From Deroplatys truncata (lineage: Eukaryota > Arthropoda > Insecta > Mantodea > Mantidae): a stretch of DNA of 64,000 nucleotides. The number at the start of each line of letters is the position of its first letter. Within the stretch, counting starts at the first letter, position 1. The notes under the pieces are model-generated. The model searched no databases and was not told the DNA's origin. It saw nothing but the letters and a program-made list of their open reading frames with translations. Location: positions 283,119,341 through 283,183,340 of the forward strand of contig CM060990.1 in the NCBI GenBank assembly GCA_030765065.1. The letters run 5' to 3'. The position numbers and the translations under genes are program-made. Shown here piece by piece: positions 1-64,000 of the stretch.

Positions 1-766
1 GTATATAACAAAATATTTTGCTTTGTAATTAAAGGCAAAATGTCACGGAATGCATGCCAAAGATAAGTACAGAAGCTCTCTTAAATGTAAGTAACGTTGT
101 CAAGTGATTCTAACCATCCTTTAAACAGTATTACCTTTTGTTGCTTCGAAGCTTGAAAACTGGCAAATATGAACACTTCTTATTAAATGTATATTATTGC
201 TTAGAAGAATGCAGTTTGGCTTTTAGACTTACAGCTAATCCACTTTTAAGCCCTAGATGATCTCCATCCGCTGCTACAGACACATGCTTGAACTAAGGTA
301 GTCCAACATTTTCTACAGCCTGCTGAACGCATATGAAATTATAAACCTCTTTGTTGTGACTTTCAATAAAATAAGGTGTAACGTTTTTTCTGCTTTCAAA
401 ATAAATATTACTATGTATAGTTTACTTGTTTAAGAACTCTGGTCAGGGTCCCAAGAATTAAAGGCCATTGTGAAATTTCAGTATGTGTACAGTCTAGTGT
501 CTCAACTTGTGTTAATGTCTCACATAGCCAATGCGTGAAGCCGCATCAGTAATTTCATGAGATTGATTGCCCATAGTCTAAGGCTGTATATATGAATATC
601 TAAACTGCTGCGGGGTTCATTATAAACAATAAATAGTCAAGTTTCGTTTAATTGAACATGAACGTATTGGAGAGCAAAGTGTTTAGCGTTATTTGCCATA
701 TTAGCGATGTTTTGATTCACCTAGTACATTTTTCTGCATGTATGTCATTTTTACCACAATACACAC
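1..766. other. AT-rich DNA with no recognisable gene
   Basis: No reading frame with family resemblance, no RNA gene and no terminal repeats were recognised here. It may be intron or intergenic DNA beside the possible exon that follows. Confidence 0.5.
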
Positions 767-953
767 CTGAGATGGAACTGCAAACCGAAGATCAAAAATG
801 ACACATCCTGTGCTGGTTATATCTTCTTCATCAAGATTTACCACCACGGGTCCCTTTACACCAAACTCAACCATTTCACGAACAAGAGCTTTCGTGGTCA
901 ACATTCCAGGATATTGCGAAAGGCGCTTGTTTGTAGACTGATCTGCTGTCATC
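767..953 (-). CDS. Possible host coding exon, function unknown
   Basis: On the minus strand a 187-bp open stretch is bounded by a plausible acceptor (TTGACAG just above 953) and a plausible donor (CAG followed by GTGTGT just below 767). The peptide has normal composition, with a stretch VKGPVVVNLDEEDI and then STGCVIFDLRF, unlike the transposon proteins elsewhere in the window. I do not recognise the family. If real it is an internal or first coding exon of a host gene whose other exons lie outside the window; a methionine codon sits one base inside the exon. It could equally be a chance open frame, since only one exon is visible and no neighbouring exon was found downstream on the minus strand. 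Confidence 0.35.
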
Positions 954-1850
954 CTGTCAAATATAGCGTTTAATTTTAGTTGACATATGTTAGTTTAAAC
1001 AACATTTTGCATACACTCTTACATAATGCTATAAATACAAACTTGAAGGAATAAAAATTCTAGGTCGACCTGCAATATGATAGAAGGAATAAAATGCTCT
1101 ATAGGATGGAGGGAATGTGCATGTCCAAATTTAATTGCTAAGAGAACGTATGGGATTTAAAAAACATACTTAAGAACGTTTGACCATCTGACAATACGCT
1201 ATCTAATTGCAATACAATAATCTACTGTTTGTTGAAGGATGTTTTAACTAGGTGGGGTGCATGTAGGGGTTTACCCAGTGGAAGGAGGTAGTGTTTACTT
1301 GGTCTGGGGCAAGTGAGAGGTAAAGACGCGCGATAGTGAAAGATCGCTTGCTGTTTCTCAGTTTCATGTGTCACGCGCGGCATGAGTTTAGCATACTGTG
1401 TAACCCTTCCACCAGCTAAAGCTTTTTTTGAGAGATAAGCAATCCCATTCCCCGAGCTAAAATGTCGCTGAACAGACAGCAACAAAACTACACCATAAGG
1501 CCACCTCTGAATAGGCCTTGCAGGGATCACGCAGTATGAAATCGGTTAGCGCGGAAGTAAATACGCCTCCTCTCGTTTGCGGGGGAGAGCGGTAAAAAGG
1601 AATGAGTATGAGAAAGTATTACGCAAGATTTGTGCAGTAATACAAAACACATTTTCAGGTTTGAGACTACGAATGCTTTATGCTGGAAATCACACGTAGT
1701 GAAATTTTTGGAAACAGCTTTTTAAAAATGTGGTTACCTTTTATACTAGCATTTTCTTTGGCTACACAGTATTAATATGAAAACAAAAGATAAAACGCCT
1801 CATAAAGTTTGCCTAAACCGTCATGAGTATCCGGCTGACATGGTGATATA
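954..1850. other. Noncoding, nothing recognised
   Basis: A minus-strand frame of about 100 codons (1222-1530) has no family resemblance and is probably chance. The TA dinucleotide at 1849-1850 is the left target duplication of the next element. Confidence 0.5.
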
Positions 1851-3487
1851 CAGGATGTAACAAAAATGTACGCCGCAAATTGCAGGACAAGTTCCTCACA
1901 CGTAGACGAAGAAATTATGTTATATGGACACGGGTCTGGAAACGCTTTATTTCAATGTTACAACCCATTTTCTCCAACTCATTAATCATGGGAAATACAC
2001 ACGAACAGATCGTTAGAATCATGGGGAACATGCACTCTTGGTTACGTTGTTATTATTATCATCGCAGGTGCACCGCCAGTATTTTGTTTTACATGTCCAT
2101 GTTGTCATGCGACTTACGTTATTGCTTGTTTACAGGTAACATCAACTGTTCCAGTGAGCAGTACGACCTTGGCAAGCACACGGGTTCCTGCGTACTAGTA
2201 GAGTTGATCACAGACTTGGCTCGTGCAATGACAGTGTACACAAATGTAGAGATAGCAGATGCCCATTTGAGGTATGGATTAGCAGACGGTAATGGCGCTT
2301 GCGCTCAAGGTTTGTACCGGTATAGATTTCCAGGACGAAGGTGCCCTGACAGGAAAACGTTTAAAGCCATTGACCGTCGTCTTAGGGAAAATGGGACATT
2401 TCAGCCTCATACTCCCGACCGGGGGAGGCCTAGAAGGACGAGGAAACCGCAACGGGAGGCGGTAATTCTTCAGCCAGTTGACGACCCTAGTGTCAGTACA
2501 AGACAAGTAGCTGCAACAATGAATATTGACCACATGACTGTCTGGCGAGTGTTACACGAGGTTCAGCTGTATCCATACCATTTGCTGCGTGTGCAGGCAC
2601 TATCAGCAGTTGATTTTCCTGCACAGGCACGCTTCTGCGAATGGTTTATGTAACAAAGCGTCAATCCTAATTTTAGTGTAAGGGTGCTGTTCACAGATGA
2701 GGCGTCGTTTCAACGAGATCAGATTGTAAATTATCGCAATCAGCATGTATGGGCTGAGGTCAATCCTCACGCAACTGTTGAAGCAAATCATCAACAAAGA
2801 TTTTCTTTCGTTGTTTGGGCTGGCATTGTTGGTGACTGTTTGATAGGACCTCACGTTCTTCCATCCAGGCTCAACGAACAAATTTACCATAATTTCGTAG
2901 AGAATGTTCTACGTGATCTGTTAGCAGATGTGTCTTTAGCTGCGCGAGAAAGCATGTACTTAATGCACGATGGAGCACCTCCTCATTTTAATTTTAATGT
3001 CCGTCGACTTCTAAATAACAGATTCGGTGACCGATGGATTGGTAGAGATTGACCAATTGCCTGGTCTCCTCTCTTCCCGAACCTAAACCCACTGAACTTT
3101 TATTTGAGGGGCATTTGAAAGCTCTTGTATATATCGAACTCCAGTACCAAGTATTCTGAGTCTCCGTGCCCGTATTATGGAAGGTTGCGAAACCATACGC
3201 AATACCCCAGGGATACATCAGCGCATCCGGGATTCACTACGACGGCGGGTTGATGCATGTATCAATGCTCACGATGGGCATATTGAACATCTTCTGTGAG
3301 AAAGAGTTGCATGTGGTATACTGGTACGTTGTATTCTTGTGTGCTTCCATGATTAATGAGTTGGAGAAAATGAGTTGTAACATGGTAACAAAGCGTTTCT
3401 AGACCCATGTTCATATAACATGATATCTTCGTCTACGTATGAGGAATGTGTCCTGCAATTCGTGCCGCACATTTTTATTACACTCTG
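1851..3487 (+). mobile_element. Mariner-like DNA transposon with long TIRs
   Basis: The 1637-bp element starts CAGGATGTAACAAAAATGTA and ends with its imperfect inverse TTACACTCTG. Inverted repeats extend about 145 bp inward on each side: the stretch from 1851 to about 1990 matches the inverse of about 3345-3487. TA dinucleotides flank both ends (1849-1850 and 3488-3489), the target duplication of the Tc1/mariner superfamily. The interior holds one transposase frame on the plus strand. The element is clearly bounded but its gene is dead. Confidence 0.85.
1880..3130 (+). pseudogene. Mariner-like transposase (helix-turn-helix plus DDE type), inactivated
   Basis: A DNA-cutting and joining transposase. 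The N-terminal half shows a helix-turn-helix region (PSVSTRQVAATMNIDHMTVW). After an in-frame TAA at 2651-2653 the same frame continues with the first catalytic block (VLFTDEASF), then GPHVLPSRLNEQIYHNF, then the second (YLMHDGAPPHF) and the WIGRD region. A TGA at 3050-3052 follows, and the conserved third-acid block reads PNLNPLN where family members usually have PDLNP, so the third acid seems lost. Downstream the match dissolves into frameshifts. Two stops and the changed acid make it a pseudogene. A second, more decayed relative lies at 39715-40280 on the other strand. Confidence 0.85.
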
Positions 3488-5551
3488 TATACCTGCGTAC
3501 AAAATCCTAAAGCGGTTCAAATTCCGTTTGACTCAGACTTTGAAACACTCCTTATGACAAATAATATTCACAACATGTTTGTACCAGACTTCTGAATGTT
3601 TCTAAGCAGCTTAAGCAAGAACTTCAACTATTCTATCTGCTTTTTGCGTTATTCGGTTCTAGATGTTAATTCTTCTTCGGCTTCAAAATACATTATGTTG
3701 CTCTGGATGGATTTTACAATCTTGTCTCTTGGCTAAGGCACTAGCCATACTACTTCCCAATGAAGCATAGCAATCCAAATTTCTGCAGAGGGTTTGCCTA
3801 CAAGTTTCATTCCAGGGCAATTAGTCACACAACAATATCCATTTTAAAGGGGCCCCTACAACAATGCCTATAGCTGACATACCAATATAATCAGATGATT
3901 AGTAAAGGATTTCCATACTAAAATGTTTTATTTTATTATAAAAATAATAATTTTATTATTTTGTGTTTTAGATTCCCAACCTAATAGTAAGTGTCAGATG
4001 AAGGCCTATTTTAATAACTGTGAGGAAAGAAAGAAATAAGAAACAGAAAAAAGAGGAAAAGAAACCTCTATGAGTAATTATTTTATGTTCCCTGTTCAAG
4101 ATCAAAATCCTTTGTATGAAATTCGAATCATGACCTATATTAATCTCAGAAAATAAACAAAAAAAAGGAGTAAGATCTGCGTAAATCATTATTCATTCCG
4201 AAAGTTAAAAAGCGGTAGAAAAGAATTGTACTACATATAACCTGAAAGACGAGTAAGTAAATCTCACTGAATTACAACGCAGCTTAGGTGACATCATCAT
4301 TGAACAAATTTGTTTAAGGGATTATACGCATGAACCTGATGGTTCTGGAATCAAAGTCAAAAGAATAACAGTTCCCATAAATTAAAGAATACTCTTTCAG
4401 TGAAATAAAAATCTAAGTGTCTTGCAGGATGAATTTCCACGGGTATAATAATATTATATGAAGAGGTTATTGCCAAATTACAGAACGGAATAATTTATGA
4501 GAACTCTAAAGAGTGCACAGAGCCTCCGCTGTCCCCCTAACATACGAAACTTAAGCAGTATTAAAATACTTCCCTGAGTAATGCCGCAATATGGAGAGAA
4601 AGGTTTCTGTTATATTCTAGAAAGGTAAAAAAATAAGAGCAGTTGATAATATTTTCAATAAGAAGAAGCATCCAACACCTTTCGAGCTCAGTGTATACTT
4701 ATACAAATGGAACGTTCACAACAGTGTCTCTGCAATTCATACAGTAAGTGGAATAGTACATAATCTACATTTCCATTCTTGGTTATTATTACTACCAAGA
4801 AGCTGAAGCACATTAATGCAGCCGCGTTTATGAGGTTTTGTAAACCAAAACTAGCAGCACTGTCATCGACGTAAACCCCACTATGTAATGATGGAATTCG
4901 ATGTATGAATTTTGAATTCCTTACGACGTAGTTTTCCCGACAGAATAATCTGAAGTTGCCAGTTTTATTCTGTCAATCGATTTACAGAGAAATCGATGTA
5001 TAAAACCGCACTTAAGACATTACACAGATGTGATACTAAATATCACGCTGGATTTTACCATATGTGATTTACCGTTTTCATCTGTTCCATGTTTATCTGC
5101 GGGAGTCTGTAATTTCTTTTGTTTGAGTTCCTTGATGTTTCTCCAATCGCGGATCTCTGCCACTAATAGTGCACTTTAGAAACTGGAATGCCATCCATTT
5201 TCACGTGATGAAACGTAATTTTCTGTATTGTAATTTTTTCAGTAACCCGTTAGGTGGGCTAGTTTCGGTTGCTAGTTGTGTGTTTCCCGAAATGCAATGT
5301 GTTGCATCGCTTCCATCATTTTTTTTCACCAACATCAAAAGTTTCTGCGCACTGCTTGCCCTTGTTGATATTGGGAATGACCAAACTTCTTTTTAACTGA
5401 ATAGCAATGAATAATGAACAAAATGCGTTTAATAGATCAGTGATTAGAGAACTTAAAATATAGCCCACGAAAGATTGGATAGGTTAGCCTATATGGCTCC
5501 TTGAGCCCCCCCAAAAAAAAGAAACACAGAAAACATACAATAGCATATTAT
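3488..5551. other. Noncoding AT-rich DNA
   Basis: No gene, RNA or element ends recognised. Short open frames near 3166, 3968 and 5169 lack family features. Confidence 0.5.
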
Positions 5552-5665
5552 GCAACAAGACTGTAATTGTAGTAATTAAGACGCGAGTATGTTTATGAAA
5601 CGAGAGGTAGTGAGTATCATAATTTTCATGCAAGCGTCTTAATTACCATTATAGTCTTGTTGTAT
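5552..5665. repeat. Small foldback (hairpin) repeat
   Basis: An imperfect inverted repeat: about 5552-5584 (CAACAAGACTGTAATTG onward) is the inverse of about 5634-5665 (ending ATAGTCTTGTTGTATA), separated by about 50 bp. This is typical of a short hairpin MITE or decayed TIR pair. No coding content and no clear target duplication. Confidence 0.5.
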
Positions 5666-6809
5666 ACGACTGTTCTTGGTCGACCACACTACCTTTCAAG
5701 ACTTTGAGTTTTTACAAAAGATCTTATTTTTTAAATTGTGTGCAATAAAATGCTGATCGAATGGCAGCACTGATGGCAGGACCTTGAGTATGTTTGCGAG
5801 TAGTGCAACAGATTGTAGCAATGCTGATTCTATGCCGTATTTATTGATTTTTGCAGATAAATGCAAGAAATACATATTGAAGCAAAGAAAATGAACTAAA
5901 TTTATTAGAATATTAAAATTACAGCGAACGGAATTTGTTTTATTACAAATACGGGTATTTCTTGTTTATTTGGGGAATGGATCCCAGTGGAATGTTTGAA
6001 GTTAGGACTGCTGCTTTGAAGGTGTTAAACGGTATGGGGATAAGAGAGGTGTGCGAGCCGCCGAGTAAGATCATAATGAGTCGCTGAAGTATTGTGGATG
6101 CGGTAACACTTCAGATACGACACATATAATCAGTGTATTATATTGTGGTCGACCAAAAGTTAAATTACTACCTGAAACCGTACTAGTATCATCACTAGGA
6201 AGTAAATTTTGGGTGAACTAAGTTGCCGAGCGACTGCATGCGCTAATGTTGTAATCCACTGCTTCCTCGACATAATACTGTAGCTTGGAATAGAGGGGTT
6301 TTGGAAATGATGCGGATGTACTGGTGTCTTGATGAAATCATGATGCAGCTGCTAATATATCTGAGAAGCCATGGGGCACTGGAGTATGCGCAATGCTTTA
6401 TTTTGAATGATTTGGATGCGATGAATATACATCTTGCCTGCAGTTCTCAATAAGGAACTCCGTAAACGAGTAATTGACGCAGAAAAGAAGTGTACAAATA
6501 TAGAGAACAATCAGAGCGTCCTTTTAACACTCGATACTGTTTTAACAGCCGGACTGAGGAGTGAACAAGTGATGCCTTCTACCTCGCATTGAGTGTCAAA
6601 GACAGTTCTGTCATTGCACTGATTCAGCCGCTTGTGCATCAACGTTGCGACCTGCAGAATGTGAACAACATGTCGGGTGTTCTTGTTTATGTCGGGAGTG
6701 GACAGAGCAATAGTTACTCGTTGCTGTGGCAGAATCTTTATTGTCTCTTACTGCAGCTAAATAGGGTTGCCCTATGCTAGGATTTCGGTTTGCGTATATG
6801 TCCAGGCAT
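5666..6809. other. Noncoding, nothing recognised
   Basis: No family features. A short plus-strand frame at 6589-6780 does not resemble anything known to me. Confidence 0.45.
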
Positions 6810-6996
6810 AGTTCCGGTTAGAAGTGACAAAGTGTTATTAAAGCTGTAAAGGCAGTGACTCACGAAAATTAGAATCTGAGCTCTACCAAGAAATTGTCTA
6901 TTTCCTAAACCCTACCATCCATAATCGAACCTGTGACTCCGAAGTTTCTCGATATAGCAGTAAAATAAAATACCAAGGCGACCCAGGTCAGCATCA
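6810..6996 (+). repeat. Dispersed LTR-like repeat carrying the empty target site of the palindromic element
   Basis: The stretch matches the sequences on the two outer sides of the palindromic element. Upstream of GTTATT (6834-6839) the bases TAGTTC..G.TTAG and CAAAGTGTTATT match 16380-16407. Downstream, about 150 bp (GGCAGTG, then TTAGAATCT.AGCTCT, CTATTTCCTAA, GTGACTCCGAAG.TTCTCGA) match 34836-35005. Here GTTATT occurs once; around the element it occurs twice. The final part CCAGGTCAGCA may be the LTR end and primer-binding area of the Gypsy relic that follows, but this is a guess. Confidence 0.6.
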
Positions 6997-7429
6997 CATG
7001 ACGCCCATTACGTTGGAGTTCGAATTACTGCCAACCAGCCAACATATCTCGGTGACCCGGCAATGGAAAGAAGGAAGACGACGCCGGTGACAACGTCACC
7101 AACCATCAGAGCCGAAGGTAGCAGCAGAGCGTACCAGTAGACGCGTGACTATCAGCGACATCGACACTGTCCCATGGCGACCAGGAAGCAGGCATCCAAA
7201 GCACACAGAACGTCTGCGCTCCGAAAGTATAAGTTTAATTAAGCGCTAAGTAAATTACTGTAACACTTCTCAGCAGCGCAACTTCAGCACCGAGTAAGTG
7301 TTGACTGTACAGTATGTTACTAAAGTTTTGGAAGGGAGTGTATATACAATAGAATGTAAGCAAGCTCGGGGTGTGCATGTTTGTAAATGCTGTCGAGAAA
7401 TCAAAAATTAATAGGAAACAATATGGAGG

Positions 7430-9020
7430 CTAATAATGAAGAAGGAGGAAACTTCAGTAATAATAGCACGCAGGAAGTGTAAAACAAAGAAGTAGAGAAT
7501 GAATAGAAAGCCAGGTTACTGAACCACTTAACACGAGTGAAATACTGCAACAAAAATTGTTTCAATTGAGTTCACTAAACACTAAAATTGCAGCAGGGCG
7601 TAAAACACTATTACATCAATTATCAAACCAAGAAAAAACCTTACAAGAATGAACACAGCACTTGTCTACACAAGAGCAAACACCAACACAACAATTGTCA
7701 GCCTAAGAGCAAATCTTAAAAATACAAATCACACAACAATTATCCGCCCAAGAACAAACATTGCAGCAGCAACTATCCTCTCAGTGAAGCACTAAACAGA
7801 GGGAGATCAGCCAGAGCTTAGAAGCTAAATTGCAGGGGCTAATTTTAGAATTTATGACAGGCCAAAATGTGCTCGAAGAGATGTAGAATATGTGAAAAAT
7901 AAACTAAAGACAACACAGAATAATGTAGTACTGGTAAGACAGGAACCTAGTGTGGAACTAGATACCGTCAGGGCATAATAAACTGTAGATAATGAAAATA
8001 ATGTGTACAATTAGTAATAATGCATTAGAAGAAGCAATGACTGTCTGTGTCACGTTACAGGATGAGCAGCATGCACTGGAAATAGGAGTAAATGTTGAAC
8101 TTGGTAAAATAAGAAAGTCAGTAAAGGAACGGCATACCTCGCAGCCAAGCGAGATTACCAAGCTAAGGGAGGACTTGACACAGGCTGCCACGCTTGCAGG
8201 GATGCGCTCGACGAAATCAAGTCACGGTCCCGGGACCTACGAATGCACGAACAACGTCTCAGGTTTCCTCGCCTCCGTCGTTCCAAAGCACCAGCATGAG
8301 TCACAAAGTGAGATCGAACGAACCTGCAGGCATTCCTTCGACCTTACTATATGTTTCAAGCGAGGTATCAAGCACATTAGAGCAAATGCAATAATGCCAC
8401 ACACCATGGCAATTTCTAACTTAGCTGCCAACACCAAGTTCAACAGTGAGGTCTACATTGCGAAGCAATTCATTAATGATATCGTGTTATGTTTCGCGCT
8501 TAGGGGAATCCCTCGCCGTTTTGTAGTGGTTACAGTCAAAAGGAGCTTGATAAGCTGGTCTCTGAGTTGGTTCCCACTGACGGTGGGCGAACATGCGCAT
8601 AATGAACATTTTCGGTCAACATTTTTAGAGATGAATTGAAGCGGTGTTGTCCAGTACCAAGTGCGCACACAAATAAACAATGCCCGATAAAAGAAAAATC
8701 AGTGAGAGTCCATGGTCGAGTATTTATTGCGATTCGGCCAGCTAAATCAACCCCTAGACCTGCCAATGCCCAGAGGGGAATTCGTCTCCCTCCAGGTGCG
8801 ACATTTCCCTGACGTAATACGTCACCATTTTGTAGTAGCCCGTCCGAGGATGGTGAGCGAAGTAATAGAACTCCTTACCGCTGTGCAGGAACGCGAGAGG
8901 AAATTAGGACCGGCGATGCGTCCGAAATCAGTACCAAATGGAGACCAGATAAGAGAACATACCCAAATCGTGATGATGGGACGAGACACAAGGAATGTTG
9001 AAGGCGAACAGAGATAACCG
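7430..9020 (+). pseudogene. Ty3/Gypsy-like gag relic
   Basis: Broken frames on the plus strand. About 7560-7800 encodes a repeated Gln-rich coiled-coil-like stretch (QQLSAQEQTLQQQL type, with stops). At 7992-8400 there is a coiled-coil-like open frame, and at 8712-9017 a capsid-like stretch (LQVRHFPDVIRHHFVVARP) resembling the CA part of arthropod Gypsy Gag. Many stops and frameshifts separate the pieces. It probably belongs with the RT and integrase remnants at 13.5-14.2 kb, with later insertions between. The Gag assignment rests on pattern only. Confidence 0.5.
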
Positions 9021-9558
9021 TTTCACTCTCCGACAGCGATAAAACGAGCTTTTTTTTAGAGAGTTCGGGGGAGGAACTATAGATCTTGGGACACCAGGGG
9101 CCAACTGAGTATGATCAGGACACCTAGGCAACCTAAAGAGTATCCCATTCAATACATGAGATTCTCCAGTTACACGGCGATAATAAGCAACGCAAGCTCT
9201 TCAATAGGCTGATGTACAGCCACGGACTGGCTTCGAACGGGCACTCACAGCAGACACGACAACCCCTAAATGTCCACGAGATGGACAACGTACTAGGCTA
9301 CGTGAGTAGTGCAATGATTTGAAAAATATGCCCAGGTCAAGGATGGTGGCCACAACCGCCGGAAAACTAGAAGGAGGAAGAGTCGGAGTGTTCCCTGGTT
9401 CAACCTCAGAGAATGCGTGTATGGTATTACATTGCACAGGGAACGAAAACAGTAATGTAAATAGGATAATACAGGGTGGTCCATTTAAATTGAGACTGTA
9501 CAATATCTCCAAAACTAAGCGTTGTAGAAAGAACTGTGTTGAATAAAAGTTGCTTAAT
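9021..9558. other. Noncoding or decayed retroelement sequence
   Basis: No reliable frame. At 9471-9500 a sequence starting TACAGGGTGGTCCATTTAAA resembles the terminal repeat of a mariner-type element, but no matching partner was found, so it may be a solo end. Confidence 0.35.
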
Positions 9559-9736
9559 ATTATAGGGGAAAGTGGATGTCATTAGTCATGTTTTATTTTG
9601 AGGATGTGATGGTCATTTTAGGGTCAATTTAATTTGTCCATAATTGTAGGTTCCCATTTTAAATTAAATTGACGCTAAATGACTATCATAACATCCTCCA
9701 AACAACATGCGACTAATGGCATTTAGTTACCCTGGT
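9559..9736. repeat. Foldback MITE of about 180 bp
   Basis: About 60 bp on the left (9571-9635, including GTCATTAGTCATG and GTCAATTTAATTT) is the inverse of the right part (9658-9730, including AAATTAAATTGAC and GCGACTAATGGCATTT). The ends read TATAGGGGAA and TTACCCTGGTA, also inverse. The loop is about 25 bp. No coding capacity. The structure fits a non-autonomous hairpin DNA transposon. Confidence 0.65.
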
Positions 9737-10326
9737 AGTGGATATATTGATAGGAGGTGAAGTCTTGAGTGCATTACAAGCCGTTATTGACTATGGAATA
9801 GCGCTATTGACAATTACAATAAACGGCTCGCCTAGAAGAATACCGTTCGACCAGACCTCGAGTGTCGAAACGCGGTGGTAATCGTAATGGAACAGCAAAT
9901 ACAGGAAGAAAAAGAATTCACTGAATATTCATATACTGGGGAAGGCTCTACATACACTTTTTACGCATAGAATGTGCGAAGTAAGCGATTATAACGACAT
10001 GTCACTGCAATCAGCTGATGGTTCAGGAGTAGGGCAGGCCCCCCATTGTGGCTCAGATGTAGAGAGTGAAAGTTTTTATTTAGGGGACAGGTCAGGCAAC
10101 TCACAGGTAACAGGTGAACAATGAAACTCATCTCAGGATACGCGAATGTGTAGAGTCGATAGAGGGCCTAAATCAGGGGTACAGAAGTGCGCGGAGAGCT
10201 CGCGGTAAACTTCACTTCAGGTGGTACACTGTCACTCCATGCTTGTTCAGGAGATGTGTTCCGAATGTAAGCATTCAGTGGTGGACATAGTCATTTCAGG
10301 TAGAATCAGACGACTGAAAAATTCAA
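9737..10326. other. Noncoding, nothing recognised
   Basis: No family features on either strand. Confidence 0.45.
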
Positions 10327-10399
10327 TGCCATAGCCGGGATTTGAACCACGGATCTCCCGGTCTCCGTCCGGTTGCTCTAACCACTGAGCTACCATGGC
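10327..10399 (-). repeat. tRNA-derived SINE head or tRNA pseudogene
   Basis: On the minus strand the 72-bp body has a 7-bp acceptor stem (GCCATGG with CTATGGC), an A-box-like D arm (TAGCTCAGTGGTTAGAGCA), an anticodon loop ACGGAGA (anticodon GGA if real) and a B-box (GGTTCAAATCC). The T stem has two mismatches and the anticodon stem one, so a working tRNA is unlikely. A short GATTCT microsatellite (10471-10502) lies just upstream in minus-strand sense, and SINE-like sequence may continue below 10327. Confidence 0.65.
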
Positions 10400-10739
10400 A
10401 ACATGCCGGCACGCCATTAAATTCTCCAGCTGACTCGCATTTTTCCCGGTAAGCCACAAGGAGATCTTGAGATTCTGATTCTGATTGTGATTCTGATTCT
10501 ACCTTTCCAACTCTGTCCAACACACGGCTTGTGTGAAAGAGCAATTATTTCCATAGTCATTTCATTTTATTAATGCGGAGCATTTATAATGCGAAACATT
10601 TTTATCTGCCGATATTCCACTTCACAGGATGAATCGTTCTAAGCTGCACTCTTATAAGAGGAGACCGGAAAATCAATTTCAGATCCCAGAACATTTAGAA
10701 AAACCTATGTTGGTCGGTGCTACGACAAAGGTTTCCAAC

Positions 10740-11460
10740 AAATAAGAGTAAGGGTTGTAGAACAAAGATATATTCGTATCCATCGACGAGACAACGGACT
10801 CTGTATACTGCTATGTAACGAATGTTATTCTTGAAGTTCTAGAAGCACATATTACTGAAGAGCAACTTCTACTACTTTGTGAGCAGCTGGACAAAGTCAA
10901 CTACTTTACCCGTTCTACCCAAAGATGGTGCATGTGACGTGTTTAGCGCATGCACTACACTGGGTCGCGGAAGAAGTACGTGCGAATTTTTCTGAAATGG
11001 ATAAATTAATTGGATGCGTGAAGAAAATATTCTTGAGAACTCCCTCTCGAGTTGTAGTATGTAAAATAGAAGCTGTGGAAATTGAGTTGCCCTTTTCACT
11101 TGTTCTGACTAGATGGAGAACACGGCTCGAGGCTTTTAGTTACTGCAAAAATTTCGATATTGTGAAGAAAGTGGTCAATTCCTCCGATATTACTGAGTTT
11201 ATGTCAATAAAAGCAGTGCAATAATTTTTGCTCATAAAGGAATTGCAGATATACTTTCTTACATAAACACAAGTTTTGGATTTCCTTTTGATGCCATACT
11301 TCTCTGGAAAAATCCCAGGTGACATTAGTGGAACAGCTACAATTAGTGGATAAAGTAGTGAATGATTTGAGTCTTGCATGTGGTAAAGAGGGTTATGCAG
11401 TGTCAGCGAAAATGGAGGTGGTAGAGAATAACAGGGGTTACAAAACATTGTGTTCAATTG
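10740..11460 (+). pseudogene. hAT-family transposase-like relic
   Basis: Frames on the plus strand resemble a hAT-related protein family common in arthropod genomes. About 10770-10800 reads SIDETTDSVYCYVTNVI, typical of the catalytic-domain start (ID.TTD), and 10925-11224 reads [20 protein letters not shown], then FLRTPSRV, then [11 protein letters not shown], in the family's order. The region linking them is missing, so there is an internal deletion and a frameshift near 10915. After 11222 only scattered matches continue. No terminal repeats were identified. Confidence 0.7.
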
Positions 11461-13483
11461 GTAGAGGGCTTTGTCCGGTGAGCATTTTCTCTTGTTGATT
11501 GTGAGTTAAACCCAAGAGACAATGCTTGTTTCAGTATGCCCGAATTGTTTCCGTTGAAGTACAGAGGAGATTTTCCGTTTATAAATCTTTGCTAGCAGAC
11601 AATAGACAGTCATTTTGTCTTGAGAATCTCCGCCAAGTTTTGATTGTTAACTGCAATTCAAAATTGTAAAAGTGCACTGAAATCGTTCTTCAACAACAAA
11701 AGGTACTGTAACATGTTTTAAATAAATTCTATACTAAACTGCAAATGTTTCAGAAGGACACTTAAAACTCAAATTGCTTAACATGTCCTTAAGATTTTCT
11801 TTTCATCCCTTATGTCATGTTACATTTTATGTAACTTAATAACCAAGTGAGTATTCAATGTAATAAATGTTAGCATTTTATTGGCAACCCGCTACCTTTT
11901 ATTGGTTATTTTTTAAAATTTTGGTCATATTTTGTAATTTTTAAGTCATAAACACATTTTTATTCTGAATTTGTTACCAAATTATAGGTCATTAAATGCC
12001 TTGCCCTAATAATGATATAACAAAGTAAATATATCCATCTTGAAAGATATTGGTCCTGATAACAAAATAAGAATTCTTGTAAATAAACAGTTTTTGTTTT
12101 TACTTTCTGTCCAATTATTTATCTATGCGTTGTAAGCACTTGTCGAAATTTGTCGCGGGCTCTATGTTACTTTTATTATCTTTATTTGTCGGGCGCCTAT
12201 TGTTAATTATTTTAAATTTTGGTTGTTTGCTCTCTGGCTAGCTCTTGTTACTCAGTCGAGCGCGTATCTTTAAGCAGGGTATGTAAGCGGAAGGGAGTTG
12301 TTGCTGAAGGATAACACGGATTTAGAACATCTGAATTTTAAATTTTTATTGCTTTTACGCTTAGTATCAGATAATTGACATATTTAGTTTTATTACATGC
12401 CTGACTGAAACTGTTGTATTTCTAAACGTAACTACAATATTTTGAGATACTGCACACCAATTACCTCGCGTACTTAATTGTTCTTCACATTTCTATCTCA
12501 TCTTCGACATGAGATCTTATGATATTCTTCAGGACTGCCTGATACTTCCTCTTGGCTCGAGAATATACTCGTATACTATTTCATCTCAAATTGCCTAAAC
12601 ATTCTAAATTAATTCTTATTGGCTATTACATTGAGCCAACTTTAGCGTCTCTTTTGGTCAGCCAAGCCAATCACAACTACGGTCATGTATACTCTAGGGA
12701 AGATATTACCTTCTTTTCTACAAAAACAAACAAACAAAATATGCTACCCTAGGACCTCAATTCCGGCTTTCTCTTTTTGGTGACAAACAATTCAACCCTT
12801 CCATTTATTGTAACCCAACTTCCTGTTCTCAGTTTCAATTAGACAGTGCGATGCTTATTTCCTACCAAGTTCTTATAAATAACAAAAATCATCTAAATCT
12901 TCATGTACAATAATACACACATAAAATTAGTTATATAATTATTTTGTAATTTGAACTATAATGACTCTGGAGTTCACCGTATATTGTGATATAAAATACT
13001 GCCTCAAACTTGACATTTCTTGCGTTCTACAATGTCATTAATTTGAGGCCCTATGTTGGAGCAACTTAAACGTAATGAATACTGTAAATATTCCTCTATT
13101 ACGCTGCTTCTTATGACGTTATTTTGGTGATTTAGTCTGCTGAATAACTGTTCGTAAGCCTACGTTGTAGCAAAAGTGCCAAAATGGTGTTTGATTGTAT
13201 CATTTTGATAAGCCACGTCACTGGCTTTGTTTTATACTTTGAGCGCGTCGAAAACTACCATTTGCCTCTTGTCACAGTAAGTCACTGAAAGAGAAGCAGG
13301 AGCGCATCGGCACTCCTCGCGCTGCAGTGCTGCAGATCTAGCCTAATGAACATTAGAAAGAAGACCTTTTAGGCTTTCTGATAAAACAAATATATTTTCA
13401 CCTCCCGGGCAGAAGTATACAATGACTATTAATATACATTTGGAATAGCTGACGTCGCGCCTTTCATACATAAGTGTAGGGCA
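11461..13483. other. Noncoding AT-rich DNA
   Basis: No gene, RNA or clear element. Open frames here (for example 12552-12752) have no recognisable motifs. Confidence 0.5.
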
Positions 13484-14234
13484 ATGCCACTCGTAATCAG
13501 AAATGCAGTTAATGAGAAAACGCAAGAATTGTTACAAGATAGTTTTACTGAACTATCAGAATCGGAATATGTAAATGCGTTAATCCTAGTACGAAAGAGA
13601 AATGGAACCGTTAGGATAACTATTGATGGCGGACATGTAAATAAGTTTACCCGCCCCGACAGGTTCTGCACACAGAATATGGGGCAAATTTTAAAAGCAT
13701 CGGGAGACAATTTTTTTTACTTGCCTGAATTGACAAATTATCCCCAAGAATGCGAGATCTCACCGTTATGCATACGCATTCTATGCAACCAGAAACACAC
13801 TAATTGGCCCGAATACATTGCGTACATTTAAAGCATCTTCAACAACAGTCCCAATTGTAATCACGGATACGCGTCACGGCAATTACACACAGCGAACGAA
13901 CCCAATAGTGTTATTCCGGGGACTCCTGGAATAATACCATTGGTTCACAAGCTATTGACACTAGTGAGGAATCAGACACGGAAAGAATTAAGAGTTTTGA
14001 GAAACTAAAGTCCAAATCACAAAAGAGCAAGCAGAAGACCAAGAAATACCTACGTACCTGGAATCCAACAATAGGCGATCTTGTGCTAGTGAGAAATGTT
14101 GACAAATCTCCCCTAATAAAGAAAGCATACAGAGGTATGCGCATATGTTGGAAGGGCCGCTATCGAATTCGTAGACATTCGGAGGCAGGGTATATCAACT
14201 GCAACATTTAAGAACAATATCATTCGTCATTGAT
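13484..14234 (+). pseudogene. Ty3/Gypsy pol relic: RT N-terminus and integrase C-terminus
   Basis: 13484-13720 encodes the beginning of a Gypsy reverse transcriptase: SFTELSESEYVNALILVRKR, then NGTVRITIDGGHVNKFT, then the ...ILKASGDNFFY block. About 13980-14230 encodes an integrase C-terminal segment: KKYLRTWNPTIGDLVLVRN, then KAYRGMRICWKGRYRIR, with stops. The RT palm, RNase H and integrase core between them are deleted. Same strand as the gag-like relic at 7.4-9.0 kb, so possibly the same element. Confidence 0.7.
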
Positions 14235-14424
14235 TCGCCCGTTTAAGCAGGATAAACAAAGTTTGCTAGAATCTAGTGACATTGCTTCACATTAGTCGAC
14301 AAAATAGCATGTCTGTGTTAAGATACAATAACAACTGCAATAAGAAGTGAGCCAAATTATCAATGGTCAAGTCGGGGAAAACATTTAAAAAAAGGAGCTA
14401 AAATATTTTGTGAAATACATGATG

Positions 14425-14620
14425 TTAACCCTTTATCTGTAATGTTGCTCACAAGCAACATCAGTTTATCATGTTCTTTATGTAAAAATACGTTTTCTTC
14501 CTAAGAGGAAGTGATTAAGTCCTTTCACACAAAGTAATAAGTAGTAGTGAAGTATTCTGGCTAGTCTTTGTATGGGCAATGTTGCTCTTGAGCAACACAC
14601 TGCATTTTTTATAAAAATAA
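14425..14620. repeat. Possible piggyBac-like terminal fragment at a TTAA
   Basis: TTAA at 14425-14428 is followed by CCCTTTATCTG and a perfect 8-bp-stem hairpin (ATGTTGCTCACAAGCAACAT, 14442-14461). A second hairpin of the same motif (GTTGCTCTTGAGCAAC) lies near 14581-14596. TTAA-CCC ends with subterminal ATGTTGC inverted repeats are seen in piggyBac-type elements. No matching right end or transposase was found, so this is tentative. Confidence 0.3.
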
Positions 14621-16401
14621 TTTAAATATATGGTTTGAGAACCATATAAAAGTGTTCAGGAGACCTTATTTACTTCATTTCAGATCTCCAAAAAAAATTT
14701 TGCTTCATATTTTGCATGAGTGCGAGATAAAGAATTAATGTAATTGTGAATACGGAATGTAGAATTTCATAAAGCTTAAGTAACGGAAGATCAGCCCAGC
14801 TTCGGGATAGGAATTTCCTGGTGACTTTGTAACAGGGCAATGTGCTTCACATTCACTACGTAAATGGTATACTGTATGAATGTAAACCTGACGTAGTGTA
14901 TACCTGGAAGTAAAATATGCTAAAGGTGTGGATTGTGAAAGCTTAGAATAGCCTCAACCAAACCGGCACTGTGTCGGATGCACTGGAAACCAAGGAGATA
15001 AGAACAATACGTATTAAGAAGAGAGAGAGAAGTGTATTGAATCGCAAAACATTAAAATGTGTAATAAATAATGTGTGAGAAATGTGTTTTGTCTTTGTAA
15101 AGGGTTCTGTATATACATATTTAATATCTTGTTACTGAGGGTCATACTTTATGTAGCTTGTATCTTATTTGTTGATTTCAAATGGTACTGTATTCAGTGT
15201 TTGAAATGTATTGCGAACGGGATAAATGTGCAACAGTGGGTTTGCCATCAATTGTGTTAAGCCACTAAATAATTACTAAAAAAAAGGGAGAAAGGAGATT
15301 TATGTGTTATTGACGACGAAACTCTCATTCGGTTTAAACGTCTGGTGATTAACTTGCCGGTAGGGCACTTGAAGTCCGTTATGGAGACCGAGGCCAGTAA
15401 TAAATAATAATAATAAGGAAGTAGTATCGATTACAAGGGGTAATCACTTAAAAGGATAATAAAACGTGCAGAAAGTAAATCGGGTGAAGAAGGAATTGAA
15501 TATGCCGCCTTGTAAATACATGTTAGTAATAAGTAAGTTCGCAGAAAAATGAACGCCCAACTTTATTCCCAAGGCCAGGTATAGACTTAACTGCTTGGGA
15601 ATTAGTTTACAGGTAGGTACATATAGTGCCGTTGAGCTTTTGTGTCTCGGAACCGGACGTGACAAAAGTCATAAGCTTAATCACGGGACGTGTTCAATCT
15701 TCAATCTAACAAGACGTGTGGGAAGACTTTTGATTTGAAATACGTTTCCATAGTTAAGCGTGAGAGTTGTCGAAATGCCGATAACCAATCAGAAAGATCA
15801 TGAAATAATAATGATATAAAATGAAAGATTGAGTACATATCATGTATGTTGGTTTGAACGCAAAACGCCCATGAAGTGTACAAAAAGTGGGGGAGATTTT
15901 GATCATTTTGAAGTGTCGTAACATGGACTTTTGCTCTCGGTGAAAAACTAACAAGACGATAAGTTCACTTGGTGAAAAAAACTAACGAGACGATGAGTTC
16001 ACTCAGTGGAAAGCTAAGAAGGCGATAAGTTCACTTGGTAGAAAACTAACAAGGCGAAAGTGTCTGTGTTATATTCTCTCAAGAAGTCAAGCTATCTTAT
16101 ATAAATGAACAAGGTGTCAGTTTGTAGCGGTTATAAATACCGAACTCACAAGTTACTGTGAGGGGTTATAATTATATTATATGCAAAAGAGAGCGCATCA
16201 ATATTGCGTTTCTTAAGTTACGCGTTTCTTAAACTACCTGCATAGAACAGATGAATGTACAGTAAGGGAAAATATATCAACTCATAAATCGTGACTCCGC
16301 GAACCTTAATAAATGAAAGCGGCTTTAATAAACGAAGGTGGCGGGTCGACGAATAAGAATCATTGTGAAATAAAAGAATAGTTCAGCTTAGCCAGCAAAG
16401 T
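14621..16401. other. Noncoding flank with a short tandem repeat
   Basis: No gene recognised. A ~33-bp unit (CGATAAGTTCACTTGGT plus GAAAACTAACAAG) is repeated about 3.5 times at 15941-16060. The stretch may include 3' parts of the Gypsy relic. Confidence 0.4.
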
Positions 16402-16407
16402 GTTATT
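16402..16407. repeat. Left target site duplication GTTATT
   Basis: Identical to 34830-34835 directly beyond the other end of the palindromic element. Six bases is the duplication size made by Polinton integrases. Confidence 0.9.
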
Positions 16408-16438
16408 AGTAGGATATATAGGACAGACCGAGCACAGT

Positions 16439-17705
16439 TTTGCGTTTATAATGGAAAGGATAGGGAAAACGAGGGTGGATGCGGAGGAAAATGCGTTTAT
16501 ATGGGGAAGATAGGGACTACGAGGATCGAGGCTAGGTTAGATAGAGGTTGAAGGAGTGGCGATGCGCTTTATATGAGAAATACGGGGAATACGAGAAGTG
16601 TTAGACTAGGCAGAGTTTGAGAAGTGGAATAGCTGTTTATATAGGAAAGATAGGGAAAACGTGAGCAGATAATAGGCTAGACAGATGCTGAAGCAGGGGA
16701 ATACGGATACATATACAGGAGAGATAGAGGATACGTGGAGAGGTACTAGACTATTCAGGGCTTGAAGGGAAGAGTAGAGCTTTTTTATATGAAGAGACGA
16801 GGAAAACGAAGATATATGCTAGGTTGAGAGAAACTTCAAGGAGGAAAAATGCGTTTATATGGAGAAGATAGGGGAAACGAGGAGAATTCCGAGGTAGAGC
16901 AGGGACTCCAGGAGGGAGGGATATGCTTTATACGACAGAGATAGGGCATGCGAGGAGAGGTGCTAGTGTAGACAGAGGTTAAGGAGTAGGGTATACGCTT
17001 ATATGAGGAATGTATGGAAAACGGAGACAGACGGTATTATAGACAGAAGCTGTGCCACTTTTGCGTTTATGAGGGAAGGGATAGGGAAAGCGAGGGTAGA
17101 TGCGACGGTTCAAGGAGGAAAATGCGTTTATAGAGGAGAGATAGGGAATACCAGAGCTGATGTTAGGCTAGTCAGATGCTAAAGGAGGGAGGGATACGCT
17201 TTATACGAGAGAGATAGGGAATACAAGGAAAGATGCTATACTAAACAGGACTTGAAGGATAGATTATGGCGTTTTATATGAGCGATATAGCGAACCGAGG
17301 GGAGGTATTAGGATAGGAGTTTTGAATGATAGAGTAGGCGTTTATATGCGAGAGATAGGGAATACGAGGGTCGATGCTAGGCTAGACGGGGTTGAAGGAG
17401 GGAATGCGTCTTATATGAGAGAGGTAGGGGAATATGAGGAGAAGTGCTAGGCTAGACAGGAAGGTCTGAATGACAGAAAATGCGTTTATATGGAGAGATG
17501 AGGAAAACGAAGGTAGGTGCTAGGTTGAGAGATTGTTCAAGGAGGAAAATGCATTTATATGAGAGCGGTAGGGCATACGAGGAGAGGTGCTAGTCTAGAC
17601 ATGGTTTGAGGAGTAGAGTATACGTTTATATGGGAGAAATATGGAAAACGGGAGAGATACAAGGATAGACAGGGGTTGAAGGAGGAGGAATGTAGGTTTA
17701 TACGG
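16439..17705. repeat. Degenerate ~80-bp minisatellite, left tip
   Basis: About 15 diverged copies of a 70-90 bp unit built around GCGTTTATATGRGAGAGATA, GGGAATACGAGG and GGTGCTAGGCTAGACAG, then TTGAAGGAGG. The array starts about 30 bp from the tip, where ordinary Polintons have their TIR. No coding potential. Repeated in inverse at 33530-34800. Confidence 0.8.
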
Positions 17706-17924
17706 TAATATAGAGAGTAATTCGATTATAAAACTTTTCTCATCCAGCGTTACAACACTTTTATATACTTATTTTCTAAACCTTACAAACTTTATATATG
17801 TTAAACAGTAGTGCGCGAGACGGAGAGGGACAAACTGTATATCGGTTTACAGCGAAGTATACGTCCTAACCTATTGCCACCTTGTTTGCTCTGGATCTTC
17901 TCATTGTCTATTCATTCCTAACAT

Positions 17925-18140
17925 AATCACGTAACAAGACGTAACCAACAAACGTAACCACGTAACAAGACGTAACACAACGTAACATAACAGCATGACA
18001 AGACGTAACACTAAGTAACATAAGCATGTATCCTCATAACATCACGTGACATCTCGTAACCAGAAACGTCACACGACGTAACAACACGTACCAACCATGT
18101 AACCACGTAACAAAACGTAAGAACAACACGTAACCAACCC
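17925..18140. repeat. Short ACGTAAC-type tandem array, left arm
   Basis: Irregular repetition of ACGTAAC, mostly as CACGTAACAAGACGTAACA-like blocks, about 20 occurrences. Noncoding. Mirror copy at 33105-33320. Confidence 0.75.
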
Positions 18141-18592
18141 TTTGCTAAGGCAATCTAAACTAATTCATCCTTCATAACTTAGACAATAAGTACGAGAGCC
18201 TAACCTAGATTAACCCGACCAATCCCAAACGTTCCTCTCATCATCTATTCTACTCAGTCATCGACTAACCTAATCTGGCTAACCAAAGATAACCTCAACT
18301 TTCTTTTAGTGAAATTGTAATGTTTCATTCAGGGTTTCTTATTCGAGAGTTTTAATTGAAAAATTTACGTCAACCTACCCTTATTTTAGTTCGTTGTAGG
18401 TGTCTCTCCCCTTTTTATCTAGGCTTGAGACTAGCACTAGGATTGCTCCTAATGGCAGCGTTACCACCTTCCCTTCCATCTTCTTCTTCCTTCATCGCTC
18501 GTCTGCTAGCTGCATATACAGCACACGGATAACCTTCATTTTTTTAAGATTGTAGACTCACAAGAAAATCTTTATCTTTGACTTACATTCTT

Positions 18593-21500
18593 TTAAGCAC
18601 TGTTTGTAATGGCGTAATGTCCATACGCATATGTCGTTATCCCGTCCTCAGCAATAATTCTTTTATCATCAAACGGAGTCAATGCAATTTTATTCACTTG
18701 CTCTGTAGCAAGAGCATGCTCCCGAGACAGGATCAGATTAATGGGTGTTCTGATGATTTCTCCGGTTTTAAGACAGTCTGTATACCTGTCAAACGAAATG
18801 TACTGCTTAATAGCGCTTCGTTTTATACCTATAATCTTTTTAATCATTGAGCCTTGAATATCTAAGACATACATCTTAGGACGTAGTCCAACAAAGCGTA
18901 GGATGATTTTACCATTAGCCTCATCTTTAAATTTTCCCAACACCTTCTTGTTTAGAGCTGAATAGCATATATGGTTGACAGGGTAATCAGCTGTATCTAG
19001 GTGTTCGAGAAAACGTAGCTTGTCCTGGTACACATCTTCAGTTGTAACACGATGAATGAACGAATCAGTGTCCATATACATAAGCTTCAGGTTTTCAGCT
19101 CCATAATACGGTAACAACACGTCGTAATGATAGTTATACATTAATGTCTTGGAGATGTCCAACACACTCATACCGATGTATATACGCTTGTTGAATACGA
19201 TCTGACGAGAGGCCATATGTACAGCAGCTAGATTAGAAGCATATATCGTCCTGTCGATAAACGTTGGCTTTGCAATTAACTTTTCCAGAGTCTTCTCGTT
19301 TGTCACCAACCGTATATCCACACGATTACGAAGGTTCTCCATTGTTTTTCCAAACATGGCGTTGTTAAACAGTTTGTAGAGATCCTTCTCAAAATCATTT
19401 GCAGCCTGTTGTCGTAGTCTGTTATTAAATTCCACATACGGTTTTAACCACTGTGACTGTCGAAATTGTGACACACGATGAATTTTTGTTAGTCCCAGGC
19501 CATGACTAAGAGCTTGCTTCAAAGTCATGTAATGTACTACATACTTCGTTCGTGATCCAAGGTGAGGAATTAGCTTCTTCGGAGTCGAGTCCTTTGGTTT
19601 CAGACACTCAGGCAGGAATGGTAGATCATTATGCAGATCATGGAGTTCAGCAGGATACTCGATGTCAACTTCTAATATGTATCCATGAGGATCATCTTCT
19701 TCTAGTCTTTATAAGTTTATTTCTTCAGGTGAAACCCACTGAAATCGACCAAAAGGAAGGGCGTGGCTCATTGCCCACTCATATTGGTTGTTGGCGTCCT
19801 CATAGGTAATGAATTGGGTTGGCCTCGACGGATCAAACTTGTCCATGTAAGTGTTATTAGCCTCTGCATACCGATGGGACTCTTGGCATAAACCTCCTCT
19901 TATACCGGATTCCACAATGAGTAGTTGGTCATAATCCTGTAACAGTTCCAGTTCGATTCCAGTATACAGTAACATGGCGTCCCATGTAAGTCCTGGAGAG
20001 GTAAAATAATGCGCTGGATCAACTTTGTGTGTTTTGAGAGTTTGCTCTCTGAATGTCTCAAAGACATCAGCTAGAAGAAGAACATCAGATATTAAGTAGA
20101 GGTCACTGTATTCTCCCAGGTTTCTCACATTGAACAGTCTCCATACATTTCTAGCATGTTCGTAGTCAGCATCACTAATTTCTTCTTCATTCAGTTTATT
20201 GTAGAAGTAGTTCTTAGGTGGCAGGCGGGTTTCGTTCAAGACGTCCCATGAAGTGGCGTAATCATAGGGAAATACACCCTTACGTGTCATCAACTTCATC
20301 TTGTCTTCTCCGAAGTACTTCAATGTCTCAGGGTACGATGTTATATTTTTTACCAGCTTATCCAAGCTTGTACTCAGGAACCGAAAACTATCTACAAACC
20401 GGAGCTTTATATATCTGACATACTTGGAGAATGATATATAGCTTTCTTCAGAGCTAGGAATTACTTCCACCCGCTCACTTGTACATCCCAGCTCCTTAAC
20501 AATGTAGTGTGAGTCATATCCACTGAGGTTGTACATGCAGACAGGGATATATTTAGGTGTTTTGCAGGCTAAATTACATTCATTATGCAGACTTCCTCGA
20601 TATTCACCACTGAGTGATCATGGTCGCGTACTTTATAGTTCTCTTCAGTAAAGGTTTTTCCACACAAGTAGCATACTGTAGAGGCGTTGAAATCCATCTG
20701 CTGTTGATCTGTTAGTTTCAGGGGCATGTCAGATTTGTATATATTATTAATCTCCTTTGCAAGGAATGACAGGTATTCCATAAACTTCTGAGCAGCATCA
20801 GCACCACGATATACATAGGGATGCTTAGGAAGGCTAGTTTTCAGATGTTCAACGTTGGTTGATGGTTTAACGTAAACACAGACGCTCATTGCTGTAAGCT
20901 CTTGATAAGGGGTTGTATAAGAAGTTTCAGGACTGGGTATGCATGTATGACATGGAGCGAGAATGCTTTCAAAGTCTGCGTAGATGGCGTAAGGTAGTTT
21001 CAACATCCTTTCAAAATTTTTAAACTGTACAATCGATTTCTCCTTTGTAGGCATATCTACCCTTGCAACACCATGCTGATTACAGATGGATGCATGTTCT
21101 TGCGGTTTTATCCAGTCCACTTCGTCCATATCGATCGTCAAAATGTGTAAAGCACCGCTTACAGGTATATATCACTCCATCATGCTTAGTTTTCTGACGT
21201 CGAACGAGCTTCTCAAAATTCTTGATATATACATAGTGATGTTTTCCACTACTGTCACTCAATAGTAGGAGGTCACGGTGGTCAGGCAGTTCAGTGTCAG
21301 CAACCTTTATCGGATACACTTCATGCTTCTCATCCAGACCGAAAACGTTAATAGACATCCTATTAAGCTTCTAAAATTTAGGTATTTGAGAAAGTGGAGT
21401 AGGATAGGAAACGCAGCTGAAGTCGTACTTATCTTGGAATTGTTCGTATTTGCTCACCCGTTGTGCATTCTTCTAAACGAATTTGGCCAATACAGAGTAC

Positions 21501-22246
21501 ATGAAACATAGCTCATCAGTTAAATTCTGGATGTTTATTCACGCTTCTTTACTTCCAACAGAAGGCGGTAGGGGTATGTAGCTACTTCCACGTAACGGAT
21601 TGTACTTGTTAATACGAAGTCGAATTCCTTCTACAGCAAGCAGAGCCCAGTTGCTACCCTTAAGTTGTGATTCCTCCATTTCAGTAACCAACTTCTTCAT
21701 TTTCGTCTTCAGCATAGAGTCCAGGTCCGTTTCTAGGAAAACAGCTTGATTCCGTGTTTTAAATGTTTTGTCAGAGGTTTCTCCGACACTGTTAACAAAT
21801 CTACACTCAGCTAACAGATTAATTTTCACACTTTTGTGAATACCAAGCTCTTTATGCACAGCCTGGATTATCCGCTGTTTCGCCTCATGCAGGTACATAT
21901 TCAGGGCCTAAGTCGATTCACATCGTATAAAATACGATTTCAAGCGTCCATGGAATGAAGTTTCATATTCTTTCATGTCACACTCCTCCATTGTAGATAA
22001 CAACTCATGCTTTGTCGGTTCTAATCTACGTTTCTTCTCAGGTCTGCTTATTTCACACGCATCTTCGTGTCGACGACCCTTATAGCTGTCTTTGAAGGCT
22101 ACATTACAATATTTACACTTGAAGAGCATTTTACAACCTAGCTCATGTCGTCTTTTATCATATCCACGGAGGAATTTCTTACAGCATTTACCACAAGAAT
22201 ATCCTGAGGCACTAGGAATGATATCCTTATATGAGGACGTATTCAT
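18593..22246 (-). pseudogene. pPolB: Protein-primed B-family DNA polymerase, left arm copy (inactivated)
   Basis: Replicative polymerase of Polinton type; in the family it starts copies from a terminal protein. From the ATG at 22246: two C2HC fingers (CGKC...H...C and CKYC...H...C), a linker, a third finger (CKRC...HASIC on the other arm), exonuclease motif I (IYADFESIL), a CYLCGKTFTEEN finger with RDHDH, exo II (YDSHY), exo III (LGEYSDLYLISDVLLLAD), motif A (YEDANNQY), motif B (FNNAMFGKTMEN) and motif C (YMDTDS). Defects: stops at 21908-21910 (TAG), near 21539 (TGA), a TAG in the following FVxKNAQ segment, a TAG after PKF and at 19709-19711 (TAA); a 1-base insertion near 21110 and a deletion near 20610. 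Transcription runs from the loop towards the tip. Confidence 0.9.
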
Positions 22247-22405
22247 TGTTCTTCTTGATATAATAAGGTATTAACCTTTCTTCAAGGAAATGTACGCCTC
22301 TTTACCTTGATAACGCTTTAGAAGGTTGATTATTTTCTGAGAGAACAGCGATGTTAACACCTCAGAGATGATCAACAGAATGAATTTCAATGCTAGAGCT
22401 CGCTC

Positions 22406-22413
22406 TATTTATA
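22406..22413 (-). promoter_or_regulatory. TATA box upstream of left-arm polymerase
   Basis: On the minus strand CTCTATAAATAGAG, about 165 bp before the polymerase ATG; the same sequence occurs at 28848-28855 in the other arm. A likely RNA polymerase II core promoter; the start site itself is not determined. Confidence 0.55.
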
Positions 22414-22699
22414 GAGGAAGCACGAACCTTTTTAGATCAATTATATCCTGATTATTAATACTAAAAATACGTAGTAGAGAAAGTAAAAAACGGTGGTGAA
22501 GCGTGTAAGCTCTTATATTTCAATTCGTGTTACAGTGATGTTCGAGAGTCTTCGTATAGCTTTGCATGCTTAGAGTGAGTGAGCAAAGTATTGTGAAGAT
22601 GTATGTATTGTTCGGGTATAACCGTACAGATTCGGAGAGCTTGACTCGTGAAGGTGATGAACGATCAGTTGACCGAGCAAGAGGCAAGCATTCCCTCTG

Positions 22700-24020
22700 C
22701 GCAACGAAACCTAGAAGCACAAAGATGCAAATGAAAGGAAATCGTTATAGCATACACCTCTCAGGCACTCGCCTGCAGATCATGGAAAGCCACGAAAAAT
22801 ATGTCAGAGTGAGCTTCCAACGGGACTCGAACCAGGGACTCTAAAAGCACCCGTAAAAGATACAAATTATATAGAATGAAAGGAAATCGTATTCGATGAG
22901 AAACCACTCAAGCATTCGCCTACAGACCAGGGAAAACCATAAAAAATATCATGTCAGAGTGATCAACCAACAGGAATCAAACAAAGGACCTTAGAAGCAG
23001 ATAGGTTAAGATGTAAATCAAATAAAAATGCAATAAAATCGTGATAGATGGGAAACAACCCAGACATTCGCCTACAGACCGGGGAAAACCACGAAAAAAT
23101 ATGTCAGAGTGAACAACCAACGGCAATCGAACGAGGGAAACCATCAGATTGCGCTCGTGAAAGATGTAAGTCAAATAAAATGAAAGAAAATCTTGATAGA
23201 TGGGAAACCACTCAGGCATTCGTCTGCAGACCAGGGAAAACCATGAAAAATCCCAGGATAGAGTGTGCGACCGCCAGAGAAATCAAACAAAGGACTCTAG
23301 AAGCATAAAGATGCAAATGAAAGAAAATCGTGATAGACGGGAAACCACTCAGGCATTCGCCTGCAGACCAGGCAAAACCATGAAAAAATCAAAGGTCTGA
23401 GCGACTGGCGGACGGTAATCCAGACAGAGTGCCTTAGAAGCACATAGGATAAGATGTAAATCAAATAAAATGAAAGAAAAAAGAAATCGATGAGAAACCA
23501 CTCGGGCATTCGCCCACAGCCCAGGGAAATCGAGAAAAATCTGTCAGAGTAGGCGTCACCGGGAATTGAACCAGGGAGATCTTCAAATTGTACAATGAAA
23601 GATGTAAATCAAATAAAATGAAAGAAAATCGTGATAGACGGGAAACCACCCAGGCATTCGCCTGCAGACCAGGGAAAACCACGAAAAATCCCAGGATAGA
23701 GTGTGCGACCGACAGGGAAATCAAACAAAGGACTCTAGAAGCATAAAGATGTAAATGAAAGAAAATCGTGATAGATGGGAAACCACTCAGGCATTCGCCT
23801 GCAGACCAGGCAAAACCACGAAAAAATCAAAGGTCTGAGCGACTGGTGGACGGTAATCTAGACAGAGTGCCTTAGAAGCACATAGGTTAAGATGTAAATC
23901 AAATAAAATGAAAGAAAATAGAAATCGATGACAAACGACTCAGGCATTCGCACACAGGCCAGGGGAAATCGAGAAAAATCTAATGTCAGAGTGAACATCC
24001 AACGGCAGTCGAACCTCACG
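22700..24020. repeat. Tandem array of ~150-bp tRNA-related units, left arm
   Basis: About nine units, spaced 138-156 bp, each with GCATTCGCCTGCAGACCAGG and AATCGTGATAGATGGGAAACC, most also with an inverse Pol III B-box-like sequence (minus strand GGTTCGA.TCCCG). The last unit has, on the minus strand, an A-box-like GGTTCAGTCGATAACG (24042-24058) and a B-box-like GGTTCGACTGCC (24004-24017) at normal tRNA spacing. This suggests a tRNA-derived origin. The open frames that cross this array are shadows. Confidence 0.75.
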
Positions 24021-25350
24021 AACTCGAATATAAATTACAGACGTTATCGACTGAACCAGACCGTAAAAACAGGTTTGTACGATACAACCCATAATAGGAT
24101 ACAGGGCCAGATGACGTCATACCTGTAGACAGACTGTGGAGGGTCAGTCGACATGCTGAAACGCGCTTGAGCGTTCTTCAGTTAATGTTTCTTTCAATGC
24201 CTACCATATCAACACCGCAATCCATTTCACAGCAAAGTTAATTTTTATTACAATACTTTCTGTACTTATTTAATTAAATTCATGTATATACCCTATTATT
24301 TAGTGATTTTTTCAATAATTTCTTCCTCCCATCTCCATCATTCTTCAAAGAATCAGTGTACAATATGCATTGTTATACGTTTTAATTTCGTTTACTTTTA
24401 AAACCGCTGCATTTGCCTGCAATTACGAGCAATAATTTTTTTTTCAGATTTACTCCGATTTTAAGCTTGTAGAATCGAATTAGGAAATGTTTTTCTAAAT
24501 GTATTATTTTTTTTTGCTTATAGTATCAACATTTTTAAAGTTTCCATGCCCGTTATTTGTATTTAGCGTAAAGATTATCATATATCATTTTTTAAATCCG
24601 TCTTCTTAAATATAATGTATCGCAATCCATTTTTAAAATCAAATCATACATGCGTTTAATGCATATAACGGATGTCTTCATATACCCAATATGGCTGCCA
24701 TGCGCGTTAAACATTCAATATGGACGCGTCCGGGCATCTTCTTCATTGAACATACTTCCGACTCTCTCCGCTAGGTGGAGCGCATGATGCATGCTACGAG
24801 TGTGGAGAGGGAGAAACCAGATCTATTTACGCTTGCAGTGGAGACAGCGCACCAGTCGGCCTGAGAGTCTCGTTAAGGGAGGTCGTATAGTTCTCACGTG
24901 TTAATACGAGTCGTCGTATCGCGTGTTCGTTACGTATTTTTTTTTTGTTTTTACCTTTCTTAGTCATGCATTCATCCAAGAGATGTTATTTCGTCAGGAC
25001 GACAGTAGTCAAATATGCATTACAAAATAAACGTTTATTCGACGTCCTTATCTTAATTCCTTTTTGATGTTAATCCAAGATGAATTTATACTCATGTCAC
25101 GCGATTCAGCCCAAGACCAGCAGTCAACTTGTAACAGCAGACAACGACGCATCATATTCTAAAGATATAATCATCCTTTACCGCATATTGCTATCTCTTT
25201 CCCTTCAGGAGATATAAGCATTTAACGATACCAATACATTTTTTTTGCGACGCACCGCCAACTAAAGTGGTCTGTAACCGAATTAATTACCCCACAGTGG
25301 TCATATTATAGCGACTTGGAGCTTCAAAGCCGATGCCGACAACTGATAAG
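24021..25350. other. Inner noncoding part of the left arm
   Basis: AT-rich, no gene. Contains an isolated GC-richer patch with CCGCTAGGTGGAGCGC (24768-24783), which resembles a CTCF-type site. Matches the inverse of 25927-27220. Confidence 0.6.
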
Positions 25351-25926
25351 TTCCTTTCTTCTATGCAGTCGACTCCCATCCCCGCTTTTTGCTATTCCGA
25401 CACCGCCATTTACGACCAGAACAATAATGCATTTTCCTGCGTCTGTGATTTGCGGTGAAAGAATAGCACACAAAAGGAAAGGCGTAAAACACTTAGCCTT
25501 TGTGGTTTCACCCTTATAAGCTACTGGACCACGATCCCCCCTCCTCTCTGCTCTACTCCAACGCGCGCCTGAACGATGAGAACAATAGTCCATTGTTCTC
25601 CAATACCGAGGTCAGCATTAGGTCAGGCTACAAAGAGGGGGAGTAGTCACACTTCCTACGCAGGGAGCCTGACAGTAAAGCACAAAGAGAGGGCGTGCCC
25701 AGTGTACGGGATAGGATTAGAAAGGATAGGGAAGGGGAGATCGGGGTCTAGTAACTTTTAAGGGAGAGGTCACAAGGGAAGGGGTGGGGGAGGGGTAGTC
25801 ACCAACACGTGACCGGCGGCATTTGGTAAGGCCATAAAGGAAGGGGCGGGGCTAGCGGCACGAGCGACAGGACGGCATGTAAGGCCTCAAAAAGGGGGCG
25901 GGGCTTGCCGGGATAGAACTAAGAAT
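25351..25926. other. Unique loop of the palindrome
   Basis: 576 bp not repeated in inverse. It is markedly richer in G and C than the arms, especially 25690-25915, which is purine-rich with GGGGAGGGG- and GGGGCGGGGC-like runs. Two direct matches of the form AAGG..GGGGCGGGGCT (near 25840 and 25893) occur. No convincing coding frame. Confidence 0.8.
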
Positions 25927-27220
25927 CTTATCAGTTGTCGGCATCGTATTTGGCTCTGAAGGAACATAATATGACTACTGTGGGGTACTTAGTTCGATTA
26001 CAGACCACTTTAATTGGCGGTGCGTCGCAAAAAAATGTATTGTTATCGTTAAATGCTTATATCTCCTGAAGGGAAAGAGATAGCAATATGCGGTAAAGGT
26101 TGATTATATTTTTAGAATGCGATGCGTCGTTGTCTGTTGTTACAAGTTGACTGCTGGTCTTGGGCTGAATCGCGTGACATGAGTATAAATTCATCTTGGA
26201 TTAACATCAAAAAGGAATTAAGATAAGGACGTCGAATAAACGTTTATTTTGTAATGCATATTTGACTACTGTTGTCCTGACGAAATTACATCTCTTGGAT
26301 GAATGCATGACTAAGAATGGTAAAAACAAACAAAAAATTACGTAACGAACACGCGATAAGACGACGCGTATTAACATGGCTGTGAGAACTATACGACCTC
26401 CCTGAACGAGGCTCTCAGGCCGACTGGTGCGCTATCTCCACTGCAAGCGTAAATAGATCTGGTTTCTCCCTCTCCACACTCGTAGCATGCATCATGCGCT
26501 CCACCTAGCGGAGAGAGTCGGAAGTATGTTCAATGAAGAAGATGCCCGGACGCGTCCATATTGAATGTTTAACGTGCATGGCAGCCATATTGGGTATATG
26601 AAGACATCCGTTATATGCATTAAACGCATGTATGATTTGATTTTAAAAATGGATTGCGATACATTATATTTAAGAAGACGGATTTAAAAAATGATATATG
26701 ATAATCTTTACGCTAAATACAAACAACGGGCATGGAAACTTTAAAAATGTTGATACTTTAAGCTACAAAAATATAATACATTTATTAAAACATTTCCTAC
26801 TTCGATTCTACAAGCTTAAAATCGGAGCAAATCTGAAAAAAAATTATTGCTTCGTAATTGGAGGCATATGCAGCAGTTTTAAAAATAATCGAACATTAAA
26901 TCGTATAACAATGCATATTGTACACTGATTCTTTGAAAAATGATGGAGATGAGAGGAAGAAATTATTCAAAAAATCACTAAATAATAGAGTATATACATA
27001 AATTTAATTAAATAAGGACAGAAAGTATTGTAATAAAAATTAACTTTGCTATGAAATGGATTGCGGTGTTGATATGGTAGGCATTGAATGAAACATTAAC
27101 TGAAGAACGCTCAAGCGCGTTTCAGCATGTCGACTGACCCTCCACAGTCTGTCTACAGGTATGACGTCATCTGGCCCTGTATCCTATTATGGTTTGTATG
27201 GTATAAACCTGTTTTTATGG
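25927..27220. other. Inner noncoding part of the right arm
   Basis: Mirror of 24021-25350. An open frame at 26698-26928 is AT-rich and not credible as a gene. Confidence 0.6.
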
Positions 27221-28560
27221 TCTGGTTCAGTCGATAACGTCTGTAATTTGCATTCGAGGTCGTGGGGTTCGATTGCCTTTGGATGTTCACTCTGACATTA
27301 GATTTTTCTCGATTTCCCCTGGTCTGTGAGCGAATGCATGAGTGGTTTCTCATCGATTTCTATTTTCTTTCATTTTATTTGATTTACATCTTAACCTATG
27401 TGCTTCTAAGGCACTCTGTCTGGATTACCGTCCGCCAATCGCTCAGACCTTAGATTTTTTCGTGGTTTTGCCTGGTCTGCAGGCGAATGCCTGAGTGGTT
27501 TCCCATCTATCACGATTTTCTTTCATTTACATCTTTATGCTTCTAGAGTCCTTTGTTTGATTTCCCTGTCGGTCGCACACTCTATCCTGGGATTTTTCGT
27601 GGTTTTCCCTGGTCTGCAGGCGAATGCCTGGGTGGTTTCCCGTCTATCACGATTTTCTTTCATTTTATTTGATTTACATCTTTCATTATACAATTTGAAG
27701 ATCTCCCTGGTTCGAATCCCGGTCACGCCTACTCTGACAGATTTTTCTCGATTTCCCTGGGCTGTGGGCGAATGCCTGAGTGGTTTCTCGTCGATTTCTA
27801 TTTTCTTTCATTTTATATGATTTACATCTTAACCTATGTGCTTCTAAGGCACTCTGTCTGGATTACCGTCCGCCAGTCGCTCAGACCTTTGATTTTTTCA
27901 TGGTTTTGCCTGGTCTGCAGGCGAATGCCTGAGTGGTTCCCCGTCTATCACGATTTTCTTTCATTTGCATCTTTATGCTTCTAGAGTCCCTTGTTTGATT
28001 TCTCCGGCGGTCGCACAATCTATCCTGGGATTTTTCATAGTTTTCCCTGGTCTGCAGACGAATGCCTGAGTGGTTTCCCATCTATCACGATTTTCTTTCA
28101 TTTTATTTGACTTACATCTTTCACGAGCGCAATCTGATGGTTTCCCTCGTTCGATTGCCGTTGGTTGTTCACTCTGACATATTCTTTCGTGGTTTTCCCC
28201 GGTCTGTAGGCGAATGTCTGGGTTGTTTCCCATCTATCACGATTTTATTGCATTTTTATTTGATTTACATCTTAACCTATCTGCTTCTAAGGTCCTTTGT
28301 TTGATTCCTGTTGGTTGGTCACTCTGACATCATATTTTTTATGGTTTTCCCTGGTCTGTAGGCGAATGCTTGAGTGGTTTCTCATCGAATACGATTTCCT
28401 TTCATTCTATATAATTTGTATCTTTTACGGGTGCTTTTAGAGTCCCTGGTTCAAGTCCCGTTGGACGCTCACTCTGACATATTTTTCGTGGTTTTCCATG
28501 GTCTGCAGGCGAGTGCCTGAGAGGTAAATGCTATCACGATTTCCTTTCATTTGCATCGCT
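27221..28560. repeat. Tandem array of ~150-bp tRNA-related units, right arm
   Basis: Mirror of the left array. A-box-like GGTTCAGTCGATAACG at 27224-27240 and B-box-like GGGGTTCGATTGCC at 27264-27277 on the plus strand. Another B-box-like copy CTGGTTCGAATCCCGG lies near 27708, the best match to the tRNA consensus. Confidence 0.75.
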
Positions 28561-28847
28561 GTGCTTCTAGGTTTCGTTGCGCAGAGGGAATGCTTGCCTC
28601 TTGCTCGGTCAACTGATCGTTCATCACCTTCACGAGTCAAGCTCTCCGAATCTGTACGGTTATACCCGAACAATACATACATCTTCACAATACTTTGCTC
28701 ACTCACTCTAAGCATGCAAAGCTATACGAAGACTCTCGAACATCAGTATAACACGAATTGAAATATAAGAGCTTACACGCTTCACCACCGTTTTTTTTAG
28801 TATTAATAATCAGGATATAATTGATCTAAAAAGGTTCGTGCTTCCTC

Positions 28848-28855
28848 TATAAATA
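28848..28855 (+). promoter_or_regulatory. TATA box upstream of right-arm polymerase
   Basis: TATAAATA within CTCTATAAATAGAG, about 165 bp before the ATG at 29015; conserved in both arms. Confidence 0.55.
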
Positions 28856-29014
28856 GAGCGAGCTCTAGCATTGAAATTCATTCTGTTGATCATCTCTGAG
28901 GTGTTAACATCGCTGTTCTCTCAGAAAATAATCAACCTTCTAAAGCGTTATCAAGGTAAAGAGGCGTACATTTCCTTGAAGAAAGGTTAATACCTTATTA
29001 TATCAAGAAGAAAA

Positions 29015-32000
29015 ATGAATACGTCCTCATATAAGGATATCATTCCTAGTGCCTCAGGATATTCTTGTGGTAAATGCTGTAAGAAATTCCTCCGTGGATA
29101 TGATAAAAGACGACATGAGCTAGGTTGTAAAAAGCTCTTCAAGTGTAAATATTGTAATGTAGCCTTCAAAGACAGCTATAAGGGTCGTCGACACGAAGAT
29201 GCGTGTGAAATAAGCAGACCTGAGAAGAAACGTAGATTAGAACCGACAAAGCATGAGTTGTTATCTACAATGGAGGAGTGTGACATGAAAGAATATGAAA
29301 CTTCATTCCATGGACGCTTGAAATCGTATTTTATACGATGTGAATCGACTTAGGCCCTGAATATGTACCTGCATGAGACGAAACAGCGGATAATCCACGC
29401 TATGCATAAAGAGCTTGGTATTCACAAAAGTGTGAAAATTAATCTGTTAGCTGAGTGTAGATTTGTTAACAGTTTCGGAGAAACCTCTGACAAAACATTT
29501 AAAACACGGAATCAAGCTGTTTTCCTAGAAACGGATCTGGACTCTATGCTGGAGACGCAAATGAAGAAGTTGGTTACTGAAATGGAGGAATCACAACTTA
29601 AGGGTAGCAACTGGGCTCTGCTTGCTGTAAAAGGAATTCGACTTCGTATTAACAAGTACAATCCGTTACGTGGAAGTAGCTACAAACCCCTATCACCTTC
29701 TGTTGGAAGTAAAGAAGCGTGTATAAACATCCAGAATTTAACTGATGAGCCTTGTTTCATGTACTCTGTATTGGCCAAATTCGTTGAGAAGAACGCACAA
29801 CGGGTGAGCAAATACGAACAATTCCAAGATATGTACGACTTCAGCTGCGTTTCCTATCCTACTCCACTTTCTCAAATACCTAAATTTTAGAAGCTTAATA
29901 GGATGTCTATCAACGTTTTCGGTCTGGATGAGAAGCATGAAGTGTATCGGATAAAGGTTGCTGACACTGAACTGCCTGACCACCGTGACCTCCTACTATT
30001 GAGTGACAGTAGTGGAAAACATCACTATGTATAATTCAAGAATTTTGAGAAGCTCGTTCGGCGTCAGAAAACTAAGCATGATGGAGTGATATATACCTGT
30101 AAGCGGTGCTTTACACATTTTGACGATCGATATGGACGAAGTGGACTGGAAAAACTGCAAGAACATGCATCCATCTGTAATCAGCATGGTGTTGCAAGGG
30201 TAGTTATGGCTACAAAGGAGAAATCAATTGTGCAGTTTAAAAATGTGGAGAGAATGCTGAAAGTACCTTATGTCATCTATGCGGATTTTGAGAGTATTCT
30301 CACTCCATGTCATAGTGTATTCCCAGTCCTGAAACTTCCTATACAACCCCTTATCAAGAGCATACAGCAATGAGCTTCTGTGTTTACGTTAAACCATCAA
30401 CCATAGTTGAACATCTGAAAACTAGCCTTCCTAAGCATCCCTATGTATATCGTGGTGTTGATGCTGCTCAGAAGTTTATGGAATACCTGTCATTCCTTGC
30501 AAAGGAGATTAATAATATATACAAATCTGACATGCCCCTGAAACTTACAGATCAACAGCAGATGGATTTCAACGCCTCTACGGTATGCTACTTGTGTGGA
30601 AAAACCTTTACTGAAGAGAACTATAAAGTACGCGACCATAATCGCATCAGTGGTGAATATCGAGGAAGTAATTTAGCCTGCAAAACACCTAAATATATCC
30701 CTGTCTTCATGCACAACCTCAGTGTATATGACTCACACTTCATTGTTAAGGAGCTGGGATGTACAAGTGAGCGGGTGGAAGTAATTCCTAGCTCTGAAGA
30801 AAGCTATATATCATTCTCCGAGTATGTCAGATATATAAAGCTCCGGTTTGTAGATAGTTTTCGGTTCCTGAGTACAAGCTTGGATAAGCTGGTAAAAAAT
30901 CTAACATCGTACCCTGAGACATTGAAGTACTACGGAGAAGACAAGATGAAGTTGATGACACGTAAGGGTGTATTTCCCTATGATTACGCCACTTCATGGG
31001 ACGTCTTGAACGAGACCTGCCTCCTCCTAAGAACTACTTCTACAATAAACTGAATGAAGAAGAAATTAGTGATGCTGACTACAAACATGCTAGAAATGTA
31101 TGGAGACTGTTCAATGTGAGAAACCTGGGAGAATACAGTGACCTCTACTTAATATCTGAAGTTCTTCTTCTAGCTGATATCTTTGAGACATTCAGAGAGC
31201 AAACTCTCAAAACGCACAAAGTTGATCCAGCACATTATTTTACCTCTCCAGGACTTACATGGGACGCCATGTTACTGTATACCGGAATCGAACTGGAACT
31301 GTTACAGGATTATGACCAACTACTCATGGTGGAATCCGGCATAAGAGGAGGTTTATGCCAAGAGTCCCATCGGTATGCAGAGGCTAATAACACTTACATG
31401 GACAAGTTTGATCCGTCGAGACCAACCCTATTCATTACCTATGAGGACGCCAACAACCAATATGGGTGGGCAATAAGTCACGCCCTTCCTTTTGGTGGAT
31501 TTCAGTGGGTTTCACCTAATGATATAAACTTACAAAGACTAGAAGAAGATGATCCTCATGTATACATATTAGAAGTTGACATCGAGTATCCTGCATAACT
31601 CCATGATTTGCATAATGATATACCATTCCTGCCTGAGTGTCTGAAACCAAAGGACTCGACTGCGAAGAAGCTAGATCCTCGCCTTGGATCACGAACGAAG
31701 TATGTAGTACATTACATGACTTTGAAGCAAGCTCTTAGTCATGGCCTGGGACTAACAAAAATTCATCGTGTGTCACAATTTCGACAGTCACAGTGGTTAA
31801 AACCGTATGTGGAATTTAATAACAGACTACGACAACAGGCTGCAAATGATTTTGAGAAGGATCTCTACAAACTGTTTAACAACGCCATGTTTGGAAAAAC
31901 AATGGAGAACCTTCGTAATCGTGTGGATATACGGTTGGTGACAAACGAGAAGACTCTGGAAAAGTTAATTGCAAAGCCTACGTTTATCGCCAGGACGATA

Positions 32001-32651
32001 TATGCTTCTAATCTAGCTGCTGTACATATGGCCTCTCGTCAGATCGTATTCAACAAGCGTATATACATCGGTATGAGTGTGTTGGACATCTCCAAGACAT
32101 TAATGTATAACTATCATTACGACGTGTTGTTACCGTATTATGGAGCTGAAAACCTGAAGCTTATGTATATGGACACTGATTCGTTCATTCATCGTGTTAC
32201 AACTGAAGATGTGTACCAGGACAAGCTACGTTTTCTCGAACACCTAGATACAGCTGATTACCCTGTCAACCATATATGCTATTCAGCTCTAAACAAGAAG
32301 GTGTTGGGAAAATTTAAAGATGAGGCTAATGGTAAAATCATCCTACGCTTTGTTGGACTACGTCCTAAGATGTATGTCTTAAATATTCAAGGCTCAATGA
32401 TTAAAAAGATTATAGGTATAAAACGTAGCGCTATTAAGCAGTACATTTCGTTTGACAGGTATACAGACCGTCTTAAAACCGGAGAAATCATCAGAACACC
32501 CATGAATCTGATCCTGTCTCGGGAGCATGCTCTTGCCACAGTGCAAGTGAATAAAATTGCATTGACTCCGTTTGAAGATAAAAGAATTATTGCTGAGGAC
32601 GGAATAACGACATATGCGTATGGACATTACGCCGTTACAAACAGTGCTTGA
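29015..32651 (+). pseudogene. pPolB: Protein-primed B-family DNA polymerase, right arm copy (inactivated)
   Basis: Same gene as in the left arm, with the same domain order: paired C2HC fingers, exonuclease motifs, motif A (YEDANNQYGWAMS), motif B (FNNAMFGKTMEN), motif C (YMDTDS), ending HYAVTNSA. Lesions shared with the left arm are TAG at 29351-29353 (after CEST) and TAG after PKF (29888-29890). Private lesions are TAA in the YVxFKNFEKL segment near 30030, a frame change near 30345, one near 31018 in the NET.LPP region, and TAA at 31596-31598. The left arm is open at these private sites, so the arms decayed separately after formation. Motif A keeps the family's YG, whereas the left arm has YE. 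Confidence 0.9.
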
Positions 32652-33104
32652 AAGAATGTAAGACAAAGATAAAGATTTTCTCGTGAGTCTGCAATCTTAA
32701 AAAATGAAGGTTATCCGTGTGCTGTATATGCAGCTAGCAGACGAGCGATGAAGAAAGAAGAAGATGGAAGGGAAGGTGGTAACCCTGCCATTAGGAGCAA
32801 TCCCAGTGCTAGTCTCAAGCCTAGATAAAAAGGGGAGAGACACCTACAACGAACTAAAATAAGGGTATGTTGACGTAAACTTTTCAATTAAAACTCTCGA
32901 ATAAGAAAACCTGAATGAAACATTACAATTTCATTAAAATAAAGTTGAGGTTATCTTTGGTTAGCCAGATTAGGTTAGTCGATGACTGAGTAGAATAGAT
33001 GATGCGAGGAACGTTTGGGATTGGTCGGGTTAATCTAGGCTAGGTTCTCGTACTTATTGTCTAAGTTATGAAGGATGAATTAGTTTAGATTGCCTTAGCA
33101 ATGG

Positions 33105-33320
33105 GTTGGTTACTTGTTGTTCTTACGTTTTGTTACGTGGTTACATGGTTGGTACGTGTTGTTACGTCATGTGACGTTTCTGGTTACGAGATGTCACGTG
33201 ATGTTATGAGGATACGTGCTTATGTTACTTAGTGTAACGTCTTGTCATGCTGTTATGTTACGTTGTGTTACGTCTTGTTACGTGGTTACGTTTGTTGGTT
33301 ACGTCTTGTTACGTGATTAT
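33105..33320. repeat. Short GTTACGT-type tandem array, right arm
   Basis: Mirror of 17925-18140, read here as GTTACGTCTTGTTACGTGG-like blocks. Noncoding. Confidence 0.75.
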
Positions 33321-33529
33321 GTTAGGAATGAATAGACAATGAGAAGATCCAGAGCAAACAAGGTGGCAATAGGTTAGGACGTATACTTCGCTGTAAACCG
33401 ATATACAGTTTGTCCCTCTCCGTCTCGCGCACTACTGTTTAACATATATAAAGTTTGTAAGGTTTAGAAAATAAGTATATAAAAGTGTTGTAACGCTGGA
33501 TGAGAAAAGTTTTATAATCGAATTACTCT

Positions 33530-34800
33530 CTATATTACCGTATAAACCTACATTCCTCCTCCTTCAACCCCTGTCTATCCTTGTATCTCTCCCGTTTTCC
33601 ATATTTCTCCCATATAAACGTATACTCTACTCCTCAAACCATGTCTAGACTAGCACCTCTCCTCGTATGCCCTACCGCTCTCATATAAATGCATTTTCCT
33701 CCTTGAACAATCTCTCAACCTAGCACCTACCTTCGTTTTCCTCATCTCTCCATATAAACGCATTTTCTGTCATTCAGACCTTCCTGTCTAGCCTAGCACT
33801 TCTCCTCATATTCCCCTACCTCTCTCATATAAGACGCATTCCCTCCTTCAACCCCGTCTAGCCTAGCATCGACCCTCGTATTCCCTATCTCTCGCATATA
33901 AACGCCTACTCTATCATTCAAAACTCCTATCCTAATACCTCTCCTCGGTTCGCTATATCGCTCATATAAAACGCCATAATCTATCCTTCAAGTCCTGTTT
34001 AGTATAGCATCTTTCCTTGTATTCCCTATCTCTCTCGCATAAAGCGTATCCCTCCCTCCTTTAGCATCTGACTAGCCTAGCATCAGCTCTGGTATTCCCT
34101 ATCTCTCCTCTATAAACGCATTTTCCTCCTTGAACCGTCGCATCTACCCTCGCTTTCCCTATCCTTTCCCTCATAAACGCAAAAGTGGCACAGCTTCTGT
34201 CTATAATACCGTCTGTCTCCGTTTTCCATACATTCCTCATATAAGCGTATACCCTACACCTTAACCTCTGTCTACACTAGCACCTCTCCTCGTATGCCCT
34301 ATCTCTGTCGTATAAAGCATATCCCTCCCTCCTGCTCTACCTCGGAATTCTCCTCGTTTACCCTATCTTCTCCATATAAACGCATTTTTCCTCCTTGAAG
34401 TTTCTCTCAACCTAGCATATACCTTCGTTTTCCTCGTCTCTTCATATAAAAAAGCTCTACTCTTCCCTTCAAGCCCTGTTTAGTCTAGTACCTCTCCACG
34501 TATCCTCTGTCTCTCCTGTATATGTATCCGTATTCTCCTGCTTCAGCATCTGTCTAGCCTATTATCTGTTCACGTTTTCCCTATCTTTCCTATATAAACA
34601 GCTATTCCACTTCTCAAACTCTGTCTAGTCTAACACTTCTCGTCGTATTCCCCGTATCTCTCATATAAAGCGCATCCCCACTCCTTCAACCTCTATGTAG
34701 CCTAGCATCGATCCTCGTAGTCCCTATCTTCCCCATATAAACGCATTTTCCTCCGCATCCACCCTCGTTTTCCCTATCCTTTCCCATATAAACGCAAAAA
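33530..34800. repeat. Degenerate ~80-bp minisatellite, right tip
   Basis: Mirror of 16439-17705; ends about 30 bp before the element tip. Confidence 0.8.
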
Positions 34801-34829
34801 TGTGCTTGGTCTGTCCTACATATCCTACT

Positions 34830-34835
34830 GTTATT
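34830..34835. repeat. Right target site duplication GTTATT
   Basis: Identical to 16402-16407. Confidence 0.9.
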
Positions 34836-35005
34836 AAAACCTGCCAAGGCAGTGTCACCGCCCATGAACATTAGAATCTCAGCTCTAAAAAGAAATCGTC
34901 ATCCTCAACTATTTCCTAAGCTCCACCATCCTTAATCAAACACGTGACTCCGAAGCTTCTCGAGGTAGCAGCAAATAAAATAATAAGTTGATCCAGGTCA
35001 GCACT
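34836..35005 (+). repeat. Dispersed LTR-like repeat, right flank of the palindromic element
   Basis: Matches 6840-6996, with the left half of the repeat found at 16380-16407. It is the interrupted copy of the target repeat. Confidence 0.6.
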
Positions 35006-35087
35006 AGTGTTCAATGTCTACTTAAATCCTAGGATTATTATATCCAGCAGTCATTAAACCATTCGATTCCACTGGAATTAGGGCATC

Positions 35088-35120
35088 ATTGTTCATCATC
35101 ATCATCAGCATCATCATCAT
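35088..35120. repeat. CAT microsatellite
   Basis: Repeated CAT triplets with minor interruptions. Confidence 0.7.
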
Positions 35121-35219
35121 ACACTACACAGTCTGGACCTAAAGATCCGTTCCGGCTACACAGTTACAGTTGATCTCTTATAGCTTTTGGATCTTCCTAC
35201 ACTTCTGCTAGTTTGACGG

Positions 35220-35520
35220 CAACTTAATACTTGGAGAGGACTACGTTGCGTGTCCATCCTGCAAAGGCGCGTGTATCATTCATCTCTTTTATTTTTCATC
35301 GTTTTTACTATATTTGTAATTCCTAATTCTTTCCTTATATCTCCATTCCTTTGATGATTCAGCAGAGTGGATCAAGGCATTGGAAGCAGCAATTTTATTT
35401 CTGATGCCTCAATCTTTTGTTTATGTTTTTGTTACTCGTGAGGGCCCATACTTCTGCTCCATATAGCAGGACTAGAATCGCCAGGACTTAAATTTTATTA
35501 AAGAAATAACATTTTAAAAT
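35220..35520 (-). pseudogene. Non-LTR retrotransposon RT C-terminal relic
   Basis: On the minus strand the frames read LLYGAEVWALTSN and, after a frameshift, RNGDIRKELGITNIV, matching the segment just downstream of the RT palm of arthropod non-LTR elements (YG.E.W...  and R..DIR.ELGI). Too short and broken to assign a clade. Confidence 0.6.
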
Positions 35521-35719
35521 TGCTTCTTTACGTACCTTCTTAAATAGTGTCCCTTAGATAGTCCCTTTTAACCAATTATACTTAAGGAGCTTATCATTTA
35601 TATACTTTTATACTGTGTAGGAAACTATACACGCTAAATAATTGAATCTGGGTGTTGTTCTATTATTTTGCCATTTATTTCAATTTCTGCTCGCATGTGT
35701 GATTTACCTCTAAATGCCA

Positions 35720-36040
35720 CCACCTTCGTTTTTTGTGGTGATATTGTTCTTCATAGTTGATGAAATTCCAAAATTCCTGATTCTATCAATAGTTGAACTA
35801 TTGATCATTAGCCGAATCTGCTCAAATATGACTGCAATAGCATTATTGGTAAGCTTAGCAACAGTTGGAATTATTTTAAGGTTAGTAATAGAAGCATCTA
35901 CAATTAAAACTTCTGCCATGTAGAGTATACAAATAATCAGCTTTAGAAGATATTACAATATCATTAATTGCATCTTTATCCGATGTATTATATGGTAAGA
36001 ATACATGTTTTTTTCTCTTTACTGATCTTGTCATTAAAGC
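35720..36040 (-). pseudogene. Polinton major capsid protein fragment
   Basis: Two overlapping broken frames match the N-terminal part of the major capsid protein at 59735. One reads KHVFLPYNTSDKDAIND (the intact gene has EHIFLPYNTSALDVND) and then YLYTLHGRS. The other reads VAKLTNNAIAVIFEQIRL and STIDRIRNFGI (the intact gene has SKLTNNAITFMFDEIRL and STIDRTRNPGI). A frameshift near 35890 and loss of the rest make it a relic. Divergence is too high for it to come from the nearby full-length element, so it marks an older, separate Polinton. Confidence 0.75.
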
Positions 36041-36239
36041 ACCTGTAGTGGTTGAAAATAAGCTGCTCTTAAATTCAAGAAAAACAAAGGTTATGTGATA
36101 CGTATCTTTCAGAATCTTTGTGTGTCGCACTGTTCGCCCGTTATAGACATTTCTTTGTGTTAACCGTGACTCGTGACCTCATGATAGGGCAGTGGGTCGC
36201 AGTATATATATGGAATACCAATGACCACATTGCTTCATA

Positions 36240-37830
36240 ATGTTTTAATAGATATTTTCAAGACAATACACGCACTTAGAGTCTCCGTAAACGGGAGATC
36301 CAAGGATAGAAGTGTCTGCTTGTTCAACTCCCAGCGTTCTTGGTGGATAATGACCTAGATTTTCCCGCGTATCCAAGTTGCAGTATGTAAACTTAGGTAC
36401 CAAATATTATCGAAGTCAGTGTATCCGTAAGCTTCTTATCATCCTGATGGAATTCCAGGGCCAAAAAGCTTTCTAGTGGAGACATGTGTACCCCACAAAG
36501 ATGACACCGATTATTCCATACACCTGGTCCCAAATAGAGCGCACGACGGTGCACTCTACTAGCCTATGAATCAAGCTTTCCACCGCAACATACCTATTGC
36601 AGAGATTAGATGTAGCTCGGCCATACCCTATACAATTTTTCTGCTACTAGAACAACCTCATTGACAGGAGAGTATATTGCAGCTTTCCATTCAGTGGCGA
36701 TTTTCAGATTCGTAACCTTATTTCAATTGGTGCTCCATTGTCGTAGCGAATAGTCCCGTTGTACCCGAGGGAGAACATTGATGCTAGTCAAGAGATACTT
36801 GAGAAATTAAAGAGGCTGTTTAAAGTGCAGCCTTTGACTATCCGTTGTGGGCAGACTCACAAAGGTCTTCTTTTAAGGTGTGCCATACATTTTGCATCCA
36901 CTGCTATCAGCCCACAACAACGTTTATTAACTGGAAGTCGTATTTGACCCCAGACAATTCGATATGCAGCTGTGAGCCACAGAAAACAACCAAATAAGAC
37001 ATTCAAACCTCTGAGGAAATTGCTTGGTAATTGGCAACACTTGGGCACTATACTAAATCCTACTGAGTGTATAGGTATGCACATACCCTACACGTTGAAA
37101 ACAGTTGAGTGGCCGAGCCTGCTGCTGTACTCATATAACCATTAACTTTGTCGGATTTTCATTGCAATAGAGTGCCATAGTCTCCCGAAAGCAGTGCGTA
37201 AACGTAACGCCCAAGATCTTTATGTGGCTTACAAACCCCATATCTAGGAGGTTAAATGTCTCTCACCAATGACCAAACTGTGAAACCTCCGACTTGGTAA
37301 AATTTGACTTTGCTCCAGAAACAGCGCTATTTGCTCGAATATAGTGATGTAAGGTTCCATATCACCAAAGTTTGTCACATCATTTGCGTAGGGCGGAATC
37401 GCTGACCATGTAGTTCCACACTACCCAGGGAGGATTGCAGTTGCCTCGAGGCAAATAGACTCATAGACAATGGGGAACCCGTTGGAATGATCTCTTTATT
37501 TGGATGATCGGAGACAAATGGCCACTGCATCTTTCGCAAGTCGCTGCAGCATAGAGGTTTTGTAATAAACAACAAACATTTCTGGGATCCCCAAATACTG
37601 CATAAGCGATCAAAGGTAAGAATTACTAGCATTGTCGAAAGCCCTTTTAACGTCAAGGTTAACCAAAGCCTCTGGAAGCTTCTTGGTTTCAACATGAAAA
37701 ACCTCTCAATAAGCCAAAATCCTGTATGATGATCCAGCCACTCAATACTGCAGTCTGAGCGTTGCACGATGGTTCAGAACAGAAATATAGCGCGAAAGAA
37801 ATAGAAAAAATAATGCGTAATCTGTTTTGT
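36240..37830 (-). pseudogene. Non-LTR retrotransposon reverse transcriptase relic
   Basis: Minus-strand frames carry RT blocks with several shifts: LVNLDVKRAFDNAS near 37650, LGIPEMFVVYYKT near 37580, GSPLSMSLFA near 37470, and PYANDVTNF near 37385, where the catalytic box should read ADD. Further downstream (lower coordinates) HRLVECTVVRSIW near 36540 resembles the Cys/His region after the RT domain. Heavily mutated; no 5' end or endonuclease identified. Confidence 0.65.
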
Positions 37831-39714
37831 ACATTACCGTTACTTGGACATGAACTGCAACTTAGCTGAGACTGAGCTCGTGGTGTTATCCTGTAGCTGT
37901 GGACCTCCCGATAACGAATAAACAACACTTCAAGGTATAACAAAGCAGATTACATTATCTCAACCGAGGTGTAATAACAAGCTGAAACCTGCTCAAACTG
38001 CAAGTCAGCAGTATACCCTCCTTCATTCATCTTATCACGCGCTGCAGATGTGTTGACGTTAAAGGTTTCCGTGGCAATTAACTGTGGAAGATTTTTACGG
38101 ATATGGTTCTTCAAAGTTTGCGTTGAGTGATTTTTATATTTTGCTTTTGTTTCTTGCATAATTAGAATATGAAACCGTCAGCAAAGTTTACATCGCTTTT
38201 AACTTTAATATTTACATTTTAGTGCTGAGTGTATAAAATGCGCAAGTATTTTCAGCAGTCTGAATTACGATTTTTAGAATAAAATGTATATATGCTACGT
38301 TACATAAAAATTAGGTGCCTTCTTTGCGCTTAAATATTATGCATTCGTTGCACAGGTTCAAAGAAATTAAATTGAGTTTTATTTATGGACGCTCTTTAAC
38401 TGCTAAGGTTCTTAGCGTCCCATCCTATAATGGGCGTGAAAGACCGGTAACTTTACTCAGAGGCCTCTTTATCAGGTTTGAGTTTCTTTTACGTGCCGTA
38501 AATCTATGACACGGGACCACCGGCTTTACTTCTCTTCCGATGGAGCATAGGTACAGTGCAGTCAGTATGGTGTATAGATATACACCGTGAATGGTTCAAT
38601 GTGAAGATTTTAGGTAGGAAGGTACGTATTTAATCGTCAGTCAGATTCATTGACATCAAAAACAGGCATTAGTAATACCTTGGCAAAAGAGGAGGTGGTA
38701 AATTTCGTTAAAAATCTAGAACTTCTACGTGAAGGTGTAAAAGAATGGACGATCACCTTCAAAAGCAAAATAATATATAGTTAGGAAACAAATTCGCTGT
38801 TACTACAAATTAACCTAAAGTCAGCCCTAGCATTTCAAGAGAATATGGTCGACCCCATTAATAGTTTTCAGAATGTAGCAATAGAGGAAAGCAAATTAAA
38901 GTAAAGACACTACTGCAGGAGAGAGGTTTAGAAGAATTAGTATTTGCTGCACGAGTTGAAATGAGAAACACTGTAAAACGATCCGCTGTTCCTGTACTTC
39001 ACGATATTACCGAGAATTCAACACACAGGGTTTTCAAATATAGAAATGCTTATACAGGGTATGTACTAATAGACTACACCGAAATATTTTCAGCGAATGT
39101 GGAGTTGTCGTAAGCAATTAATTTTAGATAGGAGACATATGGTCTGTCTGTTCAAATGTTGAAGTTACTGCTATAAGTAGTGTCATAACACCACTGGCTA
39201 ATGATGATACAATTCGAGAGCACAACACATGAAAACGAAGAGACGTTTCGGAGTGTATCTTCCGGCGGATTTATTATGGCATTATCTTCTGAATAAAGGT
39301 TATTAATTGCTTTCTACTTCGAATCTAGTTCACCACATTTGTGTTTTAGTAGAACATATTAATGCAGTTTCAGCCTAATTTTTAAATGCACGTTTTAATT
39401 TATGAATTTTAATTTAAACTAATCAGTACAATTAATTACAACCCTTGTCAACAAAAGTTTGAAACATTCTTAATACAATCACACGTTGTACTTCAAAATC
39501 GGAAGTAATTTAAAGGGCTAAGGAAAGAATAAAACATAAAACCATCAAAGTCTTTTACGTTAGTTTTATAGGAAGTACCCGAAATGGCGACCAGCATTTT
39601 CAAGGCAAAGTTGACAGTGGCGTAGGAACGATTGTCATACTCTAACCAATATATCTGGAGTGTGTCGAATAACGGCACATGCTGCTATTATTCGGGGAAT
39701 TGAGTCCCTGAGGT
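37831..39714. other. Noncoding or unassigned repeat DNA
   Basis: A minus-strand frame at 37950-38159 is basic and polar and not recognised. Around 38640-39110 short plus-strand open stretches suggest another decayed element, but no family could be named. Confidence 0.35.
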
Positions 39715-40280
39715 GATAGGCGTTTCACGAGGTAACCTCAGAAAAAGAAATCAATTTGATTGAGGTCCGGAGAACGTGGTGGCCAAGTTATTGTTGGACT
39801 CCCCCTTCCGATCCACTGTACAGGAAAAGCTTGGTTCAAATGTTCTCACACAGGAAGGAATAAATGGGGCGCAGCTCCATAATGTTGTGGGCACATTCGA
39901 CAACGAAAATGTAGAGGTATGTATATCTCTAAAAACATGCACAATGTTGTGCAACGAATAAAGATAAACGTGCCCATTTAACCGTGGGGAAAGCATATAT
40001 GGACCGATGACATGTTCTGAAATAATTCCGACCCAAATATTGGTCAAAAACGTGAATCTTCTCCACAACAGCATGTGGATTGATATAGCATGGCTGTTTC
40101 CTAAGTTGGAAACTAGACCAACCCTGGTAAACCAGACCTCATCAGTAAATAATACCGACGAAAAGAATTCAGGTTGCTGGAGCAAAGCCCAGTTTCAAAG
40201 TTGCACAATCCCTTATAAAAGAACCTGGGGCCACGTTCGAAAGAATAAGTCGCGTAAGTGTTGCTTGTTCATCCCTGGGT
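39715..40280 (-). pseudogene. Mariner-like transposase relic
   Basis: Minus-strand frames give SSVLFTDEVWFT, then VGIISEHVIGPYM.SPRLNG, then after frameshifts WIGRG and PPRSPDLNQIDFFF, the same blocks and order as the element at 1851-3487. The PDLN acid is kept here, but stops and shifts disable the gene. No terminal repeats found. Confidence 0.75.
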
Positions 40281-41689
40281 AGTGGAGAGCGGATCTACAG
40301 GCTTGTGAGGATTCAGGACGCTTATCCAAAATGCAGCAGGCCACTTATCAGTTTTTGGCTTCCACGTTCTATATAGCTATTTTAACGCCATTACCCTATA
40401 TGATAGTTGCCTGCACTATTAGAGACTTAATTTAAGAAGCGATGCTATTGTATAAATAACAATTTACTTGTTTTTATATTCTGAATGGGCATCAAGGCAG
40501 AAAAAACTGTACACTTTTAGCAAAGTGCATTTCTGCAATTTAAATATGTGAGACGGTACGTTCTCTAATTTAGTTAAGGATAATAATTGCTGCTAGGATG
40601 CAGTTATTAGCAATCGTTACAACTACATTGTGTGTAAGTACATATAAACCTAAATTAAATAATGGTCAAATTGAATTTTCTCTCTTGGCAAACAGATGTT
40701 ATCTACAAAACTTATGATAGTGATGGCGGTAGGAATGGAAGTAGTTTAAGAGCACACTACTCCAGCTTTAATAGCAACCTAATGGGTTAATAACAACATT
40801 TTTTGCTTTATAAGCTTACATCAGGGGAAATAATATGAAGTACAAGACAGACGTAAATTCAATGCTCTGCTTGTATTTGGTTATAATTATCTATTCAATT
40901 GCAAATTAATATTTGGCTCATGCCTGTCAAATGAGAGGGCTTCAGTTAAATAAACAATTCTATCGTATAATTTTCGGATGTTGTAAAACACTGAAGATCT
41001 GAAACAAGTTATTCATTTAGGTAGAACCCAGAAATAAAAAGGGAACAGTTGTGGGTCTAAAATACCCATAAATTTGTAACCTCCAAACTTCAGTTTCCGA
41101 AGCTGGAACTTTGCCAAAGAGCTACTGTGGTGTTGAGCTATGAGATTTCACATTAATACATTCGACGCTCGGGAGACTTGTTTTAGGCTATGACAGATGT
41201 TTCAAATTCATAAGGCGCGCCAGAAACATACAACCATCTTCTTTCTAGTACGAAATCAATCCATCTTTAAGGAGGGCCGGTTATTCATAAACGGAATATT
41301 CCAAATTTTCCCCTACTTTACTTCTTGTGCGGTGAGGGTTAAGAAGCAATGTCACCAAATTACTCCTTATAGACTTGTTTGCAGTAAAATTAAAGAAATA
41401 ACATACACTACTCCTTCGTTCAACCAGAAATTATTTATGCTTGCCTTAATTCTTCCTTACTCTTTGAAGAATATGAAATAAATATTATTAAAGGTCATAA
41501 ACTGTGCTCCTCCAGCCGAAAACTGAACCCAGAACCCAAATTTCATAAGCCAACACTCTAACCGTTACTACAAAGTAGTAACCAGACTAAATATTGTAAA
41601 TGCCTTATGGTTTGTTTTAAACAGGTGGGGTGAAATTGGAGGACCTTGATATGTAACATTGTGATCACTTTGAATTGGCCTACGAGCTA
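40281..41689. other. Noncoding, nothing recognised
   Basis: AT-rich; the open frame at 41197-41481 has no family features. Confidence 0.45.
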
Positions 41690-42540
41690 GCAATCACCAA
41701 ATGCGGAGTAGGGAATGTGGAGCGGTATACACGGAGATCATTGGAAGCCCACACTCTAACAAAACACCTTACACCATGCCATACACAAGTGGGGTAACCA
41801 GGGGCCGCATTGTAGGAATGTGGGAATGTGGCCGTCCAGTGGCCCAAATAAGCCAAGCAGTTGGGCATGTAGAACAGACTGTGGTTATGGTTGAAAAGAT
41901 TTCGGGAGGAAGATGAAGACAAAGCAAAAGCAAGGAAGGCCAAAGAAGACGACGGCAGAGGACGACGGAACTATTTTTTAGGTCCGCAATGAGAATCCCT
42001 TCGCTCCAGTGACAAGAATAACAAGTCTAAATCTGCCAGTGGGTGCTGAGATGGTGCTGCTGCTGGTATCTGATATAGCAGACTTATAAAAATGGATGCC
42101 CTTAAGCAACATCAGGGAGAAGCTAGCGTGGCCGTCTGCCTCCAGCATCTGCCAGCAAGTCAAGACTTCTGGGAGATGAAAATATTGTAACAAATGATGA
42201 CTTCAAATTGCTGCTGAACAAATTTTTTTCGTCGCTTAGACACTCAGTGTATTCCAACTTCTCGCTGCACTTAGCTATCGACTGTTCACTACTATTTCTC
42301 TGATTAAAATCAACAATGGCTGCCCCAGAAAACCCTCGTATATAGCACCACAACATAGCGGGATGGTTCTCGATGGGGCGTGTAGCGATACGCCACGTTT
42401 GGTAGGGTTTGTGGTGAATGGTTTATAGGTGAGGGAATTAATTTCTGGAAAGGTAGTGTTTTCTCGGCTGTCAGGGTAGAGAATTAATGCTTCGTGAGGC
42501 ACAAGGCTCGTATCTCAGGGTGGTGTGAATAGGAGATGAA
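41690..42540 (+). pseudogene. Tc1-like transposase relic
   Basis: The N-terminal helix-turn-helix is legible: VTRGRIVGMWECGRPVAQIS followed by QAVGHVEQTVV. Downstream, in shifted frames, are RNENPFAPVT.I-like and SLNLPVGA stretches, then QDFWE and VYSNF-like pieces in the order of a Tc1-type transposase. Many stops and shifts. Ends not found. Confidence 0.6.
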
Positions 42541-44876
42541 TAGAATGCTTAGATTCTCCTTCACTTTGCACCCTTATGTGATAATCCACACAAAAATGTT
42601 TAACACATTTTACTCTTTCGATTTCCCGTCACACAAGATTTTTAGTCCCGATACCATCTGCAATTTAAATTCGGTGGTGTAAACTTCCCCTCACCTAATG
42701 CCATTTATATATGTCTATTACATCGGCAATTACTTATTACTTTGAAAACTTATCACGTATTTCAGTTTGTGTACTTATACGTCGAGCGACATAGTTTCAC
42801 CTTATAACAGAGCAATACAAAGTGAAGATATTTCACATATCCAAATCTGCACTCCTCTCATGGATAATTTTCTAGCCTACTACCCATTATTTTAATCCAG
42901 CCTCTTTTCTGTGCACGTAATTTTCGTATCTTTTCATTTGCTATTCCAATAAAATTTTCTCTGATTCTATTGGACAAAATAAATTAGAAAGTCAGTATTT
43001 CTCGCGTCTAGCATTATTTCAGTACTTCTGCTTGATTTAATTATCTGTGCGTATGAATGACTGGTTTTTCCATAATTTTTCCCTCTCGCTAGACAGGCTT
43101 TCCCCTGCACATACAATTCTATTGTGCCTAAGCGTTCTTCAATGACCTGCAAGCCGGTTGCTGCTGGTAACTGGCTAGAAATGCACGATTTTATCTCATT
43201 TCTCTCCTCTCAGAAATACATCACTTCGCATATTTTACGATTTAGTCAGCCTTATTTATGTTAAATACCCTTATTTATTGTGTTTTGTTCGCTTTCTGAG
43301 CTTCTATCCTTATATCTACCTTCCCTTTTCTACCCTTACTGTTATTTAGTATGTTATATTATCTGTTTTCCTTAAAATTTCTTCATACAATTCTTCTTAT
43401 TCCCTTTAATGTTTTGTTAATCTGGCTAATCCTTCTATTATTATTATTATTATTATTATTATTGTTATTGTTGTTGTTTTTGTTGTTACTATTAGCATCT
43501 TTCATTGGTTCCCGGGGATTTTACAGCCTCAAATGCCCTTCAAGTGGGGCATTTATTTTTCGTCAGGGGAAAATTTATGTCTCGGCTGAAAACACACTGA
43601 AACTATTTGCTCTCCATAATTTAAATCTCACACTTATGTATATTTCGCAATTTCTTTACCTTCTCCTCGTCTTGTGTCCCGGGACTTTGGTCCAAAGGCC
43701 ATACGAGCTGTTTAGAAACACAAATAAGTCTATAGAAACAATAAAAATTTGTGCATGGAATATGTCTGGAAAAGAGAAGCTTACAGCATATATAGAAACT
43801 TGTAAAAATACATTGTTATGCCTTGCGGCTTATCATTCGTTTTAATATACACACATACATTGAAAACATCAGTAGATATATGTGGCAATCTATGTACATG
43901 TTGAATAGTTGTTTGACCATACACATTATGGTTAACGTCATGCATTGTTTATCGCTACATGAGCGAAACTTTTGATGGTTTGCATTAGAATTTACAGTAT
44001 GGCTAACGTTTGAATTTGTTTACGCTGCTTGAGCCACTTCGTATCTTGTACTGGTGATGTTTTTGCTTGTGGTTACCATTACACACCATATCAAATGTAC
44101 ACGGGCTTTGCACTTTGTCGTCACACACTTTGGCTGTTTGCGGCGGCTTAGAGCAGTACCTCCCGATGTGTTTGTCTGGATGAGAATCTTTTGGGACCCC
44201 TCTGTCTGTCTGGCCCTACAAAGTATACAGATGTCCCTATGTAATTGAAGACCTACAATACATTATCTTCCTATAACGAAATAATGAGGTACTGTGGTAG
44301 CACAGGGTTCACACTTAAAGCTACACAAACAATGGTTACACTTTAATCATAGCAAATGTAAAGACATACAGTAAAGCTAGTACAGTTGAGTTATTCATCC
44401 ACTAACAAAGGGCAAGGAGAAAAATCTATATAAAGGGTAATGACTTAAAGCATCATGACATTTGAATGTCTTTCTTTTTGTTAGTACCGCAGCTTTCTTA
44501 GTAGTTGTCTTTGGAGTTTTTGCTTGAATTACTGTGGTAAATCTTTGAGCCTATCCGATGGTGTTTTGTACATATAAATTTCTACGCCAACATTTTAAGA
44601 TACTATACAAGTTCAGTATTTTTAAGAGGATAAAAATGATTATGCATGAATATATGTGGCCTGCTTTCCGCTAAGTGAAAATCTTTAGGAATTTCATATC
44701 CTTCTGAGGTTTCTAACTCAAATGAGCTGTATTGTACTTTCTTATTCATTCATTAAGATGCACAAAAACATACAGCATTCAAGATTATTTCTAAAACATA
44801 GGTATGCACAGTTAAGATAGGTGCAGTGAGTTTTTATGTCCGGAGCTTTGCTACGGCATTATGGGTTGTGAACGTG
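42541..44876. other. Noncoding DNA with a TTA/TTG microsatellite
   Basis: TTA repeats grading into TTG at about 43434-43490; the Leu-rich open frame across it is an artefact. Otherwise nothing recognised. The part nearest 44877 could hold the 3' end and LTR of the Gypsy relic. Confidence 0.45.
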
Positions 44877-46182
44877 TCATGTGGTATGTATCCGGTACCA
44901 TCCGAGTAATGCGAAACTGTACCCGCCAATAATTTTTATTGTGCGTGGATTTCGGAGCTCAAAGGAATGGTCGCTCAACTGCTTGATTACCTTCACAGGA
45001 TCGTGCCACTTCAAATGTAATGTGTTTCTTTCTTCATAGGGATGGTTTTTGAGCCCTGTATGAAACCATATCTCCCTCTTTCGGGTTTCACACCTTATTG
45101 TGGCTTCTTTTGTGTCGGTTCTTTGTTCCGTGCGATTTTTGATGCGCTCGTCCGCTTCTTTAAGTTTCTCTGCTTCCATGACCTCGGTGCTCCGCATGTC
45201 CGCTGTCATTCCCGCTATGACGTCACTTGGGTGCTGTCCTGTTTGCTGTAGCAGGTGTGGGAAACCTTGCTGGGACTTGGTAGTTCATTAATGGTTGTTT
45301 CCATCACTGGAATATGGCGCATCCATGAAGGCTGACTTTTATCATCCCTCGTGTATCGCTCACAGCGATTGGATGGTGGATGGTAAGCTTTCGAGTTGTA
45401 GAGTTTTATATATTCTGCCCTAATGCTGTCAGCGAAGTGTTTACCACTATAGACGAAAGCGTTATTAACTAGTAAGGCGTCCATCATTCCATAATGGTGC
45501 ATGTAGTTCCGCAGTATTCTCCTTGCGCACGCCGCACTGGTTACTCTTCGCATTCAGTATAGCTTTAAAAATTTTGTGAAGACATACACTAAAACTAAGT
45601 ATAATGCATATTTCATGCACCAGACGGTAAGAACTATGCGCATCTTCCGCAACCACAAATAACAGCTTGTTTCTGATAATATTTTGGTGTGGTATGTCAT
45701 ATTTTGCGTTTAACAGCTGGCATTTTTGGCAGATCTCGCATTTGCTTAAGCGTTGGCTTACTTTTTTATGAAATTTTGGGATGTAAAAGTGTTGCTGTAT
45801 TGCCATACATGTTCCTTTAGATCCCACATGTATAGCGGTCACGTGGAAGGTATCTATTATCATGTTCTCCAATGCGCTCGGCGCGAATGTCCGCCATGTT
45901 GGTTGTTGTGACCAGTTTATACAGGATGCCTTTGTGCACCCCTGTCGGCTCGGTGAAGTTGGGTGTTATTTCCTTCGCCTTCCTAATTAAAGCTGCTATC
46001 TTCGGGTCCTGTTGTTGTAGTGTCTGTATATCCCGAACCTCTTTAGGAGGTTTGCTACCTAGGTTCACCTCAATTCTGAGAATTGTGATCTCCCCACATG
46101 TATTTCCTATGCATTCCAAAATTCTTTCCTGTTGCTAAGCCTGGATAGTATATCTGCCAAAATTTTGCTGTTTCCTGGAATA
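44877..46182 (-). pseudogene. Ty3/Gypsy integrase region, 3' part of an interrupted element
   Basis: Minus-strand frames in order: a segment after RNase H (NSKILADILSRL and PPKEVRDIQTLQQQDPKI), the zinc-binding HHCC region (HVGSKGTCMAIQQHFYIPK, then LSKCEICQKCQ), the catalytic-core end (ARRILRNYMHHYGMMDALLV, NNAFVYSGKHF, YNSKAYHPPSN) and a C-terminal tail (LKWHDPVKVIKQLSDHSFEL). Frameshifts separate them. The sequence stops at the Polinton target duplication and its upstream part resumes at 63835, so this element was cut by the Polinton. Confidence 0.8.
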
Positions 46183-46188
46183 TGTTAG
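46183..46188. repeat. Left target site duplication TATGTT
   Basis: Identical to 63829-63834, directly outside the Polinton ends. Confidence 0.93.
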
Positions 46189-46914
46189 TAGAAATAAAAG
46201 GCGGATTCTGAGCCACAGAGAGATGCCGCCCACTGATTTACATGTGTTTTAACACATGTAAACACATGTAAACACGTGTAACCCTCTAATGACTGCCGCT
46301 AATGTCACGTCTAATGGATATGAGTGGTAATACATATGTAAACATATGTAACCCGCTAATGACCGCCCGAGATGTCGACAGGTGATAAGATATAATCGAT
46401 ATCGTTTGTTCTGTGTTGCAGCCTCCCCCGGTTCCCTTTGAGGTGTGCGGTAGGGAATTGTTTTCTCGAGGCCTGCCGCCCCTCGGCAAAATAATTAGGT
46501 AATGTTCGTCAAACATTTTTTTATGACTACTAATGCCTGCACATTGCATCCTCCAGCAATTAAGTTTTTTTTGATTAATTAATTGTATATGAATTGACTC
46601 GAGCGCTAGTGTTAGCGTGTGTATAAGTAGCGCGCTCACGGAACAGTCCGCCATGTTATGAAATAAACCCTACAACCTACTTCACGGTAATGTCCATTAG
46701 CTGACAATGTTAGACGCTTTCACCACATTAATAGACTTTTAAGAATGCATCCCGGATCTGTTTACATACATTAGCGAACAACAGCCGGACATGTAATGAA
46801 AAACCCGCAACCTACTTCTGCCTGATGGTAACTGTAACATCCATTAGCTGACAACGTTAAATGCTTTCACCACATTAGCGAACAATGTCAGTAATTGTTT
46901 TCCTAAGTGCTCTG
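46189..46914 (+). repeat. Left TIR, 726 bp
   Basis: Inverse of 63058-63828. Subterminal palindromic motifs: TTTACATGTGTT and AACACATGTAAA facing each other (46237-46262), then ACACATGTAA, ACACGTGTAACC and ACATATGTAA copies, and CTAATGACYGCC twice. The inner part holds two imperfect ~160-bp direct repeats with CATTAGCTGACAA and GCTTTCACCACATTA. It lacks about 45 bp present in the right TIR. Confidence 0.92.
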
Positions 46915-46950
46915 CACAACTCTCACCACTTCAGCTTTTAGCGGAGGAAA

Positions 46951-46960
46951 TGATATAAAA
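46951..46960 (+). promoter_or_regulatory. TATA box for the left exon cassette and polymerase
   Basis: TGATATAAAAGCAGC just inside the TIR, about 105 bp before the ATG at 47061. Position fits the promoter of the rightward transcript. Confidence 0.5.
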
Positions 46961-47060
46961 GCAGCAGCTTCTCCAATGATTTTCACAGTATCCTAAGAAC
47001 ACAGCGATCTAAGCACTCTGCAAACTTTATTCTTTCAACGTGGTAATTACATCGAACATC

Positions 47061-48767
47061 ATGTCTGGTAAGTTGTATCAACAATTCATTTTCATTAAAA
47101 AAGTTAACTTATTACTTAGTACATTTAACTTATATTTGCGTTCTTGTTTTTAATGACGGACCTTTATTTGTAAATAGCTGAGTATTCTAAAACTTAATAG
47201 CTAGACAGTTGAATTTTTCTGAAATGTGAACAGTTTAGTTAAGTATTCATTTTAGACAAGCTTATTCTACATTTAATAGCTAACTGTGCGAATTCTCAAA
47301 AAATGTGAACAATTTAGTTAAGTATTCATCTTGTTGAGTAATTATTATTCCGTATAGTTAAATATGTGCTTTCACCAAGTGAATTATATTCCTTTCTAGA
47401 CAAAATACAATTACTTGAATACCCTACGAATCGAATAAAAAATGTTCTGTATAAATATTCTACCGAGGGTAACCGGTGGTAATCGATCCGAGGACTTCAT
47501 GTTTGCATGCTTTGATCGAACAGTCATCAGTTAATGTTTCATTCCTCTTGTGCATTTTATTTAGTAAAAACTTCCAGTCTGTTTCCATCACGTTAAAAAG
47601 AGATATTTTCCATGAATGTGTCGAATAATACAAGTGCTTTATTTTGTCATAGAAATTTCTCAGGTGTTTAAAAATACATCGACATTTTCCCTGTATAACC
47701 TATTCGCAATAAAGTAAATTAACTTAATAATATAACTTTTCTTAAAAAATAAGTAAATAAATAAATAAAAATCTAACGCGTAAATTAATTACGTTTTCAG
47801 CATCCAGTTCTGCTAACGTAGCTGAGGCGTACATCCAGCTCCAGCAGGATACCCGCCACCGGCTGCAGGATCGTTCCTCAAATACAGACATGATTCAGGC
47901 ACCCGAACACCCGAATGGTAAGCATTCTTCAGAGTTTAAAAACTTTCGAGGGTAACCGGTGGTAATCGATCCTGGGACTTCATGTTTGCATGCAATGATC
48001 GAACATTCATCAGTTAATGAGTTTAGTTAAGTATTCATTAGGCAAGCTTATTCTACATTTAATAGCTAACTGCGTGAATTCTCAAAATGTGAACAATTTA
48101 GTTAACTATTCATCTTGTTGAGTAATTATTATTCCAGATATTTAAATACAGGATTTCACAGAGTGAATTATATTCTTTCTGGACAAAATACAATTACTTG
48201 AATACCCTACGATTCGAATAAAAAATGTTCTGTATAAATATTCTTCCGAGGGTAACCGGTGGTAATCGAGCCCAAGACTTCATGTTTGCATGCTTAGATT
48301 GAACATTCATCAGTTAATGTTTCATTCCTCTTGTGCATTTTATTTAGTAAAAACTTCCAGTCTGTTTCCATCACGTTAAAAAGAGATATTTTCCATGAGT
48401 GTATCGAATAATACAAGTGCTTTATTTTGTCATAGAAATTTCTCAGGTGTTTAAAAATACATCGACATTTTCCCCTGTATAAGCTATTTGCAATAAAGTA
48501 AATTAACTAAATAATATAATTTTTCTTAAAAAATAAGTAAATAAATAAATAAATAAAAATCTAAAGCGTAAATTAATTACGTTTTCAGCATTCAGTTCTG
48601 CTAACGTAGCTGAGGCGTACATCCAGCAGGATACCCGCCGCAGACTGCAGGATCGTTCCTCAAATGCAGACATGATTCAGGCACCCGAACACCCGAATGG
48701 TAAGCATTCTTCAGAGTTTTAAAAAAAAATTAATGTAACAATTCATATAAACTTCTTGTTCATATTC

Positions 48768-48809
<42 letters not shown>

Positions 48810-50550
48810 TCCAGGAAGCGGAGTTTATTTGCGGGGTCTGTCATCCATCGACCGCTGAAACGGCACCTGCAGGCTTCCAAACCTTCCTGATGCCAAAACA
48901 TCATGGATGGGGCTCTGGCCCGTACATGCAACAACACTCGAATGGTAAGAATTTACAGATCGGTGTTTGAGCAATTGTAACTAAAAATTATTTAATAGTA
49001 GGTATACAAGGGCGATTCTAGCATACAAAGACCTACCTACGACAGCATAGAATTCTGGATTGTATAAGGAGAAAAGGATATATTTAAGGGGAGTTTCTCA
49101 CCACATATGCAGTCACATAACTCCTTCGGTCTCCCAGAATACCATGTATTTTCACGCATGTGTTTAAAACATCTACTTTTTTCACGTGTAGCGTATAGAT
49201 TCTTTAGAACTCTGTACTTAAACATGCTACACTATTAATATTATTATTAATATTATTTATTTTTTCCAGGAAAGGGATCATTATATCGGCGGCGGCATCG
49301 CTCAACATGCGACCGCTGCACCGGTACCTCCAGGCCTCGCAACCGTTGCACCTGCACCACCAGGCTTCGCGACCGCTGCACCGCCACCCCCCGGCTTCCA
49401 GACCTTCCTGGTACCAAATAAGCAGGGGTGGGGCTCTGCCCCATACATGCAGCAAGCACCGAACGGTAAGAGTTTTTCAATATTTTATGAATTTCTTGCT
49501 TTACACATTCTATATTATTATTAATATTATCATTATTATTATTTTCAGGAAGTGGACTTTATTTTGGGATGAGTCAGCCATCTTCCGCTGCACTGGCACC
49601 ACATCGCTTCCAAGTCTTCATGGGACCAAATCAGCAGGGTTGGGTCCCTGCCCCATACATGCAGCAACCACCGACCGGTAAGAATATGTTTCAAAATTTT
49701 ATGAAGTTCTTTTACACATTCTATATTATTATTATTATTATTAATATTGTTATTATTATTTCCAGGAAGTGGTCTTTATTTCGGGGACGGGTTTGTTCAT
49801 CACGCGCCCTCTGCACCACACGCTTTCCCTGCACCAAATCAGCAGGGGTGGGACCCTGCCCCGTACATGCAGAAACCACTGAATGGTAAGAAACCTTCAA
49901 CATTTTATGACGTTCTTTTACACATTCTATACTATTATCATTATTATTATTATTAATATTATTATTTCCAGGAAGTGGACTTTATTTCGGGAGTGGTATC
50001 ACTGAACACGCGAGCGTTGTACCATCAGCCTTCCCTATACCAAATCAGCAGGGATGGGGGTCTGACATATGTGTGCAGCAACAGTCGAACGGTAAGAATC
50101 CTTCAACATTTTATGAAGTTCTTTTACACATTGTATATTATTATTATTAATATTATTATTATTATTATTATTCCAGGAAATGATCTGGGTGACGCTGGAA
50201 GCCAGCCTATGGACCTAGCAACACAGGGGTCAGCATCGCCTGAGATTGGTGAAGACTCGACCACTGCACAGTTAGCCTCCTCATCGCTCAACACTCTGGA
50301 GGAAGTTATACACGGTGAACCATCGACCTCCTCAGTCGCAGGCGATGAAACCGCTGCACCATCGACCTCCTCAGGCGCAAACGATGAAGCCTCTGCACCG
50401 TCAACCTCCTCCTCCTCCTCCTCCTCATCATCATCATCATCCAATGATGTAGAACCAGTTAATGGGAAGAGAGGACCGACATCGGATGGGAGGGAGCAGC
50501 TTACAATAAAAAAAGCCAAGGTTAGTGCTAGCAATTGCCAGGGCCTGTAG
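47061..50550 (+). CDS. Nine-exon repeat cassette, probable N-terminal part of the polymerase gene
   Basis: Exons read from splice sites: 47061-47067, 47801-47917, 48589-48699, 48815-48944, 49270-49465, 49549-49677, 49766-49885, 49972-50091, 50177-50550. All introns are phase 1 with GTAAG donors and YAG acceptors. Exons 2 and 3 are duplicates (SSANVAEAYIQ, QAPEHPNG). Exons 4-8 repeat a Pro/Gln-rich unit (GSGLYFG, then NQQGWGPAPYMQ). Exon 9 is Ser/Glu-rich with an NLS-like KKAK and runs in frame, through a TAG at 50548, into the polymerase. Exons 4 and 5 are 130 and 196 bp (3n+1) and frameshifted; all others are multiples of three after exon 1, so skipping 4 and 5 keeps the frame. No signal peptide. 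Function unknown; low-complexity and probably disordered. Confidence 0.6.
47130..48710. repeat. Tandem duplication of exon 2 with its intron
   Basis: About 790-bp unit: intron 1 plus exon 2 (to 47930) and intron 2 plus exon 3 (to 48710) share long blocks, for example CGAGGGTAACCGGTGGTAAT and CTTCCAGTCTGTTTCCATCA, and then the exon. A partial further copy of the CGAGGGTAACCGG block lies at 47948 and 48248. Confidence 0.75.
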
Positions 50551-53500
50551 TGCAATACCATCCAATCGGCATTCAAAGGACGTATTTTTAATAGTAGAAT
50601 AGAAAATACATTAGAAATACTCGAGCCCAGAGTCTTTTTAGACGAGTGCAAGTAGCTTATTATTAAAGAAGCGGAAAACGTTTTGCAGAAAAGCAGGAGT
50701 GGATTAAAGATGCATTGTTCCATGGAACTTGAATATTTAATCCACAAACCTGATGAAAAGAAGTGTCTTTCCACTGGCTTTAATTCTAAGCCTGTACTGA
50801 TTCTTCCGTCAAGCGATCTCAATCACATCTTCTCTTCAATTGCGGGGGATATTTTGGAAAACATTTCTAAATTTGAGGGGGGAGCATCGTCGACGTCCTT
50901 GTTAAATATACTCAGCCTGGTGATGGGCTTTACACACTACGATCCTTTACACGCAGGTTCATACATTGAACTACCTCAGAAAATTGTGAAAAAACATGCT
51001 GTTATAAATATAAAGAACCAAGATAATTACTGCTTTGCATGGTGTATGCTAGCCTCTAAATACCCTGCTAGTAACCATGGATATAGAACAACAGTATACC
51101 CCTTTGAACTGCTTTTCAAAGCATTCAATTATGAAGGTATCGAATTTCCGACACCCTTCCATCAAATTGCATGCTTTGAAAAGCAGAATAATGTAGTATC
51201 CATTTCAGTGTTTGGTATAGAGGAGGAGAATGACAACATTATTCCCCTATACCAAACACCAGAAAAGAAGCAGCACCATGTAAACCTGCTATATATTGAA
51301 GAGGATGATAAGTCGCACTACTGTATAATTAAAGACTTGTCCAGGCTTGTAAGCAGCCAAGTCACCAAACATAAGCGTAGAGTGTGGACATGTGAGTCAT
51401 GCCTCAAGAGATGCACTAATGAAAAGGCTCTGGAAACGCACCGATTAAGATGCGGGAAATGCCAATTGCTTAAAATGCCTCAACAGGATGAATACCTCGA
51501 ATTTAAAGCATTCTCCAAGAGCGTTCCTGTACAATTTGTTATATACGCAGACATTGAATCTGTTCTGGCGAAGGTTCATTCTTGTGAGCCTTCAAGCAGC
51601 TCGAGTTGGACCCGAACCATTCAAGAGCATGAAGCAATGTCTATTGCCTTGAAGGTGGTATGTAGGCATGACGAGGCATTGTCAAAATTCTTCCTCTTCA
51701 GAGGTCCGAATGCCGTCGATGACTTTATCAAACAACTAAAATCAATTGCTGATGACGTCATCGATGTGTATTCCAATCCCAAATCCATGGATTTAACCCT
51801 TGAAGAGCAACAGAATTTTGACAATGCCTCTGAGTGTCATATATGCCTTGCTGCTTTCACTGTGAGCGATTTGCGCGTGAGGGATCACGATCATGTGACA
51901 GGGGAATATCTGGGTGCTGTTCATAATAGAAGCAATTTGAATAGAAAGGTCCCTGATTTCATACCGAACTTTTTTCATTGTCTATCTAATTATGACAGCC
52001 ACTTCTTGATAAGACGCCTGGCATATGATAATAAGCCCATATCGTGCATCGCTCAAAGTGGTGAAAGGTATATAGCGTTTAGCAAACGGAACAGGAACAT
52101 CAACTTCAGGTTTCTGGACAGCTTTAAGTTTCTTGACGACAAGCTGTCCAGTCTGGCTGACATGCTGGAGGAGAGTGACTTTAAAATAACAAGGGCAGAA
52201 TATCCTGTTGAGGAGCATTTTAAGCTGGCTAAGAGCAAGGGAATATTCCCATATGATTATGTTTCAAGCCTTGCCATACTCAAAGAAACTTCTCTACCAC
52301 CGAAGGAAGCCTTCTACAGCACTCTCACTGACAGCCACATCACCGACGAGGAATACAGGCATGCTGAAAAACTCTGGGATACCTTTAATATCCGGAATCT
52401 CGGAGAATACAGCGATCTATACCTGAAAACAGATATACTGCTCTTGGCGGATATTTTCGAAAAGTTTCGAGATTTCATCCTGGGAATGTATAAACTTGAC
52501 CCAGCATGGTTTTATACATTACCAGGACTCGCCTTTGACGCTATGTTGAAGACAACAAAGGCGAAACTTTCCTTAATATCCGACAAGAGCATGCTAGAAT
52601 TTTTCGAGTCGGGAATTAGAGGCGGACTGTGCACAGTGGTGAAGGGCTATACCAAAGCTAACCACAGATACATGTCCAACTTTGACTAGCATGCTCCTGT
52701 TAAACATCTGTCCTATTGGGACATAAACAACTTATATGGAGCTTCTATGGGGTCTGCCCTCCCGTACAAGAATCTGAAATGGCTCACCAGAGAAGAAATT
52801 GATAGCATAAACTTCGCTGAAATCAAAGAAGACTCAGAGACTGGCTATGTGCTAGAGGCTGATATCGAATACCCCGACCATATCCGCGACGCCCACAACG
52901 AGCTTCCTTTCTGCCCACAGAGCGCGACACCACCGAATGGCCAATACAAGAAACTGCTTGCGACATTAGAACAGAAAAGCAAATATGTCTTGCACTACAG
53001 GGTGATGCAGCAGTGTATCGAACAAGGTCTAACTGTGAGACATATTCACAGAGTGGTATCCTACGACCAGTCTAACTGGTTGAAGACATATATCGACGTG
53101 AACACCGAGAAAAGAATTCAAGAAAAGTCAAGATTTGGTCAAAACCTATGGAAAAAGATGAATAACGCCGTATATGGAAAATTTATAGAAAATGTGCGAA
53201 AATACACTGATTTCAAAATAGTTGGAACCTGGAATCAGGCAAAGAAGTTGATAGCACGCAGCACTTACCTACGCACCATAATTTTTTAAGAAAATCTTGT
53301 AGGAATCGAACTGGGTAGAGAGGAAGTGCATATGAACAAACCAATCTACATAGGACACGCAATTTTGGACATTTCAAGATTTATCATGTATGAGTTCTTT
53401 TATAATATAATGAAACCAAATTTAAAAGACTTGCTGCTGAATTACATGGATACAGACTCGTTCATTTTTCAAACGAGTTCTGATATCTATGATTTCATCA

Positions 53501-53931
53501 GAGAGAACCCCCAATATTTCGACACTTCGAACTTCGAAAAGGATAATGCATATGGTATTAAGCAAGCCAACAGGAAAAAGATTGGGTTGTTCAAGGATGA
53601 ATTGGGCGGCTTGGTTATGGAGGAGTATGTCGGTATAAGAGCAAAGTTATACGCATACAGATACGGAGGGCATACAATTAAGAAAGCAAAGGGCATCACC
53701 AGGGCGGGTATGGATAAAATCGATTTCGGCCATTATTTTGAATGCTTAAAAGACCATAGCCTAAAAATTTATTCGGTACAAAAAACATTTCGGAGTAAAC
53801 AACACAAAATTACAACCATTGAAACAAACAAATTGGCTTTGAAGGGGGGTGACGATAAGAGGAAGTTGATGGAAGGAAGCTATAAGACTGTAGCGTGGGG
53901 CCATTATTCCCTTAGACCTGGTGATAGCTAG
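50551..53931 (+). pseudogene. pPolB: Protein-primed B-family DNA polymerase of the full-length Polinton
   Basis: Replicates the element by protein priming. One continuous frame from TIQSAFKGRI (50560) to the TAG at 53929: a C2HC finger (CESC...H...C, 51390-51460), exo I (VIYADIESVL), a second Cys/His module (CHIC...RDHDH), exo II (NYDSHFLI), exo III (LGEYSDLYLKTDILLLAD), motif A (YWDINNLYGASM), motif B (MNNAVYGKFIEN) and motif C (NYMDTDSF). All catalytic acids seen are present. In-frame stops at 50653 (TAG), 52687 (TAG) and 53287 (TAA), plus TAG 50548 at the junction with the upstream exon cassette, disable it. The longest open part starts at ATG 50713 or 50683. It reads inward from the TIR, opposite to the orientation in the palindromic element. 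Confidence 0.92.
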
Positions 53932-54162
53932 CGCCTAAACTTGTAAATATGTATATTTTGTAAATATTTGAAGATTTCTTGTTTTTTTTACTTTTTTCAT
54001 TCTGAATTTTGTATATTTCCATTTTAAATTGTGTATGAGGGTTTTTAAGTGTCTACGTTTTTTCCCTCAAAAAAAAAAGAAAAAATATGAAGAATTTTTT
54101 AAAATAAAAATACTCATGATTTTACAATCATAAAACTTTAGTCTTTATTAAGTCTTCATACA

Positions 54163-55083
54163 TTACACCAAATCCTTTATATCAATCCATTGAGTATCTG
54201 GAAAACCATACCACTTTACAGGAACTTTGTTTCCACGTTTACGTATAACCTTTTCTACTAAATATGTGTTAGGATAGTTAGTCTTTTGTAGTTCATGTCC
54301 ATAAAAGCCACCTTTTATGATTTCTCCATTCCTATCCTTTAGTATGTATGTTGAAGGCTTGGTACGGTTCACACGAAATACTTTGAAGATTTCAACGCTC
54401 CAGTTAGATTCATAACCCTTTTCAAAATGTCCTTTATGTTTAGATATCCTGACATAATCACCAACACTAAACTTCCTTGAAGCCTTCTTCTCTCTTCGTT
54501 CTTGATTATAATTATACACAGTCAGAAGAAGATCGTTGTTTTTCACTTCATTAGGTTTCATGCGGATAGTTGAATGAAAAGTATCATTGTACTTTACAAG
54601 GATTCTAGGTAAAAGATCTAGCCACTTGTATGAGCCATGGACTAAAAACTCTCGGTACATCATATTCTTCAAGGTTCGAATTAAACGTTCAACAGCCGCA
54701 GCCTTCACATTGGTATAGGTGCTGTAGTGGTTAATATTATACTTAAACAATAATCGTTTAAAGAACTTGTTATAAAATTATTTCCCGTTGTCACTTTGAA
54801 TATTCCGGGGAGGGACATCCATTTCTTGTAATATATCCTCCATAGCCTTTGCAACATTAACTCCGCCCTTATCCTTTAAGGGTTTTGCATATGCCATTTT
54901 AGAGTAAAAGTTGATTGCGATCAGAATGTATTTGAAATTTTTGTTCACTCTTGCATATGGTATCATTTCAATCAAATCAATTTGTAATAAATCATTCATA
55001 CCTTTGCTGATAATTTTGCGGCGTAAATAGTTCCTCCTCGCCGACCCGTGAAGCTCTCTGGCGATATTCTGTTTGGCGGTCAG
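54163..55083 (-). pseudogene. INT: Polinton integrase with C-terminal chromodomain
   Basis: DDE integrase that inserts the element and makes the 6-bp duplication. Frame from about 55083 (ARELHGSARRNYLRRKII, no ATG; first ATG 54999) through the core: first acid in LLQIDLIEM, second in NIQSDNGK, third in KAAAVERLIRTLK, then an SH3-like part (FSVGDYVRISKHKGHFEKGY) and a chromodomain tail (VEKVIRKRGNKVPVKWYGFP). One TAA at 54778-54780, in place of the residue after SDNGK, is the only break in the domain. It overlaps the end of the preceding gene by four bases. No other integrase is present in the window for the palindromic element. Confidence 0.9.
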
Positions 55084-55838
55084 GCTATAATTTTAGATGC
55101 TTTCAACTCCCGGGTAATTTCCTCAATCTCTTGAGCGTGACTATTATTACCAGCGTCCCTCGAAGCAATAAGTAACCTCAGTCTGTTCACTAATGTGTTA
55201 GGATTTCTCCAGAAAACGTAGTCAACCTCCTTATCAGACTTATGCTCCTTCCATGCGAGTCCTAGACCTGAATGTGTATTGAGCAAGGGGTGTATTATAT
55301 TCTTCTATTTATACGATTTACCAGATTTCAAACGACCGTGTCTGGTGCAACCAGTTCTATGAAGAAAAGTCCTTTTCATAATCTTAGCATACGTCTCCAA
55401 GTCTTCACTGGTGTATGCAGAAATCTGAGGCGTTCGCTTAAAGATGAGCTCCGTCAAACAGTCGGTAGACTCATACGTTTCATCACCTATCAATATTTGA
55501 TTATTTATAAAATGAATATCTTTATTTCCAAGCATATAACTTCCATCCTGATATCTCACACCGTACAATGTATCAATACGGTCCTTGTCTTTTGAGCGAA
55601 CGTGTTGAAGGAAAGTAGAAATACTTGTAGAATCATCATCTTCATTATTGACTGTCTTCACAGTCAACCCTCGTTGAGTGTCCAAAATATCCTTGAGGGG
55701 AGCGGTTACAGGCTTCAAAGCTTCGGACATGACATGCTGAGTCTCAAACCTGAGATCTTTTAGTGCTCTCAGTTTTTGTTTTACAGCCCTGGTATGCTCG
55801 GCTACAGACTCTTTTAGTCTTATGCTTTCACTATCCAT
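55080..55838 (-). pseudogene. Conserved Polinton protein of unknown function, one stop
   Basis: About 252 codons from MDSESIRLKES (55838; an upstream in-frame ATG at 55874 adds 12 residues). Near 55550 a segment reads LYGVRYQDGSYMLGNKDI, then IGDETYESTDCLTELIF, then ISAYTSEDLETYAKIM, and the C-terminus reads LVNRLRLLIASRDAGNN. I recall this arrangement in other Polintons but no activity is established. A TAG at 55305-55307 interrupts it 75 codons before the end, where relatives have an aromatic residue. Confidence 0.7.
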
Positions 55839-55875
55839 CTTACAAATGACGTGAAAATAGGTGATTACCTTCAAT

Positions 55876-56625
55876 TTATAGTCTGCGTCCAGCTTGAGTT
55901 CTCATCGTATCGATAGCCTTAGCTAACATCTCTATCGAAGTTCTCAGTAGCTCGGTTTCTTTCTTATGTTCCTGCGTATGTGTCTTGAACGCTTCAGCAA
56001 AGATTGCCGTATTAGCGTACTGGCTTCTGACTGATTCTTCTAGACTCGTCATTTGCTGCACACTAGTTTTGTATGCGTCCATCATCATATTTACATTTTC
56101 CTCCACTTTCTTAAGTTTATCATTGCAGCAATCAGTTTTGAGGGTATTCAAAACCTCTGTCTTTAACTGCCTGACTGTAGTCTCTAAATCTGAAACTCGA
56201 TTCATCGCTAACTTTTCTAAATTACTAATTTTCTGATTGCAAAGATTCTGAAGATTTGTTTTTTCTCTATCGAGCTCTGCGGTAACTTGTTTAATAGAGT
56301 CCATTACAGAATCCACTCTGTCTTTTGTAGAGGTTGTTAGAGTATCCACTTTACTAGTAGTTTTATTCAGATTTGCTGTGATGTCTAGCAGCTTCTTACC
56401 TATTTGCATCTCGATTTCCTTTGGCAAGTACCTGTTTAACTGCTGTCGCGTCTCGTTCGATTTCCTAATGATCATAGCTCTAGCATATCTTTTATTTACA
56501 GCATCCGTATCTCCGAGAGGATCTGCTATATCAGTGATTCTCTTATTCTCAAATATAATGTTACCATCAACATCTCTCGACTGCGTGCGTGAATTGACAT
56601 ATCCAGTGATGAACTTTTTATTCAT
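55876..56625 (-). CDS. Fibre-like coiled-coil protein (249 aa)
   Basis: N-terminus carries NKRITDIADPLGDTDAVNKR, a module typical of tail or fibre shaft repeats in viruses and phages. The rest is a long heptad-rich coiled coil (about residues 55-240). It overlaps the upstream paralogue by 8 bp (56618-56625) and both lie between ATPase and the conserved unknown gene, all in one direction. Probably a virion surface or spike protein, by inference from module and context. Intact. Confidence 0.65.
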   Translation of the reverse strand: MNKKFITGYVNSRTQSRDVDGNIIFENKRITDIADPLGDTDAVNKRYARAMIIRKSNETRQQLNRYLPKEIEMQIGKKLLDITANLNKTTSKVDTLTTSTKDRVDSVMDSIKQVTAELDREKTNLQNLCNQKISNLEKLAMNRVSDLETTVRQLKTEVLNTLKTDCCNDKLKKVEENVNMMMDAYKTSVQQMTSLEESVRSQYANTAIFAEAFKTHTQEHKKETELLRTSIEMLAKAIDTMRTQAGRRL

Positions 56626-56974
56626 CGTTATCGTGAACAGGATCTAGCAATACCTTCAATCTAACTTTATCAATCACGATGTTATTTTCCTTATCTCTCT
56701 TGAGGATATATCTTGAAATCAATTCATCGATCAGGGTCTTAGCCATAACCTCAACATTGTTAGCAGCTTGCTGAGAGAAATTGTGCATCCTAATTTCGAG
56801 AGCATCCTCATAATTCTTATTGGAAGCATCATGATTATCTTCAGGATCGTGAACATTGCACAATCTCTTATTGTTGAATTGATAGTTTCCTCTGACATCT
56901 CTATTTATGATAAAACGATCAAACACTCTTCTAACTGGACCAGTTCTCTGAGAACCGAAGCTATCGATGCTCAT
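56618..56974 (-). CDS. Fibre-like short paralogue (118 aa)
   Basis: Residues about 37-56 read NNKRLCNVHDPEDNHDASNK, the same module as in the downstream gene, preceded by FDRFIINRDVRGNYQF (compare FITGYVNSRTQSRDVDGN in the paralogue). Looks like a duplicated head domain without the long coiled coil. Starts 6 bp after the ATPase stop. Intact. Confidence 0.6.
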   Translation of the reverse strand: MSIDSFGSQRTGPVRRVFDRFIINRDVRGNYQFNNKRLCNVHDPEDNHDASNKNYEDALEIRMHNFSQQAANNVEVMAKTLIDELISRYILKRDKENNIVIDKVRLKVLLDPVHDNDE

Positions 56975-56980
56975 GGTTAA

Positions 56981-57697
56981 CTACGAATGATCATTTTCTT
57001 TTTTGTCGAGCTTAATATATACATCAAAACCATTCCTATATCGCCCCTCATTCATGTGAAATTCAGGAACTATCACAACAAAGGGTCTTCCTTCTGATAC
57101 ACTCTCCCAAACGTTCTTACATAGATCTTTAAATTCATTGTAGATCATGTAGGTATTTACATAATCTTCGTAAATGTGCTTTAAGTTTAAATTGTCTTGT
57201 CTGAAGAGTATTATCATGTTTGTATTATCGCGAATTAAATGTTTTGAAACTTTAGCATAGGACTGCGCTAGATATACAGAATCGACATTTCGATGTCTAC
57301 CCATACTGTAAAAGGATGCTATCTTTTCCTGCTTTTCAGTGATGACGTCATCAAATATAAAGATTGAATTTTCTTCGACTTCAGAAGGATGCAAAACATC
57401 ATCACCGTTGTCGAAGGTGTTCACTTCTATACCTTCGATGTTTCCGAGCACTTTAATTAGATATTGGTACTTTGGTTGATAGAGAGACTTTGAATAAATA
57501 TACAAATTTTCAAAACGTAGTCCATTCTCATGGAGTAGCATATTGAGTAATACGTTTGTTTTCCCTGCACTGGAGCTCCCTAAAATAAGAGCTCTGACAT
57601 TAGATGGAAATAACTTGCCATGACGATCACTTCTAAAGTCACTTTCAAAGTCTAATACCTGAATAGGTAGAGAGCAGTGCTGCTTAACAAGCTCCAT
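56981..57697 (-). CDS. Genome-packaging ATPase (FtsK/HerA type)
   Basis: 238 residues. Walker A is GSSSAGKT at residues 40-47 and Walker B is SIFIFDDV at about 111-118. SMGRHRNVDSVYLAQSYAKV follows, with a conserved Gln acting as sensor. Members of this family pump DNA into capsids of Polintons and related viruses with double-jelly-roll capsids. Length is typical and no lesion is seen. First gene of the leftward cluster; its start is 122 bp from the start of the rightward PLA2 gene, so they share a divergent promoter region. Confidence 0.92.
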   Translation of the reverse strand: MELVKQHCSLPIQVLDFESDFRSDRHGKLFPSNVRALILGSSSAGKTNVLLNMLLHENGLRFENLYIYSKSLYQPKYQYLIKVLGNIEGIEVNTFDNGDDVLHPSEVEENSIFIFDDVITEKQEKIASFYSMGRHRNVDSVYLAQSYAKVSKHLIRDNTNMIILFRQDNLNLKHIYEDYVNTYMIYNEFKDLCKNVWESVSEGRPFVVIVPEFHMNEGRYRNGFDVYIKLDKKENDHS

Positions 57698-57819
57698 GTT
57701 AACAACTAACTTATAAAAATGTATGTGTGATGTTTATATATTACAGGATGTAAAGTAGTTAATGATTGAATGCAATGATATAAACGGGCTAATGCATGCA
57801 ATTACTCGTTTAGTCTATC
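57698..57819. promoter_or_regulatory. Divergent promoter region between ATPase and PLA2 genes
   Basis: Contains TTTATATATTA (57732-57742; TATATAAA on the minus strand) 35-45 bp before the ATPase ATG, and GATATAAAC (57777-57785) about 35-43 bp before the PLA2 ATG. Confidence 0.5.
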
Positions 57820-58547
57820 ATGAGAGCTAAGAAAGGGAGGTCGTTGCAGTATAAGCGCGGCTCTGGAATTATTAATTCCATAATTAATTCGCTCCCCTTT
57901 GAAGCTCACTTACCTGGATATAGATATTGCGGTCCTGGTACTAAATTGGAAAAACGTCTAAAAAGAGGAGACCCCGGAATTAACCAATTAGATACAGCTT
58001 GCAAACAGCACGACCTCGCGTACGCTGAGATTATGGACACCGCTTCAAGACAAATAGCGGATAAGATTCTTGCAGAGAAGGCTTGGAAACGTGTGCAGTC
58101 ATCAGATTCAACTTTTGGTGAAAGGTTAGCTGCAAGGCTAGTAACTGCAATCATGAAGGGAAAGGTTGCAGTGGGAGCCGGAAAGAGGAAGAAGAAGAGA
58201 GGAGGGTTTTTACCGTTGATACCCATCATTGCTGCTTTAGGCGCTGCAGCAGGCGGCGCTGCTCAGATAGCCTCTGCAGTCAATAAAAAAAGGCTGCTGA
58301 TAGGTACTTTGCAGAAGTTGCGAGGCATAACAAGGCGATGGAGACCCGAGGAAAGGGACTCCGGAAGAGAAGGTGTAAGAAGAGGAATAAAGGAGGATTC
58401 TTACCTGCAATGCCTCTGATGTCGTCTTTAGCCGCTGCATCTAAAATAGCAAGGTCTTTGAAAAAAAGAGGATCTAAAGGCGATGGTTTAAAGAAGAAGG
58501 CAAAAAACGAAGGAAGAGGATTGTACATATACCGGAGGAAGCACTAA
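57820..58547 (+). pseudogene. PLA2-like minor capsid protein, frameshifted
   Basis: N-terminal part holds a phospholipase A2-like domain of the parvovirus VP1 type: YRYCGPGTKLEKRLKRG (calcium loop) and DTACKQHDLAYAE (catalytic HD). A basic stretch (GKRKKKRGG) and a hydrophobic Ala/Gly segment (FLPLIPIIAALGAAAGGAAQ) follow; that pattern suggests membrane interaction during entry. At a run of seven A (58285-58291) the frame is lost: relatives continue in the frame that here reads from GCT at 58293, through a second GGFLPAMPLMSSLAAASKIA segment, to RRKH at 58547. One A too few explains it. If unshifted, the 0-frame ends at 58419. Confidence 0.8.
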
Positions 58548-58876
58548 GTAAAGTAGCCCTCGAATATTATGCTAAACGTTTAAAAATTCCTTATTTTAGA
58601 GGTGTTTATATGATTGACAAACTTCCTTTAAAATCACACTGCAAAGAGAGACTTATTACCAATCTCGATACATCAGATAATGAAGGAACACACTGGGTTG
58701 CTATAAGGAAAGAAGGTGATGTCGCATACTACTTTGATAGTTTCGGTAATTTGAAGCCGCCTCCTGAGATTGAGAAATATCTACAAGGCATTAAAATCTA
58801 CTATAATACACAGAGATACCAGAATTTCGATTCAGTCATCTGCGGGCACTTGTGCTTGCAATTTCTTTTATCCTAG
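58529..58876 (+). CDS. PRO: Adenain-like cysteine protease
   Basis: Capsid maturation protease of the adenovirus/Polinton type. Catalytic His in GTHWVAIRK, acid in YYFDSFGN, and Gln/Cys region NFDSVICGHLCLQFLL. The family N-terminus is present from IPEEALSK at 58529 through LKIPYFRGVYM, but the first ATG is at 58610 and falls inside that conserved part. The frame is open further upstream without an ATG, so the original start is lost, non-AUG or upstream. Overlaps the end of the PLA2 reading frame. About 115 residues, normal for the family. Confidence 0.85.
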   Translation: MPEEALSKVALEYYAKRLKIPYFRGVYMIDKLPLKSHCKERLITNLDTSDNEGTHWVAIRKEGDVAYYFDSFGNLKPPPEIEKYLQGIKIYYNTQRYQNFDSVICGHLCLQFLLS

Positions 58877-58895
58877 AAGCTGCTTCATCGTCAAG

Positions 58896-59608
58896 ATGAG
58901 TTATACAGTTACAGTGAGCGGGTCAGACACTGTTATTTCAACATATCTAAACCCTCCTCTACAGATAGATTCTCCAGGACATTATGAGATTGCTCTCTTG
59001 AATTTTGAAACATTCTATTCAATACCAAATGTCGATGAAAGTAGTAATAGATTTCATTATATTCATAATGGTAAACCTGAGAAACCATTGTCATCCCTCA
59101 TGGAACCTACGAGATTGCCGATATCAATACATTTCTAAAGGATAAACTAGGATTGAATGATGAAGTCTTCTTCATAAGACCTAACAATAATACAATGAAG
59201 GCTGAAATTAAATGTCCTTATACAATAGACTTTTCTAAGGAAAGATCTATTGGTTCGCTTCTAGGATTCACAGACACTAAAATAATTCCTGCTGGAGAAG
59301 CGCTCGAATCTGACTATCTTGTGAATATATTTAAAGTGAGTATCATACGTGTGGAGTGCAGTATTGCAACAGGCTCTTTCATTGACGGTAAAAGCGGACA
59401 TTCGCTCTACGAGTTTTTCCCTTCTGTTCCACCAGGCTATCATATCTCTCAAGAACCTTCGAACCGAATATATTTACCGGTCATAGATACAAACTATATA
59501 GACCAGATCACTATTCGAGTGGTAGATCAACACGGAAAGACGATCAACTTCAGGAACGAAGTTATCACTACAAGACTCCACATAGGACGTAATGGCAATA
59601 CATTTTAA
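58896..59608 (+). pseudogene. Penton-like minor capsid protein, frameshifted
   Basis: Starts MSYTVTVSGSDTVIS and proceeds through GHYEIALLNFETFYSIPN, then GSLLGFT and NGNTF in the C-terminal half, as in the single-jelly-roll minor capsid protein of Polintons. Near 59085 one base is missing: the frame up to there ends at 59138 and the remainder is open in the next frame (TIVIPHGTYEIADINTF onward to 59608). Lies 19 bp after the protease stop and overlaps the next small gene by 17 bp. Confidence 0.8.
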
Positions 59609-59735
59609 AAGACATCGCAAATACTATAATAGACGACGTACACAGCGTTCGAAGCATACTACCCCTCCAGCTTCCGAGGAGTTAACACGTGCTAACCGTA
59701 AGTTCCTCGAAGGGTTAGGTTACAGGACGCTATAA
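59592..59735 (+). CDS. Small basic protein (47 aa) upstream of the capsid gene
   Basis: MAIHFKRHRKYYNRRRTQRS, then ELTRANRKFLEGLGYRTL. Arg/Lys-rich N-terminus with a conserved-looking LTRANRKFLEGLGY tail; small frames of this kind precede the major capsid gene in other Polintons that I recall. Its TAA overlaps the capsid ATG (TAATG), suggesting coupled translation. Possibly DNA-condensing, by composition only. Confidence 0.6.
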   Translation: MAIHFKRHRKYYNRRRTQRSKHTTPPASEELTRANRKFLEGLGYRTL

Positions 59736-60949
59736 TGGACATCTTAAACGTGACAGAAGTTCCAGCCTTTGACGACAAGATCACCAAGGAGGAGGAGCAT
59801 ATTTTTCTTCCATACAACACCTCCGCTCTGGATGTAAACGATGAAATTAGAATACCGTGCCAAGCTGAAGATTTGTATACCCTACCTAACAAGAGTTATC
59901 TCTACATCAACGGTGCTCTCACCAAGGTAGATGGATCCCCTACTACTACATCGAAGCTCACTAATAATGCTATAACATTCATGTTTGATGAGATACGTCT
60001 AGATATGAATGCTAGCACTATAGACAGAACAAGGAATCCAGGAATTACTACAACTACACGAAATTATATGACTCTCAACCCTATGGAGTCGAATCGGCTG
60101 CTGAATGCTGGATGGGCCTATCCTGGTGAAGAAGTTGATATAGTACACGCGACGAATGGAGCTTTCAATGCTGTAGTCCCTCTCTCGATGCTCCTAGGAT
60201 TTGCTGATGACCACAAGGAGCTTATACTCAACAGCAAGTTTGAATTGATTCTCATAAGATCCAAAGATTCTAGAAACTGTGTCCTGAGTTCGAATGGAGA
60301 GGAAGCTAATGTAAAGTTAACTAGAATCGAATGGAGGATGCCTGTAATTCGTCTTTCCGATGCTGAAAGAGTTCACATTCTAAAAATTGTCAAGTCTGAT
60401 AAACCTCTACACCTTGCCTTTCGATCTATGGATCTTCATACCCAGCCTGCTGTACCCCAGACAAGATCTTTCACGTGGAATGTAGCAACAACATCTAAGC
60501 TCGAGAAACCTCGCTTCATCATAGTGTGTGCTCAGAGTGCAAGATTGGGTGATTATAGCAAAAACAGTTCCGAGTTTGATCACTGCAACATTACTAATTT
60601 GAGACTATTCCTCAACAGTGAATGCTACCCCTACCATGATTTGAACTTGGACTTTAAAAATTCAAAGTTTGCTTCACTATATGAAATGTACTGTAAATTT
60701 CAAAGTTCCTATTATGAAAGAGATAATTATCCCCTCTTGAAGAGAAAGGATTTTCTTCACCGTGCACCATTATTCGTAATAGACTGTTCTCACCAACCCG
60801 AGGAGGTTATAAATGGAGCTGTGAACATCAGAATCGAGAATCAAGCATCTGCAAATATACCAGCCCAGACGTCACTGTACTACCTGGTTCTACACGACAA
60901 AGTATTTACCTACAAACCTCTTTCTCAAGTGATGCAAGCACTTATATAA
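59735..60949 (+). CDS. MCP: Major capsid protein (double jelly-roll)
   Basis: 404 residues, intact. N-terminus FDDKITKEEEHIFLPYNTSA, then KLTNNAITFMFDEIRL, STIDRTRNPGITTTTRN, VPLSMLLGFADDH, RIEWRMPVIRLSD, and C-terminal YYLVLHDKVFTYKPLSQV. This is the conserved capsid protein of Polintons, which forms the icosahedral shell. Start is fixed by the overlap with the preceding stop. A decayed fragment of a related gene lies at 35720-36040. Confidence 0.92.
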   Translation: MDILNVTEVPAFDDKITKEEEHIFLPYNTSALDVNDEIRIPCQAEDLYTLPNKSYLYINGALTKVDGSPTTTSKLTNNAITFMFDEIRLDMNASTIDRTRNPGITTTTRNYMTLNPMESNRLLNAGWAYPGEEVDIVHATNGAFNAVVPLSMLLGFADDHKELILNSKFELILIRSKDSRNCVLSSNGEEANVKLTRIEWRMPVIRLSDAERVHILKIVKSDKPLHLAFRSMDLHTQPAVPQTRSFTWNVATTSKLEKPRFIIVCAQSARLGDYSKNSSEFDHCNITNLRLFLNSECYPYHDLNLDFKNSKFASLYEMYCKFQSSYYERDNYPLLKRKDFLHRAPLFVIDCSHQPEEVINGAVNIRIENQASANIPAQTSLYYLVLHDKVFTYKPLSQVMQALI

Positions 60950-61022
60950 TTATGCATATGTTTGGGTGAATGGTTTTTGTAAAGGAATGTACAAGGATAA
61001 GTTTATGAATAACAAATTGAAT

Positions 61023-61511
61023 TCATATACTAAAACACGCTTTTATTGACTTTAGCATACATTTAATCATTTTCCTTCTTCCCCTCCTACTCCCTGAAAA
61101 ACTAATTGCTCCTGACTTGCAGAAATCATTTAAAATATTCAAATGTCTTTCAATATAGGGTAATAGCCGTTTTAGGTTCCTTACACCCTCAATGTCTAAA
61201 GATATTACATTATTATTTAAACATGTATTTATGAAATGAATTGAATGGTCAAAAAATACAATAATATTGTATGCATAAATTACATTGTCACAATATTCAT
61301 CACACGCAAACTTTTTTTCTTGGCGTAGGTAATCTTCAATCATTGAAATGTTTTTGGATATTATATCCCAGTCTGATTTTGTAATATAAACAATTGATTT
61401 ATCACTTTCACAATTTATGTAGAGGGAGGGTATGTCATAGTATAGTCCAATGTTCACGGAATGGGAGGGGGAGATGCTGACGTCATCAAACGCCTGTGAT
61501 CGATTCTCCAT
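61023..61511 (-). CDS. Unknown Polinton protein (about 162 aa)
   Basis: From MENRSQAFDD (61511; an upstream in-frame ATG at 61541 lies inside exon 4 of the next gene). Contains SVNIGLYYDIPSLYINCESD and VYITKSDWDII, and a basic C-terminus (SGSRRGRRKMIKCML). Its start overlaps the last exon of the 4-exon gene on the same strand. Not recognised beyond a vague likeness to unassigned Polinton frames. Intact. Confidence 0.55.
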   Translation of the reverse strand: MENRSQAFDDVSISPSHSVNIGLYYDIPSLYINCESDKSIVYITKSDWDIISKNISMIEDYLRQEKKFACDEYCDNVIYAYNIIVFFDHSIHFINTCLNNNVISLDIEGVRNLKRLLPYIERHLNILNDFCKSGAISFSGSRRGRRKMIKCMLKSIKACFSI

Positions 61512-62627
61512 GCTCCTCTGGCGAATACAGGGTATCTTCAATGAATAAGAAGACCCTAGGACCCTCGTTGAGGATCCTCCTCTTACACCTACTCTTCTGC
61601 TTTCTCTTCCCAGTCTCGTTCTGCCTCTTCCTTCGCTCCCTCCTCACACCCCTGCAACATATATTCAAAACAATGTTAGAAATAGGTTTAGTTAATGATT
61701 TCATGCCCTCTGAAGGAGAAAATACATATATTAGAAAAATCCTCTCCCCTTGCCACACAAAAAGTACTATCAAAGTGTGTCATACTCACTTCACTGGCTT
61801 GCACGATTCTGCGTGTATCTCGGTCGAGCAATCTGGAATCGTCTGATTTATCCCCTCCTCTACCCTCGTTGCTTTATCATCAGGGGTAGTAGTAATGTCG
61901 GGTAGTGGAGCAGCATCCTCATCCATTGGCTGCGTATTGCGCTCTGCGATTGGATATTCCTCTATATTGATAATGCGTCTCTCAGGATCCGGCTCCTCTA
62001 TTGGCACGGGTACCTTAGGCTCAGTCATTCGCAGTCTGTAATAATTTAATTTTAGGTTAGACATAGAGCAGCATTAGAAGCAGTAAATGAATATGTAATT
62101 TAACATTTCTTCTACTTACTCGAGTTTTCTCCTCCTGCGCTGGTAGACCTCGCAGTTGTCGTTACATAGGAAGAATGATGTCATGCGTTCATGCTGGGCC
62201 GGGTTAGTACAAAGTACAGAATGCATTATCCTGTGCACGACTCTGTATCACATTCAGTTAGATGTTTCGAGACGAAGACATCGTCATCTTCATCGACATC
62301 GCTAAGATCCTCCACATCATCACCCATGCGATTTTCACTGAAAGAATAAAATAATTTCAAGTTAGTTTTCATTTAACATGCGTACAATATATTACCGAGT
62401 TTTAGAAATATATATATTACTTACATGTTCGCTCCTCGATAAACTGGACAGCTCTCTGTACACACTTCCAGTGTAGTCATCTGATCATGATGCGATGGTT
62501 GAGTACACAACACTGAATGCATTAAACCATTGCATGTTTCGGTATGGAAGTATACGTAGTGAAAATAATCTTCTCCGCACTCGCTCCAGTAATCATTCAT
62601 CTCAGATGCACGATTACCACGAGCCAT
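61486..62627 (-). CDS. Four-exon gene with duplicated Cys module, one frameshift
   Basis: Exons 62627-62425, 62337-62120, 62035-61790 and 61651-61486, joined by GTAAGT or GTGAGT donors and YAG acceptors. Exon 1 has a Cys/His module (CNGLMHSVLCTQPSHHDQMT, then CTESCPVY). Exon 2 repeats it (MHSVLCTNPAQHERMTSFFL, then CNDNCEVY) after an acidic stretch, but a one-base change near 62225 puts it in another frame than its own start. Exon 3 is acidic and Pro-rich, exon 4 very basic and ends RVFLFIEDTLYSP. All four exons connect in phase apart from the shift. Function unknown; possibly a regulatory or host-interaction protein. Confidence 0.6.
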
Positions 62628-62680
62628 TTCGATTATCACTGAACCAGCAATAAATTGATCGCTCTGGCTGCCTACGTTCC

Positions 62681-62688
62681 TTATATAC
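62681..62688 (-). promoter_or_regulatory. TATA box of the four-exon gene
   Basis: AGTATATAAGG on the minus strand, about 55 bp before the ATG at 62627. Confidence 0.55.
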
Positions 62689-62699
62689 TGTTGACGGTG

Positions 62700-63057
62700 A
62701 CGTCACGCGGCTGTGGAGGGGTTTGAATGCATGTTGAGACCTGTTATTTGCCTCCAGGCAGAAGCCGGCTGTCTATTTTTGAATACAAAGGCCTTTTTTA
62801 ATAACATTTATAATATTTAACTATAATGTTATCCGTATTTATTTTATTTTTAATAACATATGTAGTATTCACCGATCAATGAGACGCTTCTGAATTCTGA
62901 ATACTTTATTCGCAATATTTTATTGAAAGAAATAAGAACCATGAAACTTAATCACTAATTATCAGGGAAAAAATTGTCTAGACTTGGGTTTTTCCACAGT
63001 TTGTGATGGAAATTCTACGAGCTAAAAGGTATTTACATTGAGTGTCTGGGGGTTTTT
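62700..63057. other. Noncoding stretch inside the right TIR
   Basis: AT-rich between the four-exon gene promoter and the TIR. Nothing recognised. Confidence 0.5.
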
Positions 63058-63828
63058 CAGAGCACTTAGGAAAACAATTACTGACATTGTTCGCTAATGT
63101 ATGTAAACAGATCCTGGATGCAATCTTAAAGTCTATTAATGTGGTGAAAGCGTCTAACGTTGTCAGCTAATGGATGTTACAGTTACCATCAGGCAGAAGT
63201 AGGTTGCGGGTTTTTCATTACATGTCCGGCTGTTGTTCGCTAATGTATGTAAACAGATCCGGGATGCATTCTTAAAAGTCTATTAATGTGGTGAAAGCGT
63301 CTAACATTGTCAGCTAATGGACATTACCGTGAAGTAGGTTGCAGGGTTTATTTCATAACATGGCGGACTGTTCCGTGAGCGCGCTACTTATACACACGCT
63401 AACACTAGCGCTCGAGTCAATTCATATACAATTAATTAATCAAAAAAAACTTAATTGCTCGAGGATGCAATGTGCAGGCATTAGTAGTCATAAAAAAAAT
63501 GTTTGACGAACATTACCTAATTATTTTGCCGAGGGGCGGCAGGCCTCGAGAAAACAATTCCCTACCGCACACCTCAAAGGAAACCGGGGGAGGCTGCAAC
63601 ACAGAACAAACGATATCGATTATATCTTATCACCTGTCGACATCTCGGGCGGTCATTAGCGGGTTACATATGTTTACATATGTATTACCACACATATCCA
63701 TTAGACGTGACATTAGCGGCAGTCATTAGAGGGTTACACGTGTTTACATGTGTTTACATGTGTTAAAACACATGTAAATCAGTGGGCGGCATCTCTCTGT
63801 GGCTCAGAATCCGCCTTTTATTTCTACT
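63058..63828 (-). repeat. Right TIR, 771 bp
   Basis: Inverse of 46189-46914 with about 45 extra bases around 63100-63150 (TATGTAAACAGATCC.GGATGC block present twice here, once at left). Confidence 0.92.
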
Positions 63829-63834
63829 TATGTT
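63829..63834. repeat. Right target site duplication TATGTT
   Basis: Identical to 46183-46188. Confidence 0.93.
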
Positions 63835-64000
63835 GTATGTTTATGTTGTAAGAGATGATCTCATGAATGTAGTAGGCAATCTTCGAACTGGCTAGTTTTC
63901 AAGTTTTTATGAAAAATAATCTGACATGATTAGTCTAAAGGTGAGTGGTTTATTGTAAAGGATACGTTTAAATTTTTGAATGGCAAAATATATGGCAGCT
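63835..64000 (-). pseudogene. Ty3/Gypsy RNase H relic, upstream part of the interrupted element
   Basis: On the minus strand, from the window edge: AAIYFAIQKFKRILYNKPLT, an RNase H segment, followed by a decayed stretch reaching the Polinton junction. The next expected block (PGNSKILADILSRL) is at the other side of the Polinton, below 46183. The element continues outside the window. Confidence 0.7.

Follow-up and report, generated by a model that had tools for sequence, protein, structure and literature searches.

A palindromic Polinton derivative with two head-to-head, broken DNA polymerase genes in a mantis genome

Introduction

How does a Polinton-type element come to consist almost entirely of its own inverted repeat? 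This question is raised by a 64-kb stretch of the genome of the mantis Deroplatys truncata (the whole of which we call the window), in which inverted repeats span positions 16408-34829. Polintons, or Mavericks, are generally thought to replicate outside the chromosome by protein-primed strand displacement, a view that rests mainly on their genes, and in a linear protein-primed replicon only the ends are needed in cis. Palindromic derivatives of protein-primed replicons are known, namely, the symmetric recombinants of adenoviruses and the hairpins of yeast linear killer plasmids. As is proposed below for the mantis palindrome, these forms arise when a linear genome with protein-primed replication has one of its ends duplicated in inverted orientation, but they are not inserted by an integrase, and the parallel is one of architecture rather than of compared sequences.

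Vertebrate Mavericks, as described in PMC8097293, are 12.7-24.6 kb long, have terminal inverted repeats of 46-1,447 bp and end in the motif (AGT)2//(ACT)2; most of them have an inward-pointing PolB module, whereas the modules of cane-toad elements point apart. Here, we describe the mantis element, compare it with an ordinary Polinton in the same window and weigh the routes by which it could have arisen.

Results

A palindrome inserted in a single event

The initial annotation portrayed the element as an almost perfect palindrome with arms of 8943 and 8903 bp, a 576-bp loop and AG...CT ends, and our alignments bear out this drawing. When the window is compared with its own reverse complement, a check that the annotation had proposed, a single blastn alignment pairs both arms (16408-25391 with 34829-25888; 8,997 columns, 96.4% identity). 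With the arm limits of the initial annotation, the left arm (16408-25350, forward strand) and the right arm (25927-34829, its reverse complement) align end to end over 8,954 columns, of which 8,636 are matches, 256 are mismatches and 62 contain gaps, i.e., ~97.1% identity over ungapped positions. The entire palindrome measures 18,422 bp and runs from AGTAGGATAT to ATATCCTACT, with AGTAGGATAT read inward from either end; it is self-complementary and carries the same end twice, as a snap-back genome does. Both arms share the end motif AGTAG...CTACT, and a search of the window for the 22-base tip, tolerating up to 3 mismatches, finds it at two places, namely, the two ends of the palindrome (expected, 0.00). 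On the left, the tip and subterminal region (16408-17716, forward strand, the limit at 17716 being approximate) consist of degenerate ~70 bp repeats with a purine-rich strand, within which a tandem array is called at 17107-17702; tandem repeats with periods of 137, 152 and 438 bp lie farther inward in the same arm (22729-24015, forward strand).

Immediately outside the end motifs, the 6-bp duplication GTTATT noted in the initial annotation is present on both sides (16402-16407 and 34830-34835, forward strand). The target itself is a repeat, of which a diverged but uninterrupted paralogue, with a single GTTATT, is found at 6808-6993 (forward strand) and allows an empty-site comparison. When the two flanks of the palindrome are joined, they align with this paralogue across the junction, with 152 of 202 columns identical, and each side also matches when tested alone (left, score 17, reached by 0 of 2000 shuffles; right, score 42, reached by 0 of 500). 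Because the alignment crosses the junction of a paralogue with only one GTTATT, the flanks were contiguous before the insertion. The inner ends of the arms yielded no tip sequence other than two 14-base matches (E 0.07). The 5-mers AGTAG and CTACT occur 6 times in the 1,700 bp between 24801 and 26500, where equal base frequencies would give ~3.3; no 6-bp duplication surrounds the two that lie closest to the axis (25553, 25642). Together, the single outer duplication, the empty-site paralogue and the inner ends support insertion in one event, as initially proposed.

A diverged centre that is still partly palindromic

The centre (25351-25926) is strongly diverged but has retained some mirror symmetry. 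Segments 25497-25559 and 25714-25778 mirror each other, their alignment comprising 48 matches, 15 mismatches and 2 gap columns; none of 1000 Markov shuffles reached the local score of 44 (maximum 32), and the mirror axis of this pair is that of the inner arm around 25250-25320. Neither the outer nor the innermost part of the centre has a significant mirror match, the scores being reached by 130 and 36 of 500 shuffles, respectively. The single-stranded fold of the centre is better than those of 100 shuffled sequences (z -4.0). Thus, the loop of the initial annotation stands as to its length of 576 bp but is not a plain loop, given that central pair.

Two broken polymerase genes reading outward

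Each arm contains one PolB gene, on the reverse strand in the left arm (18593-21907) and on the forward strand in the right arm (29354-32651), with both 5′ ends toward the centre. The two head-to-head polymerase copies announced in the initial annotation are hence confirmed, reading from the centre outward, but both are broken by in-frame stops and frame breaks. Pfam identifies DNA_pol_B_2 at 19709-20617 (4e-13), the sole match above cut-off among 10 pieces scanned, and in tblastn searches the palindrome PolB is matched along its length by the PolBs of two IMG/VR contigs and of the ordinary Polinton in the window; NCBIfam returned 0 families for 9 pieces, and the PolB alignment matched 0 sequences in the PDB. 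Most lesions are private to one copy, namely, three stops and two frame breaks on the left, and two stops and two frame breaks on the right. One stop within the conserved region is shared, so that PolB would have been broken before the arms last shared sequence, unless the stop spread by conversion. Another stop (21910 on the left, 29351 on the right) precedes the stretch that can be aligned with other PolBs and may simply mark where an ORF normally ends. Directly upstream of PolB, both arms carry an ORF of 120 amino acids with a cysteine/histidine-rich stretch (21908-22270, reverse strand; 28991-29353, forward strand), a candidate for either the PolB N-terminus or a separate ORF; Pfam yielded no match for the left copy and, for the right one, only DUF7128, below its cut-off.

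Missing genes and an ordinary Polinton in the same window

A second element in the window, at 46187-63828, is a Polinton of ordinary layout, with terminal repeats of 692 bp at 99% identity, AGTAG ends and a TATGTT duplication. Its genes encode PolB, an A32-type ATPase, a PLA2-domain protein, a double-jelly-roll capsid protein and an integrase, the latter matching Pfam rve at 6e-6, below the curated cut-off, and the integrase of IMG/VR contig L001 at 1e-20. Judging from this gene set, the element shows that a gene-bearing kind of Polinton lived in this genome. It is not itself an intact helper, because its PolB and integrase genes are each interrupted by in-frame stops. Its PolB has the 5′ end facing the nearer end of the element, whereas the PolBs of the palindrome point outward, and beyond AGTAG its ends share nothing convincing with the palindrome tip (two 20-base matches, E 0.04).

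Used as tblastn queries, the proteins of this Polinton revealed neither an integrase nor an ATPase or capsid gene inside the palindrome at E 0.01 or better, in agreement with the initial annotation, which had found integrase, packaging and capsid genes lacking. The proteins of the IMG/VR contigs L001 and L002, including capsid-type queries, gave only chance-level matches apart from PolB (E 3 or worse), and the L001 integrase gave no match at E up to 10. These absences pertain to the proteins of three elements, and a very different integrase would be missed. With the integrase, ATPase and capsid genes missing, the palindrome would be non-autonomous, needing the integrase of another element and, more generally, helper functions supplied in trans.

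Relatives of the palindrome polymerase

Of 7,994 candidates scored against a 371-aa piece of PolB, 6,756 are related to it at E 0.001 or better. Among the best 120 of these, the top two are fragments on short contigs (71% and 69% identical), the six best that carry an organism label all come from insects, Rhodnius (62%), Halyomorpha (58%) and Nilaparvata (53%) among them, and spiders and a mussel follow further down. In a FastTree phylogeny of 25 sequences, the two arms form one group (1.0), which is joined first by the two fragments (1.0) and then by Rhodnius (0.93).

Among viral contigs, the PolB piece alone found no relatives, and an alignment of 15 PolB sequences found 2 loci, on L001 and L002. 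In addition to PolB, L001 encodes an integrase-like and an ATPase-like ORF, both of which match the ordinary Polinton of the window by tblastn, and a putative capsid gene. In the 13.4 and 11.4 kb examined, neither contig has inverted repeats of at least 40 bp, which makes for a weak control, as the full contigs measure 17.4 and 15.1 kb. Genome contigs yielded 11 loci with PolBs of this kind, the corresponding records being classified as bacterial or archaeal MAGs; the 4 of these 11 loci that were checked have no inverted repeats. The tip pattern of the palindrome has 0 matches in the viral contigs and, in the window, occurs only at the two ends of this element, so that neither source contains a parent with this tip.

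Divergence along the arms and copying between them

Mismatches between the arms are unevenly distributed. From 4.0% in the outer 400 bp (16/400), the mismatch level drops to 2.7% in the arm interior and then climbs to 6.0% over the inner 400 bp, 15.3% over the inner 100 bp and, finally, 23.8% (15/63) for the central pair. Thus, the centre is more diverged than the tip (p ~1e-6) but does not differ significantly from the inner 100 bp of the arm (p 0.21), the central pair being only 63 bp long. The tip is, in turn, more diverged than the adjoining 1,400 bp (16808-18207), which contain 15 mismatches. If the tips were identical at insertion, a centre that was already more diverged implies that the palindrome is probably older than its insertion; faster mutation at a palindrome centre would weaken this reading.

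Across 44 bins of 200, mismatches are patchy (variance/mean 3.4; chi-square 146, 43 degrees of freedom, p 3e-13), and an identical run between the arms extends over 705 bp (17302-18006). By this pattern, the arms have clearly been copied into each other. A patch of 119 bp (20938-21056) holds 21 mismatches. In the codons of 20947-21105, a segment chosen post hoc, after inspection of the data, 11 of 19 changes are synonymous compared to 5.3 expected, a count reached in 3 of 1000 simulations of mutation, which suggests that one arm received this patch from a functional variant. The rest of PolB fits neutral decay, with 25 of 81 changes synonymous against 19.8 expected (111 of 1000 simulations). 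For the whole gene, the same simulations give 36 of 100 synonymous changes against 24.9 expected (7 of 1000), and dN/dS between the arms is 0.46; given that the synonymous excess is confined to one patch, we do not claim purifying selection over the entire gene.

Discussion

The initial view of the palindrome as a non-autonomous element of the Polinton type is supported by its ends, 6-bp duplication, PolB and missing genes. It resembles Polintons/Mavericks in having GTTATT on both sides, where the paralogue has it once, and in encoding a Polinton-type, i.e., protein-primed, PolB, even though both copies are broken. In comparison with the vertebrate elements of PMC8097293, AGTAGG...CCTACT has 5 of the 6 letters of the Maverick motif at each end and the length of 18,422 bp falls within 12.7-24.6 kb, but the repeats of 8.9 kb lie far outside 46-1,447 bp. 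The palindrome further differs from these elements in lacking a detectable integrase, ATPase or capsid gene and in carrying two broken PolBs head to head. Thus, by its sequence features, the palindrome reads as a Polinton in its ends, duplication, size and polymerase, and departs from an autonomous Polinton in its gene content and terminal repeats; we file it as a non-autonomous palindromic Polinton derivative.

For the origin of the palindrome, we favour a snap-back, or copy-back, derivative of Polinton replication that was probably already palindromic when inserted and would have needed a helper integrase, a proposal whose chances of being right or wrong seem to us evenly balanced. Every step of the following scenario is inferred. 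While copying proceeded from one end by protein-primed strand displacement, the nascent strand would switch to itself as template, yielding a molecule in which a single replication end is present at both termini. Such a molecule would replicate as a palindrome, and its displaced strand would fold into a long hairpin, the repair of which would keep the arms alike except near the turn, so that the centre would drift. The integrase of a helper Polinton, acting on the tips in trans, would then insert the molecule and generate the 6-bp duplication, after which both PolBs would decay in the chromosome, with some further copying between the arms. The length of 18.4 kb, inside the Maverick range, is what packaging might demand. 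The outward orientation of PolB counts against the simple version of this scenario, which would require a parent with an outward-pointing PolB, and the failure to find a parent with this tip in the viral contigs or elsewhere in the window is another weak point. The higher divergence of the tip relative to the adjoining 1,400 bp also fits chromosomal arm-to-arm conversion better than hairpin repair, and such conversion would explain part of the divergence pattern.

Alternatively, a multicopy family of non-autonomous Polintons could normally exist, and be inherited, as two-ended palindromes with PolB as their only gene, i.e., a palindromic class of insect Polintons, giant hairpins that would borrow integrase and capsids from full Polintons and whose arms would be kept alike by folded-strand repair while the turn drifts. 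We regard this rival to a one-off snap-back product, both as an account of this locus and as a general class, as possible but doubtful. A centre far more diverged than the tips is what palindromes long copied as such should display, and the 119-bp patch, if its mostly synonymous changes are taken at face value despite the post hoc choice, would point to a functional relative as donor; however, the tip is confined to the two ends of this one element in the window and absent from the viral contigs, and the IMG/VR relatives lack inverted repeats of at least 40 bp in the parts examined. We consider it improbable, and more so than a heritable family, that a normal Polinton was inserted first and that a later chromosomal break was repaired from one terminal repeat, with the other half replaced by a mirror copy. 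The outer duplication and the two tips would survive such repair, and the somewhat higher divergence of the tips compared to the adjoining arm, along with the clear copying between arms, is in its favour. Under this scenario, however, the centre should be no older than the tips, yet it differs at 23.8% of positions against 4.0%, an objection that loses weight if palindrome centres mutate faster, and between the tips there is no detectable trace of the lost half, that is, of integrase or capsid genes.

Long palindromes are hard to assemble, and one arm could have been duplicated in inverted orientation, or two copies joined head to head, in the assembly. Such an artefact is unlikely, indeed very much so in our estimate, because the arms differ by 256 substitutions, as well as several indels, and by private stop codons, and because the outer flanks are contiguous in the paralogue with its one duplication. 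The asymmetry of the centre also speaks against it, but it is the empty-site paralogue that provides the strongest support against two loci having been joined. Least credible of all is the side-by-side insertion, in opposite orientations, of two separate elements of ~9 kb: it would account for one PolB per arm, but the inner ends should then bear the tip, of which there are only the two 14-base matches, and the end-like 5-mers near the axis number 6 against ~3.3 expected, with the nearest pair devoid of a duplication.

Comparable forms are found in other replicons. The snap-back genomes of AAV (PMC8235507), a precedent for this outcome in another virus, are self-complementary, with or without a loop; as is proposed for the palindrome, they duplicate one parental end and depend on a helper, but they are packaged, single-stranded molecules that are not protein-primed, whereas the palindrome is integrated with a target duplication. 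Among the foldback-like Galileo transposons, the longest repeats are found in non-autonomous copies; however, according to PMC3573991, these elements belong to the P-element superfamily, their longest repeats are ~1.26 kb and they carry no PolB. The palindrome shares repetitive tips with the Foldback/Galileo type but, having a PolB in each arm, does not belong to this type, which is devoid of viral-type genes. In the titles and abstract openings examined from the literature on Polintons/Mavericks, palindromes, defective interfering forms and long terminal inverted repeats, no integrated palindromic Polinton of this kind is described.

If the snap-back proposal is correct, the palindrome would be a fossil both of Polinton replication and of an integrase acting in trans, and would be to Polintons what defective genomes are to viruses. 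It may also offer a test of Polinton self-copying, in which the identity of the arms is compared with the distance from the centre in tip-bounded palindromes across insect genome assemblies.

Additional Polinton-related and other mobile elements

Besides the palindrome, the Polinton-type element with two mirror-image arms, the window contains a second Polinton (46187-63828) of ordinary layout, with 692-bp terminal repeats that are 99% identical to each other and a TATGTT duplication. Its gene set consists of PolB, integrase, ATPase, and a double-jelly-roll capsid gene, with in-frame stops in both PolB and the integrase; the closest relative of the capsid protein is 78% identical (P0121). Between the left terminal repeat and PolB lies a tandem pair of ~0.7-kb copies (47232-47942 and 48020-48724; 93% identical), and a retroelement-type Integrase_H2C2 domain (6e-11) is located directly outside the left end of the element, at 45465-45965 (-). 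At 35737-36052 (-), ~0.9 kb beyond the palindrome, lies the remnant of a Polinton capsid gene, which shares 41-48% identity with its counterpart in the second Polinton (E 2e-17).

Near the start of the window, inverted repeats (1847-2013 and 3326-3491; 84%) flank transposase-like ORFs that yield Pfam helix-turn-helix matches below the cut-off, and the region 1847-3491 probably represents an old Tc1/mariner-type element.

Polinton-type PolBs, 36-54% identical, are also encoded by 11 contigs (loci L003-L013) whose genome_contigs records are assigned to MAGs of bacteria or archaea; these contigs were probably misbinned and are eukaryotic or viral in origin.
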